A stretch of DNA of 42,399 bases from a virus. The notes under the pieces are model-generated. The model was not told the origin of the DNA and searched no databases. It worked only from the letters and a program-made list of their open reading frames with translations. Both the position numbers and the translations under genes were made by a program. Shown here piece after piece: positions 1-42,399 of the stretch. The stretch's first letter is position 1, and each line of letters begins with the position of its first letter. The stretch covers positions 1-42,399 of the IMG/VR virus record IMGVR_UViG_3300028104_000061. One strand, written 5' to 3'.

Positions 1-70
1 GCGGCTTCCCCCGCTCCTGGGTTAAACCTGCGCTGAATCAGCGCGGTCAGCCCCCTGGCGAGTCTACTCC
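1..70 (-). promoter_or_regulatory. Probable leader of the gene at the right edge, if the molecule is circular
   Basis: These 70 bases lie beyond the stop of the HNH gene that ends at 71. Read on the minus strand and joined to base 42399, they place a purine-rich stretch (GGAGCGGGGGAAG) a few bases before the ATG at 42399. An in-frame TAA falls 21 bases upstream of that ATG. This is the spacing expected of a ribosome-binding site and gene start cut at a circular junction. A short inverted repeat (GCGCT...AGCGC, 30-44) lies in the same stretch and is too weak to call a terminator. Confidence 0.4.
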
Positions 71-499
71 TCAGCCGATGGCCTGGGGGCAGCCTGGCGG
101 GCAGCCCTCGCCCTCCCAGCGGGGCAGTTGCATGTTGCCGCGGATCGACGGCAGCTCAGGCGTGCCGCAGTTGTGGACGGGGTAGAGCGCCGGCTCGTCC
201 GTGGCCGGCCGCCGCACGAAGCTCGAGTGGTCCGCCGTCAGCCCGCCGCGCCATACATCGGCCGCGCTCAGCCGGCGCCGCTTGGCATGGCACTGGTGGC
301 ACAGCAGCTGGAGGTTGTGCGGCTCGTCGCCGCCACCCTTTGACCGGGGCACGATGTGGTCGACCTCGGCAGCGTTGGCCGCGCCGCACGATTGGCACAT
401 GCCCTTGTCGCGGACGATGATCCGTGCCCGCAGCCGCGACCAGGCGCGGCGGTCGGTGGCGATCAGGCTGCGGTCGCGTGGGTTGCGCTGGTGCGGCAC
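71..499 (-). CDS. HNH endonuclease
   Basis: This is a small phage HNH nuclease. The core shows a CxxC (CQSC), the DH pair in VDHIVPRSKGG, a conserved Asn (NLQLL) and a second CxxCH (CHQCH), the usual zinc-stabilised beta-beta-alpha-metal fold. A longer reading from ATG 592 is open, but it overlaps the upstream gene extensively. I chose GTG at 499, just after that gene's stop at 501. Such enzymes often sit beside terminase or lysis genes and can assist packaging. If the molecule is circular, the next genes downstream are the lysis genes. A second, unrelated-looking HNH gene is at 40563-41039. The family call is secure; the role is inferred. Confidence 0.85.
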   Translation of the reverse strand: MPHQRNPRDRSLIATDRRAWSRLRARIIVRDKGMCQSCGAANAAEVDHIVPRSKGGGDEPHNLQLLCHQCHAKRRRLSAADVWRGGLTADHSSFVRRPATDEPALYPVHNCGTPELPSIRGNMQLPRWEGEGCPPGCPQAIG

Positions 500-500
500 C

Positions 501-776
501 TCAGCGGCCCTCGAGGGCGTCGAGATGCCAGTACGCGGGATTGCGGGCGGAACTGCCCTCAGGCCGCCTCTGAGCGGCCCTGTGGCGGGCACAGCGGCTC
601 TTTCGGTAGCCCGCGGGCGAGACGTAGGGCTGCTCGTCGCAGCCCGGCTCTTGGCAGCGCCTCTCGGCGGATAGCGGGACCGGGGGGAGGGATTCCGGAG
701 CAGGGGCGTCCGCAGCGTTGCCGCTGACTAAAAAACCGCCGTCACGTCGCCACTCGTCGCGCAGTCGCTCGCTCAC
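501..776 (-). CDS. Small cysteine-rich protein, possible zinc binder
   Basis: About 91 residues, not recognised as a named family. It carries two cysteines flanking an acidic spot (CQEPGCDEQPY) and a later CxxH (SRCARH), a spacing that suggests one zinc-ribbon-like knuckle. GTG at 776 gives the GTGA overlap with the stop of the upstream gene (773-775), the arrangement used throughout this genome. An ATG at 803 is in frame but would overlap the upstream gene by 31 bases. It is probably co-translated with the HNH gene downstream. The function is unknown. Confidence 0.6.
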   Translation of the reverse strand: MSERLRDEWRRDGGFLVSGNAADAPAPESLPPVPLSAERRCQEPGCDEQPYVSPAGYRKSRCARHRAAQRRPEGSSARNPAYWHLDALEGR

Positions 777-1543
777 GCTCCGACCTCGCGCTCGCGCAGG
801 CATCGCTCGCAGACGGCGACGTTGATCGGCGCGATGGTCACGGCTTCTGGCGCGTCGCTCTTGCCGTGGTCGAGCTCGCAGCGCACCGGCTGCCCGGTCA
901 GCACGCCGACGATAAGCCGCTCGGCCTGGGCGACAGCCTCGAGCTGGTCATTGCGCAGGCGCCCGCGCGGGGCACCGACCAGCAGCTTGCCCGACGATGC
1001 CAGCTCGAAGGCCAGTCCCTGTCGCTGCAGCTCCCCCACCAGCTCACGGGCCCCCCGCGGTCGAGGGCGCCCCTCCACGAAAGCCCCGTTGGTCTTCACG
1101 CGGGGAGCGTCGACCGCTCGAGGCGGCTGCGAGTCGCCGCTGCCGAGCGTCGGCTGGATGTACAGCGGCAGCCGCTGGCGCAGGGCCAGGATGTTGGCCA
1201 GGGCATCCACCGGCAGGGGGCGGTTCGCCCGATCCTTGCGCGCCTCCGCCTCCTGGGCCTCCTCCCGCAACCGGGCATAGGTGCCCTTCTCCACCTCGAG
1301 CCCCCGCCGAAAGCGCCGGCCCGTCTCGAGGCGGCGCCCGTTGTCTGTCTCGTAGCGGGGGACGCTGAGCACGACGGCCCCCCGGCGCTCGGCCCAGGTG
1401 CCAGGCTCGTCGGAGAGGGTGGGCGGGATGACGTACTCGCGGCCGTTGATGACGCCGTAGTCATCGCCGCCGACGTTGCCCAGCAGCTGGACCTTCTCGA
1501 GCGGTATCGGTGCCGTCGACGTGGATCGGATTGCGAAGCTCAT
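773..1543 (-). CDS. Hypothetical phage protein with C-terminal zinc-knuckle-like end
   Basis: 256 residues starting at ATG 1543, preceded by AGGAGA at good spacing, so the start is firm. I do not recognise the family. The middle is charged and probably helical (roughly residues 90-115). The C-terminal 40 residues contain spaced cysteines (VRCELDHGK and VAVCERCLRERE), a possible metal site. It sits in the early or accessory block between small genes and shares a GTGA overlap with the next gene. No function is assigned. Confidence 0.65.
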   Translation of the reverse strand: MSFAIRSTSTAPIPLEKVQLLGNVGGDDYGVINGREYVIPPTLSDEPGTWAERRGAVVLSVPRYETDNGRRLETGRRFRRGLEVEKGTYARLREEAQEAEARKDRANRPLPVDALANILALRQRLPLYIQPTLGSGDSQPPRAVDAPRVKTNGAFVEGRPRPRGARELVGELQRQGLAFELASSGKLLVGAPRGRLRNDQLEAVAQAERLIVGVLTGQPVRCELDHGKSDAPEAVTIAPINVAVCERCLREREVGA

Positions 1544-1664
1544 GCGACGTTCTCCTCTCGGGATTGGGCGACACGGCCGGGCCGGACGCTTGCCAGCCCG
1601 TGCCGTGCCGTGAGATGCCCCGGACCGGCGGGCCGGCCCTCATCTGGTTGCCCCTCGTCGCCGC

Positions 1665-2243
1665 TCACGCCAGGTGCCCTTCGCAGACGACGGCGCCGCC
1701 CAGGGCGATCGTCCAGGCCGGCTCATCGCAGAACGCGCAGCGCAGCACCTCGGAACGGGCATCGGCGAGCAGGAACGGGGTCACGAGGGCGATGGCCTCG
1801 TTGGCCTCCCGCGTCGAGCGCCCATCGCGGCTGGTGACGGCCACCGCCTCCCGGTCGGGGGTCAGCTGCCAGGTGTAGCCCGCCCTGGCCACCCGGCCGA
1901 CGATGGCCGCCTGGCCGCGGGCCGGTGGTTCCCCCGGCGTAACGCCCGTCATGCGGTAGGGCGCGTGAGCGGCCAGCAGCCTGCCAGCCTCCTGCCGGAC
2001 CTCATGGTCCATGGCCTCAGCCGCTGCCCCGATCAGCTCGGTCGGCGCGATGAGAGGCGACTGCCCGGTCAGGCGGCCGGGGATGCGCTCGCGCCTGGCG
2101 GCGAACAGCTCGTGGTAGTTGAGCAGGTCGACCACCGCCGGCGCCCGCTTCTGTTGCTGCCTGGCGGGCCTCTGCGGGGCCCTGGACGGCTCCTGCGCCT
2201 TCCTGAGCAGGTCGCGCACGTTGGGCGGTCGGAACAGGGTCAC
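1665..2243 (-). CDS. Hypothetical protein with C-terminal CxxC/CxxH-like zinc motif
   Basis: 192 residues from GTG 2243, which overlaps the stop of the upstream 34-residue gene in a GTGA junction and has AAGGAGA at the right distance. The N-terminal part is basic and Gln-rich (about residues 15-35). The C-terminus has CAFCDEPAW followed by CEGH, a likely treble-clef or ribbon-type zinc site. The open frame extends much further upstream, but that part is an arginine-rich shadow of other small genes and was discarded. Family not recognised. The 121 bases after it (1544-1664) hold only the next gene's ribosome-binding site. Confidence 0.65.
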   Translation of the reverse strand: MTLFRPPNVRDLLRKAQEPSRAPQRPARQQQKRAPAVVDLLNYHELFAARRERIPGRLTGQSPLIAPTELIGAAAEAMDHEVRQEAGRLLAAHAPYRMTGVTPGEPPARGQAAIVGRVARAGYTWQLTPDREAVAVTSRDGRSTREANEAIALVTPFLLADARSEVLRCAFCDEPAWTIALGGAVVCEGHLA

Positions 2244-2344
2244 TTCTTGGTCTCCTTCTTGGGCTCGGCCGGCTGCTTGTCGGTCAGCACGCGGACCGTG
2301 GAGGGCTTCTGCCCTCGGTCGGTGATCACGCGGATGGTTGGCAT
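2240..2344 (-). CDS. 34-residue basic protein
   Basis: A very short ORF beginning MPTIRVITDRGQ and ending in a lysine-rich tail (KKETKK). Three observations support it. AAAGGA lies 8-10 bases before its ATG. Its stop forms a GTGA overlap with the next gene's GTG start. The ribosome-binding site of that next gene lies inside this gene's last codons, which is classic translational coupling. No family is recognised; the extended beta-like N-terminus plus basic tail could bind nucleic acid, but that is speculation. Confidence 0.6.
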   Translation of the reverse strand: MPTIRVITDRGQKPSTVRVLTDKQPAEPKKETKK

Positions 2345-2356
2345 GGGTCAGTCCTT

Positions 2357-2635
2357 TCAGGTAGTCCGGCCGGGAGCTCCAGGGACGCCTGCCCTTTCGC
2401 TCCCGACCGGGGCCGAAGCGTGGCCGGACGTGCCGGCCGCATCTAGTAGCCGGGCTGCCCTGGGGTCGAGCAGCTCGATTGCCGTTCGCTGGCGCGGCCC
2501 GACCGTGATCAGGCAGCCGCCGTTGATCCCTGGCCGGTGGACGAGGTACTCGCGGCCGGATTGCCGCTCGGTGGCGCGGATTGCCTCGCCGGGGGTCATC
2601 CATTCCTTGCAGGCAGCGCAGCGGTGATAGCTCAT
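2357..2635 (-). CDS. Small hypothetical protein with N-terminal CxxC
   Basis: 92 residues from ATG 2635, which forms an ATGA overlap with the stop of the upstream membrane mini-gene. The N-terminus carries CAACKEWMTPGE, a CxxC pair typical of small phage zinc-binding proteins. The middle (EYLVHRPGINGGCLITVGPRQ) looks like a compact beta domain and the C-terminal third is low-complexity. An upstream ATG (2776) exists, but the extra residues are a frame shadow. Function unknown. Confidence 0.6.
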   Translation of the reverse strand: MSYHRCAACKEWMTPGEAIRATERQSGREYLVHRPGINGGCLITVGPRQRTAIELLDPRAARLLDAAGTSGHASAPVGSERAGVPGAPGRTT

Positions 2636-2736
2636 TCCTGGTCGTCCCTTCCATGACGCGGCCGCAACAGCTGCTCGAAGATCAGGTAGAGCAGCAGGCA
2701 GCCGGCGATCAGGAACACCAGCGCGTCGACGCTCAT
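2632..2736 (-). CDS. 34-residue single-pass membrane protein
   Basis: Starts MSVDALVFLIAGCLLLYLIF, then a charged tail (RPRHGRDDQE). It has one clear transmembrane helix (about residues 5-22), an acidic residue near the N-terminus and a basic C-terminal tail, so the tail probably faces the cytoplasm. ATG 2736 is preceded by GGAGG at good spacing, and the stop overlaps the next gene in ATGA. It is the first gene downstream of the GTGCAC palindrome array and may be the first product of a transcript starting there. Function unknown; small phage membrane proteins of this kind are often host-takeover or exclusion factors. Confidence 0.6.
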   Translation of the reverse strand: MSVDALVFLIAGCLLLYLIFEQLLRPRHGRDDQE

Positions 2737-2864
2737 GCGGCCGCCCTCCGCTGCCATCGGCGGATGCATGCGCCACGGTCAGCCGGCAGCGTGCAGCGGC
2801 GAGTCACGGGCGGGTTCGGCCTACTACCCGTCCCTTCCGAGGAACAGGTCGGGGTGTCCGACCT

Positions 2865-2963
2865 GTGCACGACAAGTGCACGGTCGGACTTGTGCACAGG
2901 GGGGGATATATAAGGGGGGGTGCACAAGTCGACCTGTGCACGACTAGTGCACGAGTAGTGCAC
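2865..2963. repeat. Array of seven GTGCAC palindromes with mirror-symmetric spacing
   Basis: GTGCAC occurs at 2865, 2876, 2892, 2920, 2936, 2947 and 2958, with spacings of 11, 16, 28, 16, 11 and 11 bases. The first six are exactly mirror-symmetric about 2908-2909, where a TATATA core is flanked by runs of seven to eight G. The two innermost copies lie in an 11-base inverted repeat (GACTTGTGCAC at 2887-2897 against GTGCACAAGTC at 2920-2930). The array begins immediately downstream of a RepA-like ATPase gene. It looks like an operator cluster or replication origin; which of the two is not decided by sequence. Confidence 0.75.
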
Positions 2964-2965
2964 GG

Positions 2966-4180
2966 TCACGACGGGTCCTCCGTGACCACTCGGTAGAGCT
3001 TCTGCTGACCATCGGCCACCGGTTCAAGCAGCCGTTGTTGGACCGCTTCCCCGAGGTACTTGTTGGCTGCCCGCTCCTTGACACGGCCGACCGTCATCAA
3101 CCTGGCCAGCAGGTCCTTGCGATGCAGCTGACCGCCGGCATCGCGCACGATCTGGACGGCCAACATCGGCCCGGCGCCGGTCGACGGCTCGGCCACGTCG
3201 ACGCACAGGTAGCCCTGCTCGCCGAGCGCAACCTGTAGGCGCTCGTCGAGCAGCGTTGACGACGGCGCACGCACCTTTTCGAACGTGAGGATGCGCTGGT
3301 GGGGAACGCCGGCGACCTTCTCGAGCCGCAGGATCGTCGAGGGCCAGCCCTCAAACATCCACGAGCCCGCCGTGCGCAGGCCGGTCACGTTGGCGTGGTG
3401 CACGACGATGGCCGCTTCGATGAGGTTGGCATTGAGCAGACGGTCGCACACGTCGAAGATGGCCCCAACGCTCTCTGGCTTGTCCGACGACTCGCCGCTG
3501 AACAGCCGATACCAAGGGTCAAAGGCCACGACCTCGGCGCCCGTGGCGCCGATCAGCATGCGCAACCGCTGCTCACCGTCAGGCAGCTTGAGGTCGGTCA
3601 TGCGCGCGAACATCAGGTTGTCGGAGTCGAAGCCGGCACCGACGAGCTGCTGCGCGTGTGAGGCCATCTCGGCGATCGAGAGCTCGCCCTGAACGACCAG
3701 GACGCGCCGAGGCCGGTCGATTTCGAACCGGCCGAGGAACGGCTTCCCGGTCGCCAGTGGCCCGGCGAGGAAGTCGAGCAGCGTGGTCTTGCCGGCGCCT
3801 GACTTGGCGTAGACCAGCATTTTCCCGCCGCGGGTGAGGATGCCGTTGGCGATGACGTACTCCTCATCCGCGCTCGGGAGGGCGGCCAGCTCACAGACCG
3901 TCCAGACGCGCGGATCGAGCAGCCGGGGACGCTCGTACTTCTCCACGTCGAGCAGAACGGGCGGAGAGCCCGCCTCAGCCTTCGCTCGCTCGATCCCGTC
4001 CATGCGGCGGCGATGGCGCGGTTCGACGTGCATCCGGCGGTACTGCTCGTCCCTGGCCGCCACGGCCAGCGGGTCGACGGGCTCGTCGCTGAACCTCATT
4101 TCGCCCTGGAGGACCAGTACGGCCAAGTCGTTGTCGCTCAGCGTCCGAACGTCGACCGGAGAAGCCTCGTGCGCGCTCAC
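2966..4180 (-). CDS. RepA-like AAA_25 ATPase (putative replicative helicase) with C-terminal winged-helix-like domain
   Basis: 404 residues from GTG 4180, in a GTGA overlap with the gene before it. It belongs to the RecA-fold RepA/AAA_25 group. Walker A is AKSGAGKTT (about residues 125-133), Walker B is VVAFDPWYRL (about 217-226), and VVHHANV (about 259-265) fits the sensor strand. The last 75 residues (GGQLHRKDLLARL onward) look like a winged helix that could bind DNA. In phages and plasmids this family unwinds DNA at origins or loads replication proteins. The GTGCAC array directly follows its stop codon, which suggests it may act there. A second AAA_25 protein is at 9781-11381, so the division of labour is unclear. 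Confidence 0.8.
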   Translation of the reverse strand: MSAHEASPVDVRTLSDNDLAVLVLQGEMRFSDEPVDPLAVAARDEQYRRMHVEPRHRRRMDGIERAKAEAGSPPVLLDVEKYERPRLLDPRVWTVCELAALPSADEEYVIANGILTRGGKMLVYAKSGAGKTTLLDFLAGPLATGKPFLGRFEIDRPRRVLVVQGELSIAEMASHAQQLVGAGFDSDNLMFARMTDLKLPDGEQRLRMLIGATGAEVVAFDPWYRLFSGESSDKPESVGAIFDVCDRLLNANLIEAAIVVHHANVTGLRTAGSWMFEGWPSTILRLEKVAGVPHQRILTFEKVRAPSSTLLDERLQVALGEQGYLCVDVAEPSTGAGPMLAVQIVRDAGGQLHRKDLLARLMTVGRVKERAANKYLGEAVQQRLLEPVADGQQKLYRVVTEDPS

Positions 4181-4389
4181 GGCAGCCTCCGGCGCCGCTG
4201 CTCGCCGATGATGATGTTCGTCGTCTCGTTAATGAAGAGGGCCCACTGCGCAGCGCGGTGGGCATCGCCACGCGCCTTGGCCTCGCGCAGCTCGAACACC
4301 GCGGCGTTGATGGCCGATCGCAGGGCTTGGCGAGTGCTAGCATCAGGGCTGTCTGACGGCCCGCTCGGAGTGATCTGGGCGGGCTTCAT
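4177..4389 (-). CDS. Small hypothetical helical protein
   Basis: 70 residues, ATG 4389, ATGA overlap with the upstream gene and GTGA overlap with the ATPase gene downstream. Apart from a Ser/Pro-rich N-terminus it is predicted to be helical (STRQALRSAINAAVFELREAKARG) and ends in a basic patch (EQRRRRLP). Its position, coupled to the RepA-like ATPase, makes an accessory DNA-replication role possible. No family recognised. Confidence 0.6.
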   Translation of the reverse strand: MKPAQITPSGPSDSPDASTRQALRSAINAAVFELREAKARGDAHRAAQWALFINETTNIIIGEQRRRRLP

Positions 4390-4574
4390 GTTTGCCCGCC
4401 TTCCGCCGCCTGCCTGGCGGCCTCGTCGGCCCTGACGAGGGCCAAGACGGCTTCACGGATGCGAGGATCGAGGTCGGTAAGTCGCAGGACGCGCGGCTCG
4501 CCCCAGCGTCGGCGGGCACCCTGAAGGCCAGCCATGACCTTCACGGGGTCTTTGGTGGGGATCGCTCCCGGCAT
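4386..4574 (-). CDS. Small hypothetical protein
   Basis: 62 residues from ATG 4574, first gene of the small operon leading into the RepA-like ATPase. The sequence is basic in the middle (GARRRWGEPRVLR) and helical and acidic at the end (PRIREAVLALVRADEAARQA). The basic-then-helical layout could suit a DNA-contacting adaptor. Family not recognised. The 103 bases upstream (4575-4677) hold no gene and probably carry the start signals. Confidence 0.55.
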   Translation of the reverse strand: MPGAIPTKDPVKVMAGLQGARRRWGEPRVLRLTDLDPRIREAVLALVRADEAARQAAEGGQT

Positions 4575-4677
4575 GTAGGAAAGCCTCCACGCAGGCGCAC
4601 CTGCGGAACTTTCCCCGATGAGGTCGCGCTCGGCGACCGGGCCGGGTGCCTAGACGCCTATGAGTGTAGCAGCGCTG

Positions 4678-5115
4678 CTAGCGCTCTGGCAGCTGGATTC
4701 GCACACGCAGCGGGCAGTTATCGCAGATGGTGTCGAACGTCGTGTGCTCGATCGGGTCGTAGTTGCCTACGTAGTCTGCACCGGAACTGCTCGGATCCCG
4801 CCGAGCACGAAGGAACGAAGCATGAGCCAGGCGTTCTGGATGTCGCCGCGGTGTTTTGCCGCGCATGGCTCGCTTGGTGGGTCCGTAGTAGGGAAGGCCA
4901 TCGCGGTCGGCATTTGGTTGTCGCGTTGCCGGCCCGGTGGTGAGCACCGTCATGCACCGTTTGGTGATGGTGATGACCATCTCTGCGACGAGCTGGTCGC
5001 ATTGCGGGCAGCGCCAGGGGAGGACGGCATACCGAAGGCCCGCCTGCCAGTCCTCGACGCCCTCGGGCAGCGTGGCATGAGGCTCTCCGGCGATCGCGTA
5101 GTAGACGGATGTCAC
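4678..5115 (-). CDS. Hypothetical protein with two CxxC pairs (zinc-ribbon-like)
   Basis: About 145 residues from GTG 5115, which overlaps the stop of the upstream recombinase in GTGA; an in-frame ATG at 5142 would overlap more. Two CxxC pairs lie far apart (PWRCPQCDQL near residue 35 and TICDNCPLRV near the end). They could jointly hold one zinc. The base composition here looks less GC-rich than in neighbouring genes. It sits directly behind an integrase-type recombinase, where recombination directionality factors are often encoded, but nothing in the sequence identifies it as one. Confidence 0.55.
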   Translation of the reverse strand: MTSVYYAIAGEPHATLPEGVEDWQAGLRYAVLPWRCPQCDQLVAEMVITITKRCMTVLTTGPATRQPNADRDGLPYYGPTKRAMRGKTPRRHPERLAHASFLRARRDPSSSGADYVGNYDPIEHTTFDTICDNCPLRVRIQLPER

Positions 5116-6341
5116 GTCAGGTACTCGGCCGGCAGGCGCCATACGAAGCGAGTCGGCATTAGGTCAGGGCCGAGCTCGATCCGGTCGAAGTAGACACGAA
5201 GCACGTTGTTGATTTCCCTCGCCGACCAGCGGTCCCAGTCGATGCGTTGAGGAACCGCGCGCAGCCTGGTCGTTGTCTCGACAATCTCCGCCTCCGCATC
5301 CAGCGCCGACAGTCGGCGGTCACGGTCGGCCTTGTCGATGATGCCGTTGACGAACAGGTCGATCACGCGCTCACGTCGAGCGCCAATGGCCTGCAGGCGT
5401 TCGCTGTCCTGCTCGTCCTGAAGGATGTCTACGTCCGGGTCAAAGCGGTCAGCCTCGGCTCGAATGGCCGGTAGAAGCTTGCTCTCGGCGATACCGAACG
5501 GTCGCGAATGTTCGGGATCGTGCCGTGATCGCCAGCACGTTACCCGGGGCGATCGTCGATCCATTGGGGTCATCGTGTTGCCGCAGTGACAGCGCAGCAG
5601 CTGATAGGTAATCCAGTCGGCCTCGGCCTTCGCCCCAGGTCGCGGACGACGGCGGGTCGTGAGACCTTCGCGTCGAAGCACGTCGCCGATCACCTTGGAG
5701 CTCCATAGGCGTCCCCGCCGCGTGCGCAAGCCCGCCTCGTTAAGCGCCCGTGCGACCGCGAATGCCGAGCCGGTGGCGCGATACGCGTCGATGATCGGCT
5801 GCAAGGGCTCGTCGGGGTTGGGCTCGAGCCGACCGTTGACCAGCCGGTAGCCGTAGGGCGGCAGGCCGAGCACGTCGCCTCGATCACGTCGAACGCGGAG
5901 AGCATCGGCGATGCGCTCGCCCGCCACCTCGGCCTCGAACTGCGCGACGCTGCTCAGGATGTTGGCCATCATCCGCCCCGACGCTGTTGATGTGTCGATG
6001 GAGTCGACCACGAGCCGGACGGGCACCTTACGCTCCGCGCAGACGTCGAATAGGTTGCTCAGTTCGGAGACCGACCGGCCAAGTCGCGAGAGGGAGTAGC
6101 CGTACAGCGCTGAGACCTTGCCCTCGCTGATCATTGACTTCAAGCGCATGTAGTCGGCGCGTAGATGCGTCTTGCCGGCTCGGCCCGATTTCGACCAGTC
6201 GGATAGGAGCACCAGGCGCTCGCCGTTGTCCCCGTGGCGCGCCGCGAGTGCGCGGACCTCGCGCTCCTGCACGTCCCAGCTCACGTGCCGATCGCTGGTG
6301 ACCTTCGACTTGCGGATGTAGGCGACGGGCTGCTTGATCAT
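5112..6341 (-). CDS. Large serine recombinase 2 (integrase/resolvase family)
   Basis: 409 residues from ATG 6341. The N-terminal resolvase domain has the nucleophile region AYIRKSK (Ser12), a helix with LSRLGRS (about residues 84-90) and ASGRMMANILSSVAQFEAEVAGERI (about 120-144), the usual helix D/E region. A recombinase domain follows (GLPPYGYRL at about 159-167) and then a zinc ribbon (CHCGN ... CWRSRHDPEH). A C-terminal coiled region precedes the end. Such enzymes integrate and excise temperate phages. It overlaps recombinase 1 by 314 bases in another frame, which is unusual for two functional genes. One of the pair is probably the integrase; which one is not decided here. Confidence 0.85.
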   Translation of the reverse strand: MIKQPVAYIRKSKVTSDRHVSWDVQEREVRALAARHGDNGERLVLLSDWSKSGRAGKTHLRADYMRLKSMISEGKVSALYGYSLSRLGRSVSELSNLFDVCAERKVPVRLVVDSIDTSTASGRMMANILSSVAQFEAEVAGERIADALRVRRDRGDVLGLPPYGYRLVNGRLEPNPDEPLQPIIDAYRATGSAFAVARALNEAGLRTRRGRLWSSKVIGDVLRREGLTTRRRPRPGAKAEADWITYQLLRCHCGNTMTPMDRRSPRVTCWRSRHDPEHSRPFGIAESKLLPAIRAEADRFDPDVDILQDEQDSERLQAIGARRERVIDLFVNGIIDKADRDRRLSALDAEAEIVETTTRLRAVPQRIDWDRWSAREINNVLRVYFDRIELGPDLMPTRFVWRLPAEYLT

Positions 6342-7857
6342 GCGGCCAGTCTAAACCTTCACCGAGTACCACAGCGTGGTCACCTGGGACCGCCTGGCCT
6401 GTCTCTCTCGTCGGGACGATGAGCTGGATCTCCACGAGTCCCTCCGTGACGGTGATGCGTTCGACCAGCTCGGCGAGCACGGCGCCGCGAGCGTCATGCG
6501 ACAGGACGGGCAGGTGCGCACGCAGCTCGGCGGCGGCCTGCTCCAGGTCCGCCATCCGCGCCCGGTGCGCGACCCGCGACCGGATCTCGATGAGCTCGTC
6601 GTCGATGAGTTTCCGGGCCTTGGCAGATCGCTCGAGCTCGGCCCGCGTTCCGGCGGCATCCCAGATGCCCTGCCGGAAGCCATCGCGCACACGCGCGTCC
6701 TCGGCGTCCAGCTCCGCGAGGCGCCGCTCCAGCTGGGCGATCCGCAGCTCCGGCTGATCGGTGTCATGGCCTTGGGCCTCGACCGCGGCGAGCGCGGTCA
6801 CCGGATCCTGCAGGAAGGCCTCCACGACCGACCAGACGATCCCCTCTAGGCGCTTGGCGGTCCAGCCCTTGTTCGCGCAGTCGCGCAGTCGCTTGGGGTG
6901 GTGCCAGACGCCGCAGCGGTAGATGCGCTGGGACGAGGCATAGCCGGCCACGTAGCGCCGCCCGCACTTCCCGCAGACGACAAGGCCACGCAGGATGTTG
7001 AGCGGTCCGTCCGCGCGCTTGCGGGTGGCGATGTTGCGGCTGATCTGCAGCCGATGGGCCTGCTGCTCGGCCGGCGTGAAGATCGCGGGCACCGGGACCA
7101 CCACCTCGCTGCCATCCCAGGCGTGGTAGACCCACTCGCCGGCGTAGAGGCGGTCGGTCAGCACCTTCCGTACCTGGTCGGGGTACCAGGTGTTGGGCAG
7201 GCGCCGCGAGCCCTTGCGCACGATGCCGAGCGTGTCGTAGCGAGTACCCACGCCGTGGAGGCTGAGCCGCTCGGCGATGCGCCCGGGCGTGATGCCCTCG
7301 AGCAGCCACTCGCTCATGCGCCGGCACCAGGCCACCTCGTCGGGCACGAGCACGTAGCGGCCGTCCTCGAGGGCGAAGCCGAAGGCGGCGATGCCGCCGT
7401 TCTTGCGGCCCTCGACCGCGGCGCGGTGCTTGGCGCCCCGCCGCGCGCGCTCGCCGATGCGCCGGCGCTCGATCTTGGCGAAGGCGGCGAACATCGCGAA
7501 CAGGGCGTCGCCCTCGGCGGTGTCCTCGAAGCGGGCGCCGGTCTTGGCCACGTAGAGGGCGACGCCGCGCCCGATGACCTCGCGATAGACGACCTGGTAA
7601 AGATCGGCCTGATCACGGCTCAGGCGGTCGATGTCGTAGACGACGAGGGCCTCGTGTAGGCCCGCGGCGAGGGCCTGGCGGAGCCTCGACATCGCCGGGC
7701 GCTCGAGCGTCCCGCCGTGGAAGCCGTCGTCGGCGTAGCGTTCGATGGTGCCTTCCAGGCGCAGCGCGAAGGCCTCCAGCGCGGCGACCTGCGAGTCGAT
7801 CGTCTGCTCGCGCTCCTGGCGCTCCGACGAGACTCTGGCGTAGAGCGCGATACTCAC
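6028..7857 (-). CDS. Large serine recombinase 1, with an abnormal C-terminal read-through
   Basis: 609 residues from GTG 7857 (GTGA overlap with the upstream gene). Catalytic Ser10 lies in LYARVSS, YDIDRLSRDQ at about 74-83 and FAAFAKIERRRIGERARRG at about 123-141. The recombinase domain is at about 150-280, the zinc ribbon at C295/C298 and C315/C327, and a coiled coil with leucines at about 370-450. Homology-like sequence ends near residue 488 (IVPTRETG). The remaining 120 residues are arginine-rich and are simply the other frame of recombinase 2. The natural stop therefore seems to have been lost, or the two genes were fused by an insertion or deletion near 6342-6400. The protein may still be active, since its domains are complete. 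Confidence 0.8.
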   Translation of the reverse strand: MSIALYARVSSERQEREQTIDSQVAALEAFALRLEGTIERYADDGFHGGTLERPAMSRLRQALAAGLHEALVVYDIDRLSRDQADLYQVVYREVIGRGVALYVAKTGARFEDTAEGDALFAMFAAFAKIERRRIGERARRGAKHRAAVEGRKNGGIAAFGFALEDGRYVLVPDEVAWCRRMSEWLLEGITPGRIAERLSLHGVGTRYDTLGIVRKGSRRLPNTWYPDQVRKVLTDRLYAGEWVYHAWDGSEVVVPVPAIFTPAEQQAHRLQISRNIATRKRADGPLNILRGLVVCGKCGRRYVAGYASSQRIYRCGVWHHPKRLRDCANKGWTAKRLEGIVWSVVEAFLQDPVTALAAVEAQGHDTDQPELRIAQLERRLAELDAEDARVRDGFRQGIWDAAGTRAELERSAKARKLIDDELIEIRSRVAHRARMADLEQAAAELRAHLPVLSHDARGAVLAELVERITVTEGLVEIQLIVPTRETGQAVPGDHAVVLGEGLDWPHDQAARRLHPQVEGHQRSARELGRAGARGPRTRGAPRGQRRAPGAPIRLVEIGPSRQDASTRRLHALEVNDQRGQGLSAVRLLPLATWPVGLRTEQPIRRLRGA

Positions 7858-8033
7858 GCCGCCCGCCTCGCCTGGCCTTCACGGTCGGCGGCGATGATGG
7901 CCGCGACCCGAGCGAGGCGCTGCTGCCCGTCGCTCCGCTCGACCGCCGTCACCTTGACCTCCGTCGCCTGCCTTCCCCCGACCGGGGGCTGGGCATGTTC
8001 CCTCGGGGCGCGGGAGACATCAAGGTCCCTCAT
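7854..8033 (-). CDS. Small hypothetical protein
   Basis: 59 residues from ATG 8033 (MRDLDVSRAPREH), coupled by ATGA to the nuclease upstream and by GTGA to recombinase 1 downstream. The C-terminal half (RLARVAAIIAADREGQARRAA) is helical. Longer readings to 8213 are frame shadows of the nuclease gene. Its place immediately upstream of a recombinase gene would suit a regulator or directionality factor, but no motif supports that. Confidence 0.5.
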   Translation of the reverse strand: MRDLDVSRAPREHAQPPVGGRQATEVKVTAVERSDGQQRLARVAAIIAADREGQARRAA

Positions 8034-8368
8034 CGGACCCCTCCGACCTCGCCATGCAGGTCGCGGAAGTCGCCGAGTTCCATAACGACGAGGGCCCGCC
8101 GGCGGTATCCCGGGCCTGGGGCGTCGCCAACGATGAGGACGGGTAAGCGCCCGCCTGTGCGAGGGATGGCGCGCAGCCAGCGGTCGAGGCGTTCCGGGTA
8201 GGCGAGACCGCACTTGGCCTGGATCGCCAGAAGCGGGGTCAGGACATCCGCCGGGGCACCGTACTGGCCGACACGCCGACCGGCGAGCTCGGCCGCAAGA
8301 GTGCGTTCCCAGTCATTCCCGCGCCGGCGGTTAGAACGTCCGCGACGGCTGCGCTCGGGATCGATCAC
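8030..8368 (-). CDS. Small PD-(D/E)XK-type nuclease, Holliday-junction-resolvase-like
   Basis: 112 residues. After a basic N-terminus it reads GNDWERTLAAEL, then GAPADVLTPLLAIQAKCG. Glu21, Asp41 and Gln50-x-Lys52 fit the E...D...(E/Q)xK active-site layout of Hjc-like and other small phage nucleases of the restriction-endonuclease fold. The LGDFRDLHGE end is typical of phage versions. It lies in the recombination-replication block, coupled by ATGA to the RecB/Cas4-like exonuclease upstream, so a role in processing replication or recombination intermediates is reasonable. The fold call rests on motif spacing only. Confidence 0.6.
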   Translation of the reverse strand: MIDPERSRRGRSNRRRGNDWERTLAAELAGRRVGQYGAPADVLTPLLAIQAKCGLAYPERLDRWLRAIPRTGGRLPVLIVGDAPGPGYRRRALVVMELGDFRDLHGEVGGVR

Positions 8369-9186
8369 GCCGCCGCCTCCCGCCCGGTCCGGCTCGCGAC
8401 GGTGAACGAGTCAGCGGTGCCGTGACCTGCCGTCCAGGTGGCGAACGAGAGCAGGCCACGGAAGGCCGACCACGTTGCCGGGTCTGGCCGCACGGCGCGG
8501 AACTCCCAGTGGTCGTCGGCGAGGTGGAGGACGCCCATGCCCTCGACCTGGCGAAGCAGGGCGGTCAGCCGCTCGTCGACGACGTCGTCGGCACCGACGA
8601 ACTCGGCCATCGTGTAGGCGATCAGCTGCAAGGCATGATCGCTGTAGACGCCCTTGCCGGTCTTGTGGTCGACGACCCAGATCGAGCCGTCGCGGAAGCG
8701 GACCAGCGCATCGCAGCTCCCGGCGTATCCGAGCCCGAGGTGGAACACCTGGAACTCCGAGCCGAGGATCTCGGCGCCCGAGACGGCCAGCCAGTCGAGG
8801 TACTGGCGCAGCCTCGGCGCAACCTCGGGCGGCACCTTGAGCGGCGACTTGCCAGCTGCGGCCGCGTCGTGGACGGCCGTGCCGAGGTCGGCCGCTCGGT
8901 CGCGCTCGGCAGTCGCCGCCGTTCGCAGCTCGTGGCGCACGAGCTTCAGCTGCGCGGGGTCGCCGCCCGCGAGGCGCTCCGTCAGCGCCGGCCAGTTGTC
9001 GATGGCATGGCTGATGACCTGGTTGATCGTCCACTGGTGCAGCCCGTGAGGCAGACCGGCCATGCGCCGGATGCTGGTCACCGACGGCAGGTCGCGACCC
9101 TGCCAGCGGTAGAAGCGCAGGCCCGACTCGGGGTCGGTCCAGGCGTTCTTCGGGCCCGGCGCGACGGTGATGCGCGGCGCCGTCAT
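8365..9186 (-). CDS. RecB/Cas4-like PD-(D/E)XK exonuclease
   Basis: 273 residues. The order of motifs matches the phage Cas4/RecB-type exonuclease family: His106 in LGTAVHDAA, Glu144 in GSEFQVF, Asp159 in YAGSCDALV, Asp173-x-Lys175 in VVDHKTGK, and Gln187...Tyr191 in LQLIAYTMAEF. The reaction expected is ATP-independent resection of double-stranded DNA ends for recombination or replication. I saw no four-cysteine iron-sulphur cluster set. It is embedded in the replication block between the ACGACTGG-bearing gene and the small nuclease and is ATGA-coupled to both. The family is confident; the exact substrate is not known. Confidence 0.8.
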   Translation of the reverse strand: MTAPRITVAPGPKNAWTDPESGLRFYRWQGRDLPSVTSIRRMAGLPHGLHQWTINQVISHAIDNWPALTERLAGGDPAQLKLVRHELRTAATAERDRAADLGTAVHDAAAAGKSPLKVPPEVAPRLRQYLDWLAVSGAEILGSEFQVFHLGLGYAGSCDALVRFRDGSIWVVDHKTGKGVYSDHALQLIAYTMAEFVGADDVVDERLTALLRQVEGMGVLHLADDHWEFRAVRPDPATWSAFRGLLSFATWTAGHGTADSFTVASRTGREAAA

Positions 9187-9833
9187 GCCGCACCCACCGC
9201 TGCGCTACACACCAGGCACACCGGGTCGCTGGCGACGTCGCGGTGGCTTGCCTGGTGGGCACGGAAGTCCCGGCACCAGGCACTGCCGTCCGACCGGAGG
9301 ATCGGAAGGGCGTCCTCGCGTGCCGGCGCGCGCGATACCGGGACGTGTACGACTGGGACGACTGGCTCTTCCCCGTCCAGTCGTACACAGTCATCCCCAG
9401 TCATAGTCGTACTGGACCGATTCGCGCGCGCGAGGACTGCCGGGCCGTCGTCCTCAGTCGTACCAGTCGTCTCGCCCTTCTGGACGACTGGACGACTGGT
9501 GCTGCCAGTCGTCTCGCCCTTCTGGACGACTGGACGACTGGCGCCATCAGGCAGTCGCCAGAGCGTCCGGCTGGGGAAGCCGACCCGCTCGATGCGCACC
9601 CGCAGCGCCCGCGCGGCTGCGTAAGTGTTGGCGCGCGAATGGCCGCGCGCGCGCATCGCATCCTGGACCGCCTTGGCCGCCAACGGCTCGGCGGCGAGCA
9701 CGTCGCGCAGCGCCTCTTCGGCATCGACGATCTGCTGGTGCTGCTCGCGGGTGCGCTCCATCAGGTCGCCGACCGACGTCTCAGAGGTGCCCAGCCAGGC
9801 GGCGCGGCTGACTGTCATCGCGAATCCCTCCAC
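9183..9833 (-). CDS. Replication-associated DNA-binding protein carrying intragenic iterons
   Basis: 216 residues as drawn; the start could also be ATG 9818 or ATG 9761, since the first bases overlap the prim-pol gene. The N-terminal half is a helical domain (EEALRDVLAAEPLAAKAVQDAMRARG and then a probable helix-turn-helix through GHSRANTYAAARALRVRIERVGF), like the DNA-binding tails often found after RepA/prim-pol helicases. The middle holds two identical 12-residue blocks (SRPVVQKGETTG). They are the translation of a 42-base tandem DNA repeat packed with ACGACTGG octamers. The C-terminus has CRDFRAHQASH and CLVC, a possible zinc site. It resembles lambda O in gene logic: an initiator whose own gene contains the origin repeats (inference). 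Confidence 0.55.
   Translation of the reverse strand: MEGFAMTVSRAAWLGTSETSVGDLMERTREQHQQIVDAEEALRDVLAAEPLAAKAVQDAMRARGHSRANTYAAARALRVRIERVGFPSRTLWRLPDGASRPVVQKGETTGSTSRPVVQKGETTGTTEDDGPAVLARANRSSTTMTGDDCVRLDGEEPVVPVVHVPVSRAPAREDALPILRSDGSAWCRDFRAHQASHRDVASDPVCLVCSAAVGAA
9349..9541. repeat. Nine ACGACTGG octamers, including a 42-base tandem repeat (possible intragenic replication origin)
   Basis: Exact ACGACTGG lies at 9349, 9358, 9484, 9492, 9526 and 9534 on the plus strand, and its complement CCAGTCGT at 9377, 9463 and 9505. Near-copies occur around 9397-9415. A perfect 37-base direct repeat (9463-9499 and 9505-9541, period 42) contains three octamers per unit: one inverted and two adjacent direct. 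All lie inside the coding frame of the replication-associated gene. The density and both orientations suggest iteron-type protein-binding sites. Confidence 0.75.
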
Positions 9834-11381
9834 CGGGGGCGCTCTCGATGAGCAGCCGGAGGGACGGAGGCTTGGCCTCGTAGTTGGTCTTGACCACGCC
9901 GAACACGCGCGCCCGGTCGTCGTCCGACTCCACGTCGGTCGCGATCGCGAGCACCATCCGCGCGGCGCCCGCCAAGCCGCCCAACGAACCAGCGCCGCGG
10001 TTGAGCGCTGACTGGCCGATGCCCTTGTTGAAGTGGCGGATGACCAGCAGCGCGCAGCCCATCTCGCGGGCGAGCTCGGCGAGCGGCGTCATCAGGGCAC
10101 CGCGCACTTCGTTGTCGCTGATCGCGCGCACCTTGCCCTCGAGGTAGCTCATCAGCGGGTCGAGCAGGACCAGGCGCGGGCGGGTCTCCTCGAGCAGCTC
10201 GCGGAAGCGGGGCAGGTCGCGCGGAAAGAGCAGGTCGGCCGCCACGAACATGACCCGTCCGGCATCGCCACCGGCTGCCTCGATGCGCGGCCGCACCTGC
10301 GTGGCCGGGTCGTCCTCCTTGGTCACGTAGAGGACCGCGCCCGGCTCGCCGACCGGTGCGCCGTCCGGCCACTCGGCGCCGCGGGTCAGGCGAGCAATGA
10401 GGTCGGCGACGATTGTCGACTTGCCTTCGCCCGGGTTGCCGTCGAAGAGGGTGATCGCGCCGACCGGCAGGAAGCGGTGCCATAGCCAGCGCACGGCCTC
10501 TACGGCGACGTTGCCCAGGTTGAGCACCGGGATCGGTGATACGGCAGCGATGGCATCTTCGACCCGCCGACCACGCTGCGGTGGGCCCAGCCGCTCGGCG
10601 ATCTTGGCCATCGCCCGCTCGAAGTCGGCGCGCAGCTCGTCGACCGCCTTGGTCACCTCGAAACGCGGCGCCACCTCCGCTTGGACGAGGGCCCATAGCT
10701 CGTCGTCGCCGAGGCCGGCGCTGTAGCGCGAGGCGATGTAGTCGCGCATCGTGGCGTAGCGCCGACCCGAGGGGATCCGCTCCGGCAGCACGAAGCCGCC
10801 GCCGACCTTGATCAGCGACTCGGCCGCCAGGCGCCGCCGGCCGTGCGATGCGACGGCCGCCGCCACCCACGCCTCAGGCAGCGGCGCGATCGACCGTTCG
10901 GGAAGCGCGACGTATGGCCGCCCGGCGATCGATGATCCAGGTCCGACCAGGTAGCCGCGGCCGGGCCAGCGGACGGTGAAGCCGAACAGCTCGTCACCGG
11001 GCGGGATGTGGACGTCGGGCGGCCAACCGTAGAAGGCGTGGCGGCCGCCAGACGGCGTCGCCGTCGCCTTGGTCCGCGGCAGGGCGCCGTGCTGGTTGAT
11101 GAGCTCGGTCAGGCGCTCCTGCCACGGCCGCTCGCGACCGTCGCGGCCGTCGTCGAGGTCGAAGCCGAGCACCGGCTGTGCAGCGTCTTCGGGCCAGTCA
11201 TGCCGTAGTTGCCGGCCGAAGGCGCCGACAGCTGGGTGCGAACCCAGGCCGGGTCGCGCGCGGCGTTCTTGAAGCCGCGCTCGGTCACCGGCACCTTGCT
11301 GTCGACGCCCAGGGCGAAGACGGCGAAGCCCAGCTCGACCTGCTCGAGCGCCGCGGCAACAACCTCGGGCGAGGCGCCCAT
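9781..11381 (-). CDS. Prim-pol / AAA_25 helicase fusion, interrupted by a single-base frameshift
   Basis: The first 60-odd residues (ATG 11381; LGFAVFALGVDSKVP ... AGNYGMTGP) are the start of a bifunctional primase-polymerase domain. Reading then has to shift by -1 at GGG 11191-11193 (CCC on the coding strand) to continue with EDAAQPVLGFDLDDG, the catalytic DxD strand, and TPSGGRHAFY. Adding one C restores a seamless prim-pol domain. Downstream, counted from codon 11172, are Walker A GNPGEGKST (about 245-253), Walker B RLVLLDPL (about 333-340) and VIRHFNKG (about 377-384), the RepA/AAA_25 helicase. As written, the frame makes a broken primase and an intact helicase half starting at GTG 11172. 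It is either a homopolymer sequencing error or a real mutation. Confidence 0.8.
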
Positions 11382-11400
11382 CTCGAGTGGGGGAGGCCGA

Positions 11401-11907
11401 CTAGAAGGGGAGGTCTTGCTTTGGCTGCGCCTGCGCGAGCCGCTGGCGCAGCGTGTGTGCGCCGTTGACCTGCGGTGCCGCAGGCGGCGTGACGACCGCT
11501 GGCGTTGGCTGCGGCGGAACGGCAGCCGGCATGGCCGACACGTTCTCGACCTTCAGCCAACCGTCTTCGTCGCGGCGGATCGTGACCAGCGCCTGCCGGC
11601 CTACCAGGTCGGCAGCCTCGAAGGATTGTCCGACCGCCGGCGCTCGGCCGCCCAGGAGAGCGGTCAGGTAGCCGTACATCTTGGACTTCGGGCCAGACGC
11701 GACCGACGTGGACGCCCACACCAGGCACGCATCGTCGGGTGCGCCTTCGATGGCGAAGACCCAGTCGAGGAGGCTGAACTCTTCGCCCGTCCGTGAGTTG
11801 GTCGCCGGGCGGGGCCCCTCGATGGCGACGAGCGTCGCCTGATAGGCGCCGTCGGGACCACCGAACGCGCCCTCGCGCTTGCCTTGACTGACGGTGATGA
11901 GAGCCAC
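11401..11907 (-). CDS. SSB-like single-stranded-DNA-binding protein
   Basis: 168 residues from GTG 11907, chosen because GGAAGGG lies just upstream and the longer frame would run into the preceding gene. The body is a beta-rich domain (ALITVSQGKREGAF, AYQATLVAIEGPRP, WVFAIEGAP, QALVTIRRDEDGWLKVENV), compatible with an OB fold. A Pro/Ala-rich linker follows, and the protein ends QPKQDLPF. That end mimics the acidic DxPF tip by which bacterial SSB recruits partners. Its position beside prim-pol/helicase and exonuclease genes fits a replication role. The family is inferred from layout and tail, since the fold cannot be proven by eye. Confidence 0.55.
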   Translation of the reverse strand: MALITVSQGKREGAFGGPDGAYQATLVAIEGPRPATNSRTGEEFSLLDWVFAIEGAPDDACLVWASTSVASGPKSKMYGYLTALLGGRAPAVGQSFEAADLVGRQALVTIRRDEDGWLKVENVSAMPAAVPPQPTPAVVTPPAAPQVNGAHTLRQRLAQAQPKQDLPF

Positions 11908-11941
11908 GGGTTCGTTCCCTTCCTGCGTCTCCGCTGCGCTG

Positions 11942-12283
11942 CTATGCGGCGGTCGGCGGCTCATCCGCCGTCCGCGCTTGAGAGGAGATGGCGGCGCGCA
12001 CTCGCGACGCCGCCTGGAACCACGCCTCGCCGCGCGTCTGCAGCAGCAGACGGCGCGTCAGGCTGGTGGAGTGCCTGTCCGCCTGCGCGAACCAGCGCTG
12101 GCCCTCGGCCTCAAATGCGGCCGCGAGGGAGCCGAGATCTCGATCGCTGTCCTGGCCGGCTCGCCTGATGGCGTCCATGAGCAGGACCTCCGCCTGGCTG
12201 CGAGGGCGGCGGCGCTGGGCAAAGGCCAGCTCGCGCAGCCGCTCGTTGAGCTCGTCCGGGACGTAGACGGTGTAGTCACCCAC
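11942..12283 (-). CDS. Ribbon-helix-helix (Arc/CopG-like) DNA-binding protein
   Basis: 113 residues from GTG 12283. The opening MGDYTVYVPDELNERLRELA followed by RRPRSQAEVLLMDAIRRA is a clear ribbon-helix-helix domain: a beta strand with alternating residues, helix A, a basic turn and helix B. The remaining half is helical and possibly a dimer or effector region. It is first in the leftward replication operon and could be its regulator. No operator was identified with confidence. It may be a functional counterpart of a phage Arc/Mnt repressor, but the lysogeny repressor of this phage is not otherwise apparent. Confidence 0.65.
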   Translation of the reverse strand: MGDYTVYVPDELNERLRELAFAQRRRPRSQAEVLLMDAIRRAGQDSDRDLGSLAAAFEAEGQRWFAQADRHSTSLTRRLLLQTRGEAWFQAASRVRAAISSQARTADEPPTAA

Positions 12284-12389
12284 GGCAACGAGCGTGGACC
12301 AGAGGGAGCGGGCAGAAACAGGGGTGCAATCCGGTGTCTTATGGGCACTTATCTAGGTTTCGCACCGGTGCGATACCCACGCCCATCGC

Positions 12390-12893
12390 CTACGGCGGGG
12401 GCGGGCCGTAGCGGCGCAGGAGCTTGCGCAGGTGGTCGGGATCGATGCCCCGCTCGCCGTCGAGGCTGTCGAAGACGCGGGCGACCGAGCGGTACGTACA
12501 GGGCTGCGTCGAGCGCGAGCAGGCATCCCGGTAGCGGCCCCAGAAGAGCTCGGGTGTCCAGCCGGGTCGACCCGGTCGCCGCGGATGGCTCGTGATGGCT
12601 GACCGCGCACCTGGCGCCGCGACGCGCCCACCATCGATCGAGGTCCCGTCGTGCGCGGCAAGCTCCTCTACCGTCGGCGCGTGCGGCGAGAAGATGTTGT
12701 GCAGGTCGAGCCAGTCGATGCTCGAGGTGATGCGGTCGACGTACTCGCGGAACTCGTCCAAGTCGGGCTGGCGGTCCTGGCAATCCACGAACCGCAGGTA
12801 CAGGCCGCGCACGATGTGGTGATCGAGGTCCGGGCGGTCTTCTTCTACTTGGATGATGTCGGCGCGCATCAGCAGCGAGTCGAGCTTGCGCAC
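12390..12893 (-). CDS. Hypothetical protein with C-terminal helical domain
   Basis: 167 residues from GTG 12893 (ATG 12869 is an alternative). The N-terminal half is acidic (QVEEDRPDLDHHIVRG; WLDLHNIFSPHAP). A basic linker (ARSAITSHPRRPGRPG) leads to a C-terminal domain, WTPELFWGRYRDACSR ... VARVFDSLDGERGIDPDHLRKLLRRYG, that resembles a regulatory helix-turn-helix. It is the leftward partner of a divergent intergenic region (12894-13135), so it may regulate that region. Family not recognised. Confidence 0.5.
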   Translation of the reverse strand: MRKLDSLLMRADIIQVEEDRPDLDHHIVRGLYLRFVDCQDRQPDLDEFREYVDRITSSIDWLDLHNIFSPHAPTVEELAAHDGTSIDGGRVAAPGARSAITSHPRRPGRPGWTPELFWGRYRDACSRSTQPCTYRSVARVFDSLDGERGIDPDHLRKLLRRYGPPPP

Positions 12894-13122
12894 GGGAGGT
12901 TTTCCCCCTCCGGTTGCGTCCCCCTACAGTGATGCCCGGGGAGCCCGGGCCGGCCGTCGCGGGTAGACCGTCGAGCGATCCAGCATCCCAGATAGAACAG
13001 GCGTTCGATAGCCACCTATCCACGAACTTCGTCCACGAGAATGACGGCCGGTGTGGACAGGCCCGAGCGGGCGTGCGTAGCAGGAAGCGCACGACTCTCC
13101 CCACGCGCCACGGCGTAGCGCG

Positions 13123-13128
13123 TAATCT
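13123..13128 (+). promoter_or_regulatory. Possible -10 element of a leaderless start
   Basis: TAATCT lies seven bases before ATG 13136, which has no Shine-Dalgarno sequence. A -10 hexamer this close would make the transcript begin at or next to the start codon, as in leaderless mRNAs of many high-GC bacteria. The rest of the 242-base divergent gap (12894-13135) holds no gene. It contains loose DnaA-box-like sequences (CTATCCACG at 13016, TGTGGACAG at 13052) that I do not rely on. Confidence 0.3.
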
Positions 13129-13135
13129 CGGCGTT

Positions 13136-14140
13136 ATGGTTCAGCGCTTCCGGCCGCCGCTCGGTATGTCGCCGCTGCGCAAGACAGCGACGGGCTACGA
13201 GACCAAGATTGCGCTGCTACGCGACGAAGACGGCACCTTTGGCCGCGAGTGTCCTAACCCCGACTGCCGGAACTACTTCAAGCTCTACGAAGACGAGTTC
13301 CTGGCTGCTCCGGGCAGCCAGCTGACCTGCCCGGCCTGTGCCCACACGGGCGGGGTCGACGCCTTTGGCACCCTCGATCAGGTGCACCGCATTCAGGCCG
13401 GCCAGCGGCAGGCGGTGGAGGCTATGGCCCACGCCGCGATCGCCGACTTCCTGCGCGACATGGGCGGACGGACCGTCAAGGGCAAAGGCTTCAGCCTGAC
13501 CTACAACACCACCATCTCGCCGCCGCCTCCGACGCGGCCATTGCCCACCTACGAGGAGCGCGCCACGCTGCGCACGTTCCACTGTCCCAACGGCCACCGG
13601 GCAGTCATCTACGACCTCCTGGCCGCCTGCCCCTACTGCGGGCCGGATACACCGCCGCGCGCCATCTTCGACGATAACCTCGCCGCGACCCTTCGTCAGC
13701 TCGACGACGCCGACGCGATGTCGCCTGAGCGGATTGCCGGCGGTGCGCAGACGGCAGCCGTCGAGGACGCCCTGAAGCGGATCGTCGCGGCGCTCCAGAA
13801 CCTTGCCAAGCAACTCCACGCCCGGGCCGACGTCGTGCAGCCTGGGGACAACCCCTGGCAGAACGCCGAGCGGTTACGCAAGCAGTGGAAGAGGAGCTTC
13901 AAGGCCGACCCGCTGAGGGGCCTGGACGAAGAGACGGTCAAGGTAGTGAAGCTGATGTTTGCCCGCCGGCACGCGCTGGAGCACAACGGCGGCGTGGCCG
14001 ACGCGCGCTACATCAAAGAGACCGGCGAGGGCACGCTGAACAGACGCATCCGCGTCCGCTCGGCCTTCGTCCGTCAGGCCATCGAGGCCACACGGGCACT
14101 GGCCGATCAGCTACAGGCTTCGCTCTCCGGGCGTCCGTGA
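13136..14140 (+). CDS. Zinc-ribbon protein with a HEPN-like C-terminal domain
   Basis: 334 residues from ATG 13136. One zinc ribbon is built from C39/C44 and C65/C68 (ECPNPDC ... CPAC), and a second candidate from C150, H154, C165/C168 (CPNGH ... CPYC). The last 140 residues are all-helical and contain RRHALEHNGG. R278 and H283 form an Rx4H motif with a His after the Arg, the signature of HEPN-superfamily RNases; the RYIKETGEG continuation fits HEPN-like abortive or RNA-binding families. It is on the opposite strand from the phage operons and next to the DruA-NurA-HerA-methyltransferase block, so it may be cargo of the same island. The function is inferred from the motif only. Confidence 0.6.
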   Translation: MVQRFRPPLGMSPLRKTATGYETKIALLRDEDGTFGRECPNPDCRNYFKLYEDEFLAAPGSQLTCPACAHTGGVDAFGTLDQVHRIQAGQRQAVEAMAHAAIADFLRDMGGRTVKGKGFSLTYNTTISPPPPTRPLPTYEERATLRTFHCPNGHRAVIYDLLAACPYCGPDTPPRAIFDDNLAATLRQLDDADAMSPERIAGGAQTAAVEDALKRIVAALQNLAKQLHARADVVQPGDNPWQNAERLRKQWKRSFKADPLRGLDEETVKVVKLMFARRHALEHNGGVADARYIKETGEGTLNRRIRVRSAFVRQAIEATRALADQLQASLSGRP

Positions 14141-14391
14141 CCGACCTCGAGCGGGCCTGGGCTGAGCTCGACGAGGCCAACGCCTGGCTCGGATGGCGCG
14201 TCGGTGATCCCTACCTCCACGAGGAGATGGCCTCAAACCCATGGGAGCAGTACGCCTACGACCCGACTGAACGTCCGAAGGCGGGCGGCCGGAGCCGCGA
14301 GTGGACGGCCGTCGGGCGGGGTGAGGTCGATGTCGTCCGCGAAATGGCGCGCTGTCTGCGGGAGATCGGTGCGGGTAGGGCGCCCAGATAG
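14137..14391 (+). CDS. Small acidic protein coupled to the HEPN-like gene
   Basis: 84 residues from GTG 14137, in a GTGA overlap with the preceding stop, so it is translated with the HEPN-like gene. The sequence is acidic and aromatic-rich (LERAWAELDEANAWLGWRVGDPYLHEE, WEQYAYDPTE) with a helical end (VVREMARCLREIG). Coupling and small acidic character would suit an antitoxin or partner of a HEPN protein. I recognise no family, and the antitoxin idea is only a hypothesis. It ends 27 bases before the convergent methyltransferase gene. Confidence 0.55.
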   Translation: MTDLERAWAELDEANAWLGWRVGDPYLHEEMASNPWEQYAYDPTERPKAGGRSREWTAVGRGEVDVVREMARCLREIGAGRAPR

Positions 14392-14418
14392 AGCGCTCCA
14401 AGACCCGTCCCCGCGTGC

Positions 14419-17400
14419 TCAGGCCTGCGCGGCAGTCCTTTCCCAGAGCCGGGCCACGAGTGTGTCAACCTGCAGTTCGAGGGAATCGAGGGTGTTGGTG
14501 GCGCCGCTAGCCACCGCCGCCGTGCATCGCTTCGCCTGATGCGCGAGGCCGTTGTGTAATTCATTGCTGGGGTCGAATTGCGGAAGATCGACAAGGTCCA
14601 GAACCTCGCCGTGCGCTTCGCTGGAGATAGCCGAGTTGATGCGTGTACGAGCTTGGCTGCTGTTCAGAACGGAGCACACATAATGGGCTTCGTCCTCGTC
14701 GTCGAAGCCAATCATCATTACCTTTCCGTTCGGTACAACTGTTGCCGCCCACCCGCTGACGTCGAGCGTCGATACGACCGCTGCCTCGAAGTTGCGTGTC
14801 GTTCTCTTCCAAACGACCTTCCAACGAGCAAACGTATAGGGGCCGATGTCGTAGAGTGCATAGTAGGGATTAGCTCGTCCCCATCTGCGGTGTATGGGCC
14901 GAGTTTCTAGCTCCGCCTTGAACGAGCCGAGGTATGCGTGCGCTTTTGGGAAGTCTCGCCGCATGACTTCCTCGGGAATCGGCCTTATGCCCGTCTCATG
15001 TGTGTGGGGCACCAGATAGAGGCCGGGCGAGACGGCTCTCCAACGCGTGATGCTTGCGCCAGATACGTATGGAAACAGCCGGGAGGTCTCTATCTCGGCG
15101 ATTCGGGACTGGACGGGCCTTCGAGCTCGGTCCCGGATATTCTCAACCAGTATTCGCCCGCCAGTGGGGGCTCCAAGGGGACGAACCCGATACACACTCT
15201 CCAGCCCTGTCTCGACGCCACGCCGCGCGCGGTAGGGGGAAGTGGCTATCCGCTCCTCGTCCGGCAGGTGGGCGTCTGAGATCGTCCAGAATGACCCACG
15301 TCTTCCGGAGTTCGACGGTCGAGCTTTTAGCTCGCGGGCTGATGTCCGCTCACGGACGGTCGCCAGCGAAGCTGAGTCGCGATCAAACCGTCCAGAAGGC
15401 GTCCATACCCTATAGGGCACCGGGTATGCCGTCTCTTCACCTCGGACCGCCACGAACGTTGCGGTCTTGTTTGCAGCTGACTTGAATGGTCGCACTCGCA
15501 CCCAGTCGTCGACGCTCTTGACGCCGATCGGCACACCTCCAGGTAGCTGCCATTCCCTAAATTCGTCAGCGGCGGTTGACTGGAAGAGAGTCTGCGTTAT
15601 CACGAATCCGAGGCGACCGCCATTCTTAAGGTAGCGATCTAGGCTCACATACACGAAGAGCGCACTCAGGTCTTTACCAGCAGATCCCAGGCGCCGCATA
15701 GTCGACTCCCCACCTGCGGCCAAGCGATAGACGTCGACCATTACACGCTTGACTTCTTCGCGATAGGCCGGGGGGAGCGTTGTCCAGAAGACCCAAGGAG
15801 GGTTGCCGACAACAAAGTCGACGCGGTCCTGGAAGACGGGGGCGAAGGAATTGCGAATGATGCTGGCCCAGACCCCATCGGAACCAGACCTCGCGAGCTC
15901 GTCTAGGTAAGCGTAGAGGTCGCGGTGAAGCGACTCATGCTGGATGCGAATGCCCCTCGCGGCCAGAGCGCTCAGGAATTCGTCAGGGCCTACTTCGTTC
16001 TCTATCGACGTCCGCAGGATATCGGAATAGGCGGCCATGGTAGCGCGATCGACCGTGACATCTCGAGGCACGACAAGTGAGCCGACAGATGTCCTCAATT
16101 CAAGGGCCTTGCCCAGTCCCCCGGCGAATAGCCCACCGTATTCCACCGGGGTGAGGACGGAATCACATAGGTAGACCGGAAGCTCTATGGCCATATCGGG
16201 CCGAAGCAGATCTCGCACGGCTATGAGGTAGTTGGTTCGCGCAGCCATGACCGCAAGAGGGCTGAGGTCGAAGCCGGTTACGCCCTTGAGGATCTTTGAC
16301 AAGAGCGCTTCCTCGTCAAGGCCGGACGTTTCGATGTTTGCCGAAAACCAAGCACGAATGCGAGAGATCGCAACCACCAGGAACGTGCCCGAACCGCATG
16401 CGGGATCCAAAAGCGTAACGTCAGGGTTCCCGTCGTATCCGACCTGATCCAAGACGAACTCGGCGAGCCAGTCGGGGGTGTAGTACTCACCGAGGCGATG
16501 CCGGAGCGCACGCGGAAGGAGCCTCTGGAAGAGATCCTTCATCAGGTCGCGTGCGGTGATGGGTGACACCTCTACAACCTCTGCGGAGTACTCCGCAGCC
16601 GTTTCAGCCGCGTGCCTGAGGGCGGTGCCGAGTTCGGGCGTCGGCGTCGAGACATACCAAGAAAAGACGCCGGGGTCGATGGCATTGACTGCTCCTGTCG
16701 ACGCCGTGAGCTGTCCAGATTCGAGCGCTTCGAAGCCTGACCAGACGTCGCCGCGTTCAGTAAGCCGCGATAGGAGCCGCTCGCCCGTGACGCCCTCGAG
16801 AACCACGAGGCAAACGAGCTTGGAGACGATCCCGAAGTACGTCTGGAGGGCGAATAGGACTTGAGGTCTGCGGGCAACGTCAGGTGGTACGCGCAGTGTT
16901 GTGCAAAGTGCAAGCCAGTCCGGGACGTCAAGCTCGGCGGGTAGGCCGGCGGCATTAGCAAGGTCGAGCGCCCACTGGGAGAAGAGGGTCTGGGCTCGCG
17001 GCGAGGGTTCGCGACTGGTCAAGACTCCAACGAGGGCCGCGACGACCTGTTGGGCAACAGCGCTCTCGGGCCCGAAGTCCTCGGCGAGGTTTTCCGCCAT
17101 CAATCCTCGGCCTGTGGAAAGTGATTCCAGAGTGGCCACAAGTGCGTTGAGAGCGTCTACGTCAACCGGACGCGGACGCGACACCTGCCACTGATCGGCG
17201 GAATACGAGACGTAGATGACCCACGAGCCATCAAACGCGCAGCCGGCAAGTCGCTCGAGCGGTAGGCGAGCCCCCTCAGACAAGCCTCGGAGGTATTGCT
17301 GGACCTGGGTGACGGCGTGGCGGGTGGCCGAGTGCATGACCGAGGGTCGCAGAGAACCCGGCGGCTCGAATTCGATCACGAACCGGTTGTAGACGGCATC

Positions 17401-17685
17401 GGCCCGACCGAAGGTGAGCAGGGGTGCGTCCAGTTCATGGGCATCGGCTGCAGCCGGGATGGCGAGCCGAGCCTCGTCGCGAGCGGATGAGCGAGCGCCT
17501 CGGGCCCTCAGAACATCTGCAAGGACCGGTTGAACTTCACCTCGCAGCGTGGCCTCTGGTGCTTGGGATCCCACTGCATGCTCACGACCGCGAGCGACCG
17601 CTGCCAGCAGCAGCGCACCGTCATTGCTCTGCATCACTCTCGAGCAACTTCTGGACCGGTCGGGACGAGGCTTGCTACGTGTCAC
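14419..17685 (-). CDS. Large Eco57I-like N6-adenine DNA methyltransferase with degenerate N-terminal nuclease motif
   Basis: 1088 residues from GTG 17685 (GTGA overlap with herA), last gene of the cassette. The N-terminal 170 residues contain GRADAVYNRFVIEFEPPG. Asp96 and Glu105 fit a PD-(D/E)XK site, but the Lys position is Glu107, so cleavage by this domain is doubtful. The methylase core is GEYYTP (399-404), DPACGSGTF (motif I, about 427-435), GFDLSPLAV (about 471-479) and NPPW (628-631), giving N6-adenine specificity by family. Residues from about 640 onward form a long target-recognition region. The size resembles type IIG or PglX-like enzymes. Its likely role is marking self DNA for the HerA-NurA machinery beside it (inference). 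Its GC looks lower than in phage genes. Confidence 0.85.
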   Translation of the reverse strand: MTRSKPRPDRSRSCSRVMQSNDGALLLAAVARGREHAVGSQAPEATLRGEVQPVLADVLRARGARSSARDEARLAIPAAADAHELDAPLLTFGRADAVYNRFVIEFEPPGSLRPSVMHSATRHAVTQVQQYLRGLSEGARLPLERLAGCAFDGSWVIYVSYSADQWQVSRPRPVDVDALNALVATLESLSTGRGLMAENLAEDFGPESAVAQQVVAALVGVLTSREPSPRAQTLFSQWALDLANAAGLPAELDVPDWLALCTTLRVPPDVARRPQVLFALQTYFGIVSKLVCLVVLEGVTGERLLSRLTERGDVWSGFEALESGQLTASTGAVNAIDPGVFSWYVSTPTPELGTALRHAAETAAEYSAEVVEVSPITARDLMKDLFQRLLPRALRHRLGEYYTPDWLAEFVLDQVGYDGNPDVTLLDPACGSGTFLVVAISRIRAWFSANIETSGLDEEALLSKILKGVTGFDLSPLAVMAARTNYLIAVRDLLRPDMAIELPVYLCDSVLTPVEYGGLFAGGLGKALELRTSVGSLVVPRDVTVDRATMAAYSDILRTSIENEVGPDEFLSALAARGIRIQHESLHRDLYAYLDELARSGSDGVWASIIRNSFAPVFQDRVDFVVGNPPWVFWTTLPPAYREEVKRVMVDVYRLAAGGESTMRRLGSAGKDLSALFVYVSLDRYLKNGGRLGFVITQTLFQSTAADEFREWQLPGGVPIGVKSVDDWVRVRPFKSAANKTATFVAVRGEETAYPVPYRVWTPSGRFDRDSASLATVRERTSARELKARPSNSGRRGSFWTISDAHLPDEERIATSPYRARRGVETGLESVYRVRPLGAPTGGRILVENIRDRARRPVQSRIAEIETSRLFPYVSGASITRWRAVSPGLYLVPHTHETGIRPIPEEVMRRDFPKAHAYLGSFKAELETRPIHRRWGRANPYYALYDIGPYTFARWKVVWKRTTRNFEAAVVSTLDVSGWAATVVPNGKVMMIGFDDEDEAHYVCSVLNSSQARTRINSAISSEAHGEVLDLVDLPQFDPSNELHNGLAHQAKRCTAAVASGATNTLDSLELQVDTLVARLWERTAAQA

Positions 17686-19409
17686 CAGCCGTTCGCGAGC
17701 TTGGCCTCGTCAAACGACGTGTAGACCGACAGGAACACCGGGGCGCCGGTGAATGACAGAGGCGACACCGGACCAGTGAGCATGAATGGATACTCGGAGG
17801 GCCGGATAGCGGCCGGGTCGACGAACGACCGATACAGGTCTAGGGCCGCCGGGTCACTGATCGTTTCGCGCAGTCGCTGGAGCTCCGTGCCGGCCGTAAG
17901 GCCGTAACCGAAGGCGCGCACGCGCAGCTGTGCGTATATTGCCCGCCTCAGGGAACTGATCTCTTGTGTGATGAACATCCATCCTAGCCCGTACTTACGT
18001 GTCGTCCGCACGTAGTCCACGAGCCGATCAGCGAGAAGCTTAGTTTCGTCCTCTTCGGCAGCCTCGGCGGCGAAACGCTGTGCCTCGTCGAACACAACAA
18101 GTGCGTTCATCCGGCCACCTTTCTGAAAGAGCTGTTCCGCGCGCAGGTTAAGAATCGAACAGACCTCTCGGAGAATTCGCGCCTTTACCGAGGTCGTCTC
18201 GAGAAGACCACCGCCCGCCCCGCCCGAGAAGTCGATTATCACGAGCGGTCGCGGTCCGCTTGTAGATAGCGCTTCCTCGAACACAGTAAAGATGCTGGTC
18301 CTCCTGTTTCCCGATCGGTTCGTCGGGGCAAACAGTGAGTGGAGAGGCCGGAAGAACTCAGCCGCGATTTCGAACTCCGTCGTTGATGTTAGAAGCGAGT
18401 TGATCGCTCCAACCAGCCTCGCCTGCGACGTGGTGGATGAATAGATGCGTTGAAGCGCCAGTTGGTCGTTCACGAGGTTGGAGAGAGCGTCGCGCAGCAC
18501 GTCATCCGCAGGTCGGTCGTCCCAGCCGGTGAGGCCACGGAGGATGCGCGCGAGCTCGGCGACCGCGGAAGCGCGATTCTCCTCTCCCTTGATCGTGAGG
18601 ATGTCGCGAAGGAGGCGCGTCGGCTCGAGCAGATCGGCCAGCAGGCCAGCGTCCTGCCGCAGCCTCAGGTCGTTCGCGATGCCATACGTCCGCACAACGC
18701 GGCCCCTGGACTCTGCCCACTCCTGCAGCGAGAACGGGAGGCCCTCCTCGCTCGTGAACTGGCCTTGGGGATCCATCACGAGGATCGACAGCTGTGGGTG
18801 GGTGAGCTGCGCCGCGATCACGTACGTCGCCAGGGCCGATTTCCCGCTGCCTGTCATGCCGAAGATGCCGGAGTGATAAGCCTCTCCCGCCCCACCCTCA
18901 TCAGCGGGTCCGAAGTGCCGAAGTGTCAATGGCAGGCGAACGTTGCTCTTGTAGATGCGACCGAGGTACGTGATCTCGCCGACATGCCTTCGTAGGAGCT
19001 GGGTCAGGAACTCGTCGGACACCGGGGCCACTGCAGCGCCGGTCGTCGGAGACATGGTGAGCGCTCCGCCTGCCTCGACCGGTGGCTCGCCAATGGATGG
19101 ATCTGGGGCTTCGGCCAAATAGGCGGCTTGCACGAGCACCTCGGCAGTTCTCACATCGCCGACGGCACTTAGGTGGGGGAGCGAGCCATGCTTCTTGAGA
19201 ACGCCTCGCATGTTTGGGTCCTCGTGCCACCGGTTGGCGGTCTCGATTTCGGTGACCGTGCCGATTGCAATCAGGGTCTTGTCCAGCATCGGGTGAGTCA
19301 GGTAGACGAGACTTCCATGCAGCGGGGACCCAGTCGCGTTCTCGAGTATGTCCACGGTCGCCTTCGCAGTCGTGCTTGGTGAACCGACTAGCCCAACCGG
19401 ATCGTTCAT
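17682..19409 (-). CDS. herA: HerA-like hexameric DNA translocase (FtsK/HerA ATPase)
   Basis: 575 residues from ATG 19409, overlapping the nurA stop by one base (TGATG). The N-terminal 140 residues form a beta-rich HAS-barrel-like region (GSLVYLTHPMLDKTLIAIGTV). The ATPase has Walker A GMTGSGKSA (184-192), DPQGQF after strand 2 (213-218), Walker B LVVFDEAQRF (437-446), and GLGWMFITQEIS (474-485) as the sensor strand. HerA hexamers pump double-stranded DNA and work with NurA in end resection; in bacteria many HerA genes belong to defence systems. Here it is sandwiched between nurA and a methyltransferase. Function as a translocase is secure; defence is inferred from context. Confidence 0.88.
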   Translation of the reverse strand: MNDPVGLVGSPSTTAKATVDILENATGSPLHGSLVYLTHPMLDKTLIAIGTVTEIETANRWHEDPNMRGVLKKHGSLPHLSAVGDVRTAEVLVQAAYLAEAPDPSIGEPPVEAGGALTMSPTTGAAVAPVSDEFLTQLLRRHVGEITYLGRIYKSNVRLPLTLRHFGPADEGGAGEAYHSGIFGMTGSGKSALATYVIAAQLTHPQLSILVMDPQGQFTSEEGLPFSLQEWAESRGRVVRTYGIANDLRLRQDAGLLADLLEPTRLLRDILTIKGEENRASAVAELARILRGLTGWDDRPADDVLRDALSNLVNDQLALQRIYSSTTSQARLVGAINSLLTSTTEFEIAAEFFRPLHSLFAPTNRSGNRRTSIFTVFEEALSTSGPRPLVIIDFSGGAGGGLLETTSVKARILREVCSILNLRAEQLFQKGGRMNALVVFDEAQRFAAEAAEEDETKLLADRLVDYVRTTRKYGLGWMFITQEISSLRRAIYAQLRVRAFGYGLTAGTELQRLRETISDPAALDLYRSFVDPAAIRPSEYPFMLTGPVSPLSFTGAPVFLSVYTSFDEAKLANGW

Positions 19410-20521
19410 CAGACTCCCTCGGTGCGGTAGGACCGGATCAAGAACTCGGCAATTTCGGGCCGGCCGAGGCCGCTGAGGGCCAGTTGAACGGCCGATTGCA
19501 TGGCGCTAAGACCCAGTCCCACTGATTTGGCCATGACATCGGCCAGGTATTGGGGATATGGCTCCCGCACGAAGGGCCCGGTGATCTGCGACGAGATCGT
19601 GGCGCAGATGGTGTCCAGTACCTGCTCGTCGAGGCCGGCCTTCAGCTCGATGCGGAAAGCTGGTGAGGCCTCATCGGGTTTGAAGTATGTGAACTCGACA
19701 GCGCGCTGCTTGAGCGGGACGATGGAGTTCTCGAGGGCAGCCGCAATCGCATCATCCTGTGGCTCTCGCGAGTCGAAGTGGAGCGACGACCATGGGTCTC
19801 GCGGGACCTGCTGACCAACGAGCAACTCACCCGGTTCAAGCAACAGGCCCATGAGGTGCTTGTCGTCTCCGGGAATGTCGGTGCCCACCCTGCTTTGCAG
19901 AGCTTCGGTTACGACTCGCGACGAGTCGTACTTAGGCATCGCAATAATCGATGGTTCGAGACACGCTCGGGTCAGAGCCGCCACGGTGTCGAGCTTCTGC
20001 CACATGCGCTTCGCCTCTCGGCGGACATCGCTGGAGAGCGCGGTCAGGGCGGAGTTCAGCTGGATGACGAGCGTGAGATGCGAGCCGTCGAGGATCTTCA
20101 AACGGTGCGGCGCGCCGGCGAGGATCGCAAGCTCCTCGGCAACCATAACTCCTCGCGCCAGCCGCTCGACGTCCATGTCGTGTTTGGCAGGCAGCGCCCA
20201 CCACTGGTATTGCGGCGATTCCCATGACGTGGTCTCGTCAGAGAGGCCCTCGACGCCGACGGCGACGGCGAGGGCGAGATCGACAGCAGCGGTCCTTTCG
20301 ACCGCGAATCCGCCATCTACACCGGCGACCGTCACCGGTTGTGCCTCGCCTGCCTTCCTGATCAGCCCGGACTCCTCCAAGCCCGCCCGAAGCTGGTCGC
20401 GCTTGTCAAGCGCAGGCGCGAGCAGTGCCGTCACTGTCGCAACGACATCATCGCTGCCGCCGAGCAGATCGTGGAGCAGGTCCTCGGGCAGGCGAGCGTA
20501 GCCCTCTTGCCCGATGGTCAC
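19409..20521 (-). CDS. nurA: NurA-domain nuclease
   Basis: 370 residues from GTG 20521, four bases after the druA stop and preceded by a GGGGCTGAG stretch. NurA landmarks appear in order: Asp69 in VAGVDGGFAVE (first catalytic strand), ILDGSHLTLV (about 143-152, the second DG motif), IIAMPKYDSSRVV (about 192-204, the iSK-like motif with Asp199), and FRIELKAG near residue 310. NurA is a 5'-3' nuclease that forms a complex with HerA, which feeds it DNA. Immediate coupling to herA supports the pairing. The likely role is effector nuclease of the cassette, the more so because the nuclease-like motif of the methyltransferase lacks its Lys. Confidence 0.8.
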   Translation of the reverse strand: MTIGQEGYARLPEDLLHDLLGGSDDVVATVTALLAPALDKRDQLRAGLEESGLIRKAGEAQPVTVAGVDGGFAVERTAAVDLALAVAVGVEGLSDETTSWESPQYQWWALPAKHDMDVERLARGVMVAEELAILAGAPHRLKILDGSHLTLVIQLNSALTALSSDVRREAKRMWQKLDTVAALTRACLEPSIIAMPKYDSSRVVTEALQSRVGTDIPGDDKHLMGLLLEPGELLVGQQVPRDPWSSLHFDSREPQDDAIAAALENSIVPLKQRAVEFTYFKPDEASPAFRIELKAGLDEQVLDTICATISSQITGPFVREPYPQYLADVMAKSVGLGLSAMQSAVQLALSGLGRPEIAEFLIRSYRTEGV

Positions 20522-20525
20522 TTGC

Positions 20526-21686
20526 TCAGCCCCACAGCCGGTAGGACTCACGGGCGAACGACTCGTAAGTCCTGTCGGTCGATGCGCGGGGGAGGAACCA
20601 TCGCTCGCGGAACCACGAGGCGAGTTCAGTGGCTGGATGGTCGAAGTAGGCCAGCTCTTCTTCCTCGCCGCGCAGAACAGCTGCGGCATTGGCGGCGAGC
20701 GGCACGACGTAGATGTCGCGCTTCACTCCGTGGCAGTTCCACTCAGACGACAGTCCAACGTCAGCCAAGCACTTCTTAATCACTTCTCGCCGGTTCCGGA
20801 AGCCGCCTCCTCCGCCCCATTTCGCGTGTCGAGCCGTCGGGGTGCAGAACTGCAAGGCGTAGTCGCGCATGGCGGTGTAGATGCCATTGCTGAAGACCAA
20901 CTCGCCGGTGCCCTGGGTTGCTCCCGCGCGGACATACACGAGACGGCCGCGATACTTCAAACGGTTGTATATCGACGACCGGCCCAGGGCTGATGCGGTC
21001 GTCAGCATGGCCAGACCTGAGCCGGACTGTCGCGCCGAAATCAGCGTCTGCCGGTTAGCGTACTTCCCGAGGAATGTGTGACGAACCTCGTTACTGGCGG
21101 CCAGCAGGGCGACGAGCTTGCCAACAAGAAGGCTGGAGTACGGAGGCACGGCCCCCAGGACATATGCGTCCATGATGAGACGGAGGCGCTCGCGGCGCTG
21201 AGTTGCGCTCCAGCCGATCCAGCCGTCCCGGTCATGCAACGCATAGACGGGATCGCATAGTCCGATCAAGCCCACGAGCTTGTTGTTCGACTCATCGATG
21301 ACGAGGAAGCGAAGTCGGCGACCGTATCCGCGTGACGTTGGGATACTCCAATGAAGCCGGGCGTACCTGAACAGGGCTTCGCCCTCACTGTGACGCTCCA
21401 CCTCGACGAGGCGGGGGGCGAACGCTTCGGGGCGGACCTCCGTCCCCTCAGCGATGTACGAAAGCAGTCGGGACTCTTGTCGGCGTAGGCCTGATTCGGC
21501 CTCCTGTCTCGACTTCGCAACGGCCTGTACGTGAAGTCGGCGCGCGTCGTCCTTGGACGACAGGCGCGGCGGCAGGAGTCTGCCGTCCTCGACCAAGAAT
21601 CCTTGCGCTCCGAGCGTTTCCAGAATGAGCGAGCGGAGTTGGGCCCGCCACTCCTCGCGATCGGTTGAATGGCCCAGCGGCATCAT
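20526..21686 (-). CDS. druA: DruA family protein (DUF4338)
   Basis: 386 residues from the ATGATG at 21684-21686, first gene of the four-gene operon. The family signature is clear: YGRRLRFLVID (about 121-131), KLVGLIGLCDPVYAL (about 136-150) and RDGWIGWSATQRRERLRLIMD (about 153-173), with NRLKYRGRLVYVRAGATQGTG later. DUF4338 is the DruA component of Druantia anti-phage systems, where it accompanies a very large helicase (DruE). No such helicase is present here; NurA, HerA and a methyltransferase stand in its place. No Shine-Dalgarno is visible. TATCGT ends eight bases before the ATG, so the start may be leaderless. Confidence 0.8.
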   Translation of the reverse strand: MMPLGHSTDREEWRAQLRSLILETLGAQGFLVEDGRLLPPRLSSKDDARRLHVQAVAKSRQEAESGLRRQESRLLSYIAEGTEVRPEAFAPRLVEVERHSEGEALFRYARLHWSIPTSRGYGRRLRFLVIDESNNKLVGLIGLCDPVYALHDRDGWIGWSATQRRERLRLIMDAYVLGAVPPYSSLLVGKLVALLAASNEVRHTFLGKYANRQTLISARQSGSGLAMLTTASALGRSSIYNRLKYRGRLVYVRAGATQGTGELVFSNGIYTAMRDYALQFCTPTARHAKWGGGGGFRNRREVIKKCLADVGLSSEWNCHGVKRDIYVVPLAANAAAVLRGEEEELAYFDHPATELASWFRERWFLPRASTDRTYESFARESYRLWG

Positions 21687-21745
21687 TGGTACGGACGATA
21701 CCGGACAACAGGCGCTCCGACTGGCCTCTAGCGCTGGGCGAGTCG

Positions 21746-22465
21746 TTACTGCACGGCCACACCGAGGTCGTGGTGGACAGCCCGCCTGCTGGGCAGCCAG
21801 AGCGCTAGCGGCACGTCGTCTGACCGCGCGTGCGCCAGCAGGTCGCTCGCTCGCATCTCGACCGTGGCCGGGTTCGAGGCCGACATGACGTACTGCCAGC
21901 CGATGCCGCCTGCCGAGGTCTGATTGCCCGCCGTGTTGTTGGTGGTGTCGATCAGCCACGTGGTCGGCTCCGGGGAGCCTTCCCGCCAAATGCGCCCGCG
22001 CAGAGTGGTCGGACTCGATCCGAGGGTCTGGAGCTTCAGCCAGTACCACGCGCCCGCCACGAACGGGATGCCGGTGTCGGTGGTGTTCACGATCGTCGCC
22101 GTCGTTCCGGAGGTCCGCCTGACCAGATAGAGCTGGATGTTGCCGTGGGTCGCGCTGACCAGCGCCCGGAGCTGGTAGTTGGTCTGTTCCGACAGCACTC
22201 GGCCCATGACCGCGATCTGGTAGTCGCCCGTCAGCGGAGCGAGATCGGCGCTCCAGCGACCCATGATCAGCGCGTCGCCCATCCCCAGCCCGGTGACGTA
22301 CTTGTACCGCGCGTTCGCGTTCGAAGCCGAGGCGATGAAGCCGTAGCCCGCGGTGACCCCGCCTGCCGGTCCGACGCTGCTGTACGCGCCGCCCACGTCC
22401 ATCGACCCCCAGCCTGACCCCGAGGCGATCTCGCGGAGGTAGTGATCGACTGCGACCCGGCTCAC
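21746..22465 (-). CDS. Tail-tip or adsorption protein with LamG/concanavalin-like domain
   Basis: 239 residues from GTG 22465, in a GTGA overlap with the upstream tail gene; the much longer open frame above it is a shadow. The sequence is beta-rich with patterns such as TGDYQIAVMGRVLSEQTNYQLRALVSA, GAWYWLKLQTLG and TLRGRIWREG, followed by a QTSAGGIGWQYVMS turn. This is the signature of jelly-roll LamG/concanavalin-type domains that sense surface glycans. As the last gene of the tail operon it is probably a receptor-binding or accessory fibre component. It is the last phage gene before the cargo block. Confidence 0.65.
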   Translation of the reverse strand: MSRVAVDHYLREIASGSGWGSMDVGGAYSSVGPAGGVTAGYGFIASASNANARYKYVTGLGMGDALIMGRWSADLAPLTGDYQIAVMGRVLSEQTNYQLRALVSATHGNIQLYLVRRTSGTTATIVNTTDTGIPFVAGAWYWLKLQTLGSSPTTLRGRIWREGSPEPTTWLIDTTNNTAGNQTSAGGIGWQYVMSASNPATVEMRASDLLAHARSDDVPLALWLPSRRAVHHDLGVAVQ

Positions 22466-24489
22466 GTCCGGGTGTACTCGATCAGGACGCCTGCCAGGAG
22501 CGCCGTCTGGGTCAGGGTGTCGTTGGCGTGCGCTCCGAGACGCGAGGCACGGAACAGCATCAGGTTGCCGCCCGCCGGGGAGCCGCCCGGAGTGATCGCC
22601 GGCGTCGAGCCGCTGATCAGGACCTGATACGCCGTCGCCGTGCCGGCGTCGTCCACGGCCTGGGCCGTGCCCCATGCCTGGTCGAGGGTCTGCGCGTCTG
22701 CGTAGCCGCGCGCTTGCAGCTGCCAGCGGCACGTCTGCGTGCTGCCGGTGGCGATCAGCCAAACGAAGCGCGCCGTGATCGTCCCGCCGTTGTAGTCCGC
22801 TGGCATCACGGTCAGGAACGTCGCGTCGGTCTGGCTGCCGTCGGGGAACTCCGCCACGACAGCGTTCTGCCGGTTCGTTGGTCGCTCGATCTGGGAGGGG
22901 CCGCTCGCGCCGCTGGTCAGGTGCGGCAGGAGCGCGCCCGCCGGGACGAACATGACCCCGAGCTTCGGGTTCGCCGGGGTGCCGTGGCGATGGTCCGAGC
23001 GCGCCACCGTCGCCGCCGTGCCGTCGGCCGAGGCCGCCCCGAAGCTCGTCTGCGCCTGCACCGCGCCGAAGGCCTCGCGCGCGTGGCGGTGGTCCGAGCG
23101 CGCCACCGACGCCGCGCTGCCGGCACCTTGAGTGTCGCCGACCGCGCTGGCCACCGGGTTGCCGAAACCCTCCCGGGCATGGCGGTGGTCAGATCGGGCG
23201 ATCGTCGTCGCCGAGCCAGCCACTCCGGTATCGCCCACCGCCGATGCGACAGGGCTGCCAGACGCCTCTCGACCGTGTCGGTGGTCGGTGCGCGAGTAGT
23301 CGGACGACGTGCCGTGGCTCGTCGCATCACCGACCGCGCTCGTCGTCGTGCCCGTACCCGGCGTGCCGCCACCACCGCCCGTCCCAGTGTCGACGATGGG
23401 CGCTGATGATCCCGCGCTCGCCGACGCCACACGCTCGCCCAACGTCGCGAATGGCCGGTCCAGCGCGAGCGTGATCTCGGGCGTCTCGACGCTCCTCGAC
23501 CACTTGCTCGTCACCTCGACGACGCGCGACACGAACGAGGTGCCGTCGCTGCGCACCAGGACGAGGTCGCCGAGGTCGAAGTCGCGACCGTAGCCGAACG
23601 AGCCGTGCTGGTGCATCACCGCCTCGATCCGCCGCTCCGCTCGCGCGGCGGCCAGGAAGGCGTCGCCACGCTGCTCGAGCAGAGCGGTGTTGCCGAGATC
23701 GACGTCGCGCGCGTCGACGAAGGCCTCCCGCCGCGTCAGGCCGGTCGGCTCGGCGCCCGACCAGCGGAGGACGACGTCGCGCTCGGCGCCCTCGCCCTGC
23801 CCGGCGACGATGGCGAGCGTCTTGGAGTCGGTCGCGTCGTCGAGCCGTTCCCAGCTCTCGAGCGTCTCGAAGGCGAAGTCGAGGAACACAGCTGCCGAGC
23901 GGTCGACGCCCTCGACGACGTCGAAGGTGATGGTGTCGCTCGCTCGGTCGTAGGTCGTGCTCCAGCCGAGCCCAGCGATCATGCCGATCTGGGACAGCAG
24001 CTCGGCGAGCGCCTGGTAACGCCCCTGGGTGGTGATCGTCGGGCCGCGCAGCGTATCGGCCGCGAGCGCCAGGCCCGGGATCTGCCGGGCAGCGGCGGCC
24101 GAGGGACCGGCGTTCGCGGCGACGTAGTGCTTCATCGCCGTCTCGGCGCTGACGGCGACCACCCGGTCGTGGGCCTCGCCGACCGGTGGTACGACGCGGC
24201 GCTCGGCGAGCGCGGCGCCCTCGATCGAGCGGCCCATGACCGACATGGCGCGCCCGCTGCCCTCGCGCGTCGCGTCGACGAGCTCGACAGCGTAGAGCTC
24301 GCCGCTGGCCGGCAGGAAGATCCACCGGCCGAGAGCGATGTCTGAGGCATACAACCGGCGACGGTCGATCTCGAGGCTGAACGAGTCGATGCCCCAGAAG
24401 CGGCGAACGGTCGAGAGCGTCGCGTACGATGGGTCGAGCCGACCGACGACGGCGCGCGTCTCGTCGAGCAGGTAGACGCCACCGACCAT
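22462..24489 (-). CDS. ReqiPepy6 gp37-like tail protein with DHRH repeats
   Basis: 675 residues from ATG 24489 (TGATG overlap). The N-terminal 330 residues match the Siphovirus gp37-like tail protein family: VYLLDETRAVVGRLD, FSLEIDR, GRWIFLPASGELYAVEL, then a long alpha/beta domain and FGYGRDFDLGDLVLVRSDG. This is a tail-hub or baseplate-type component. A Gly/Thr linker (about residues 340-370) leads to four repeats of about 28-29 residues built around RSDHRH(A/G)RE, then a C-terminal beta domain that may contact the host. The same repeats occur in the gene at 25125-26279. Longer upstream readings are shadows. Confidence 0.75.
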   Translation of the reverse strand: MVGGVYLLDETRAVVGRLDPSYATLSTVRRFWGIDSFSLEIDRRRLYASDIALGRWIFLPASGELYAVELVDATREGSGRAMSVMGRSIEGAALAERRVVPPVGEAHDRVVAVSAETAMKHYVAANAGPSAAAARQIPGLALAADTLRGPTITTQGRYQALAELLSQIGMIAGLGWSTTYDRASDTITFDVVEGVDRSAAVFLDFAFETLESWERLDDATDSKTLAIVAGQGEGAERDVVLRWSGAEPTGLTRREAFVDARDVDLGNTALLEQRGDAFLAAARAERRIEAVMHQHGSFGYGRDFDLGDLVLVRSDGTSFVSRVVEVTSKWSRSVETPEITLALDRPFATLGERVASASAGSSAPIVDTGTGGGGGTPGTGTTTSAVGDATSHGTSSDYSRTDHRHGREASGSPVASAVGDTGVAGSATTIARSDHRHAREGFGNPVASAVGDTQGAGSAASVARSDHRHAREAFGAVQAQTSFGAASADGTAATVARSDHRHGTPANPKLGVMFVPAGALLPHLTSGASGPSQIERPTNRQNAVVAEFPDGSQTDATFLTVMPADYNGGTITARFVWLIATGSTQTCRWQLQARGYADAQTLDQAWGTAQAVDDAGTATAYQVLISGSTPAITPGGSPAGGNLMLFRASRLGAHANDTLTQTALLAGVLIEYTRT
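22975..23310 (-). repeat. DHRH(A/G)RE-encoding tandem repeats, copy set 1
   Basis: Four consecutive repeats of roughly 85 bases encode AVGD...GSA..ARSDHRHARE-type units in the tail protein of 22462-24489. The last unit ends DHRHGTP. The near-identical DNA of the CATGGCGGTGGTC core recurs in a second tail gene (25255-25720). Confidence 0.75.
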
Positions 24490-25121
24490 CAATCCGCGTC
24501 CACCCAGACGCCGGAGCGGCGGACCTGGACCGACGTCGCGTCGACCCACGCCCCGGCGCGCCGGACGAAGACACCCTCGGCGCGCACCCACACGCCGCCC
24601 CGCCGGACCCAGGCGCCGCTGACCGGGTCGTAGTTGGCCACGTAGCACCCAATCGCCTTGCGCTGGCCCGTGTCCGGGTGGCGCGTCCAACCGTCCATGC
24701 TCCCCGGCCACGTGGTCCGCTTGCGCTCGATGTGGTCGCCGCCCGACCGGCACGTCACCTGATGGCCAGCGTTGGGGTTGCGCGAGAAGCCCACATAGAA
24801 CGTGACGCCGGCGTCGAGCTCGACCGGCGTAAGGAGATCCGCCTCATAGCGGGATACGTTGCCGGCGCCCCACGTCTGCTGCGCGAACGTGACCAGCCCC
24901 GACTGCCCGAGCAAGTCGTTGCCCGATGCGCTCGATCCGCCCTTGGCCCAGATGCACAGTCGCGCGCTCGAGCTGCCTTCGTAGCCCGCTGCCCACACTC
25001 CGACGCGCGTGATCTTGCCGCGCTCGGGCATCGTCTGCTCTTCGGCCTCTTGGTTGATGCTCCCACTGTAGGCGTGTGCGAACCCTGAGCTGGGCTTGGA
25101 GGTGTCGCCGATGCTGGGCAC
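24489..25121 (-). CDS. Tail-associated protein with short VRRxGVWV repeats at the C-terminus
   Basis: 210 residues from ATG 25121. The N-terminal 150 residues form a beta-rich domain (ITRVGVWAAGYEGSSSARLCIWAKGG, FYVGFSRNP), similar to those on phage tail tips and fibres. The C-terminal 45 residues are a degenerate repeat of about nine residues (GAWVRRGGVWVRAEGVFVRRAGAWV...), probably a stack of short beta turns. It lies between two DHRH-repeat tail proteins. No precise family assigned. Confidence 0.55.
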   Translation of the reverse strand: MPSIGDTSKPSSGFAHAYSGSINQEAEEQTMPERGKITRVGVWAAGYEGSSSARLCIWAKGGSSASGNDLLGQSGLVTFAQQTWGAGNVSRYEADLLTPVELDAGVTFYVGFSRNPNAGHQVTCRSGGDHIERKRTTWPGSMDGWTRHPDTGQRKAIGCYVANYDPVSGAWVRRGGVWVRAEGVFVRRAGAWVDATSVQVRRSGVWVDAD

Positions 25122-25124
25122 GTT

Positions 25125-26279
25125 CTAGCCCTTCACCCAGACGTCGCCATCGGCTGGACTCGTCGGCGTGGATGTGCCGACGTAGATCTTGAAGCTGCCC
25201 GACGTGTTGGGCGTGATGCGGGCGTCGGGCGACCCGACCGACGCCGGCGTGGGTGCCCCCGGCGTACCGTGCCGATGATCGGAACGGGCGATCGTCAAGG
25301 CGGTGCCGTCGGCCGCGGCCTGCCCGTAGGCCGTCTGGGCCTGCGCGGCGCCGAAGGCAGGCATTCCGTGGCGGTGATCGCGCCGTGCCGCCCTCGAAGC
25401 GGCACCCGTCGCGGCGGCATCGCCGACTGCCTGGTTGACCGGAACCGTGGCGTCGAAGGCCTCGATCGTCGCATCGCTTCGGATCGGCGTGCCGGCTGCG
25501 CCTGCCGCCGGTGCCGCGCCAAGCACGATCGCCGGCGTGGCGAAAGACTCGCGGGCATGGCGGTGGTCGGAGCGGGCGACGGTCGACGCGGCGCCCGCGC
25601 CTTGTGTGTCGCCGGGCGCCGAAGCGACGGGCGCGGCGAACGCTTCCCGCGCATGGCGGTGGTCGGAGCGGGCGAAGCTTCCCGCCGTGCCAGCGGCGGC
25701 GCCGTCGCCCACCGCCGAGGCGCCGGCAGCGGCCGTGGCCAGCGGGTCGCTGCCGGTCGTAGGCACGTGCGAGCTCGCGTGGGCCGCGGCGACGCCACGT
25801 GATGGCGCGCGTGCGCCACGCTCATCAGTGATGTTGGCCGTCGCGATCGACGTCGCCCCGGCAGCGACCGCGATGCGGGCCAGCGGGATCTCCCACGTGC
25901 CCGCCTCCAGCTGCGTCAGCGCCGGTGCCGTCGGGCTGCCCGCCGGCGTGCCGGTCAGCACCGCGAGGGCGCCCGTGCGCCCCGCCAGATCGCGCCGCAC
26001 GACGACGCGGTCGATGCGCGGATTGGCCGGGTCGGCAGCGGCGATGGCCAGCGTCTCGGCGCTCGAGTAGACCTCGAGGTAGTAGCCGCGCACGAAGGCG
26101 GCGCCGGTGTCGACGCGGACCGACATCGCCGCCGGGACGCTGTCGGCGACGGCAAGCTCGTTGCCGATGCCGGCGACCACGCCATCGCCGACCAGGCCGC
26201 GCAGGACCTGCGCGAGGGCGGCGCTGTCGTAGGTGCGGTCGCCGCCAGAGTCATCGTAGAAGCGTGAGCGGACGCTCAT
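25125..26279 (-). CDS. Tail fibre/baseplate-type protein with DHRH repeats
   Basis: 384 residues from ATG 26279. The first 155 residues (FYDDSGGDRTYDSAALAQVLRGLVGDGVV, MSVRVDTGAAFVRGYYLEVYS, NPRIDRVVVRRDLAGRTGALAVL, IATANITDERG) are a recognisable phage baseplate or structural domain seen in many siphophages. Then come about five repeats of 27-30 residues built around SFARSDHRHARE and AVGD/APGD, and a short C-terminal domain. Repeats of this kind usually form long trimeric stalks. They match those of the gene at 22462-24489, so the two genes share a module by duplication. Confidence 0.65.
   Translation of the reverse strand: MSVRSRFYDDSGGDRTYDSAALAQVLRGLVGDGVVAGIGNELAVADSVPAAMSVRVDTGAAFVRGYYLEVYSSAETLAIAAADPANPRIDRVVVRRDLAGRTGALAVLTGTPAGSPTAPALTQLEAGTWEIPLARIAVAAGATSIATANITDERGARAPSRGVAAAHASSHVPTTGSDPLATAAAGASAVGDGAAAGTAGSFARSDHRHAREAFAAPVASAPGDTQGAGAASTVARSDHRHARESFATPAIVLGAAPAAGAAGTPIRSDATIEAFDATVPVNQAVGDAAATGAASRAARRDHRHGMPAFGAAQAQTAYGQAAADGTALTIARSDHRHGTPGAPTPASVGSPDARITPNTSGSFKIYVGTSTPTSPADGDVWVKG
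25255..25720 (-). repeat. DHRH(A/G)RE-encoding tandem repeats, copy set 2
   Basis: Five repeats, each containing a CATGGCGGTGGTC-like core that encodes DHRHARE. The first-transcribed units are the most alike; one central unit is degenerate (PIRSDATIEAFD). This is the second copy of the module found at 22975-23310. Confidence 0.75.
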
Positions 26280-26292
26280 GGTCTACCTCCCG

Positions 26293-27183
26293 TCAGATGC
26301 CGGCATAGCGCTGCCGCCAGATGAGTTGGGCGCGGCCCGACACGTTGGTCGTGGCCTCGAAGCGGATGCGGTTTGACCCGGGGCGCAGCTGCCAGAAGTC
26401 GGCCAGCGCGAGGTTGAGCCGGTCCATCGCCGGCGCCCGCTCGCCGGTCGCGATGGTGACCTCTTCGACGCGCTTGTCGCCGAACGCGGTCGAGATCTCG
26501 ATGTACGCGCCGGCCGGAATATTTCCGCCGATCTCGATCGTCTCGCCGTAGGTCAGATTGCGGAGGCGCGCCGTGGTGCAGTCTCCATATAGCCGGGCGA
26601 GCACCGGCGCGTCGACGTCGCCGGCGTTCTCCACGTCCTGCTCGACGTTGTTCGACGGGATGGCGAGGGGGAAGACGACCGGGAACGCCAGGCCGGCGCC
26701 GGCCTGCTCAAGCGTGAAGCTCGAATCGTCGACCTCGCGCCACCACGGGTCAGGGCAGTACCACTCGACGTCGTGGGGCAGGATGCCGACCGATCCCGCC
26801 GGCGCGGCGGTCGCCGCCGAGCGGGCCATCGCGACGAGCTCGAGCGGCGCCTGGTCGCCACGGGCGATCCGCAGCCGCCCGAGCTGCTGGGTCTGACCCT
26901 CGCGGATCGGCTGGGCGGCAAGCGACGCGGCGAGCTGCGCGCGGATGGTCCAGAGGGCTTCGCGATCCGCTGCCTGGAGCAGGCCCGACAGGGTGACGAC
27001 GCGGCCCGGCACAGCGGTGTCCACCGCGGTCTCGCCGGGCTGGCCGGGGCTCTTGACCGTCTGCGGCGTGACACCGACCGGGCCGATGCCGTCGAGCGCG
27101 AGGAGGCGGAACACGGCGTCCAAGCCGGTCCGCCAGGCAACCACGGGCCCGATCGGCGGCGTCCACTCGATCGACGTCGTCAT
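26293..27183 (-). CDS. Distal tail (Dit)-like protein
   Basis: 296 residues from ATG 27183 (ATGA overlap with the tape-measure gene). Features typical of siphophage tail-component proteins are VKSPGQPGETAVDTAVPGRVVTLSGLLQA in the first third, then EWYCPDPWWREVDD, the common Dit-type 'cPdP' strand, and a galectin-like C-terminal half (GDVDAPVLARLYGD, GETIEIGGNIPAG, RPGSNRIRFEATTNVSG). Dit forms the hexameric hub joining the tail tube to the tip. Directly following the tape measure is its usual place. The long frame reading on to 28173 is a shadow of the tape-measure gene. Confidence 0.75.
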   Translation of the reverse strand: MTTSIEWTPPIGPVVAWRTGLDAVFRLLALDGIGPVGVTPQTVKSPGQPGETAVDTAVPGRVVTLSGLLQAADREALWTIRAQLAASLAAQPIREGQTQQLGRLRIARGDQAPLELVAMARSAATAAPAGSVGILPHDVEWYCPDPWWREVDDSSFTLEQAGAGLAFPVVFPLAIPSNNVEQDVENAGDVDAPVLARLYGDCTTARLRNLTYGETIEIGGNIPAGAYIEISTAFGDKRVEEVTIATGERAPAMDRLNLALADFWQLRPGSNRIRFEATTNVSGRAQLIWRQRYAGI

Positions 27184-29783
27184 GCGAAGCGCATCTCGAG
27201 CGTTGCCCGGCGGATGGCGCGGCGCGTCTGGGTCTCCACCTCGTCGGGCGCGATGCCGTTGATCACCTGCTGGCCGATCAGCGGCGCGCCGCCGATGCCA
27301 CCGCCGAGCAGGTTGCGGGTGCGCGCGGCCGACTCCACCCGCGCGCCCGCCGGCAGCCTGACCAGCTCTGGCCCGCGCTCGCCGACGAGCGCGGTCATAT
27401 CGGCCCACGCCGTGCCGCCCGCGGCCAGGGTGGGCAGCTTCGGCAGGCCGAAGACCAGCTCGGGCGTGATCTGGAAGTCGGCCACCTTGATCGCCGGGAT
27501 CCTGAGCTCGAAGCCGTTCCAGAACCGGACGAAGCCGTTCCAGATGTCCTTGGCTAGCCCGACCGCGCTGTTGATCGCGTCCGACAGCGGCTTGAACAGC
27601 CCGCCGAGGAAGTCCATCAGCTGCCTGCCGGTCGCCTGGATGCCGTCCCACAACCCGCCGAAGACGCCGAGGATCGAGTCGACGGCGCCACGGATGACGC
27701 CGACCACCCCGTCGAACACCCGCGAGATACCGTCGAGCACGCCGCCGATGAACTTGCCCACCGCGTCGAAGGCCCGGCTCAGCACGTCGAGGATGCCCTT
27801 GACGATGTCGACGCCCGTCCGGATCGCGCCGACCATTGCCTCGAAGACCTTCGAGATGGCCCCGGTCACCGCGGCGATCACGTCGCCCATGATCTGGAAC
27901 AGCCGCTGCACGAAGGGGGCGACGAACTTGACGGCGTCGAGGATGAAGTTGAACGCCCCGACCAGCGCCGGGATGACCGTCCTCGTCAGGAAGTCGAAGG
28001 CGGCCGAGAGGATCGGCACGACGATCGAGGCGATCCAGTTGAACGCGTCGACGAGCGGCGGGAGGATGTCGTTGGCGATCCAGCCGAAGGCGTCGCCCAG
28101 CACTGGGATGACCGTGTTGGCCAGGAAGTCGAAGGCGCCGGCGATGATCGGCAGGACGTTCTCGCCGATCCACGAGAACGCCGCGCCGAGCGCGGGCAGC
28201 ACGGTGTTCGTCAGGAAGTCGAAGGCCGCGCCGAGGACGTCGGTCACGATCGGCGGCAGGAAGTTGAACGCGTCAACGAGCGGCGGGATGACGTTGGCGC
28301 TGATCCAGTCGAAGGCCTCGCCGGCGGCCTGCACGCCCTGCTGAATCAGGGCCATCGCCTCGTCGATCATCGGCCCGAGCAGGCCCACCTCGTCGAGCCA
28401 GGCGACAGCCACCGCGACCGCCGCGCCGACGGCGATGAACGGTGCCGCCAGAGCGATCACGCCGGCGACGAGCGACCAGACGACCGGCACAAGTGTCAGG
28501 CCAATCAGCAGCGCGAAAGCGGCGATGACCGGCTGGGCGTGCGCCGCGACGAGGTCAATCACCGGTACCAAGAACTCGACGACGGAGTTGAACGCGCCGA
28601 CCAGCGGCGGGATGACGTTGTCGGCGACCCAGCTGATCGCCGCGCCGAGCGCGGCGAAGGCGCCCTCGACCGTCGCCTGGATGGCCGGCATGTTGGCAAG
28701 GAACCAGTCGAGCACGCTCTGGATCAGCGGCAGGAACTTCTCGCCGAGGGTGACCAGCACGACGCCGATCGCCGCGTTGACGCGGTCCATCGTGGCGCCG
28801 ACGGTCGCCTGCTGGATCTCGAACGCCTCCGACGTCATGCCGGCGGCGTCGCCCATCGCGGTGAGCTTCTCGCGGTAGACGTCGCTCTGGCTGCCGGTCA
28901 AGGCGAGGGTCGCGGTCAACGCCTCGGCACGACCCATGATCTTGGCCATGCCGACCTCGGACGCGACCTGCGTCCCAGCCAGGGCCTCCAGCGTGCCCTG
29001 ATAGCCCAGCGCCTCGATCGCCGCATCGCCGGTCGCGAAGCCCAGCTCCTTCAGCGCCTTCTGCATGTTCGTGTTCGGCTTCAGGAGCGCGACCATGGTG
29101 CCCTGCAGCTGGGTCATGACCTCGCTCGTGCCGCCGGTGACGCCGGTCAGCGTCGCCGTCGCGCCGAACAGCTCTTCCTGGCTGATGCCGAGCGCCTTGG
29201 CCATCGGCACCGCCTTGCCCATCGAGGCGGCCAGCTCGGGGAAGGTGGTCTGGCCGAGCTTCACGGTCTGGAAGGCAAGGTCGCTGGCCTTCTGCACCGC
29301 CTCGGCGCTGGTGTCGCCGTAGCCCTTGGTGACCGCCGACAGCAGGTTCACGGCATCGGTGGTCGTCGCCAGGCCGGCCGTGCTCGCCTTGGCGGCGATG
29401 CGCAGGATCTCGCTCGAGTCCTTGGTGTCGCCAAAGGCGCTGATGACCTGGTACAGGCCGCCGGTCAGGTCGTCGAGGCTCTTGCCCGTCTCCACCGACA
29501 TGCCCTTGACGTCGCCCTTGAGCTGGTCGATCCGCCGCTCGGCTTCTGAGCCCGAGCCGAGCAGGGTGTGGACGTTGGCAAAGTTGCGCTCGAAGTTGAT
29601 GGCCATGCCGGCGCTCGCCACGCCGATGCCGAGGAGCGCGGCGCCGATCGCCAGCGCCGCCTTCTTCGCGACGCCGGCCAGGCCGTCGAAGACGCCGCCT
29701 GACGCCTTCGCGTCGCGCTCGAACTGGCTCTTGTCGAGCCGAAGGAGGGCGACGAGCTCGCCGACCTTCATCGCCCCGGCCAT
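27180..29783 (-). CDS. Tape measure protein
   Basis: 867 residues, the longest tail gene. The N-terminus matches TP901-type tape measures: NFERNFANVHTLLGSG, LDDLTGGLYQVISAFGD, ASTAGLATTTDAVNLLSAV and FPELAASMGKAVPMAKALGI. A central block of hydrophobic repeats (AFDFLTNTV(L/I)PALGAAFSWIGENV-type, about every 30 residues between roughly 490 and 640) supplies membrane-like helices, and later segments contain many VxxI(F/L)-rich helices. At about 0.15 nm per residue this length would fit a tail near 130 nm (rule of thumb, not measured). It lies after the chaperone genes, as expected. Confidence 0.9.
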   Translation of the reverse strand: MAGAMKVGELVALLRLDKSQFERDAKASGGVFDGLAGVAKKAALAIGAALLGIGVASAGMAINFERNFANVHTLLGSGSEAERRIDQLKGDVKGMSVETGKSLDDLTGGLYQVISAFGDTKDSSEILRIAAKASTAGLATTTDAVNLLSAVTKGYGDTSAEAVQKASDLAFQTVKLGQTTFPELAASMGKAVPMAKALGISQEELFGATATLTGVTGGTSEVMTQLQGTMVALLKPNTNMQKALKELGFATGDAAIEALGYQGTLEALAGTQVASEVGMAKIMGRAEALTATLALTGSQSDVYREKLTAMGDAAGMTSEAFEIQQATVGATMDRVNAAIGVVLVTLGEKFLPLIQSVLDWFLANMPAIQATVEGAFAALGAAISWVADNVIPPLVGAFNSVVEFLVPVIDLVAAHAQPVIAAFALLIGLTLVPVVWSLVAGVIALAAPFIAVGAAVAVAVAWLDEVGLLGPMIDEAMALIQQGVQAAGEAFDWISANVIPPLVDAFNFLPPIVTDVLGAAFDFLTNTVLPALGAAFSWIGENVLPIIAGAFDFLANTVIPVLGDAFGWIANDILPPLVDAFNWIASIVVPILSAAFDFLTRTVIPALVGAFNFILDAVKFVAPFVQRLFQIMGDVIAAVTGAISKVFEAMVGAIRTGVDIVKGILDVLSRAFDAVGKFIGGVLDGISRVFDGVVGVIRGAVDSILGVFGGLWDGIQATGRQLMDFLGGLFKPLSDAINSAVGLAKDIWNGFVRFWNGFELRIPAIKVADFQITPELVFGLPKLPTLAAGGTAWADMTALVGERGPELVRLPAGARVESAARTRNLLGGGIGGAPLIGQQVINGIAPDEVETQTRRAIRRATLEMRFA

Positions 29784-30403
29784 CTAGGAGGCCTTCGGCG
29801 CCGGCTTGAAGGTGGCCTCGAACCAGACCTGGGCAGCGGCGCGGTCTTTGATCTCGCGAACCGGCTCGCGCTTCTTGCCGATGTAGCTGCGCTGCGCGTG
29901 CGCGGCCACGGTCGCGCTGTTGGGCGAGAGACCCCGGAGGAGCACGAGGAAGCGGCGCCAGGTCATGCGCGCGAGATCGACCGCCAGGTCGATCCGGTAG
30001 TCACGCATGAAGTCCGCCTCCACCAGCACCCAGTTCTCTACGATCGAGAACGGCGCTTGCTCGATGCCCTCCGGGTCACCCGGTTTGGGGCTGGCACCGC
30101 GCCGGCGTTGTAGGCCTCGAAGGCCAGCCGGACGAGCGTCGGCAGCTCGTCGATCGTCAGCCGGTGCTCCGTCATCAGCCGCTCGAAGAGTTCGTCGCCG
30201 AAGAGCCCGCGCGCGATCGGCTCGATCTGCTCTGTTCGCAGCTCCGCGCCGGCGCCGAGCTCGGACTGCATCCGGACGACGTCGAGGGCGAGGCTGGCCG
30301 GGAGCGCCGGGGCCAGCTCGTACTCGACGCCGCCGACGAGCAGTCGGACCGGCTCGGCCGCCTGCTCGGCGCGGAAGGCGTCGAAGTCGATCAGCTTGCT
30401 CAT
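29784..30403 (-). CDS. Tail assembly chaperone, frameshifted long form (gpGT-like)
   Basis: This is the extended product made when ribosomes slip -1 at CCCAAAC (30089-30083) near the end of the short chaperone gene. The -1 frame is open across the junction (PGDPEGIEQAPFSIVENWVLVEADFMRD) and continues to 29784, ending KPAPKAS. The GT-type tail contains YRIDLAVDLARMTWRRFLVLLRGLSP, a typical second-chaperone segment. The long form is expected to bind the tape measure while tail tube subunits polymerise. The order major tail protein - chaperones - tape measure is canonical. Confidence 0.8.
30038..30403 (-). CDS. Tail assembly chaperone, short form (gpG-like)
   Basis: 121 residues from ATG 30403, ATGA overlap with the major tail protein gene. 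Reads LIDFDAFRAEQ, VRLLVGGVEYELAPALPASLALDVVRMQ and ELFERLMTEHRLTIDELPTLVRLAFEAY, a common pattern for the first tail-assembly chaperone in siphophages of high-GC hosts. The zero-frame tail after the slippery site (RVTRRASSKRRSRS) is short and basic. See the long form and slippery site listed with it. Confidence 0.8.
   Translation of the reverse strand: MSKLIDFDAFRAEQAAEPVRLLVGGVEYELAPALPASLALDVVRMQSELGAGAELRTEQIEPIARGLFGDELFERLMTEHRLTIDELPTLVRLAFEAYNAGAVPAPNRVTRRASSKRRSRS
30083..30089 (-). promoter_or_regulatory. Slippery heptamer CCCAAAC for programmed -1 frameshifting
   Basis: On the coding strand the zero-frame codons are GCC CCA AAC, so the heptamer C CCA AAC fits X XXY YYZ exactly. It lies about 45 bases before the zero-frame stop, and the downstream -1 frame runs into the second chaperone ORF. 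This is the standard design of tail-chaperone frameshifting. Confidence 0.85.
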
Positions 30404-30834
30404 GCGTAGCTGATCTCGCCCGACACGGTCAGCACGGCCTGCCACGACGCCGGGTCGTTGTGGCCGCCGCCCGCGAGCGTCACCTCGGCCGACGCGTCGA
30501 AGGTCACCTTGTTGCCGCCTGGCGAGGTGATCTGGAAGGTGCCCAAGCTTGCCAGGCCGACGCTCTTGGCCAGCGCCTCGACGGCCGCCTGGCCCGGATC
30601 GCGATCGCCGGTGGCGGCGTCCTCGAGGTGCCGCCCGGCGATGGTCCACGAGTCGCCGCGCTCCATGACCAGGTGCTCGGCCCGGCCGCCGCTGTCGAAG
30701 TCGGTCGTGTCGGCGGTGTTGTTAGACGGGCTGTGGCTCAGCGAGTTGAGCCCGCCGATCGGCGTGAAGGTCGACGGCTCGGCCGTCTTGATCTCGACGG
30801 TGAAGTCCCGCGCCGGGACCTTGGTGATCGTCAT
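30400..30834 (-). CDS. Major tail (tube) protein
   Basis: 144 residues from ATG 30834. The pattern is that of a siphophage tail-tube subunit: FTVEIKTAEPSTFTPIGGLNSLSHSPSNNTADTTDFDSGG at the N-terminus, SWTIAGRH strands and a closing WQAVLTVSGEISYA. The DTTDFDSGG loop and the final beta strand are common in TP901-1-like major tail proteins. Its position just upstream of the chaperones and tape measure supports the call. Confidence 0.8.
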   Translation of the reverse strand: MTITKVPARDFTVEIKTAEPSTFTPIGGLNSLSHSPSNNTADTTDFDSGGRAEHLVMERGDSWTIAGRHLEDAATGDRDPGQAAVEALAKSVGLASLGTFQITSPGGNKVTFDASAEVTLAGGGHNDPASWQAVLTVSGEISYA

Positions 30835-30850
30835 TGCCTTGCCTCCTGCT

Positions 30851-31207
30851 CTAGCCGCCCGGCCAGCCCGAGCGGAGTTCGCCTGCCATGAGTCCGCCGA
30901 CGTCTGTGGCGGTCTCGTCTACTGCTTCGCTGAGCCAGCGCCCGGAGCGGCCGCCGTAGTTCCACTCCGGATGGGCGTGGAGCACCCGCGCGTATTCGGT
31001 GCCGTAGCTCACCGCCGTGCCCTCGTCGGTCACCTCGACCGATCCGGATGCGGCCAGCGCGCCGGTCCGGTACGGGACGCGGCGATCGGCGGCACCGAGA
31101 ACGGCCTCCCCGGCGCGCGCGGTGGCCCGCTCCGACGCTCGGTCGACGGCGCGCAGCAGCGGACCGACATCCCAGCTGATACGCGTGATCTGCATGCCGC
31201 TGCTCAT
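30851..31207 (-). CDS. HK97 gp10-like head-tail/minor tail completion protein
   Basis: 118 residues from ATG 31207 (ATGA overlap). Reads PLLRAVDRASERATARAGEAVLGAADRRVPYRTGALAASGSVEVTDEGTAVSYGTEYARVLHAHPEWNYGGRSGRWL. The VPYRTGALAASG motif followed by VSYGTEYARxLH is the hallmark of the HK97 gp10/minor-capsid family, which completes the tail terminus. The order between the connector genes and the tail tube fits. Confidence 0.75.
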   Translation of the reverse strand: MSSGMQITRISWDVGPLLRAVDRASERATARAGEAVLGAADRRVPYRTGALAASGSVEVTDEGTAVSYGTEYARVLHAHPEWNYGGRSGRWLSEAVDETATDVGGLMAGELRSGWPGG

Positions 31208-31431
31208 CCGCCGGCGCCCTCTTCGACGAATGCCTCGGCTGCCGGCTCGGTCTTCGCCCGCTTGGCGGGCTTGGTCTCGGTCACGCCATATGCGGGGTGG
31301 GCGCTGACCCACTCGCGCACGATGTCGGCGTCGGCCGCGGAAAGCTCGAGCTGGCCGCCGGCGAACTTGAAGTAGCGCTCGGCCGTGCGAATCGCGAGCG
31401 CCGGGTAGCGTGGGCTGCGAAAGGTAGTCAC
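31204..31431 (-). CDS. Small head-tail region protein
   Basis: 75 residues from GTG 31431 (GTGA overlap with its neighbour upstream). The first 50 residues (TTFRSPRYPALAIRTAERYFKFAGGQLELSAADADIVREWV) form a compact domain seen in many actinophage-like structural operons. The rest is Lys/Glu-rich. No biochemical role is known to me; membership in the head-tail operon is all that can be said. Confidence 0.6.
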   Translation of the reverse strand: MTTFRSPRYPALAIRTAERYFKFAGGQLELSAADADIVREWVSAHPAYGVTETKPAKRAKTEPAAEAFVEEGAGG

Positions 31432-31862
31432 GGTGTTCCTCCGAGTGGGTCGTTGAGGCGCACGACGAAGTCGAGCGCGTGGCCGCGGGCGTCAGGCGAG
31501 CGGAAGAAGTCGTACAGGGCGCCGTCGAAGTAGATGTCCCACCACAGCTCGGCGCGCCGACCGTCGATGAGCGCCTGCCAGATGGCCGAAAGATCCGCCT
31601 CGAGCGCGTCCGTTGTCGCGCGACTGGCGTTCTGCGCGCGCGGCTCGCCCTTGTTGCCGCGCACTACCAGCGCGCGCATGCGCAGCACCGCGTCGTCGCG
31701 TCGGCCAGAGGGCTCGTCGTCGATGCCGTGGGGGATGAGCCGCCGGCGCCAGAGGTAGAGCCGCCCGGCGACCGGCCTGAACGGTTCGGTCGCCGCCGCG
31801 TCGACGGTGACACCCGGGAGGGTCGGCATCATTGCGGCCAGGGCATCGACCACGGCGAGCAT
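31428..31862 (-). CDS. Putative tail-completion/minor tail protein
   Basis: 144 residues from ATG 31862 (one-base TGATG overlap with its upstream neighbour). Sequence features include VAGRLYLWRRRLIPHG, MRALVVRGNKGEPRAQNASRATTDALEADLSAIWQALIDG and a closing LDFVVRLNDPLGG. Length and place between a connector-like protein and gp10-like protein match head-tail joining proteins. The exact family is not certain. Confidence 0.55.
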   Translation of the reverse strand: MLAVVDALAAMMPTLPGVTVDAAATEPFRPVAGRLYLWRRRLIPHGIDDEPSGRRDDAVLRMRALVVRGNKGEPRAQNASRATTDALEADLSAIWQALIDGRRAELWWDIYFDGALYDFFRSPDARGHALDFVVRLNDPLGGTP

Positions 31863-32422
31863 CAGGTCCTCACCGCCGGCGGCAGGACGGCCGAGCCCAG
31901 GTGCGCCGTCAGCGGCCCCGCGTGCGGGCGCAGGCTGCGCGCGAGCTGGGCGCGCAGCTTGGCCGCGCCGCCCACGTCGTAGCTGCGCGAGTGGCCGTCG
32001 GTCGCTTCGGCCTGGTAGGGCGAGGCCGAGATGGCCAGGCGGACGAGCTCGATGACGACGCGCTTGACCGACGCCGTGTCGTTGGGCTCGTAGGTCACGT
32101 CGACCCGTGGGCCCGCCCAGGCAGCCCGGCTGGCGCGCTCGAGGCGCGCCGTGCCGGTCAGCACGACGTCGTCGGTCACGTCGACGCCGGCATCGACGAC
32201 CGCGGTCGGGCCGTCGGTCGGCCGTGCCAGGAGCAGCGGGCCCCAGTAGTCACGGCCCACCCACAGCGTCTGCGTGCGCTCACCTGTGACCTGGCCGATG
32301 CCGAACTGGCTGTCGTTGGCCAGCCAAGCCTCCTCGCGGGCGATGAGATCCGCGAGCGCGTCGGGCTCGAGCCCGGTCGCCATGACCGCGCTGATCTCGT
32401 CCGCGCTGACCACGGTCGCCAT
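31862..32422 (-). CDS. Putative head-tail connector protein
   Basis: 186 residues from ATG 32422, just downstream of the coat gene. The start VVSADEISAVMATGLEPDALADLIAREEAWLANDSQFG is the usual opening of gp6/gp15-type connector (adaptor) proteins, whose helices bind beneath the portal. A beta domain follows (VDAGVDVTDDVVLTGTARLERASRAAWAGPRVDVTYEP), then helical SVKRVVIELVRLAISASPYQAE. Position supports the assignment. Confidence 0.65.
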   Translation of the reverse strand: MATVVSADEISAVMATGLEPDALADLIAREEAWLANDSQFGIGQVTGERTQTLWVGRDYWGPLLLARPTDGPTAVVDAGVDVTDDVVLTGTARLERASRAAWAGPRVDVTYEPNDTASVKRVVIELVRLAISASPYQAEATDGHSRSYDVGGAAKLRAQLARSLRPHAGPLTAHLGSAVLPPAVRT

Positions 32423-32436
32423 CTCTAGAAACCGGC

Positions 32437-33255
32437 CTAGAGCGGCAGGTAGAGGACTGCTGCCGGGCGGACCACCTTGGCGCCGTAGAGATGGAGGCCC
32501 TTGACCGCGTCGGCGAAGCGCGCCTCGGGCCGAAACGCTTCCACCTTGTTGATCTGCTCGGCGTAGCTGACCGCCATCGGATGGCCGGCGATGACGTGCG
32601 GCACGGCCGGCGTGGCGTCGTCGCGGGCGTTGTTGCTCTTGAGGATGGCGAACCCCGCCGCCTCGCCGATCTGCCCGTTGAGCAGCCGCTGGTCGGCCGG
32701 CAGCGCGCCAGACGCCACGAACCGATCGTCCTGCAGCAGCAGGCCGTGGAAGGCGGGCGGAACGACCGCGTAGCGACCCGCGGTCGGCACGTCGGCCTCG
32801 TCGAGCTGGACGCCCAGCTCCACGAGCTGCACGTAGGCGTCGGTGGCAGTGGTGTTGGCCGCGGTGCCGTCGGCGATGATCCGCAGCGCGATGAAGCGGT
32901 CAGCCTTGTCGCGCATGCGGTAGGCGGCGTCGGTCATCGCCGCGTCGACCAGGCGGACGGCCGCCTGGCGGGCGTCGATGTCGTCGACCTGGAAGTTGAA
33001 GTAGTCGGCCTGGTCGATGACGAGCGCGGTCATGTCGTCGGCCAGGTCCTCGGGCGCGTCGATGTCGGTGTTCTTGGTGTAGGTCTTGACGGTGATCGCG
33101 CCGATGCCGCCGATGTTGACGGTGTCGCCCTTCTGGCTGATCTCGCCCTGGTAGTCGCGGTTGACCACGTTGGCCTGGCCGAAGACGAGCGCCTTCTGCA
33201 GGGCAGCGAGCAGCCGGGCCGTCCAGATCTGGGGAATGAAGCCGTCGACAGACAT
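32437..33255 (-). CDS. Major capsid protein (P22 coat-like, HK97 fold)
   Basis: 272 residues from ATG 33255, chosen over a longer reading because GGAGG sits at optimal distance. The opening FIPQIWTARLLAALQKALVFGQ, followed by GDTVNIGGIGAITVKTYTKNTDI and VIDQADYFNFQVDDIDARQA, is the common P22-coat-like capsid pattern of siphophages, as is the later YAVVPPAFHGLLLQDDRF. It is preceded by the scaffold gene, a promoter (33431-33458) and a hairpin leader. It is probably the most highly expressed gene of the window. Confidence 0.88.
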   Translation of the reverse strand: MSVDGFIPQIWTARLLAALQKALVFGQANVVNRDYQGEISQKGDTVNIGGIGAITVKTYTKNTDIDAPEDLADDMTALVIDQADYFNFQVDDIDARQAAVRLVDAAMTDAAYRMRDKADRFIALRIIADGTAANTTATDAYVQLVELGVQLDEADVPTAGRYAVVPPAFHGLLLQDDRFVASGALPADQRLLNGQIGEAAGFAILKSNNARDDATPAVPHVIAGHPMAVSYAEQINKVEAFRPEARFADAVKGLHLYGAKVVRPAAVLYLPL

Positions 33256-33381
33256 TTGGGATGCCTCCAGGAGGTGGGTAGGCCGTGGACCGGTTCTGCG
33301 CTTCACTTCCTGCGCGGGACCACCTGGGTCCTCACTGCGCGGCGGCCGCCTGGGCCGGGAGCGCGGCGCCCTCCTGGGGCT

Positions 33382-33403
33382 GTAGGGCGGCTAACCGCCC
33401 TAC
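33382..33403 (-). other. Perfect 9-bp inverted repeat in the capsid mRNA leader
   Basis: GTAGGGCGG and CCGCCCTAC flank a four-base loop (CTAA on the plus strand, TTAG on the transcript). It lies between the probable promoter at 33431-33458 and the coat-protein start at 33255. No T-run follows on either strand, so I read it as a structured leader or an mRNA-stabilising hairpin rather than a terminator. The 318 bases 33256-33573 otherwise hold no gene. Confidence 0.6.
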
Positions 33404-33430
33404 CCGAACATCTATTCTATTTCGGCCATC

Positions 33431-33458
33431 ACTGTAGCACTTTCGCCCGAGCGGTCAA
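33431..33458 (-). promoter_or_regulatory. Sigma70-like promoter for the capsid gene
   Basis: Read on the minus strand this is TTGACC (33458-33453), a 16-base spacer, and TACAGT (33436-33431). That is five of six matches to TTGACA and four of six to TATAAT. It would start transcription near 33424, giving a leader of about 170 bases before the coat gene that includes the hairpin at 33382-33403. A separate strong start for the coat gene is sensible because it is needed in large amounts. Confidence 0.45.
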
Positions 33459-33573
33459 GACACTCAGGGCCCATAAAGGAACGTCCAAGCGTGAAGGCTT
33501 GTGCATGGAAATGGCTTGTTCCGGTTGGGTACCATGGACACCCGCCCATGACACCACGCACGAGGAGGGATAG

Positions 33574-33864
33574 ATGGCTGCCCCGCGAATCCGACGCGTC
33601 TCATCCCGGCGCGAGATGGAGACGGTCCGCGACGACTTCATGACCACTGGCTACGAGGTCATCCGGGAAGGCGAGGGAACCGTGCTTATGCGGAAGAGCA
33701 CGTGGGGAACGACGGGTATGCATATCGTCGTCGCCCTGTTCACTGTTTGGTGGACGCTCGGCATCGGCAATCTGATCTATGCCCTGATTGCTCATTACAC
33801 GGCGGAACAGGTGCTGCTGAAGATGGAAGCGCCCGAAGAAGCGGCAGCCCAGCCCACTTCGTAG
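33574..33864 (+). CDS. Small membrane protein on the opposite strand (moron-like)
   Basis: 96 residues from ATG 33574, preceded by GAGGAGGGATAG, a strong Shine-Dalgarno. A basic N-terminus (RIRRVSSRREMETVRDDF) leads to GYEVIREGEGTVLMRKSTWG and then a hydrophobic hairpin MHIVVALFTVWWTLGIGNLIYALIAHY (about residues 49-75), one or two membrane helices. An acidic tail ends it. It is the only plus-strand gene inside the head operon, sits between scaffold and coat protein, and looks less GC-rich than they do. Such 'moron' genes are usually expressed from the prophage and alter the host; superinfection exclusion is one possibility. No specific family assigned. Confidence 0.7.
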   Translation: MAAPRIRRVSSRREMETVRDDFMTTGYEVIREGEGTVLMRKSTWGTTGMHIVVALFTVWWTLGIGNLIYALIAHYTAEQVLLKMEAPEEAAAQPTS

Positions 33865-33916
33865 GATGACTTCAGCGCCCTCGGAATAGACCCGTCGTCT
33901 TCCCGTCACAGGCTTC

Positions 33917-34558
33917 TCAGGCGCGAGCGCCGCGGGCGAGGAACTCCTGGATCTCGACCCAGCGCGAATTGATCTCGGCCGGCGTCATCTTTTCGATCTG
34001 CTCGCGCGTGAGACTCGACTTGCCGCGCGACCCTCCGTCGGCTGAGCCGCTGCCGCCAGCTGCGGCCCTGAACTCCGGGTAAGCCTCGAGCAGGCTCTTA
34101 ATCAGCGCGGGCACGTTCGTCGGCTCGCGGGCGTCCTCGAACTGGACCTCGGTCCGATCGATCAGCCGTGGTATCAGCGCCAGGCGGGCTGGCGCCACGC
34201 CGGCGGCAGCCGCGGCTTCCCTGATCGCCGCGGCGAGGAGCCGCTCCTGCGCAGCAGTCTCGCGCTCGGCCAGCTCGCGCTCCTTCTTGGCGACGTCGGC
34301 GGCGCGCTTCTCTTCCTCGGTCATCTGCTGCTTCGCCGCCGCCTCGAGAGCGTCGGCCGCCTTCCGGTGCTCGGTGCGCCACTTGGCCGCCTCGCGGCGC
34401 ACGTCGGCAAGGGCGGCGTCGAGCTCGGCCTGGCTGTACGTCTTCTCGCCCACCGGCGGCTCAGCCGGGTCCGTCGCGGGTGGCTTGGGTGGATCGCTCT
34501 CTGGCGCCTTGGGCGGCTCGCTCTCAGGCGTCTTGGGCGGTTCGTTCTGCGCTGGCAT
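33917..34558 (-). CDS. Capsid scaffolding protein
   Basis: 213 residues from ATG 34558 with AGGAG at good distance; its start overlaps the end of the terminase-portal ORF by 35 bases. The N-terminus is Pro/Glu-rich (PPKTPESEPPKAP). A long coiled coil follows (QAELDAALADVRREAAKWRTEHRKAADAL to about residue 120), and the end (LTREQIEKMTPAEINSRWVEIQEFLA) is the conserved C-terminal segment of siphophage scaffold proteins. It lies between portal and coat genes as expected. No protease motif was seen. Confidence 0.8.
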   Translation of the reverse strand: MPAQNEPPKTPESEPPKAPESDPPKPPATDPAEPPVGEKTYSQAELDAALADVRREAAKWRTEHRKAADALEAAAKQQMTEEEKRAADVAKKERELAERETAAQERLLAAAIREAAAAAGVAPARLALIPRLIDRTEVQFEDAREPTNVPALIKSLLEAYPEFRAAAGGSGSADGGSRGKSSLTREQIEKMTPAEINSRWVEIQEFLARGARA

Positions 34559-37457
34559 TGGCTTCTCCTTCTGCTCCGCCGACATCCGGCGGTGCCTGCA
34601 TCTGCTTCCAGGTGGCGATCTCCTGTGGACTGGCCGGGATGCGCGCCCAGATCGCCTCGGCGGGCACGCGGAGGGCGAGCATCTTTGTGAGCGCGTCGAT
34701 GTGCTCGCTCTCGGTGCGCGTCTCTGGATCCGTCCAATGCGCACGCAGCGGTGCCGCCGCCCACGTGAGATAGCGGTTGCGGGCGGCGTTGCTGACGCCC
34801 GCCTGGCTGGCTTTGATGCGGAACGCCAGCCGCATGGCCGCTTCGAGCGGGTCGCCGAAGTCCGACGCGCGCTCGCCCGCCTTCTTGGTCAGCCCGGCTT
34901 CGGCGCTGCGCAGGCTCTCGCCGGACGGCCACGAGCCCGAGCTGCCGAGGAAGTAGTGCGGCGGCGTCCGGCTGATCGTGGCTATGCCCTGCACGTAGGC
35001 CTCGTGCAGCTTCACGTAGCCCTCGAGGCTCGTCTCGGCGAACTCGCCGAAGCGCGTCTCGGGCTCGCCCGCCTCAGGCGGCGGCGCGGTGAAGATCGAA
35101 TCGACCGCCACCGCCCACGGCTCCTTGGGCTTGCCGGTCGCCTCGTCGACCTCGAGGCGGACATTGGTCGCCCACTTCTGGCGGAAGGCGCCGTATTGGC
35201 CCGCCAGCATGACGTTGACCAGGTTGGCGTTGAGCGCGTCCTGGATGGGCACGATCTGGCGCAGCTCGGAGCTGCCCAGGCCGGCGATGTTGGGCCGGTT
35301 GGGCAGCGCGAACACCGGCACCTCCAGGAACGGGTTGGGCAGTGGCCACGGCTCGCCGGCGACCTCGCGCGGCGCCCAGCCGACCAGGTCAGGCGCGGAA
35401 CCGGCGGGGCCCGCGCCACCGCCGCGGTAGAAGGCGCCGGGCAGCTCGCCCACGCCGCCGCCGGCTTCGGGCTGCGTCGTCGTCGACTGGTACTTGAAGA
35501 TCCCCTCGGGCAGGTAGAGCGTGGCATAGGTGCGCCGCTCGTCTTCGTCATACCAGCGCTTGAGCGCCGCCCGCCGCACGCGCTTGTCGGCCGGGTCGAC
35601 GGCGACGACCAGCTGGGCGCCGTCCTCGACGGTCAGGCGCGGCTCGCCGGTGGCGTCAGGCCAGACGATCAGCCCGAACTCGCTCTTGACCAGCGCCGAG
35701 CGCGTGCCCCGGCTGAACTCGTCGTCCATGCCGCTGCGCTGCCAGATCTCCCACGCCGCGGCCGACGCGCGCGCGTCGCTGCCGAGCAGGAAGCCGTCGA
35801 GATTGAGCCGCTCGTTGAGCGCGTCGACCACGACGCTGCAGTAGTTGATGCGCAGGTCGCGGAAGTCGCGGCCGAATGCCTCGAGCAGGCGGGCCAGGAT
35901 GAACGTCGCCCGGTGCTGGCCGTCGTAGTAGTTCTCGTACAGCGCCATCGCGCCCTGGCGACCGATGAGCCGGCGGTTGAGCAGCGTCAGCCACTCCTCG
36001 GGCGTCCTGGCCATCGCCACGGCGGCGACGTTGGGGCGCGTCGAGCCGTGCTTGCTGCGCGTGACCTTCATGCCCCGATCGGTCAGCACCGCCGTCGTGT
36101 TGGCGACGTGTTCGGCGAGGATCGGGTCGGCCTCGTGAACGAGGCGGCCGGTGGTGATGAGCTCGTAGGCGAGCGTCGAGGGCGGACCCATGACCGCCGC
36201 CGTCATCGGCACCTCGACCATGTTCAGACCCTCACCCTCGAGCATCTCGGCCGACTCGCCGAACGCCTGGCGGTCGTAGGCGAAGGCGGGACCAGGCAGA
36301 GCCCGCTTGGTCCGCTCGTCGCGTGCCTGCGGCAGCGGGTACTCCGCGCGGAGCTCCCGCAGCTGGGCGCGCATCGCCTCGCTGCTGGCCATGCCGGTTG
36401 CCGACTCGGCGGGGAACACCTGCGCCCTCACCACGACGCGGTCGCCCTGGCGCTGGGCGATCGCGATCGCGCCCTGCTCGCCCGACGGGCTGCGATCGAT
36501 GCCGACACCGATCGGCAGCGCGGCGTTGAGCGGCAGGTCACCAGTCGTGTCGCGCCAGGCGCCGTCGCGCAGCCAGGCGTCCTCAATGCCGACGAACTGG
36601 TTGAGGTGGTAGCGGCGCCATTCGAGGAGCGCGCCACGCGCCCGCAGGCGCGCGAACTGGGCGGAAAGGTACTTGCCATCGTGGAGCCAGCTGACCGGGT
36701 TGGCCGCGAACCAGACCGCGGGATCCTCGATGTCCGCGTCGCGCGGCGCGCCGTACCAGTAGATGAGCGTGCCGTTGACCCGATCGCGGTAGACCAGGAG
36801 CGAGCCGCGGTCCTCGAGCTCGCCGGTGCCTGAGAACATCGACTCGTAGAGCTCGGCGAGGATGCCCTCGCCCGCCACGCCGGCCGTCGTGATCCAGAGC
36901 GTGAACGGCTGCTCGCGGGCGCCGGTGCCAGTGGTGAGGGCGGTGTAGAGCTCGCTGCTCTTGTGGGCATGCAGCTCGTCGACGATGTTGGCCGACGGGT
37001 TGAGGCCGTGCTGCAGCGCGGCATCAGAGCTGAGCGAGCGCATGATGCCGCCGTTGCGCGGGCACTCGATCGTGTAGCGGTGGGGGACGAGCCGATCGAG
37101 CAGCAGCGGGCTGCGGTTGACCATGCTGCGCGCCTGGCCGAGCACAATGCCGGCCTGATTACGGGCCGCCGCGGCGACGTAGACCTCGGGCTCGGGCTCG
37201 CCGTCGGCGTCGAGCATGTATAGCCCGGCCGCGCTGGCCATCGTCGACTTGGTGTTCTTGCGCGGGATGCCGAGGCCGATCTCGTTGTAGATGCGCAACC
37301 CTGTGGCAGGGTCGAACTCGAGCGCCTCCCACCAGAACTCGCGCTGCCACTCCTCGTAGACCAGCGGGCGGCCGGCCCAGCGGCCCTTGGTGTGGCGGAT
37401 GTAGCGCTCGCAGTAGGCGGCGAAGTGCGGGCCGCCGGTAAGCGCATCGGGAACCAC
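34524..37457 (-). CDS. Large terminase fused in frame to portal protein
   Basis: 977 residues from GTG 37457. Residues 1-481 are a complete large terminase: Walker A PRKNTKST (65-72), Walker B NIVDEL (157-162), nuclease strand IGVGIDRSPSGEQ (Asp321), a second Asp in FAYDRQAFGESAEML, and the closing HGSTRPNVAAVAMA. Residues 482-977 are a complete portal protein starting at MARTPEEWLTLLNRRL (an ATG at 36014) and continuing with YENYYDGQHR, INYCSVVVDALNERLNLDGF and PPHYFLGSSGSWPSGESLRSAEAGL (SPP1 gp6-like family). No stop or frame change separates them. The two are normally separate genes. They may be translated as one protein, cleaved, or re-initiated at 36014, where no Shine-Dalgarno is visible. 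Confidence 0.85.
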   Translation of the reverse strand: MVPDALTGGPHFAAYCERYIRHTKGRWAGRPLVYEEWQREFWWEALEFDPATGLRIYNEIGLGIPRKNTKSTMASAAGLYMLDADGEPEPEVYVAAAARNQAGIVLGQARSMVNRSPLLLDRLVPHRYTIECPRNGGIMRSLSSDAALQHGLNPSANIVDELHAHKSSELYTALTTGTGAREQPFTLWITTAGVAGEGILAELYESMFSGTGELEDRGSLLVYRDRVNGTLIYWYGAPRDADIEDPAVWFAANPVSWLHDGKYLSAQFARLRARGALLEWRRYHLNQFVGIEDAWLRDGAWRDTTGDLPLNAALPIGVGIDRSPSGEQGAIAIAQRQGDRVVVRAQVFPAESATGMASSEAMRAQLRELRAEYPLPQARDERTKRALPGPAFAYDRQAFGESAEMLEGEGLNMVEVPMTAAVMGPPSTLAYELITTGRLVHEADPILAEHVANTTAVLTDRGMKVTRSKHGSTRPNVAAVAMARTPEEWLTLLNRRLIGRQGAMALYENYYDGQHRATFILARLLEAFGRDFRDLRINYCSVVVDALNERLNLDGFLLGSDARASAAAWEIWQRSGMDDEFSRGTRSALVKSEFGLIVWPDATGEPRLTVEDGAQLVVAVDPADKRVRRAALKRWYDEDERRTYATLYLPEGIFKYQSTTTQPEAGGGVGELPGAFYRGGGAGPAGSAPDLVGWAPREVAGEPWPLPNPFLEVPVFALPNRPNIAGLGSSELRQIVPIQDALNANLVNVMLAGQYGAFRQKWATNVRLEVDEATGKPKEPWAVAVDSIFTAPPPEAGEPETRFGEFAETSLEGYVKLHEAYVQGIATISRTPPHYFLGSSGSWPSGESLRSAEAGLTKKAGERASDFGDPLEAAMRLAFRIKASQAGVSNAARNRYLTWAAAPLRAHWTDPETRTESEHIDALTKMLALRVPAEAIWARIPASPQEIATWKQMQAPPDVGGAEGEANASAERTAQDA

Positions 37458-37460
37458 GGC

Positions 37461-37952
37461 TCAGCCGGCATCGCCGACCACCCGAAGACGCGGGGGCAGA
37501 CCGATTTCGGCGGTCAGCGAGTCGAAGGCACGCTCGGGCTCGATCCGCAGGCCAGCCCGCGCCGAGGGCGACAGGCCGAGCTCGCGGGCGAGTCGTTGAA
37601 TCAGGTCGGCGTTGTCGCGGACAAGCTGGTGGAGGGGCGACTTCACCAGGTGGCCGCGGTCGCGCAGTATTGGCCCGCTGCCCGCGTAGAGCTTGACCGC
37701 CTGGGCATAGCGGCTGACCGCCTCGCAGTAGCAGCGCAGGACGTCGGCATCTGCCGCCCGGATGACGCCGGTGTGGCGCATGTCGCGCACGACCCGCCGC
37801 CAGACCACCTTGGCGTCGGGATCCATATCGGCGGGCATCTTGGGCAGGTCGGCGGGCGGGATCGGCTCGTGGCGATTCAGCCGGCTCGGACGCGTCTCGC
37901 CACGCTGCCGCTTCACCCGCGTCGGGGTCGGCGTAGGGCCGCGCCGTCCCAT
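37461..37952 (-). CDS. Small terminase subunit (P27-family type)
   Basis: 163 residues from ATG 37952 (TGATG overlap with the methyltransferase gene). The opening MGRRGPTPTPTRVKRQRGETRPSRLNRHEPIPPADLPKMPADM, then VWRRVVRDMRHTGVIRAADADVLRCYCEAVSRYAQA, is the standard P27-type small terminase. The C-terminal half is helical and conserved (LVRDNADLIQRLARELGLSPSARAGL). It recognises phage DNA and loads the large terminase. It sits directly upstream of the terminase-portal fusion. Confidence 0.88.
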   Translation of the reverse strand: MGRRGPTPTPTRVKRQRGETRPSRLNRHEPIPPADLPKMPADMDPDAKVVWRRVVRDMRHTGVIRAADADVLRCYCEAVSRYAQAVKLYAGSGPILRDRGHLVKSPLHQLVRDNADLIQRLARELGLSPSARAGLRIEPERAFDSLTAEIGLPPRLRVVGDAG

Positions 37953-39412
37953 CACGCCACCGCCTTGGCTGCGGGCATCCGCTCGGCTTTGCCGCCGGTG
38001 AACTTCTCCCACCGCTCGACCACGACGTCGGCGTAGAGCGGGTCGATCTCCATGACGTAGGCCCGCCGGCCTGTCTGCTCGGCGGCAATGAGGGTCGAGC
38101 CCGAGCCACCGAACGGGTCGAGCACCGCCTCGCGCTCGAGCGAGCTGTACTCGATCGCCCGCCGCGCCAGCTCGACCGGCTTCTCGGTCAGGTGCACCAT
38201 CTGCTGCGGGCTGACCTTCTTGACCGGCCAGACGTCGGGCACGTTGGGCGGGCCGAAGAAGCGGTGGGCAGCGCCTTCCTTCCAGCCGTAGAAGCACCAC
38301 TCGTGCGCGCCCATGAAGTCCTTGCGCGTGAGCGTCGGGTGCTGCTTGTCCCAGATGATCGCCTGGCTGAAGTACAGGCCCGCGCCGAGAAGCGCGGCCG
38401 GGTAGTTGAGGACGTTGGCGTAGCCGCCCCAGATGTAGAAGGTGCCCCCAGGACGCATGACCCGGGCGGCGTTGCCAAACCACGCCGCCAGGCGCGCCGC
38501 GAACTCGTCTGCCGCGATGAAATCGCCGGTCAGCGGTCGGTCCTTCGGGCGCAGCTTGCGGTGCGTCGCCTGCGCCTTCTCGGGATGACGCTCCAGGTCG
38601 AGCTTCTGGTGGTGGCCGATGCCGGTCTTGCGGCGGGCGACGTCGAAGCCCGAGTGATGCAGACCCCGCGCGTCCAGCCGCTTGACGCCCGATCGCTTGT
38701 CGGAGAGGCCTCGGATGGCCTCGCGGTAGCCCTCGTCCCACTGGGCTGACATGCCGGCGGCGATGGCGTTGTTGCTGCGCGGTTCGACGCGCACGTTGTA
38801 GGGCGGGTCGGTCAGGAGGAGGTCGATGGTGGTGCCGTCGAGCAGGCGGTCGAGATCAGTCTGGCTGCCAGCGTCGCCGCACAGCAGCCGATGGTTGCCG
38901 AGCACCCACACATCGCCTGGCTGGGTGGTCGCTGCGTCGGGCGGGTCAGGGATCTCGTCGGGGTCGGTCACGCCCTCCTGGGGCTCGCGCGGCGCCAGGT
39001 TGGCGAGCATCGCCGCCAGCGCCTCCGAGTCGACCGCGACGTCGGCCAGCAGCGCGCGCAGCTTCTCCTCGTCGGTGCCGGCCATCGCGGCCAGAGGGTC
39101 GAGGCTGGCCAGCACCAGCGCCTCCTCCTCGGGCGAGAGGTCGACGTACAGGACCGGCACGGTCGGCGCGTCCTGGCGGATGGCGAGCGCGACCCGCAGA
39201 TGGCCGTCGACCACGTGGCCGGTGCGCCGGTTGACCAGCACCTGCTGGACCCAGCCGACCTGGCCCAAGACGCCGGCCAGCGCCTCCTGCTGCGCCTTCG
39301 GGTGGATGCGCCAGTTGGCCGGGTTCGCGAGCAGCTGGTCCGGCGCCTCCTCGCCCGAGCCGACGATGCGGTTGGCCCAGTGGGTGGCCGCCGGCGCGGC
39401 CGAAGGTGTCAT
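37952..39412 (-). CDS. ParB-like domain fused to beta-class DNA methyltransferase
   Basis: 486 residues from ATG 39412 (a TTG at 39451 is in frame but less likely). The N-terminal domain is ParB/Srx-like (NPANWRIHPKAQQEALAGVL ... VVDGHLRVALA). The methyltransferase has TDPPYNV (motif IV, DPPY about 202-205) before DPFGGSGST (motif I, about 432-440), the beta-class order for N4-cytosine or N6-adenine modification. A target region sits between them. Such fusions are common orphan modification enzymes of phages that protect phage DNA. It precedes the small terminase, its usual neighbourhood. Confidence 0.85.
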   Translation of the reverse strand: MTPSAAPAATHWANRIVGSGEEAPDQLLANPANWRIHPKAQQEALAGVLGQVGWVQQVLVNRRTGHVVDGHLRVALAIRQDAPTVPVLYVDLSPEEEALVLASLDPLAAMAGTDEEKLRALLADVAVDSEALAAMLANLAPREPQEGVTDPDEIPDPPDAATTQPGDVWVLGNHRLLCGDAGSQTDLDRLLDGTTIDLLLTDPPYNVRVEPRSNNAIAAGMSAQWDEGYREAIRGLSDKRSGVKRLDARGLHHSGFDVARRKTGIGHHQKLDLERHPEKAQATHRKLRPKDRPLTGDFIAADEFAARLAAWFGNAARVMRPGGTFYIWGGYANVLNYPAALLGAGLYFSQAIIWDKQHPTLTRKDFMGAHEWCFYGWKEGAAHRFFGPPNVPDVWPVKKVSPQQMVHLTEKPVELARRAIEYSSLEREAVLDPFGGSGSTLIAAEQTGRRAYVMEIDPLYADVVVERWEKFTGGKAERMPAAKAVA

Positions 39413-39504
39413 CTCGGACACATCGCTTGCATCGCGCCGCGAGTCGAGCAAGTCATGACGGGCGCCACGCCGAACGAGCGTGGGCGACCGAGAGGAGGCA
39501 CCCG

Positions 39505-39741
39505 ATGCCCGAGCCGACGATGGGCCAGATGGCCCGCTGGACGTTCTACCAGCGCTTCATCGCCGAGCACGTCAAGGACACCGACCCGCGCCACGTCGAG
39601 GCCTGGATGCGGATCGAGCACCCGACGCTCGACGGCCTGTCGCGGCAGGAGTTCATCGAAGCCATGCACGCGGCGCTCGCCGCCGCGATCGATGCCGGAC
39701 CCGAGGAGAGCGAGCGACTCGCTGCCTCGTTCGGCCTGTAG
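39505..39741 (+). CDS. Small hypothetical phage protein
   Basis: 78 residues from ATG 39505 with GAGAGGAGG at good distance. Helical throughout (MARWTFYQRFIAEHVKDTDPRHVEAWMRIEHPT, SRQEFIEAMHAALAAAIDA). It is first of three plus-strand genes that diverge from the methyltransferase gene; the 92-base gap 39413-39504 presumably carries promoters in both directions. The antisense frame (39409-40749) is longer but lacks start signals and was rejected. Function unknown. Confidence 0.6.
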   Translation: MPEPTMGQMARWTFYQRFIAEHVKDTDPRHVEAWMRIEHPTLDGLSRQEFIEAMHAALAAAIDAGPEESERLAASFGL

Positions 39742-39762
39742 ACCACGAAGGAGATCCCCACC

Positions 39763-40143
39763 ATGACTAAGAAGAACGCCACCAGCGAGATGCGCCGCTG
39801 CATCGGCAGCAAGACCTTCGGCATCGAGCCGCACGAGGCGCCGGTCGCCGACTTCCCCGCCCAGCCAAGCCAGAAGGACGGGCTCGGGCGGATGTGCAAG
39901 CCGCACTGGCGCCAGTACACCAACGCGCTGCGCAAGGCCGCGCTCGCCCGCAAGGCGGTCGAGGCTCCCGTCGAGTCGGATCCGGCCCAGCCCGCCGATC
40001 GGCAGGAGGACAAGAAGGCCGAGGTCGCGAGCACCATTCGCGCCCTGGCGACCGGCAAGCCGGCGACCAAGCGCGAACGGCGACGCACGCCGATGGCGCA
40101 CCTGCCGAGCAAGGGCGGCGACCACCCGCCGGAGGCCAAGTAG
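39763..40143 (+). CDS. Small basic hypothetical protein
   Basis: 126 residues from ATG 39763, with GAAGGAGAT at ideal distance, so the start is firm. The N-terminal 55 residues (MRRCIGSKTFGIEPHEAPVADF, RMCKPHWRQYTNAL) contain a Cys pair and histidines that could bind zinc. The C-terminal half is Lys/Arg-rich, suggesting nucleic-acid contact. It is the middle gene of the three-gene plus-strand operon. Confidence 0.65.
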   Translation: MTKKNATSEMRRCIGSKTFGIEPHEAPVADFPAQPSQKDGLGRMCKPHWRQYTNALRKAALARKAVEAPVESDPAQPADRQEDKKAEVASTIRALATGKPATKRERRRTPMAHLPSKGGDHPPEAK

Positions 40144-40479
40144 GTGATGTCCACCGACACCGCGTGCCCGCTCTGCGGATCGACCGCCGTCTGGCATCGC
40201 TGCCTCGGCGCCGAGCTGCCAGCGGATGGTGACAACGCCGAGCGCCGCATCGACCTCGCCTCCGAGGTAGCCGACATCCGCGACGTCCTGGCGGAGCTCC
40301 AGACCCGCTTCGAGCGGGTCATGGAGGACGTCCGCCGACTGCCCGGCGGCGAGATGGTCTGGCAGCGCATCGATGCGTACCCGGGCGTGCGCCTCGACCG
40401 CGACATGGGCGCCGGCAAGGGCGCCGACGGCTGGCTCGGCGAGGTCGCCACGTTCCTGGAAGGCGACGCCGCCGAGTAG
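40144..40479 (+). CDS. Small protein with N-terminal CxxC zinc motif
   Basis: 111 residues, starting at GTG 40144 or ATG 40147, directly after the previous stop (TAG GTG ATG). ACPLCGSTAVWHRC gives a zinc-ribbon-like N-terminus. A helical, acidic middle follows (DLASEVADIRDVLAELQTRFERVMEDV). It is the last gene of the plus-strand operon and a hairpin terminator follows 23 bases after its stop. Function unknown. Confidence 0.65.
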   Translation: MMSTDTACPLCGSTAVWHRCLGAELPADGDNAERRIDLASEVADIRDVLAELQTRFERVMEDVRRLPGGEMVWQRIDAYPGVRLDRDMGAGKGADGWLGEVATFLEGDAAE

Positions 40480-40501
40480 ATCACCGTTCCGCCACACGAC
40501 G

Positions 40502-40528
40502 GGCCCCGGGCGAATGTCCGGGGCCTTT
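40502..40528 (+). terminator. Rho-independent-type terminator
   Basis: An 8-bp perfect stem, GGCCCCGG (40502-40509) with CCGGGGCC (40518-40525), an 8-base loop and then TTT. It ends the three-gene plus-strand operon and separates it from the convergent HNH gene ending at 40563. The T-run is short, so efficiency is uncertain. Confidence 0.7.
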
Positions 40529-40562
40529 ACTCGTCCGGTGGCGTCAGTGGTCCGCCTCGCGC

Positions 40563-41039
40563 TCATCGCGCCACTCCGGCGCCCTGTGGCGCCCCGGCGC
40601 GAAATCGGGCGGGATCCCGATCGGCAGACGGCGTAATTCGGGAAACTCGGCCGCGCGTATACAGTCGCGAGGCGCGGTCTGGGCGCAGGTCCGTGCCCAT
40701 AGGGTCTACGCCACCCCGGTCCGGCAACGCTCCCTTCGTCGAGTTGCACGAGCGACAGAGCACGGCGCAGTTGCCAATGTCGAACGGCGAACCGCCAGCG
40801 GCGAGCGGCACGACGTGATCGACGGTCAGGTCACGCGCGGGATGGGCAGGGCGGCCGTAGCCCGGGCACCAGTCCCCGTGCTCGCCACGCCAGGCGCGCA
40901 GGACGCGGGCGCTGAGACGCTGCCAGGCCGGCGTGCTGTAGAGGGCGTTGTGGCGGCTGCGGTTCGACTGCCGGGCGTGCTCAGTGCAGCGACTACCTGG
41001 ACGGCTGGTGACGACACCGCAGACCGTGCACAGCTTCAA
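40563..41039 (-). CDS. HNH endonuclease (packaging-associated type)
   Basis: 158 residues from ATG 41039. An N-terminal CxxC (CTVCG) and Cys/His pair (RCTEH) form a zinc site. A basic helix (RSRHNALYSTPAWQRLSARVLRAW) leads to the HNH core LTVDHVVPLAAGGSPFDIGNCAVLCRSCNSTKG: DH, then Asn, with Asn in place of the last His (HNN variant). This N-terminal plus core layout is that of HNH enzymes lying near phage terminase genes, where they help cut concatemers. Here it is just after the holin-like gene. Confidence 0.85.
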   Translation of the reverse strand: MKLCTVCGVVTSRPGSRCTEHARQSNRSRHNALYSTPAWQRLSARVLRAWRGEHGDWCPGYGRPAHPARDLTVDHVVPLAAGGSPFDIGNCAVLCRSCNSTKGALPDRGGVDPMGTDLRPDRASRLYTRGRVSRITPSADRDPARFRAGAPQGAGVAR

Positions 41040-41049
41040 GGGCAGAACG

Positions 41050-41298
41050 TCAGTCGGTTGTCGCCCACCGCAACGCTGCGCGGTAGGCGGCCTTGAGGAT
41101 CGCCGTGCCGATCGCCGTAGCCGCGACCAGCCAGCCCTGCTCGTCGGTCGGGATGCCGGCGACGTTCGCTGTCGCCAGCGCCGCGGCGGCGGTTATCAGC
41201 GCGTCGGCGATGAAGTCCTTGGCCAGCTTGCGCCATGTGAGCGGACTGACGCCGGTGCCATCGGTCAGCGCTCCACCGGCGCCTACTGAAGCGGTCAT
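41050..41298 (-). CDS. Holin-like small membrane protein
   Basis: 82 residues from ATG 41298 (ATGA overlap with the endolysin). Two hydrophobic segments, DALITAAAALATANVAG (about residues 32-48) and GWLVAATAIGTAILKAAY (about 55-72), are joined by a short polar turn, and the C-terminus is basic (RAALRWATTD). Size, two-helix layout and position right behind the endolysin are typical of holins. No specific holin family could be named. Confidence 0.65.
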   Translation of the reverse strand: MTASVGAGGALTDGTGVSPLTWRKLAKDFIADALITAAAALATANVAGIPTDEQGWLVAATAIGTAILKAAYRAALRWATTD

Positions 41299-42086
41299 CG
41301 CACTGCCTCCAACGTGTTGATTGCCTCGCCTATGGCGGTCTTCTGGCGTGCGGCAGCCAGCACTACCTGCGGCGCCGTTGTCAGGGCGGCGACCAAGGCG
41401 GCGCGCGTCTTCGGCCCGAATAGACCGTCAACGACGAGCGCCGGCGTGGCGCCCAGACTGTTGAGCAGCTGCTGCAGCTGCTTGATCTCGTCCACAGTCA
41501 CGGGCTGTACCTCCGGCTCGGATGGGGGCGACTCGGGCGCGGGCGCAGTCTTGAAGTAGCCGGCAAAGGTCGGCGTCTTGGCCCGCGCCTCCGAGTCGCG
41601 GTAGAAGCTGACGTGGGTGTGCCAGGTGTGGCTCTTGTCGGCCTCACCGGGCTTCGGTGCGCTCTTGATGCCGCGCTCTCGGTCGTAGCGCAGGACGGTC
41701 GTGCCGTCGGGGCTGTAAATGACCTCGCGGATGTCCGCCGTGCCCGCTGCATTGGCCTGGCACTGGGCGACGAGCCACGTCGAGAACTCGCGCAACAGCT
41801 TCGCCGCGCCACGGTCGAGCGTGTTGCGGTTGAACTGGATGTCGATGGCTGCGCGGGCGTCGGAGAGGCCAGCCTTGTCGCGCGCAGTCTTGACGCTGTA
41901 GTCGTCCCAGCGCTGGCCGACGCAGCTACCCTGGCTGCCGAAGATCTGGTCCTTGCCGAGGTGATAGCCACGGAAGCCTCGCCCAGGCTGGCAACTGCGG
42001 GCGATCGAGAAGTTCTCCCTGGGGCAGCCGGTCCAGCCAACGAAGGCGGTGCGCAGGTCCTTGAGCGGCTGCGGCGTGTAAGTCAC
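41295..42086 (-). CDS. Endolysin: M15-like peptidase plus peptidoglycan-binding domain
   Basis: 263 residues from ATG 42086. The catalytic half holds His42 (GYHLGKDQIFG), Asp82 (DARAAIDIQF) and the histidine cluster HTWHTHVSF (153-161), the order of zinc ligands in M15-type peptidases found in endolysins of phages of high-GC hosts. A Pro/Glu linker (181-194) joins a C-terminal peptidoglycan-binding domain 1 (VDEIKQLQQLLNSLG ... VVDGLFGPKTRAAL, about 198-231). It probably cleaves peptide bonds of the wall at lysis after holin action. The bond cleaved is not known. Confidence 0.8.
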   Translation of the reverse strand: MTYTPQPLKDLRTAFVGWTGCPRENFSIARSCQPGRGFRGYHLGKDQIFGSQGSCVGQRWDDYSVKTARDKAGLSDARAAIDIQFNRNTLDRGAAKLLREFSTWLVAQCQANAAGTADIREVIYSPDGTTVLRYDRERGIKSAPKPGEADKSHTWHTHVSFYRDSEARAKTPTFAGYFKTAPAPESPPSEPEVQPVTVDEIKQLQQLLNSLGATPALVVDGLFGPKTRAALVAALTTAPQVVLAAARQKTAIGEAINTLEAVR

Positions 42087-42099
42087 CGGGCCGGCTCGA

Positions 42100-42399
42100 T
42101 CACCGGAGAAGCTGCACGAGCGTCAGAAGCCCGAGCACCGCGGTGAGCATAGAGACGCCGAAGACCATGTTGAGCAGGCTTCGGGCGCCGCGCAACTGCT
42201 GGATGAGATCGTCGTGGAGATTCACGGTCTCCTCGAGGCGCTCGATGCGAACGGCGAGACGGTGCTCGCTCGCCGCGACCCCGGACAAGACATCAGCGGC
42301 GCGGGCGCGCTGTCCGGAAGTGAGCTCCTCACGAAGACCATTGAGCGCGGCGTACAGCTCGCGGGTGGAGACAAGGCCATTCGGACGGTGCTCATCCAT
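42100..42399 (-). CDS. XhlA-like coiled-coil membrane protein (lysis accessory)
   Basis: 99 residues; ATG at the very last three bases of the window. A helical N-terminal part with a coiled coil (SEHRLAVRIERLEETVNLHDDLIQQL, about 45-72) is followed by a single C-terminal membrane helix (LNMVFGVSMLTAVLGLLTLVQLL). This is the layout of the haemolysin XhlA/phage lysis-accessory family, and the next gene is the endolysin. If the molecule is circular, this gene's Shine-Dalgarno lies at bases 3-17 of the window. Confidence 0.65.
   Translation of the reverse strand: MDEHRPNGLVSTRELYAALNGLREELTSGQRARAADVLSGVAASEHRLAVRIERLEETVNLHDDLIQQLRGARSLLNMVFGVSMLTAVLGLLTLVQLLR

Follow-up and report, generated by a model that had tools for sequence, protein, structure and literature searches.

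Portal rings are built from 12 subunits and terminase rings from five (PMC5290284), and in the phages that have been studied the terminase normally departs from the portal when packaging is over (PMC4669245, PMC5290284). In P22, a large terminase subunit (TerL) from which residues 483–499, a segment rich in proline and basic residues, are deleted no longer binds the procapsid portal, and the same role of the TerL C-terminus in T3 and lambda is cited by the P22 authors (PMC5290284). In the literature that we examined, the naturally occurring portal fusions have MuF-like proteins as partners (PMC7302621, PMC5513430). Together with the protease–capsid fusions of actinobacteriophages, these portal–MuF fusions resemble the locus described here in that two head-assembly functions are placed in one gene, but they involve other partners and recur across phage clusters, whereas here a terminase is joined to a portal in one genome only.

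The stretch analysed, referred to below as the window, spans a virus record in its entirety (42,399 bases); it is a single metagenomic record. Its terS–terL–portal–scaffold–capsid order and the homologous proteins are shared with IMG/VR relatives, with the Streptomyces phages Rowa and Success and with Arthrobacter phage Bridgette. In all of these terL and portal are separate genes, TerL carries a C-terminal tail and the portal has a start of its own, whereas in the window both of these features are lost and the two frames are joined. The TerL half is related in sequence and predicted fold to the HK97 large terminase (PDB entry 6z6d), but it stops within the last predicted helix of the family and continues into portal. 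The portal half is a sequence relative of the solved siphophage portal 9d94 (PF05133), which is a separate protein.

The fused reading frame and its junction

An earlier note had reported terminase and portal as a single 977-residue ORF at 34524–37457. This is borne out, and the frame lies on the minus strand, which the note did not state. The 977 codons are free of stops, and stops are present on the plus strand of the same interval. The parts of the ORF are as follows.

34524..37457, minus strand: fused TerL–portal ORF, 977 amino acids, GTG start at 37457, stop ending at 34524
36015..37457, minus strand: TerL part, residues 1–481, HK97-type ATPase and nuclease domains
34524..36014, minus strand: portal part, SPP1-type, residues 482–977, near-complete
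35997..36020, minus strand: junction, GTGGCG-ATGGCCAGGACGCCCGAG, with the Met482 codon of TerL joined to the portal start region

Using Pfam, TerL_ATPase (PF03354) is found at residues 55–206 of the fused protein with 80.2 bits (cutoff 23.7), and the Walker-type motif PRKNTKST and the acidic Walker B motif IVDE match those of relatives. TerL_nuclease (PF20441) is found at residues 232–481 with 22.8 bits, under its cutoff of 24. SPP1_portal (PF05133) covers residues 508–953 with 92.3 bits (profile positions 19–409 of 416). This domain is full-length, and the portals of relatives align along almost its entire length. PHROGs assigns residues 11–482 to the terminase large subunit and 472–972 to the portal. 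No second copy of TerL or portal was detected in the 42,399-base contig when it was searched with the fused protein.

The junction AVAMA/RTPEEW and the ATG at 36014 are present as the earlier note described them. The join can be recognized elsewhere by the sequence NVAAVAMARTPEEW, and its motif occurs once in the window compared with 0.00 occurrences expected from shuffles. The note had also seen a normal portal start still visible here; an ATG is indeed present, but as a start it is not normal, since it lacks Shine–Dalgarno pairing. The anti-Shine–Dalgarno pairing energy at ATG 36014 is +0.6 kcal/mol, compared with −3.5 to −8.5 kcal/mol at the portal starts of 22 relatives and a median of −2.4 kcal/mol at random positions of the window. 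The portal thus has no start with its own ribosome-binding site at ATG 36014, which from the sequence is not credible as a separate start.

A tolerated fused frame, in which initiation inside the fused gene still supplies a separate portal, is very improbable. In-frame ATGs do exist at residues 482 and 504, and the latter has weak Shine–Dalgarno pairing (−3.1 kcal/mol). The former is the unpaired ATG 36014, however, and initiation at residue 504 would remove the first 22 portal residues with pairing weaker than that at every portal start tested in relatives. Recoding or frameshifting to give two products was rejected: the junction has no stop to recode, and the internal starts are weak. Because the ribosome-binding site is gone with the missing segment and pairing at the internal ATG 504 is weak, the main product should be the fusion protein.

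The terL–portal boundary in relatives

IMG/VR and the genomes of GTDB species were scanned and yielded 37 distinct contigs encoding both genes, with identities to the window of 63–94% for TerL and 33–59% for portal. A stop codon separates the TerL and portal genes in all 37. Close relatives with two separate ORFs, together with an error in the present sequence, had been listed by the earlier note among the observations that would speak against its claim, and the first part of this, the relatives with two ORFs, is what was found. The fusion itself, which the note had proposed to look for in related phages, occurs in none of the 37 contigs, whereas an established fusion such as portal–MuF would be shared among related genomes. 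The junction peptide was not found elsewhere in IMG/VR, in scans that may omit records very near the window's own.

Four relatives (L001, L016, L027 and L028) gave apparent frames of 1000–1045 amino acids, but a shared fusion was rejected as their DNA has at least one in-frame stop between the genes. In L001 (4796–4801) TerL and portal lie in the same frame with one TGA between them (VGF-stop-PMLDATR), such that read-through alone would fuse them; in L016 and in L027/L028 the two genes also share one frame with stops intervening. TAG recoding in L028 was considered and set aside, its main genes not requiring it. Close TerL relatives (L084, L085 and L086; 88–91%) occur in Chloroflexi MAGs, and these sequences suggest that the host of this phage group belongs to Chloroflexota.

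TerL of the relatives extends 24–26 residues beyond the window's junction, ending in NVAAVAMVRAIAMAMLEPPPAPKPRVIGSFR and a stop or in a variant thereof, and the portal mostly starts at the TerL stop, as a TGATG or GTGA overlap. The window passes straight from NVAAVAM into ARTPEEW. In 21 relatives, 74–83 nt separate the codon equivalent to TerL Met482 from the portal start, and 107 nt are skipped when the DNA of the window is aligned with L015, the nearest relative by portal. The absent stretch (∼74–107 nt) is the one that in relatives carries the TerL stop and the portal ribosome-binding site. The statement of the earlier note that both halves are full length is therefore wrong, as the TerL half lacks the last 24–26 residues.

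The structural position of the cut was located in a structure predicted for the intact L017 TerL (mean pLDDT 77.5; residues 481–490 at 94), whose best match among solved structures is HK97 6z6d. This model ends in a helix, 477–489, followed by a low-confidence tail. The fusion point falls in the equivalent of this helix, after residue 481/482, and the RNase-H-like nuclease domain is thus predicted to be incomplete, with its last helix severed. The additional residues of the relatives correspond to the second half of this helix, followed by a tail of proline and basic residues. The model of the fused protein, which is used for the junction pattern only (mean pLDDT 55.9 and poor in the TerL half, where the underlying alignment A2 is shallow), contains a short helix 477–482 that is separated by a break from the first helix of the portal, 486–511. 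Near the same helix, at TerL residues ∼474–478 (alignment A3), most family members carry Asn-Val in place of the Asp of more distant TerLs; as judged from the alignment, the whole family may lack one acidic nuclease-motif residue here.

The tail missing from the window is proline-rich and basic like that of P22, and by this analogy we infer that it would dock the portal in this TerL family. Its resemblance to the portal-docking segment of P22, T3 and lambda (PMC5290284) also favours a functional fusion, in which the portal replaces the TerL docking tail by a covalent link and the motor–portal works whole or after proteolytic cleavage. The frame is moreover open across both domains, the TerL residues conserved in relatives are retained and the remaining genome looks intact. 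Nor is there any sign of relaxed constraint on TerL: dN/dS with respect to its closest relatives is 0.09–0.12, similar to that of intact pairs, and six private changes fall at otherwise invariant columns, versus 0–9 in other members. The lack of relaxation would be explained if the event was recent, if the fusion works or if the join is an artefact. The functional reading is nonetheless unlikely, given that all relatives lack the fusion and the last nuclease helix is severed. The terminase is, furthermore, normally released from the portal once packaging ends (PMC4669245, PMC5290284) and the copy numbers differ, with 12 portal subunits and five terminase subunits (PMC5290284). A natural phage with its motor covalently part of the portal, in which the usual release would be impossible and the 12:5 mismatch would have to be accommodated by a single type of polypeptide, appears improbable.

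Mosaic boundary and origin of the junction

The genes flanking the fusion, and the block to which its portal half belongs, are as follows.

37461..37952, minus strand: terminase small subunit gene terS, start taken at ATG 37952
33917..34558, minus strand: scaffolding protein gene, start taken at 34558
32437..33306, minus strand: major capsid protein gene
32437..36014, minus strand: portal–scaffold–capsid block, best relatives L015, L020 and L026, unlike terS–TerL

The terS product and TerL match L002–L007 and L017 (74–80% and 92–94%, respectively). The portal is closest to L015, L020 and L026 (55–59%), as is the scaffold (44–50%), and a capsid relative is detectable there only (59–60%); no relative of scaffold or capsid was detectable in the available contig stretches of the L002–L007/L017 group. 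For the major-tail gene and those preceding it, the match is again to the L002–L007/L017 group. These similarities fit the swap of a head module with its left edge at the fusion. Boundary switching is common in the family, for example in L009 and L084, where a TerL of 89% identity occurs with a portal of 35%, and insertions of ∼0.5 kb are present between terL and portal in L017 (about 5521–6000) and L074 (about 2919–3485). As seen in these sequences, the terL–portal boundary is one that tolerates indels and gene insertions.

An assembly or amplification artefact, in which the contig skips a short boundary stretch or joins two strains and the real phage has two genes, is somewhat unlikely. The fusion is known from a single metagenomic contig, every relative has two genes, no independent copy was found and the best relatives switch precisely at the junction. 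However, only a few bases are shared at the join, and so short a shared sequence is too short for a k-mer join. The foreign block also has a second edge past the capsid gene, which is not explained by one chimeric join; boundary switching is seen in two-gene relatives as well, and no other frame damage was seen.

The explanation that we favour, with a probability of about 0.5, is a recombination or deletion scar that is private to this genome and probably impairs packaging. Through this event the terL 3′ end would have become continuous with the opening codons of the portal gene. The window reads GCG followed by ATGGCCAGGACG where TerL relatives have GCG followed by ATGGTCCGGGCG at the same place, and the portal genes of some relatives (L032 and L072) begin with ATGGC. 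The crossover may accordingly have used a short ATGG-type match, shared by the portal start codon and a Met codon that lies in frame close to the C-terminus of TerL, probably with or after the swap of a foreign portal–scaffold–capsid module into a phage with the present terS–terL. It would have removed the last 24–26 TerL codons, the TerL stop and the portal ribosome-binding site, such that one 107 kDa polypeptide replaces two proteins. Since the TerL Met codon is joined in frame to the portal start ATG, an open frame arises without selection.

The scar is favoured by the stop in 37/37 relatives and their longer TerL, the cut helix, the lost Shine–Dalgarno sequence, the edge of the module swap, the variable boundary and the absence of the junction from all other contigs scanned; against it stand the unrelaxed constraint on TerL, the intactness of the other genes examined and the reliance on one metagenomic record, with scans that may omit near-identical ones. 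The event was presumably recent. Packaging is probably impaired, given that the terminal nuclease helix is severed and the tail lost, and that a terminase would sit on each of the twelve portal subunits. A defective or crippled phage or prophage is the likely outcome.

A generally decaying prophage is not supported, as the other genes examined appear intact: terS, ParB–methyltransferase, scaffold, capsid, neck, major tail protein, tape measure, tail components and primase/AAA. The ParB-like domain joined to a DNA methyltransferase (37952–39451, minus strand) lies immediately upstream of terS, an arrangement shared by several relatives. Two adjacent serine recombinases (5112–6341 and 6028–7857, minus strand) occupy overlapping open frames, a pair that suggests a temperate phage. 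After the tail genes, a block at 14419–22049 (minus strand) resembles phage-carried defence cargo.

14419–17685, minus strand: type IIG restriction-methylase
17682–19409, minus strand: HerA-like ATPase
19409–20689, minus strand: NurA-like protein, weak match
20526–22049, minus strand: DruA/DUF4338 (E 4.5e-106)

Precedents and implications

No TerL–portal fusion is present among the INPHARED matches listed, which sample distant phages and show separate annotations or a portal gene alone, or among the IMG/VR relatives, where close neighbours of the window's own record may be missing. None was found in the open-access literature. The top match in BFVD is A0A0R8V092, with 768 amino acids. In 400 Chloroflexota genomes portal frames do not exceed 691 amino acids; the model used in this survey has 464 positions and is matched at portal length, and thus tests portal frames only. 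The arrangement is without precedent in the material searched and rests on one metagenomic record. From the interpretation in the earlier note, the fusion in the sequence and the lack of a precedent stand; two intact proteins acting as a working motor–portal are not supported, since TerL is truncated, the tail and the portal ribosome-binding site are lost and no relative has the arrangement.

If the fusion is functional, permanent tethering to the portal is compatible with a working phage motor, contrary to the dock-and-release model, and the phage would offer a naturally occurring means of testing the symmetry-mismatch question. If it is instead a scar, which is more likely, recombination between terL and portal easily yields in-frame fusions, because a Met codon joins a start codon, and this would call for caution in reading fusions from single contigs as new machines.
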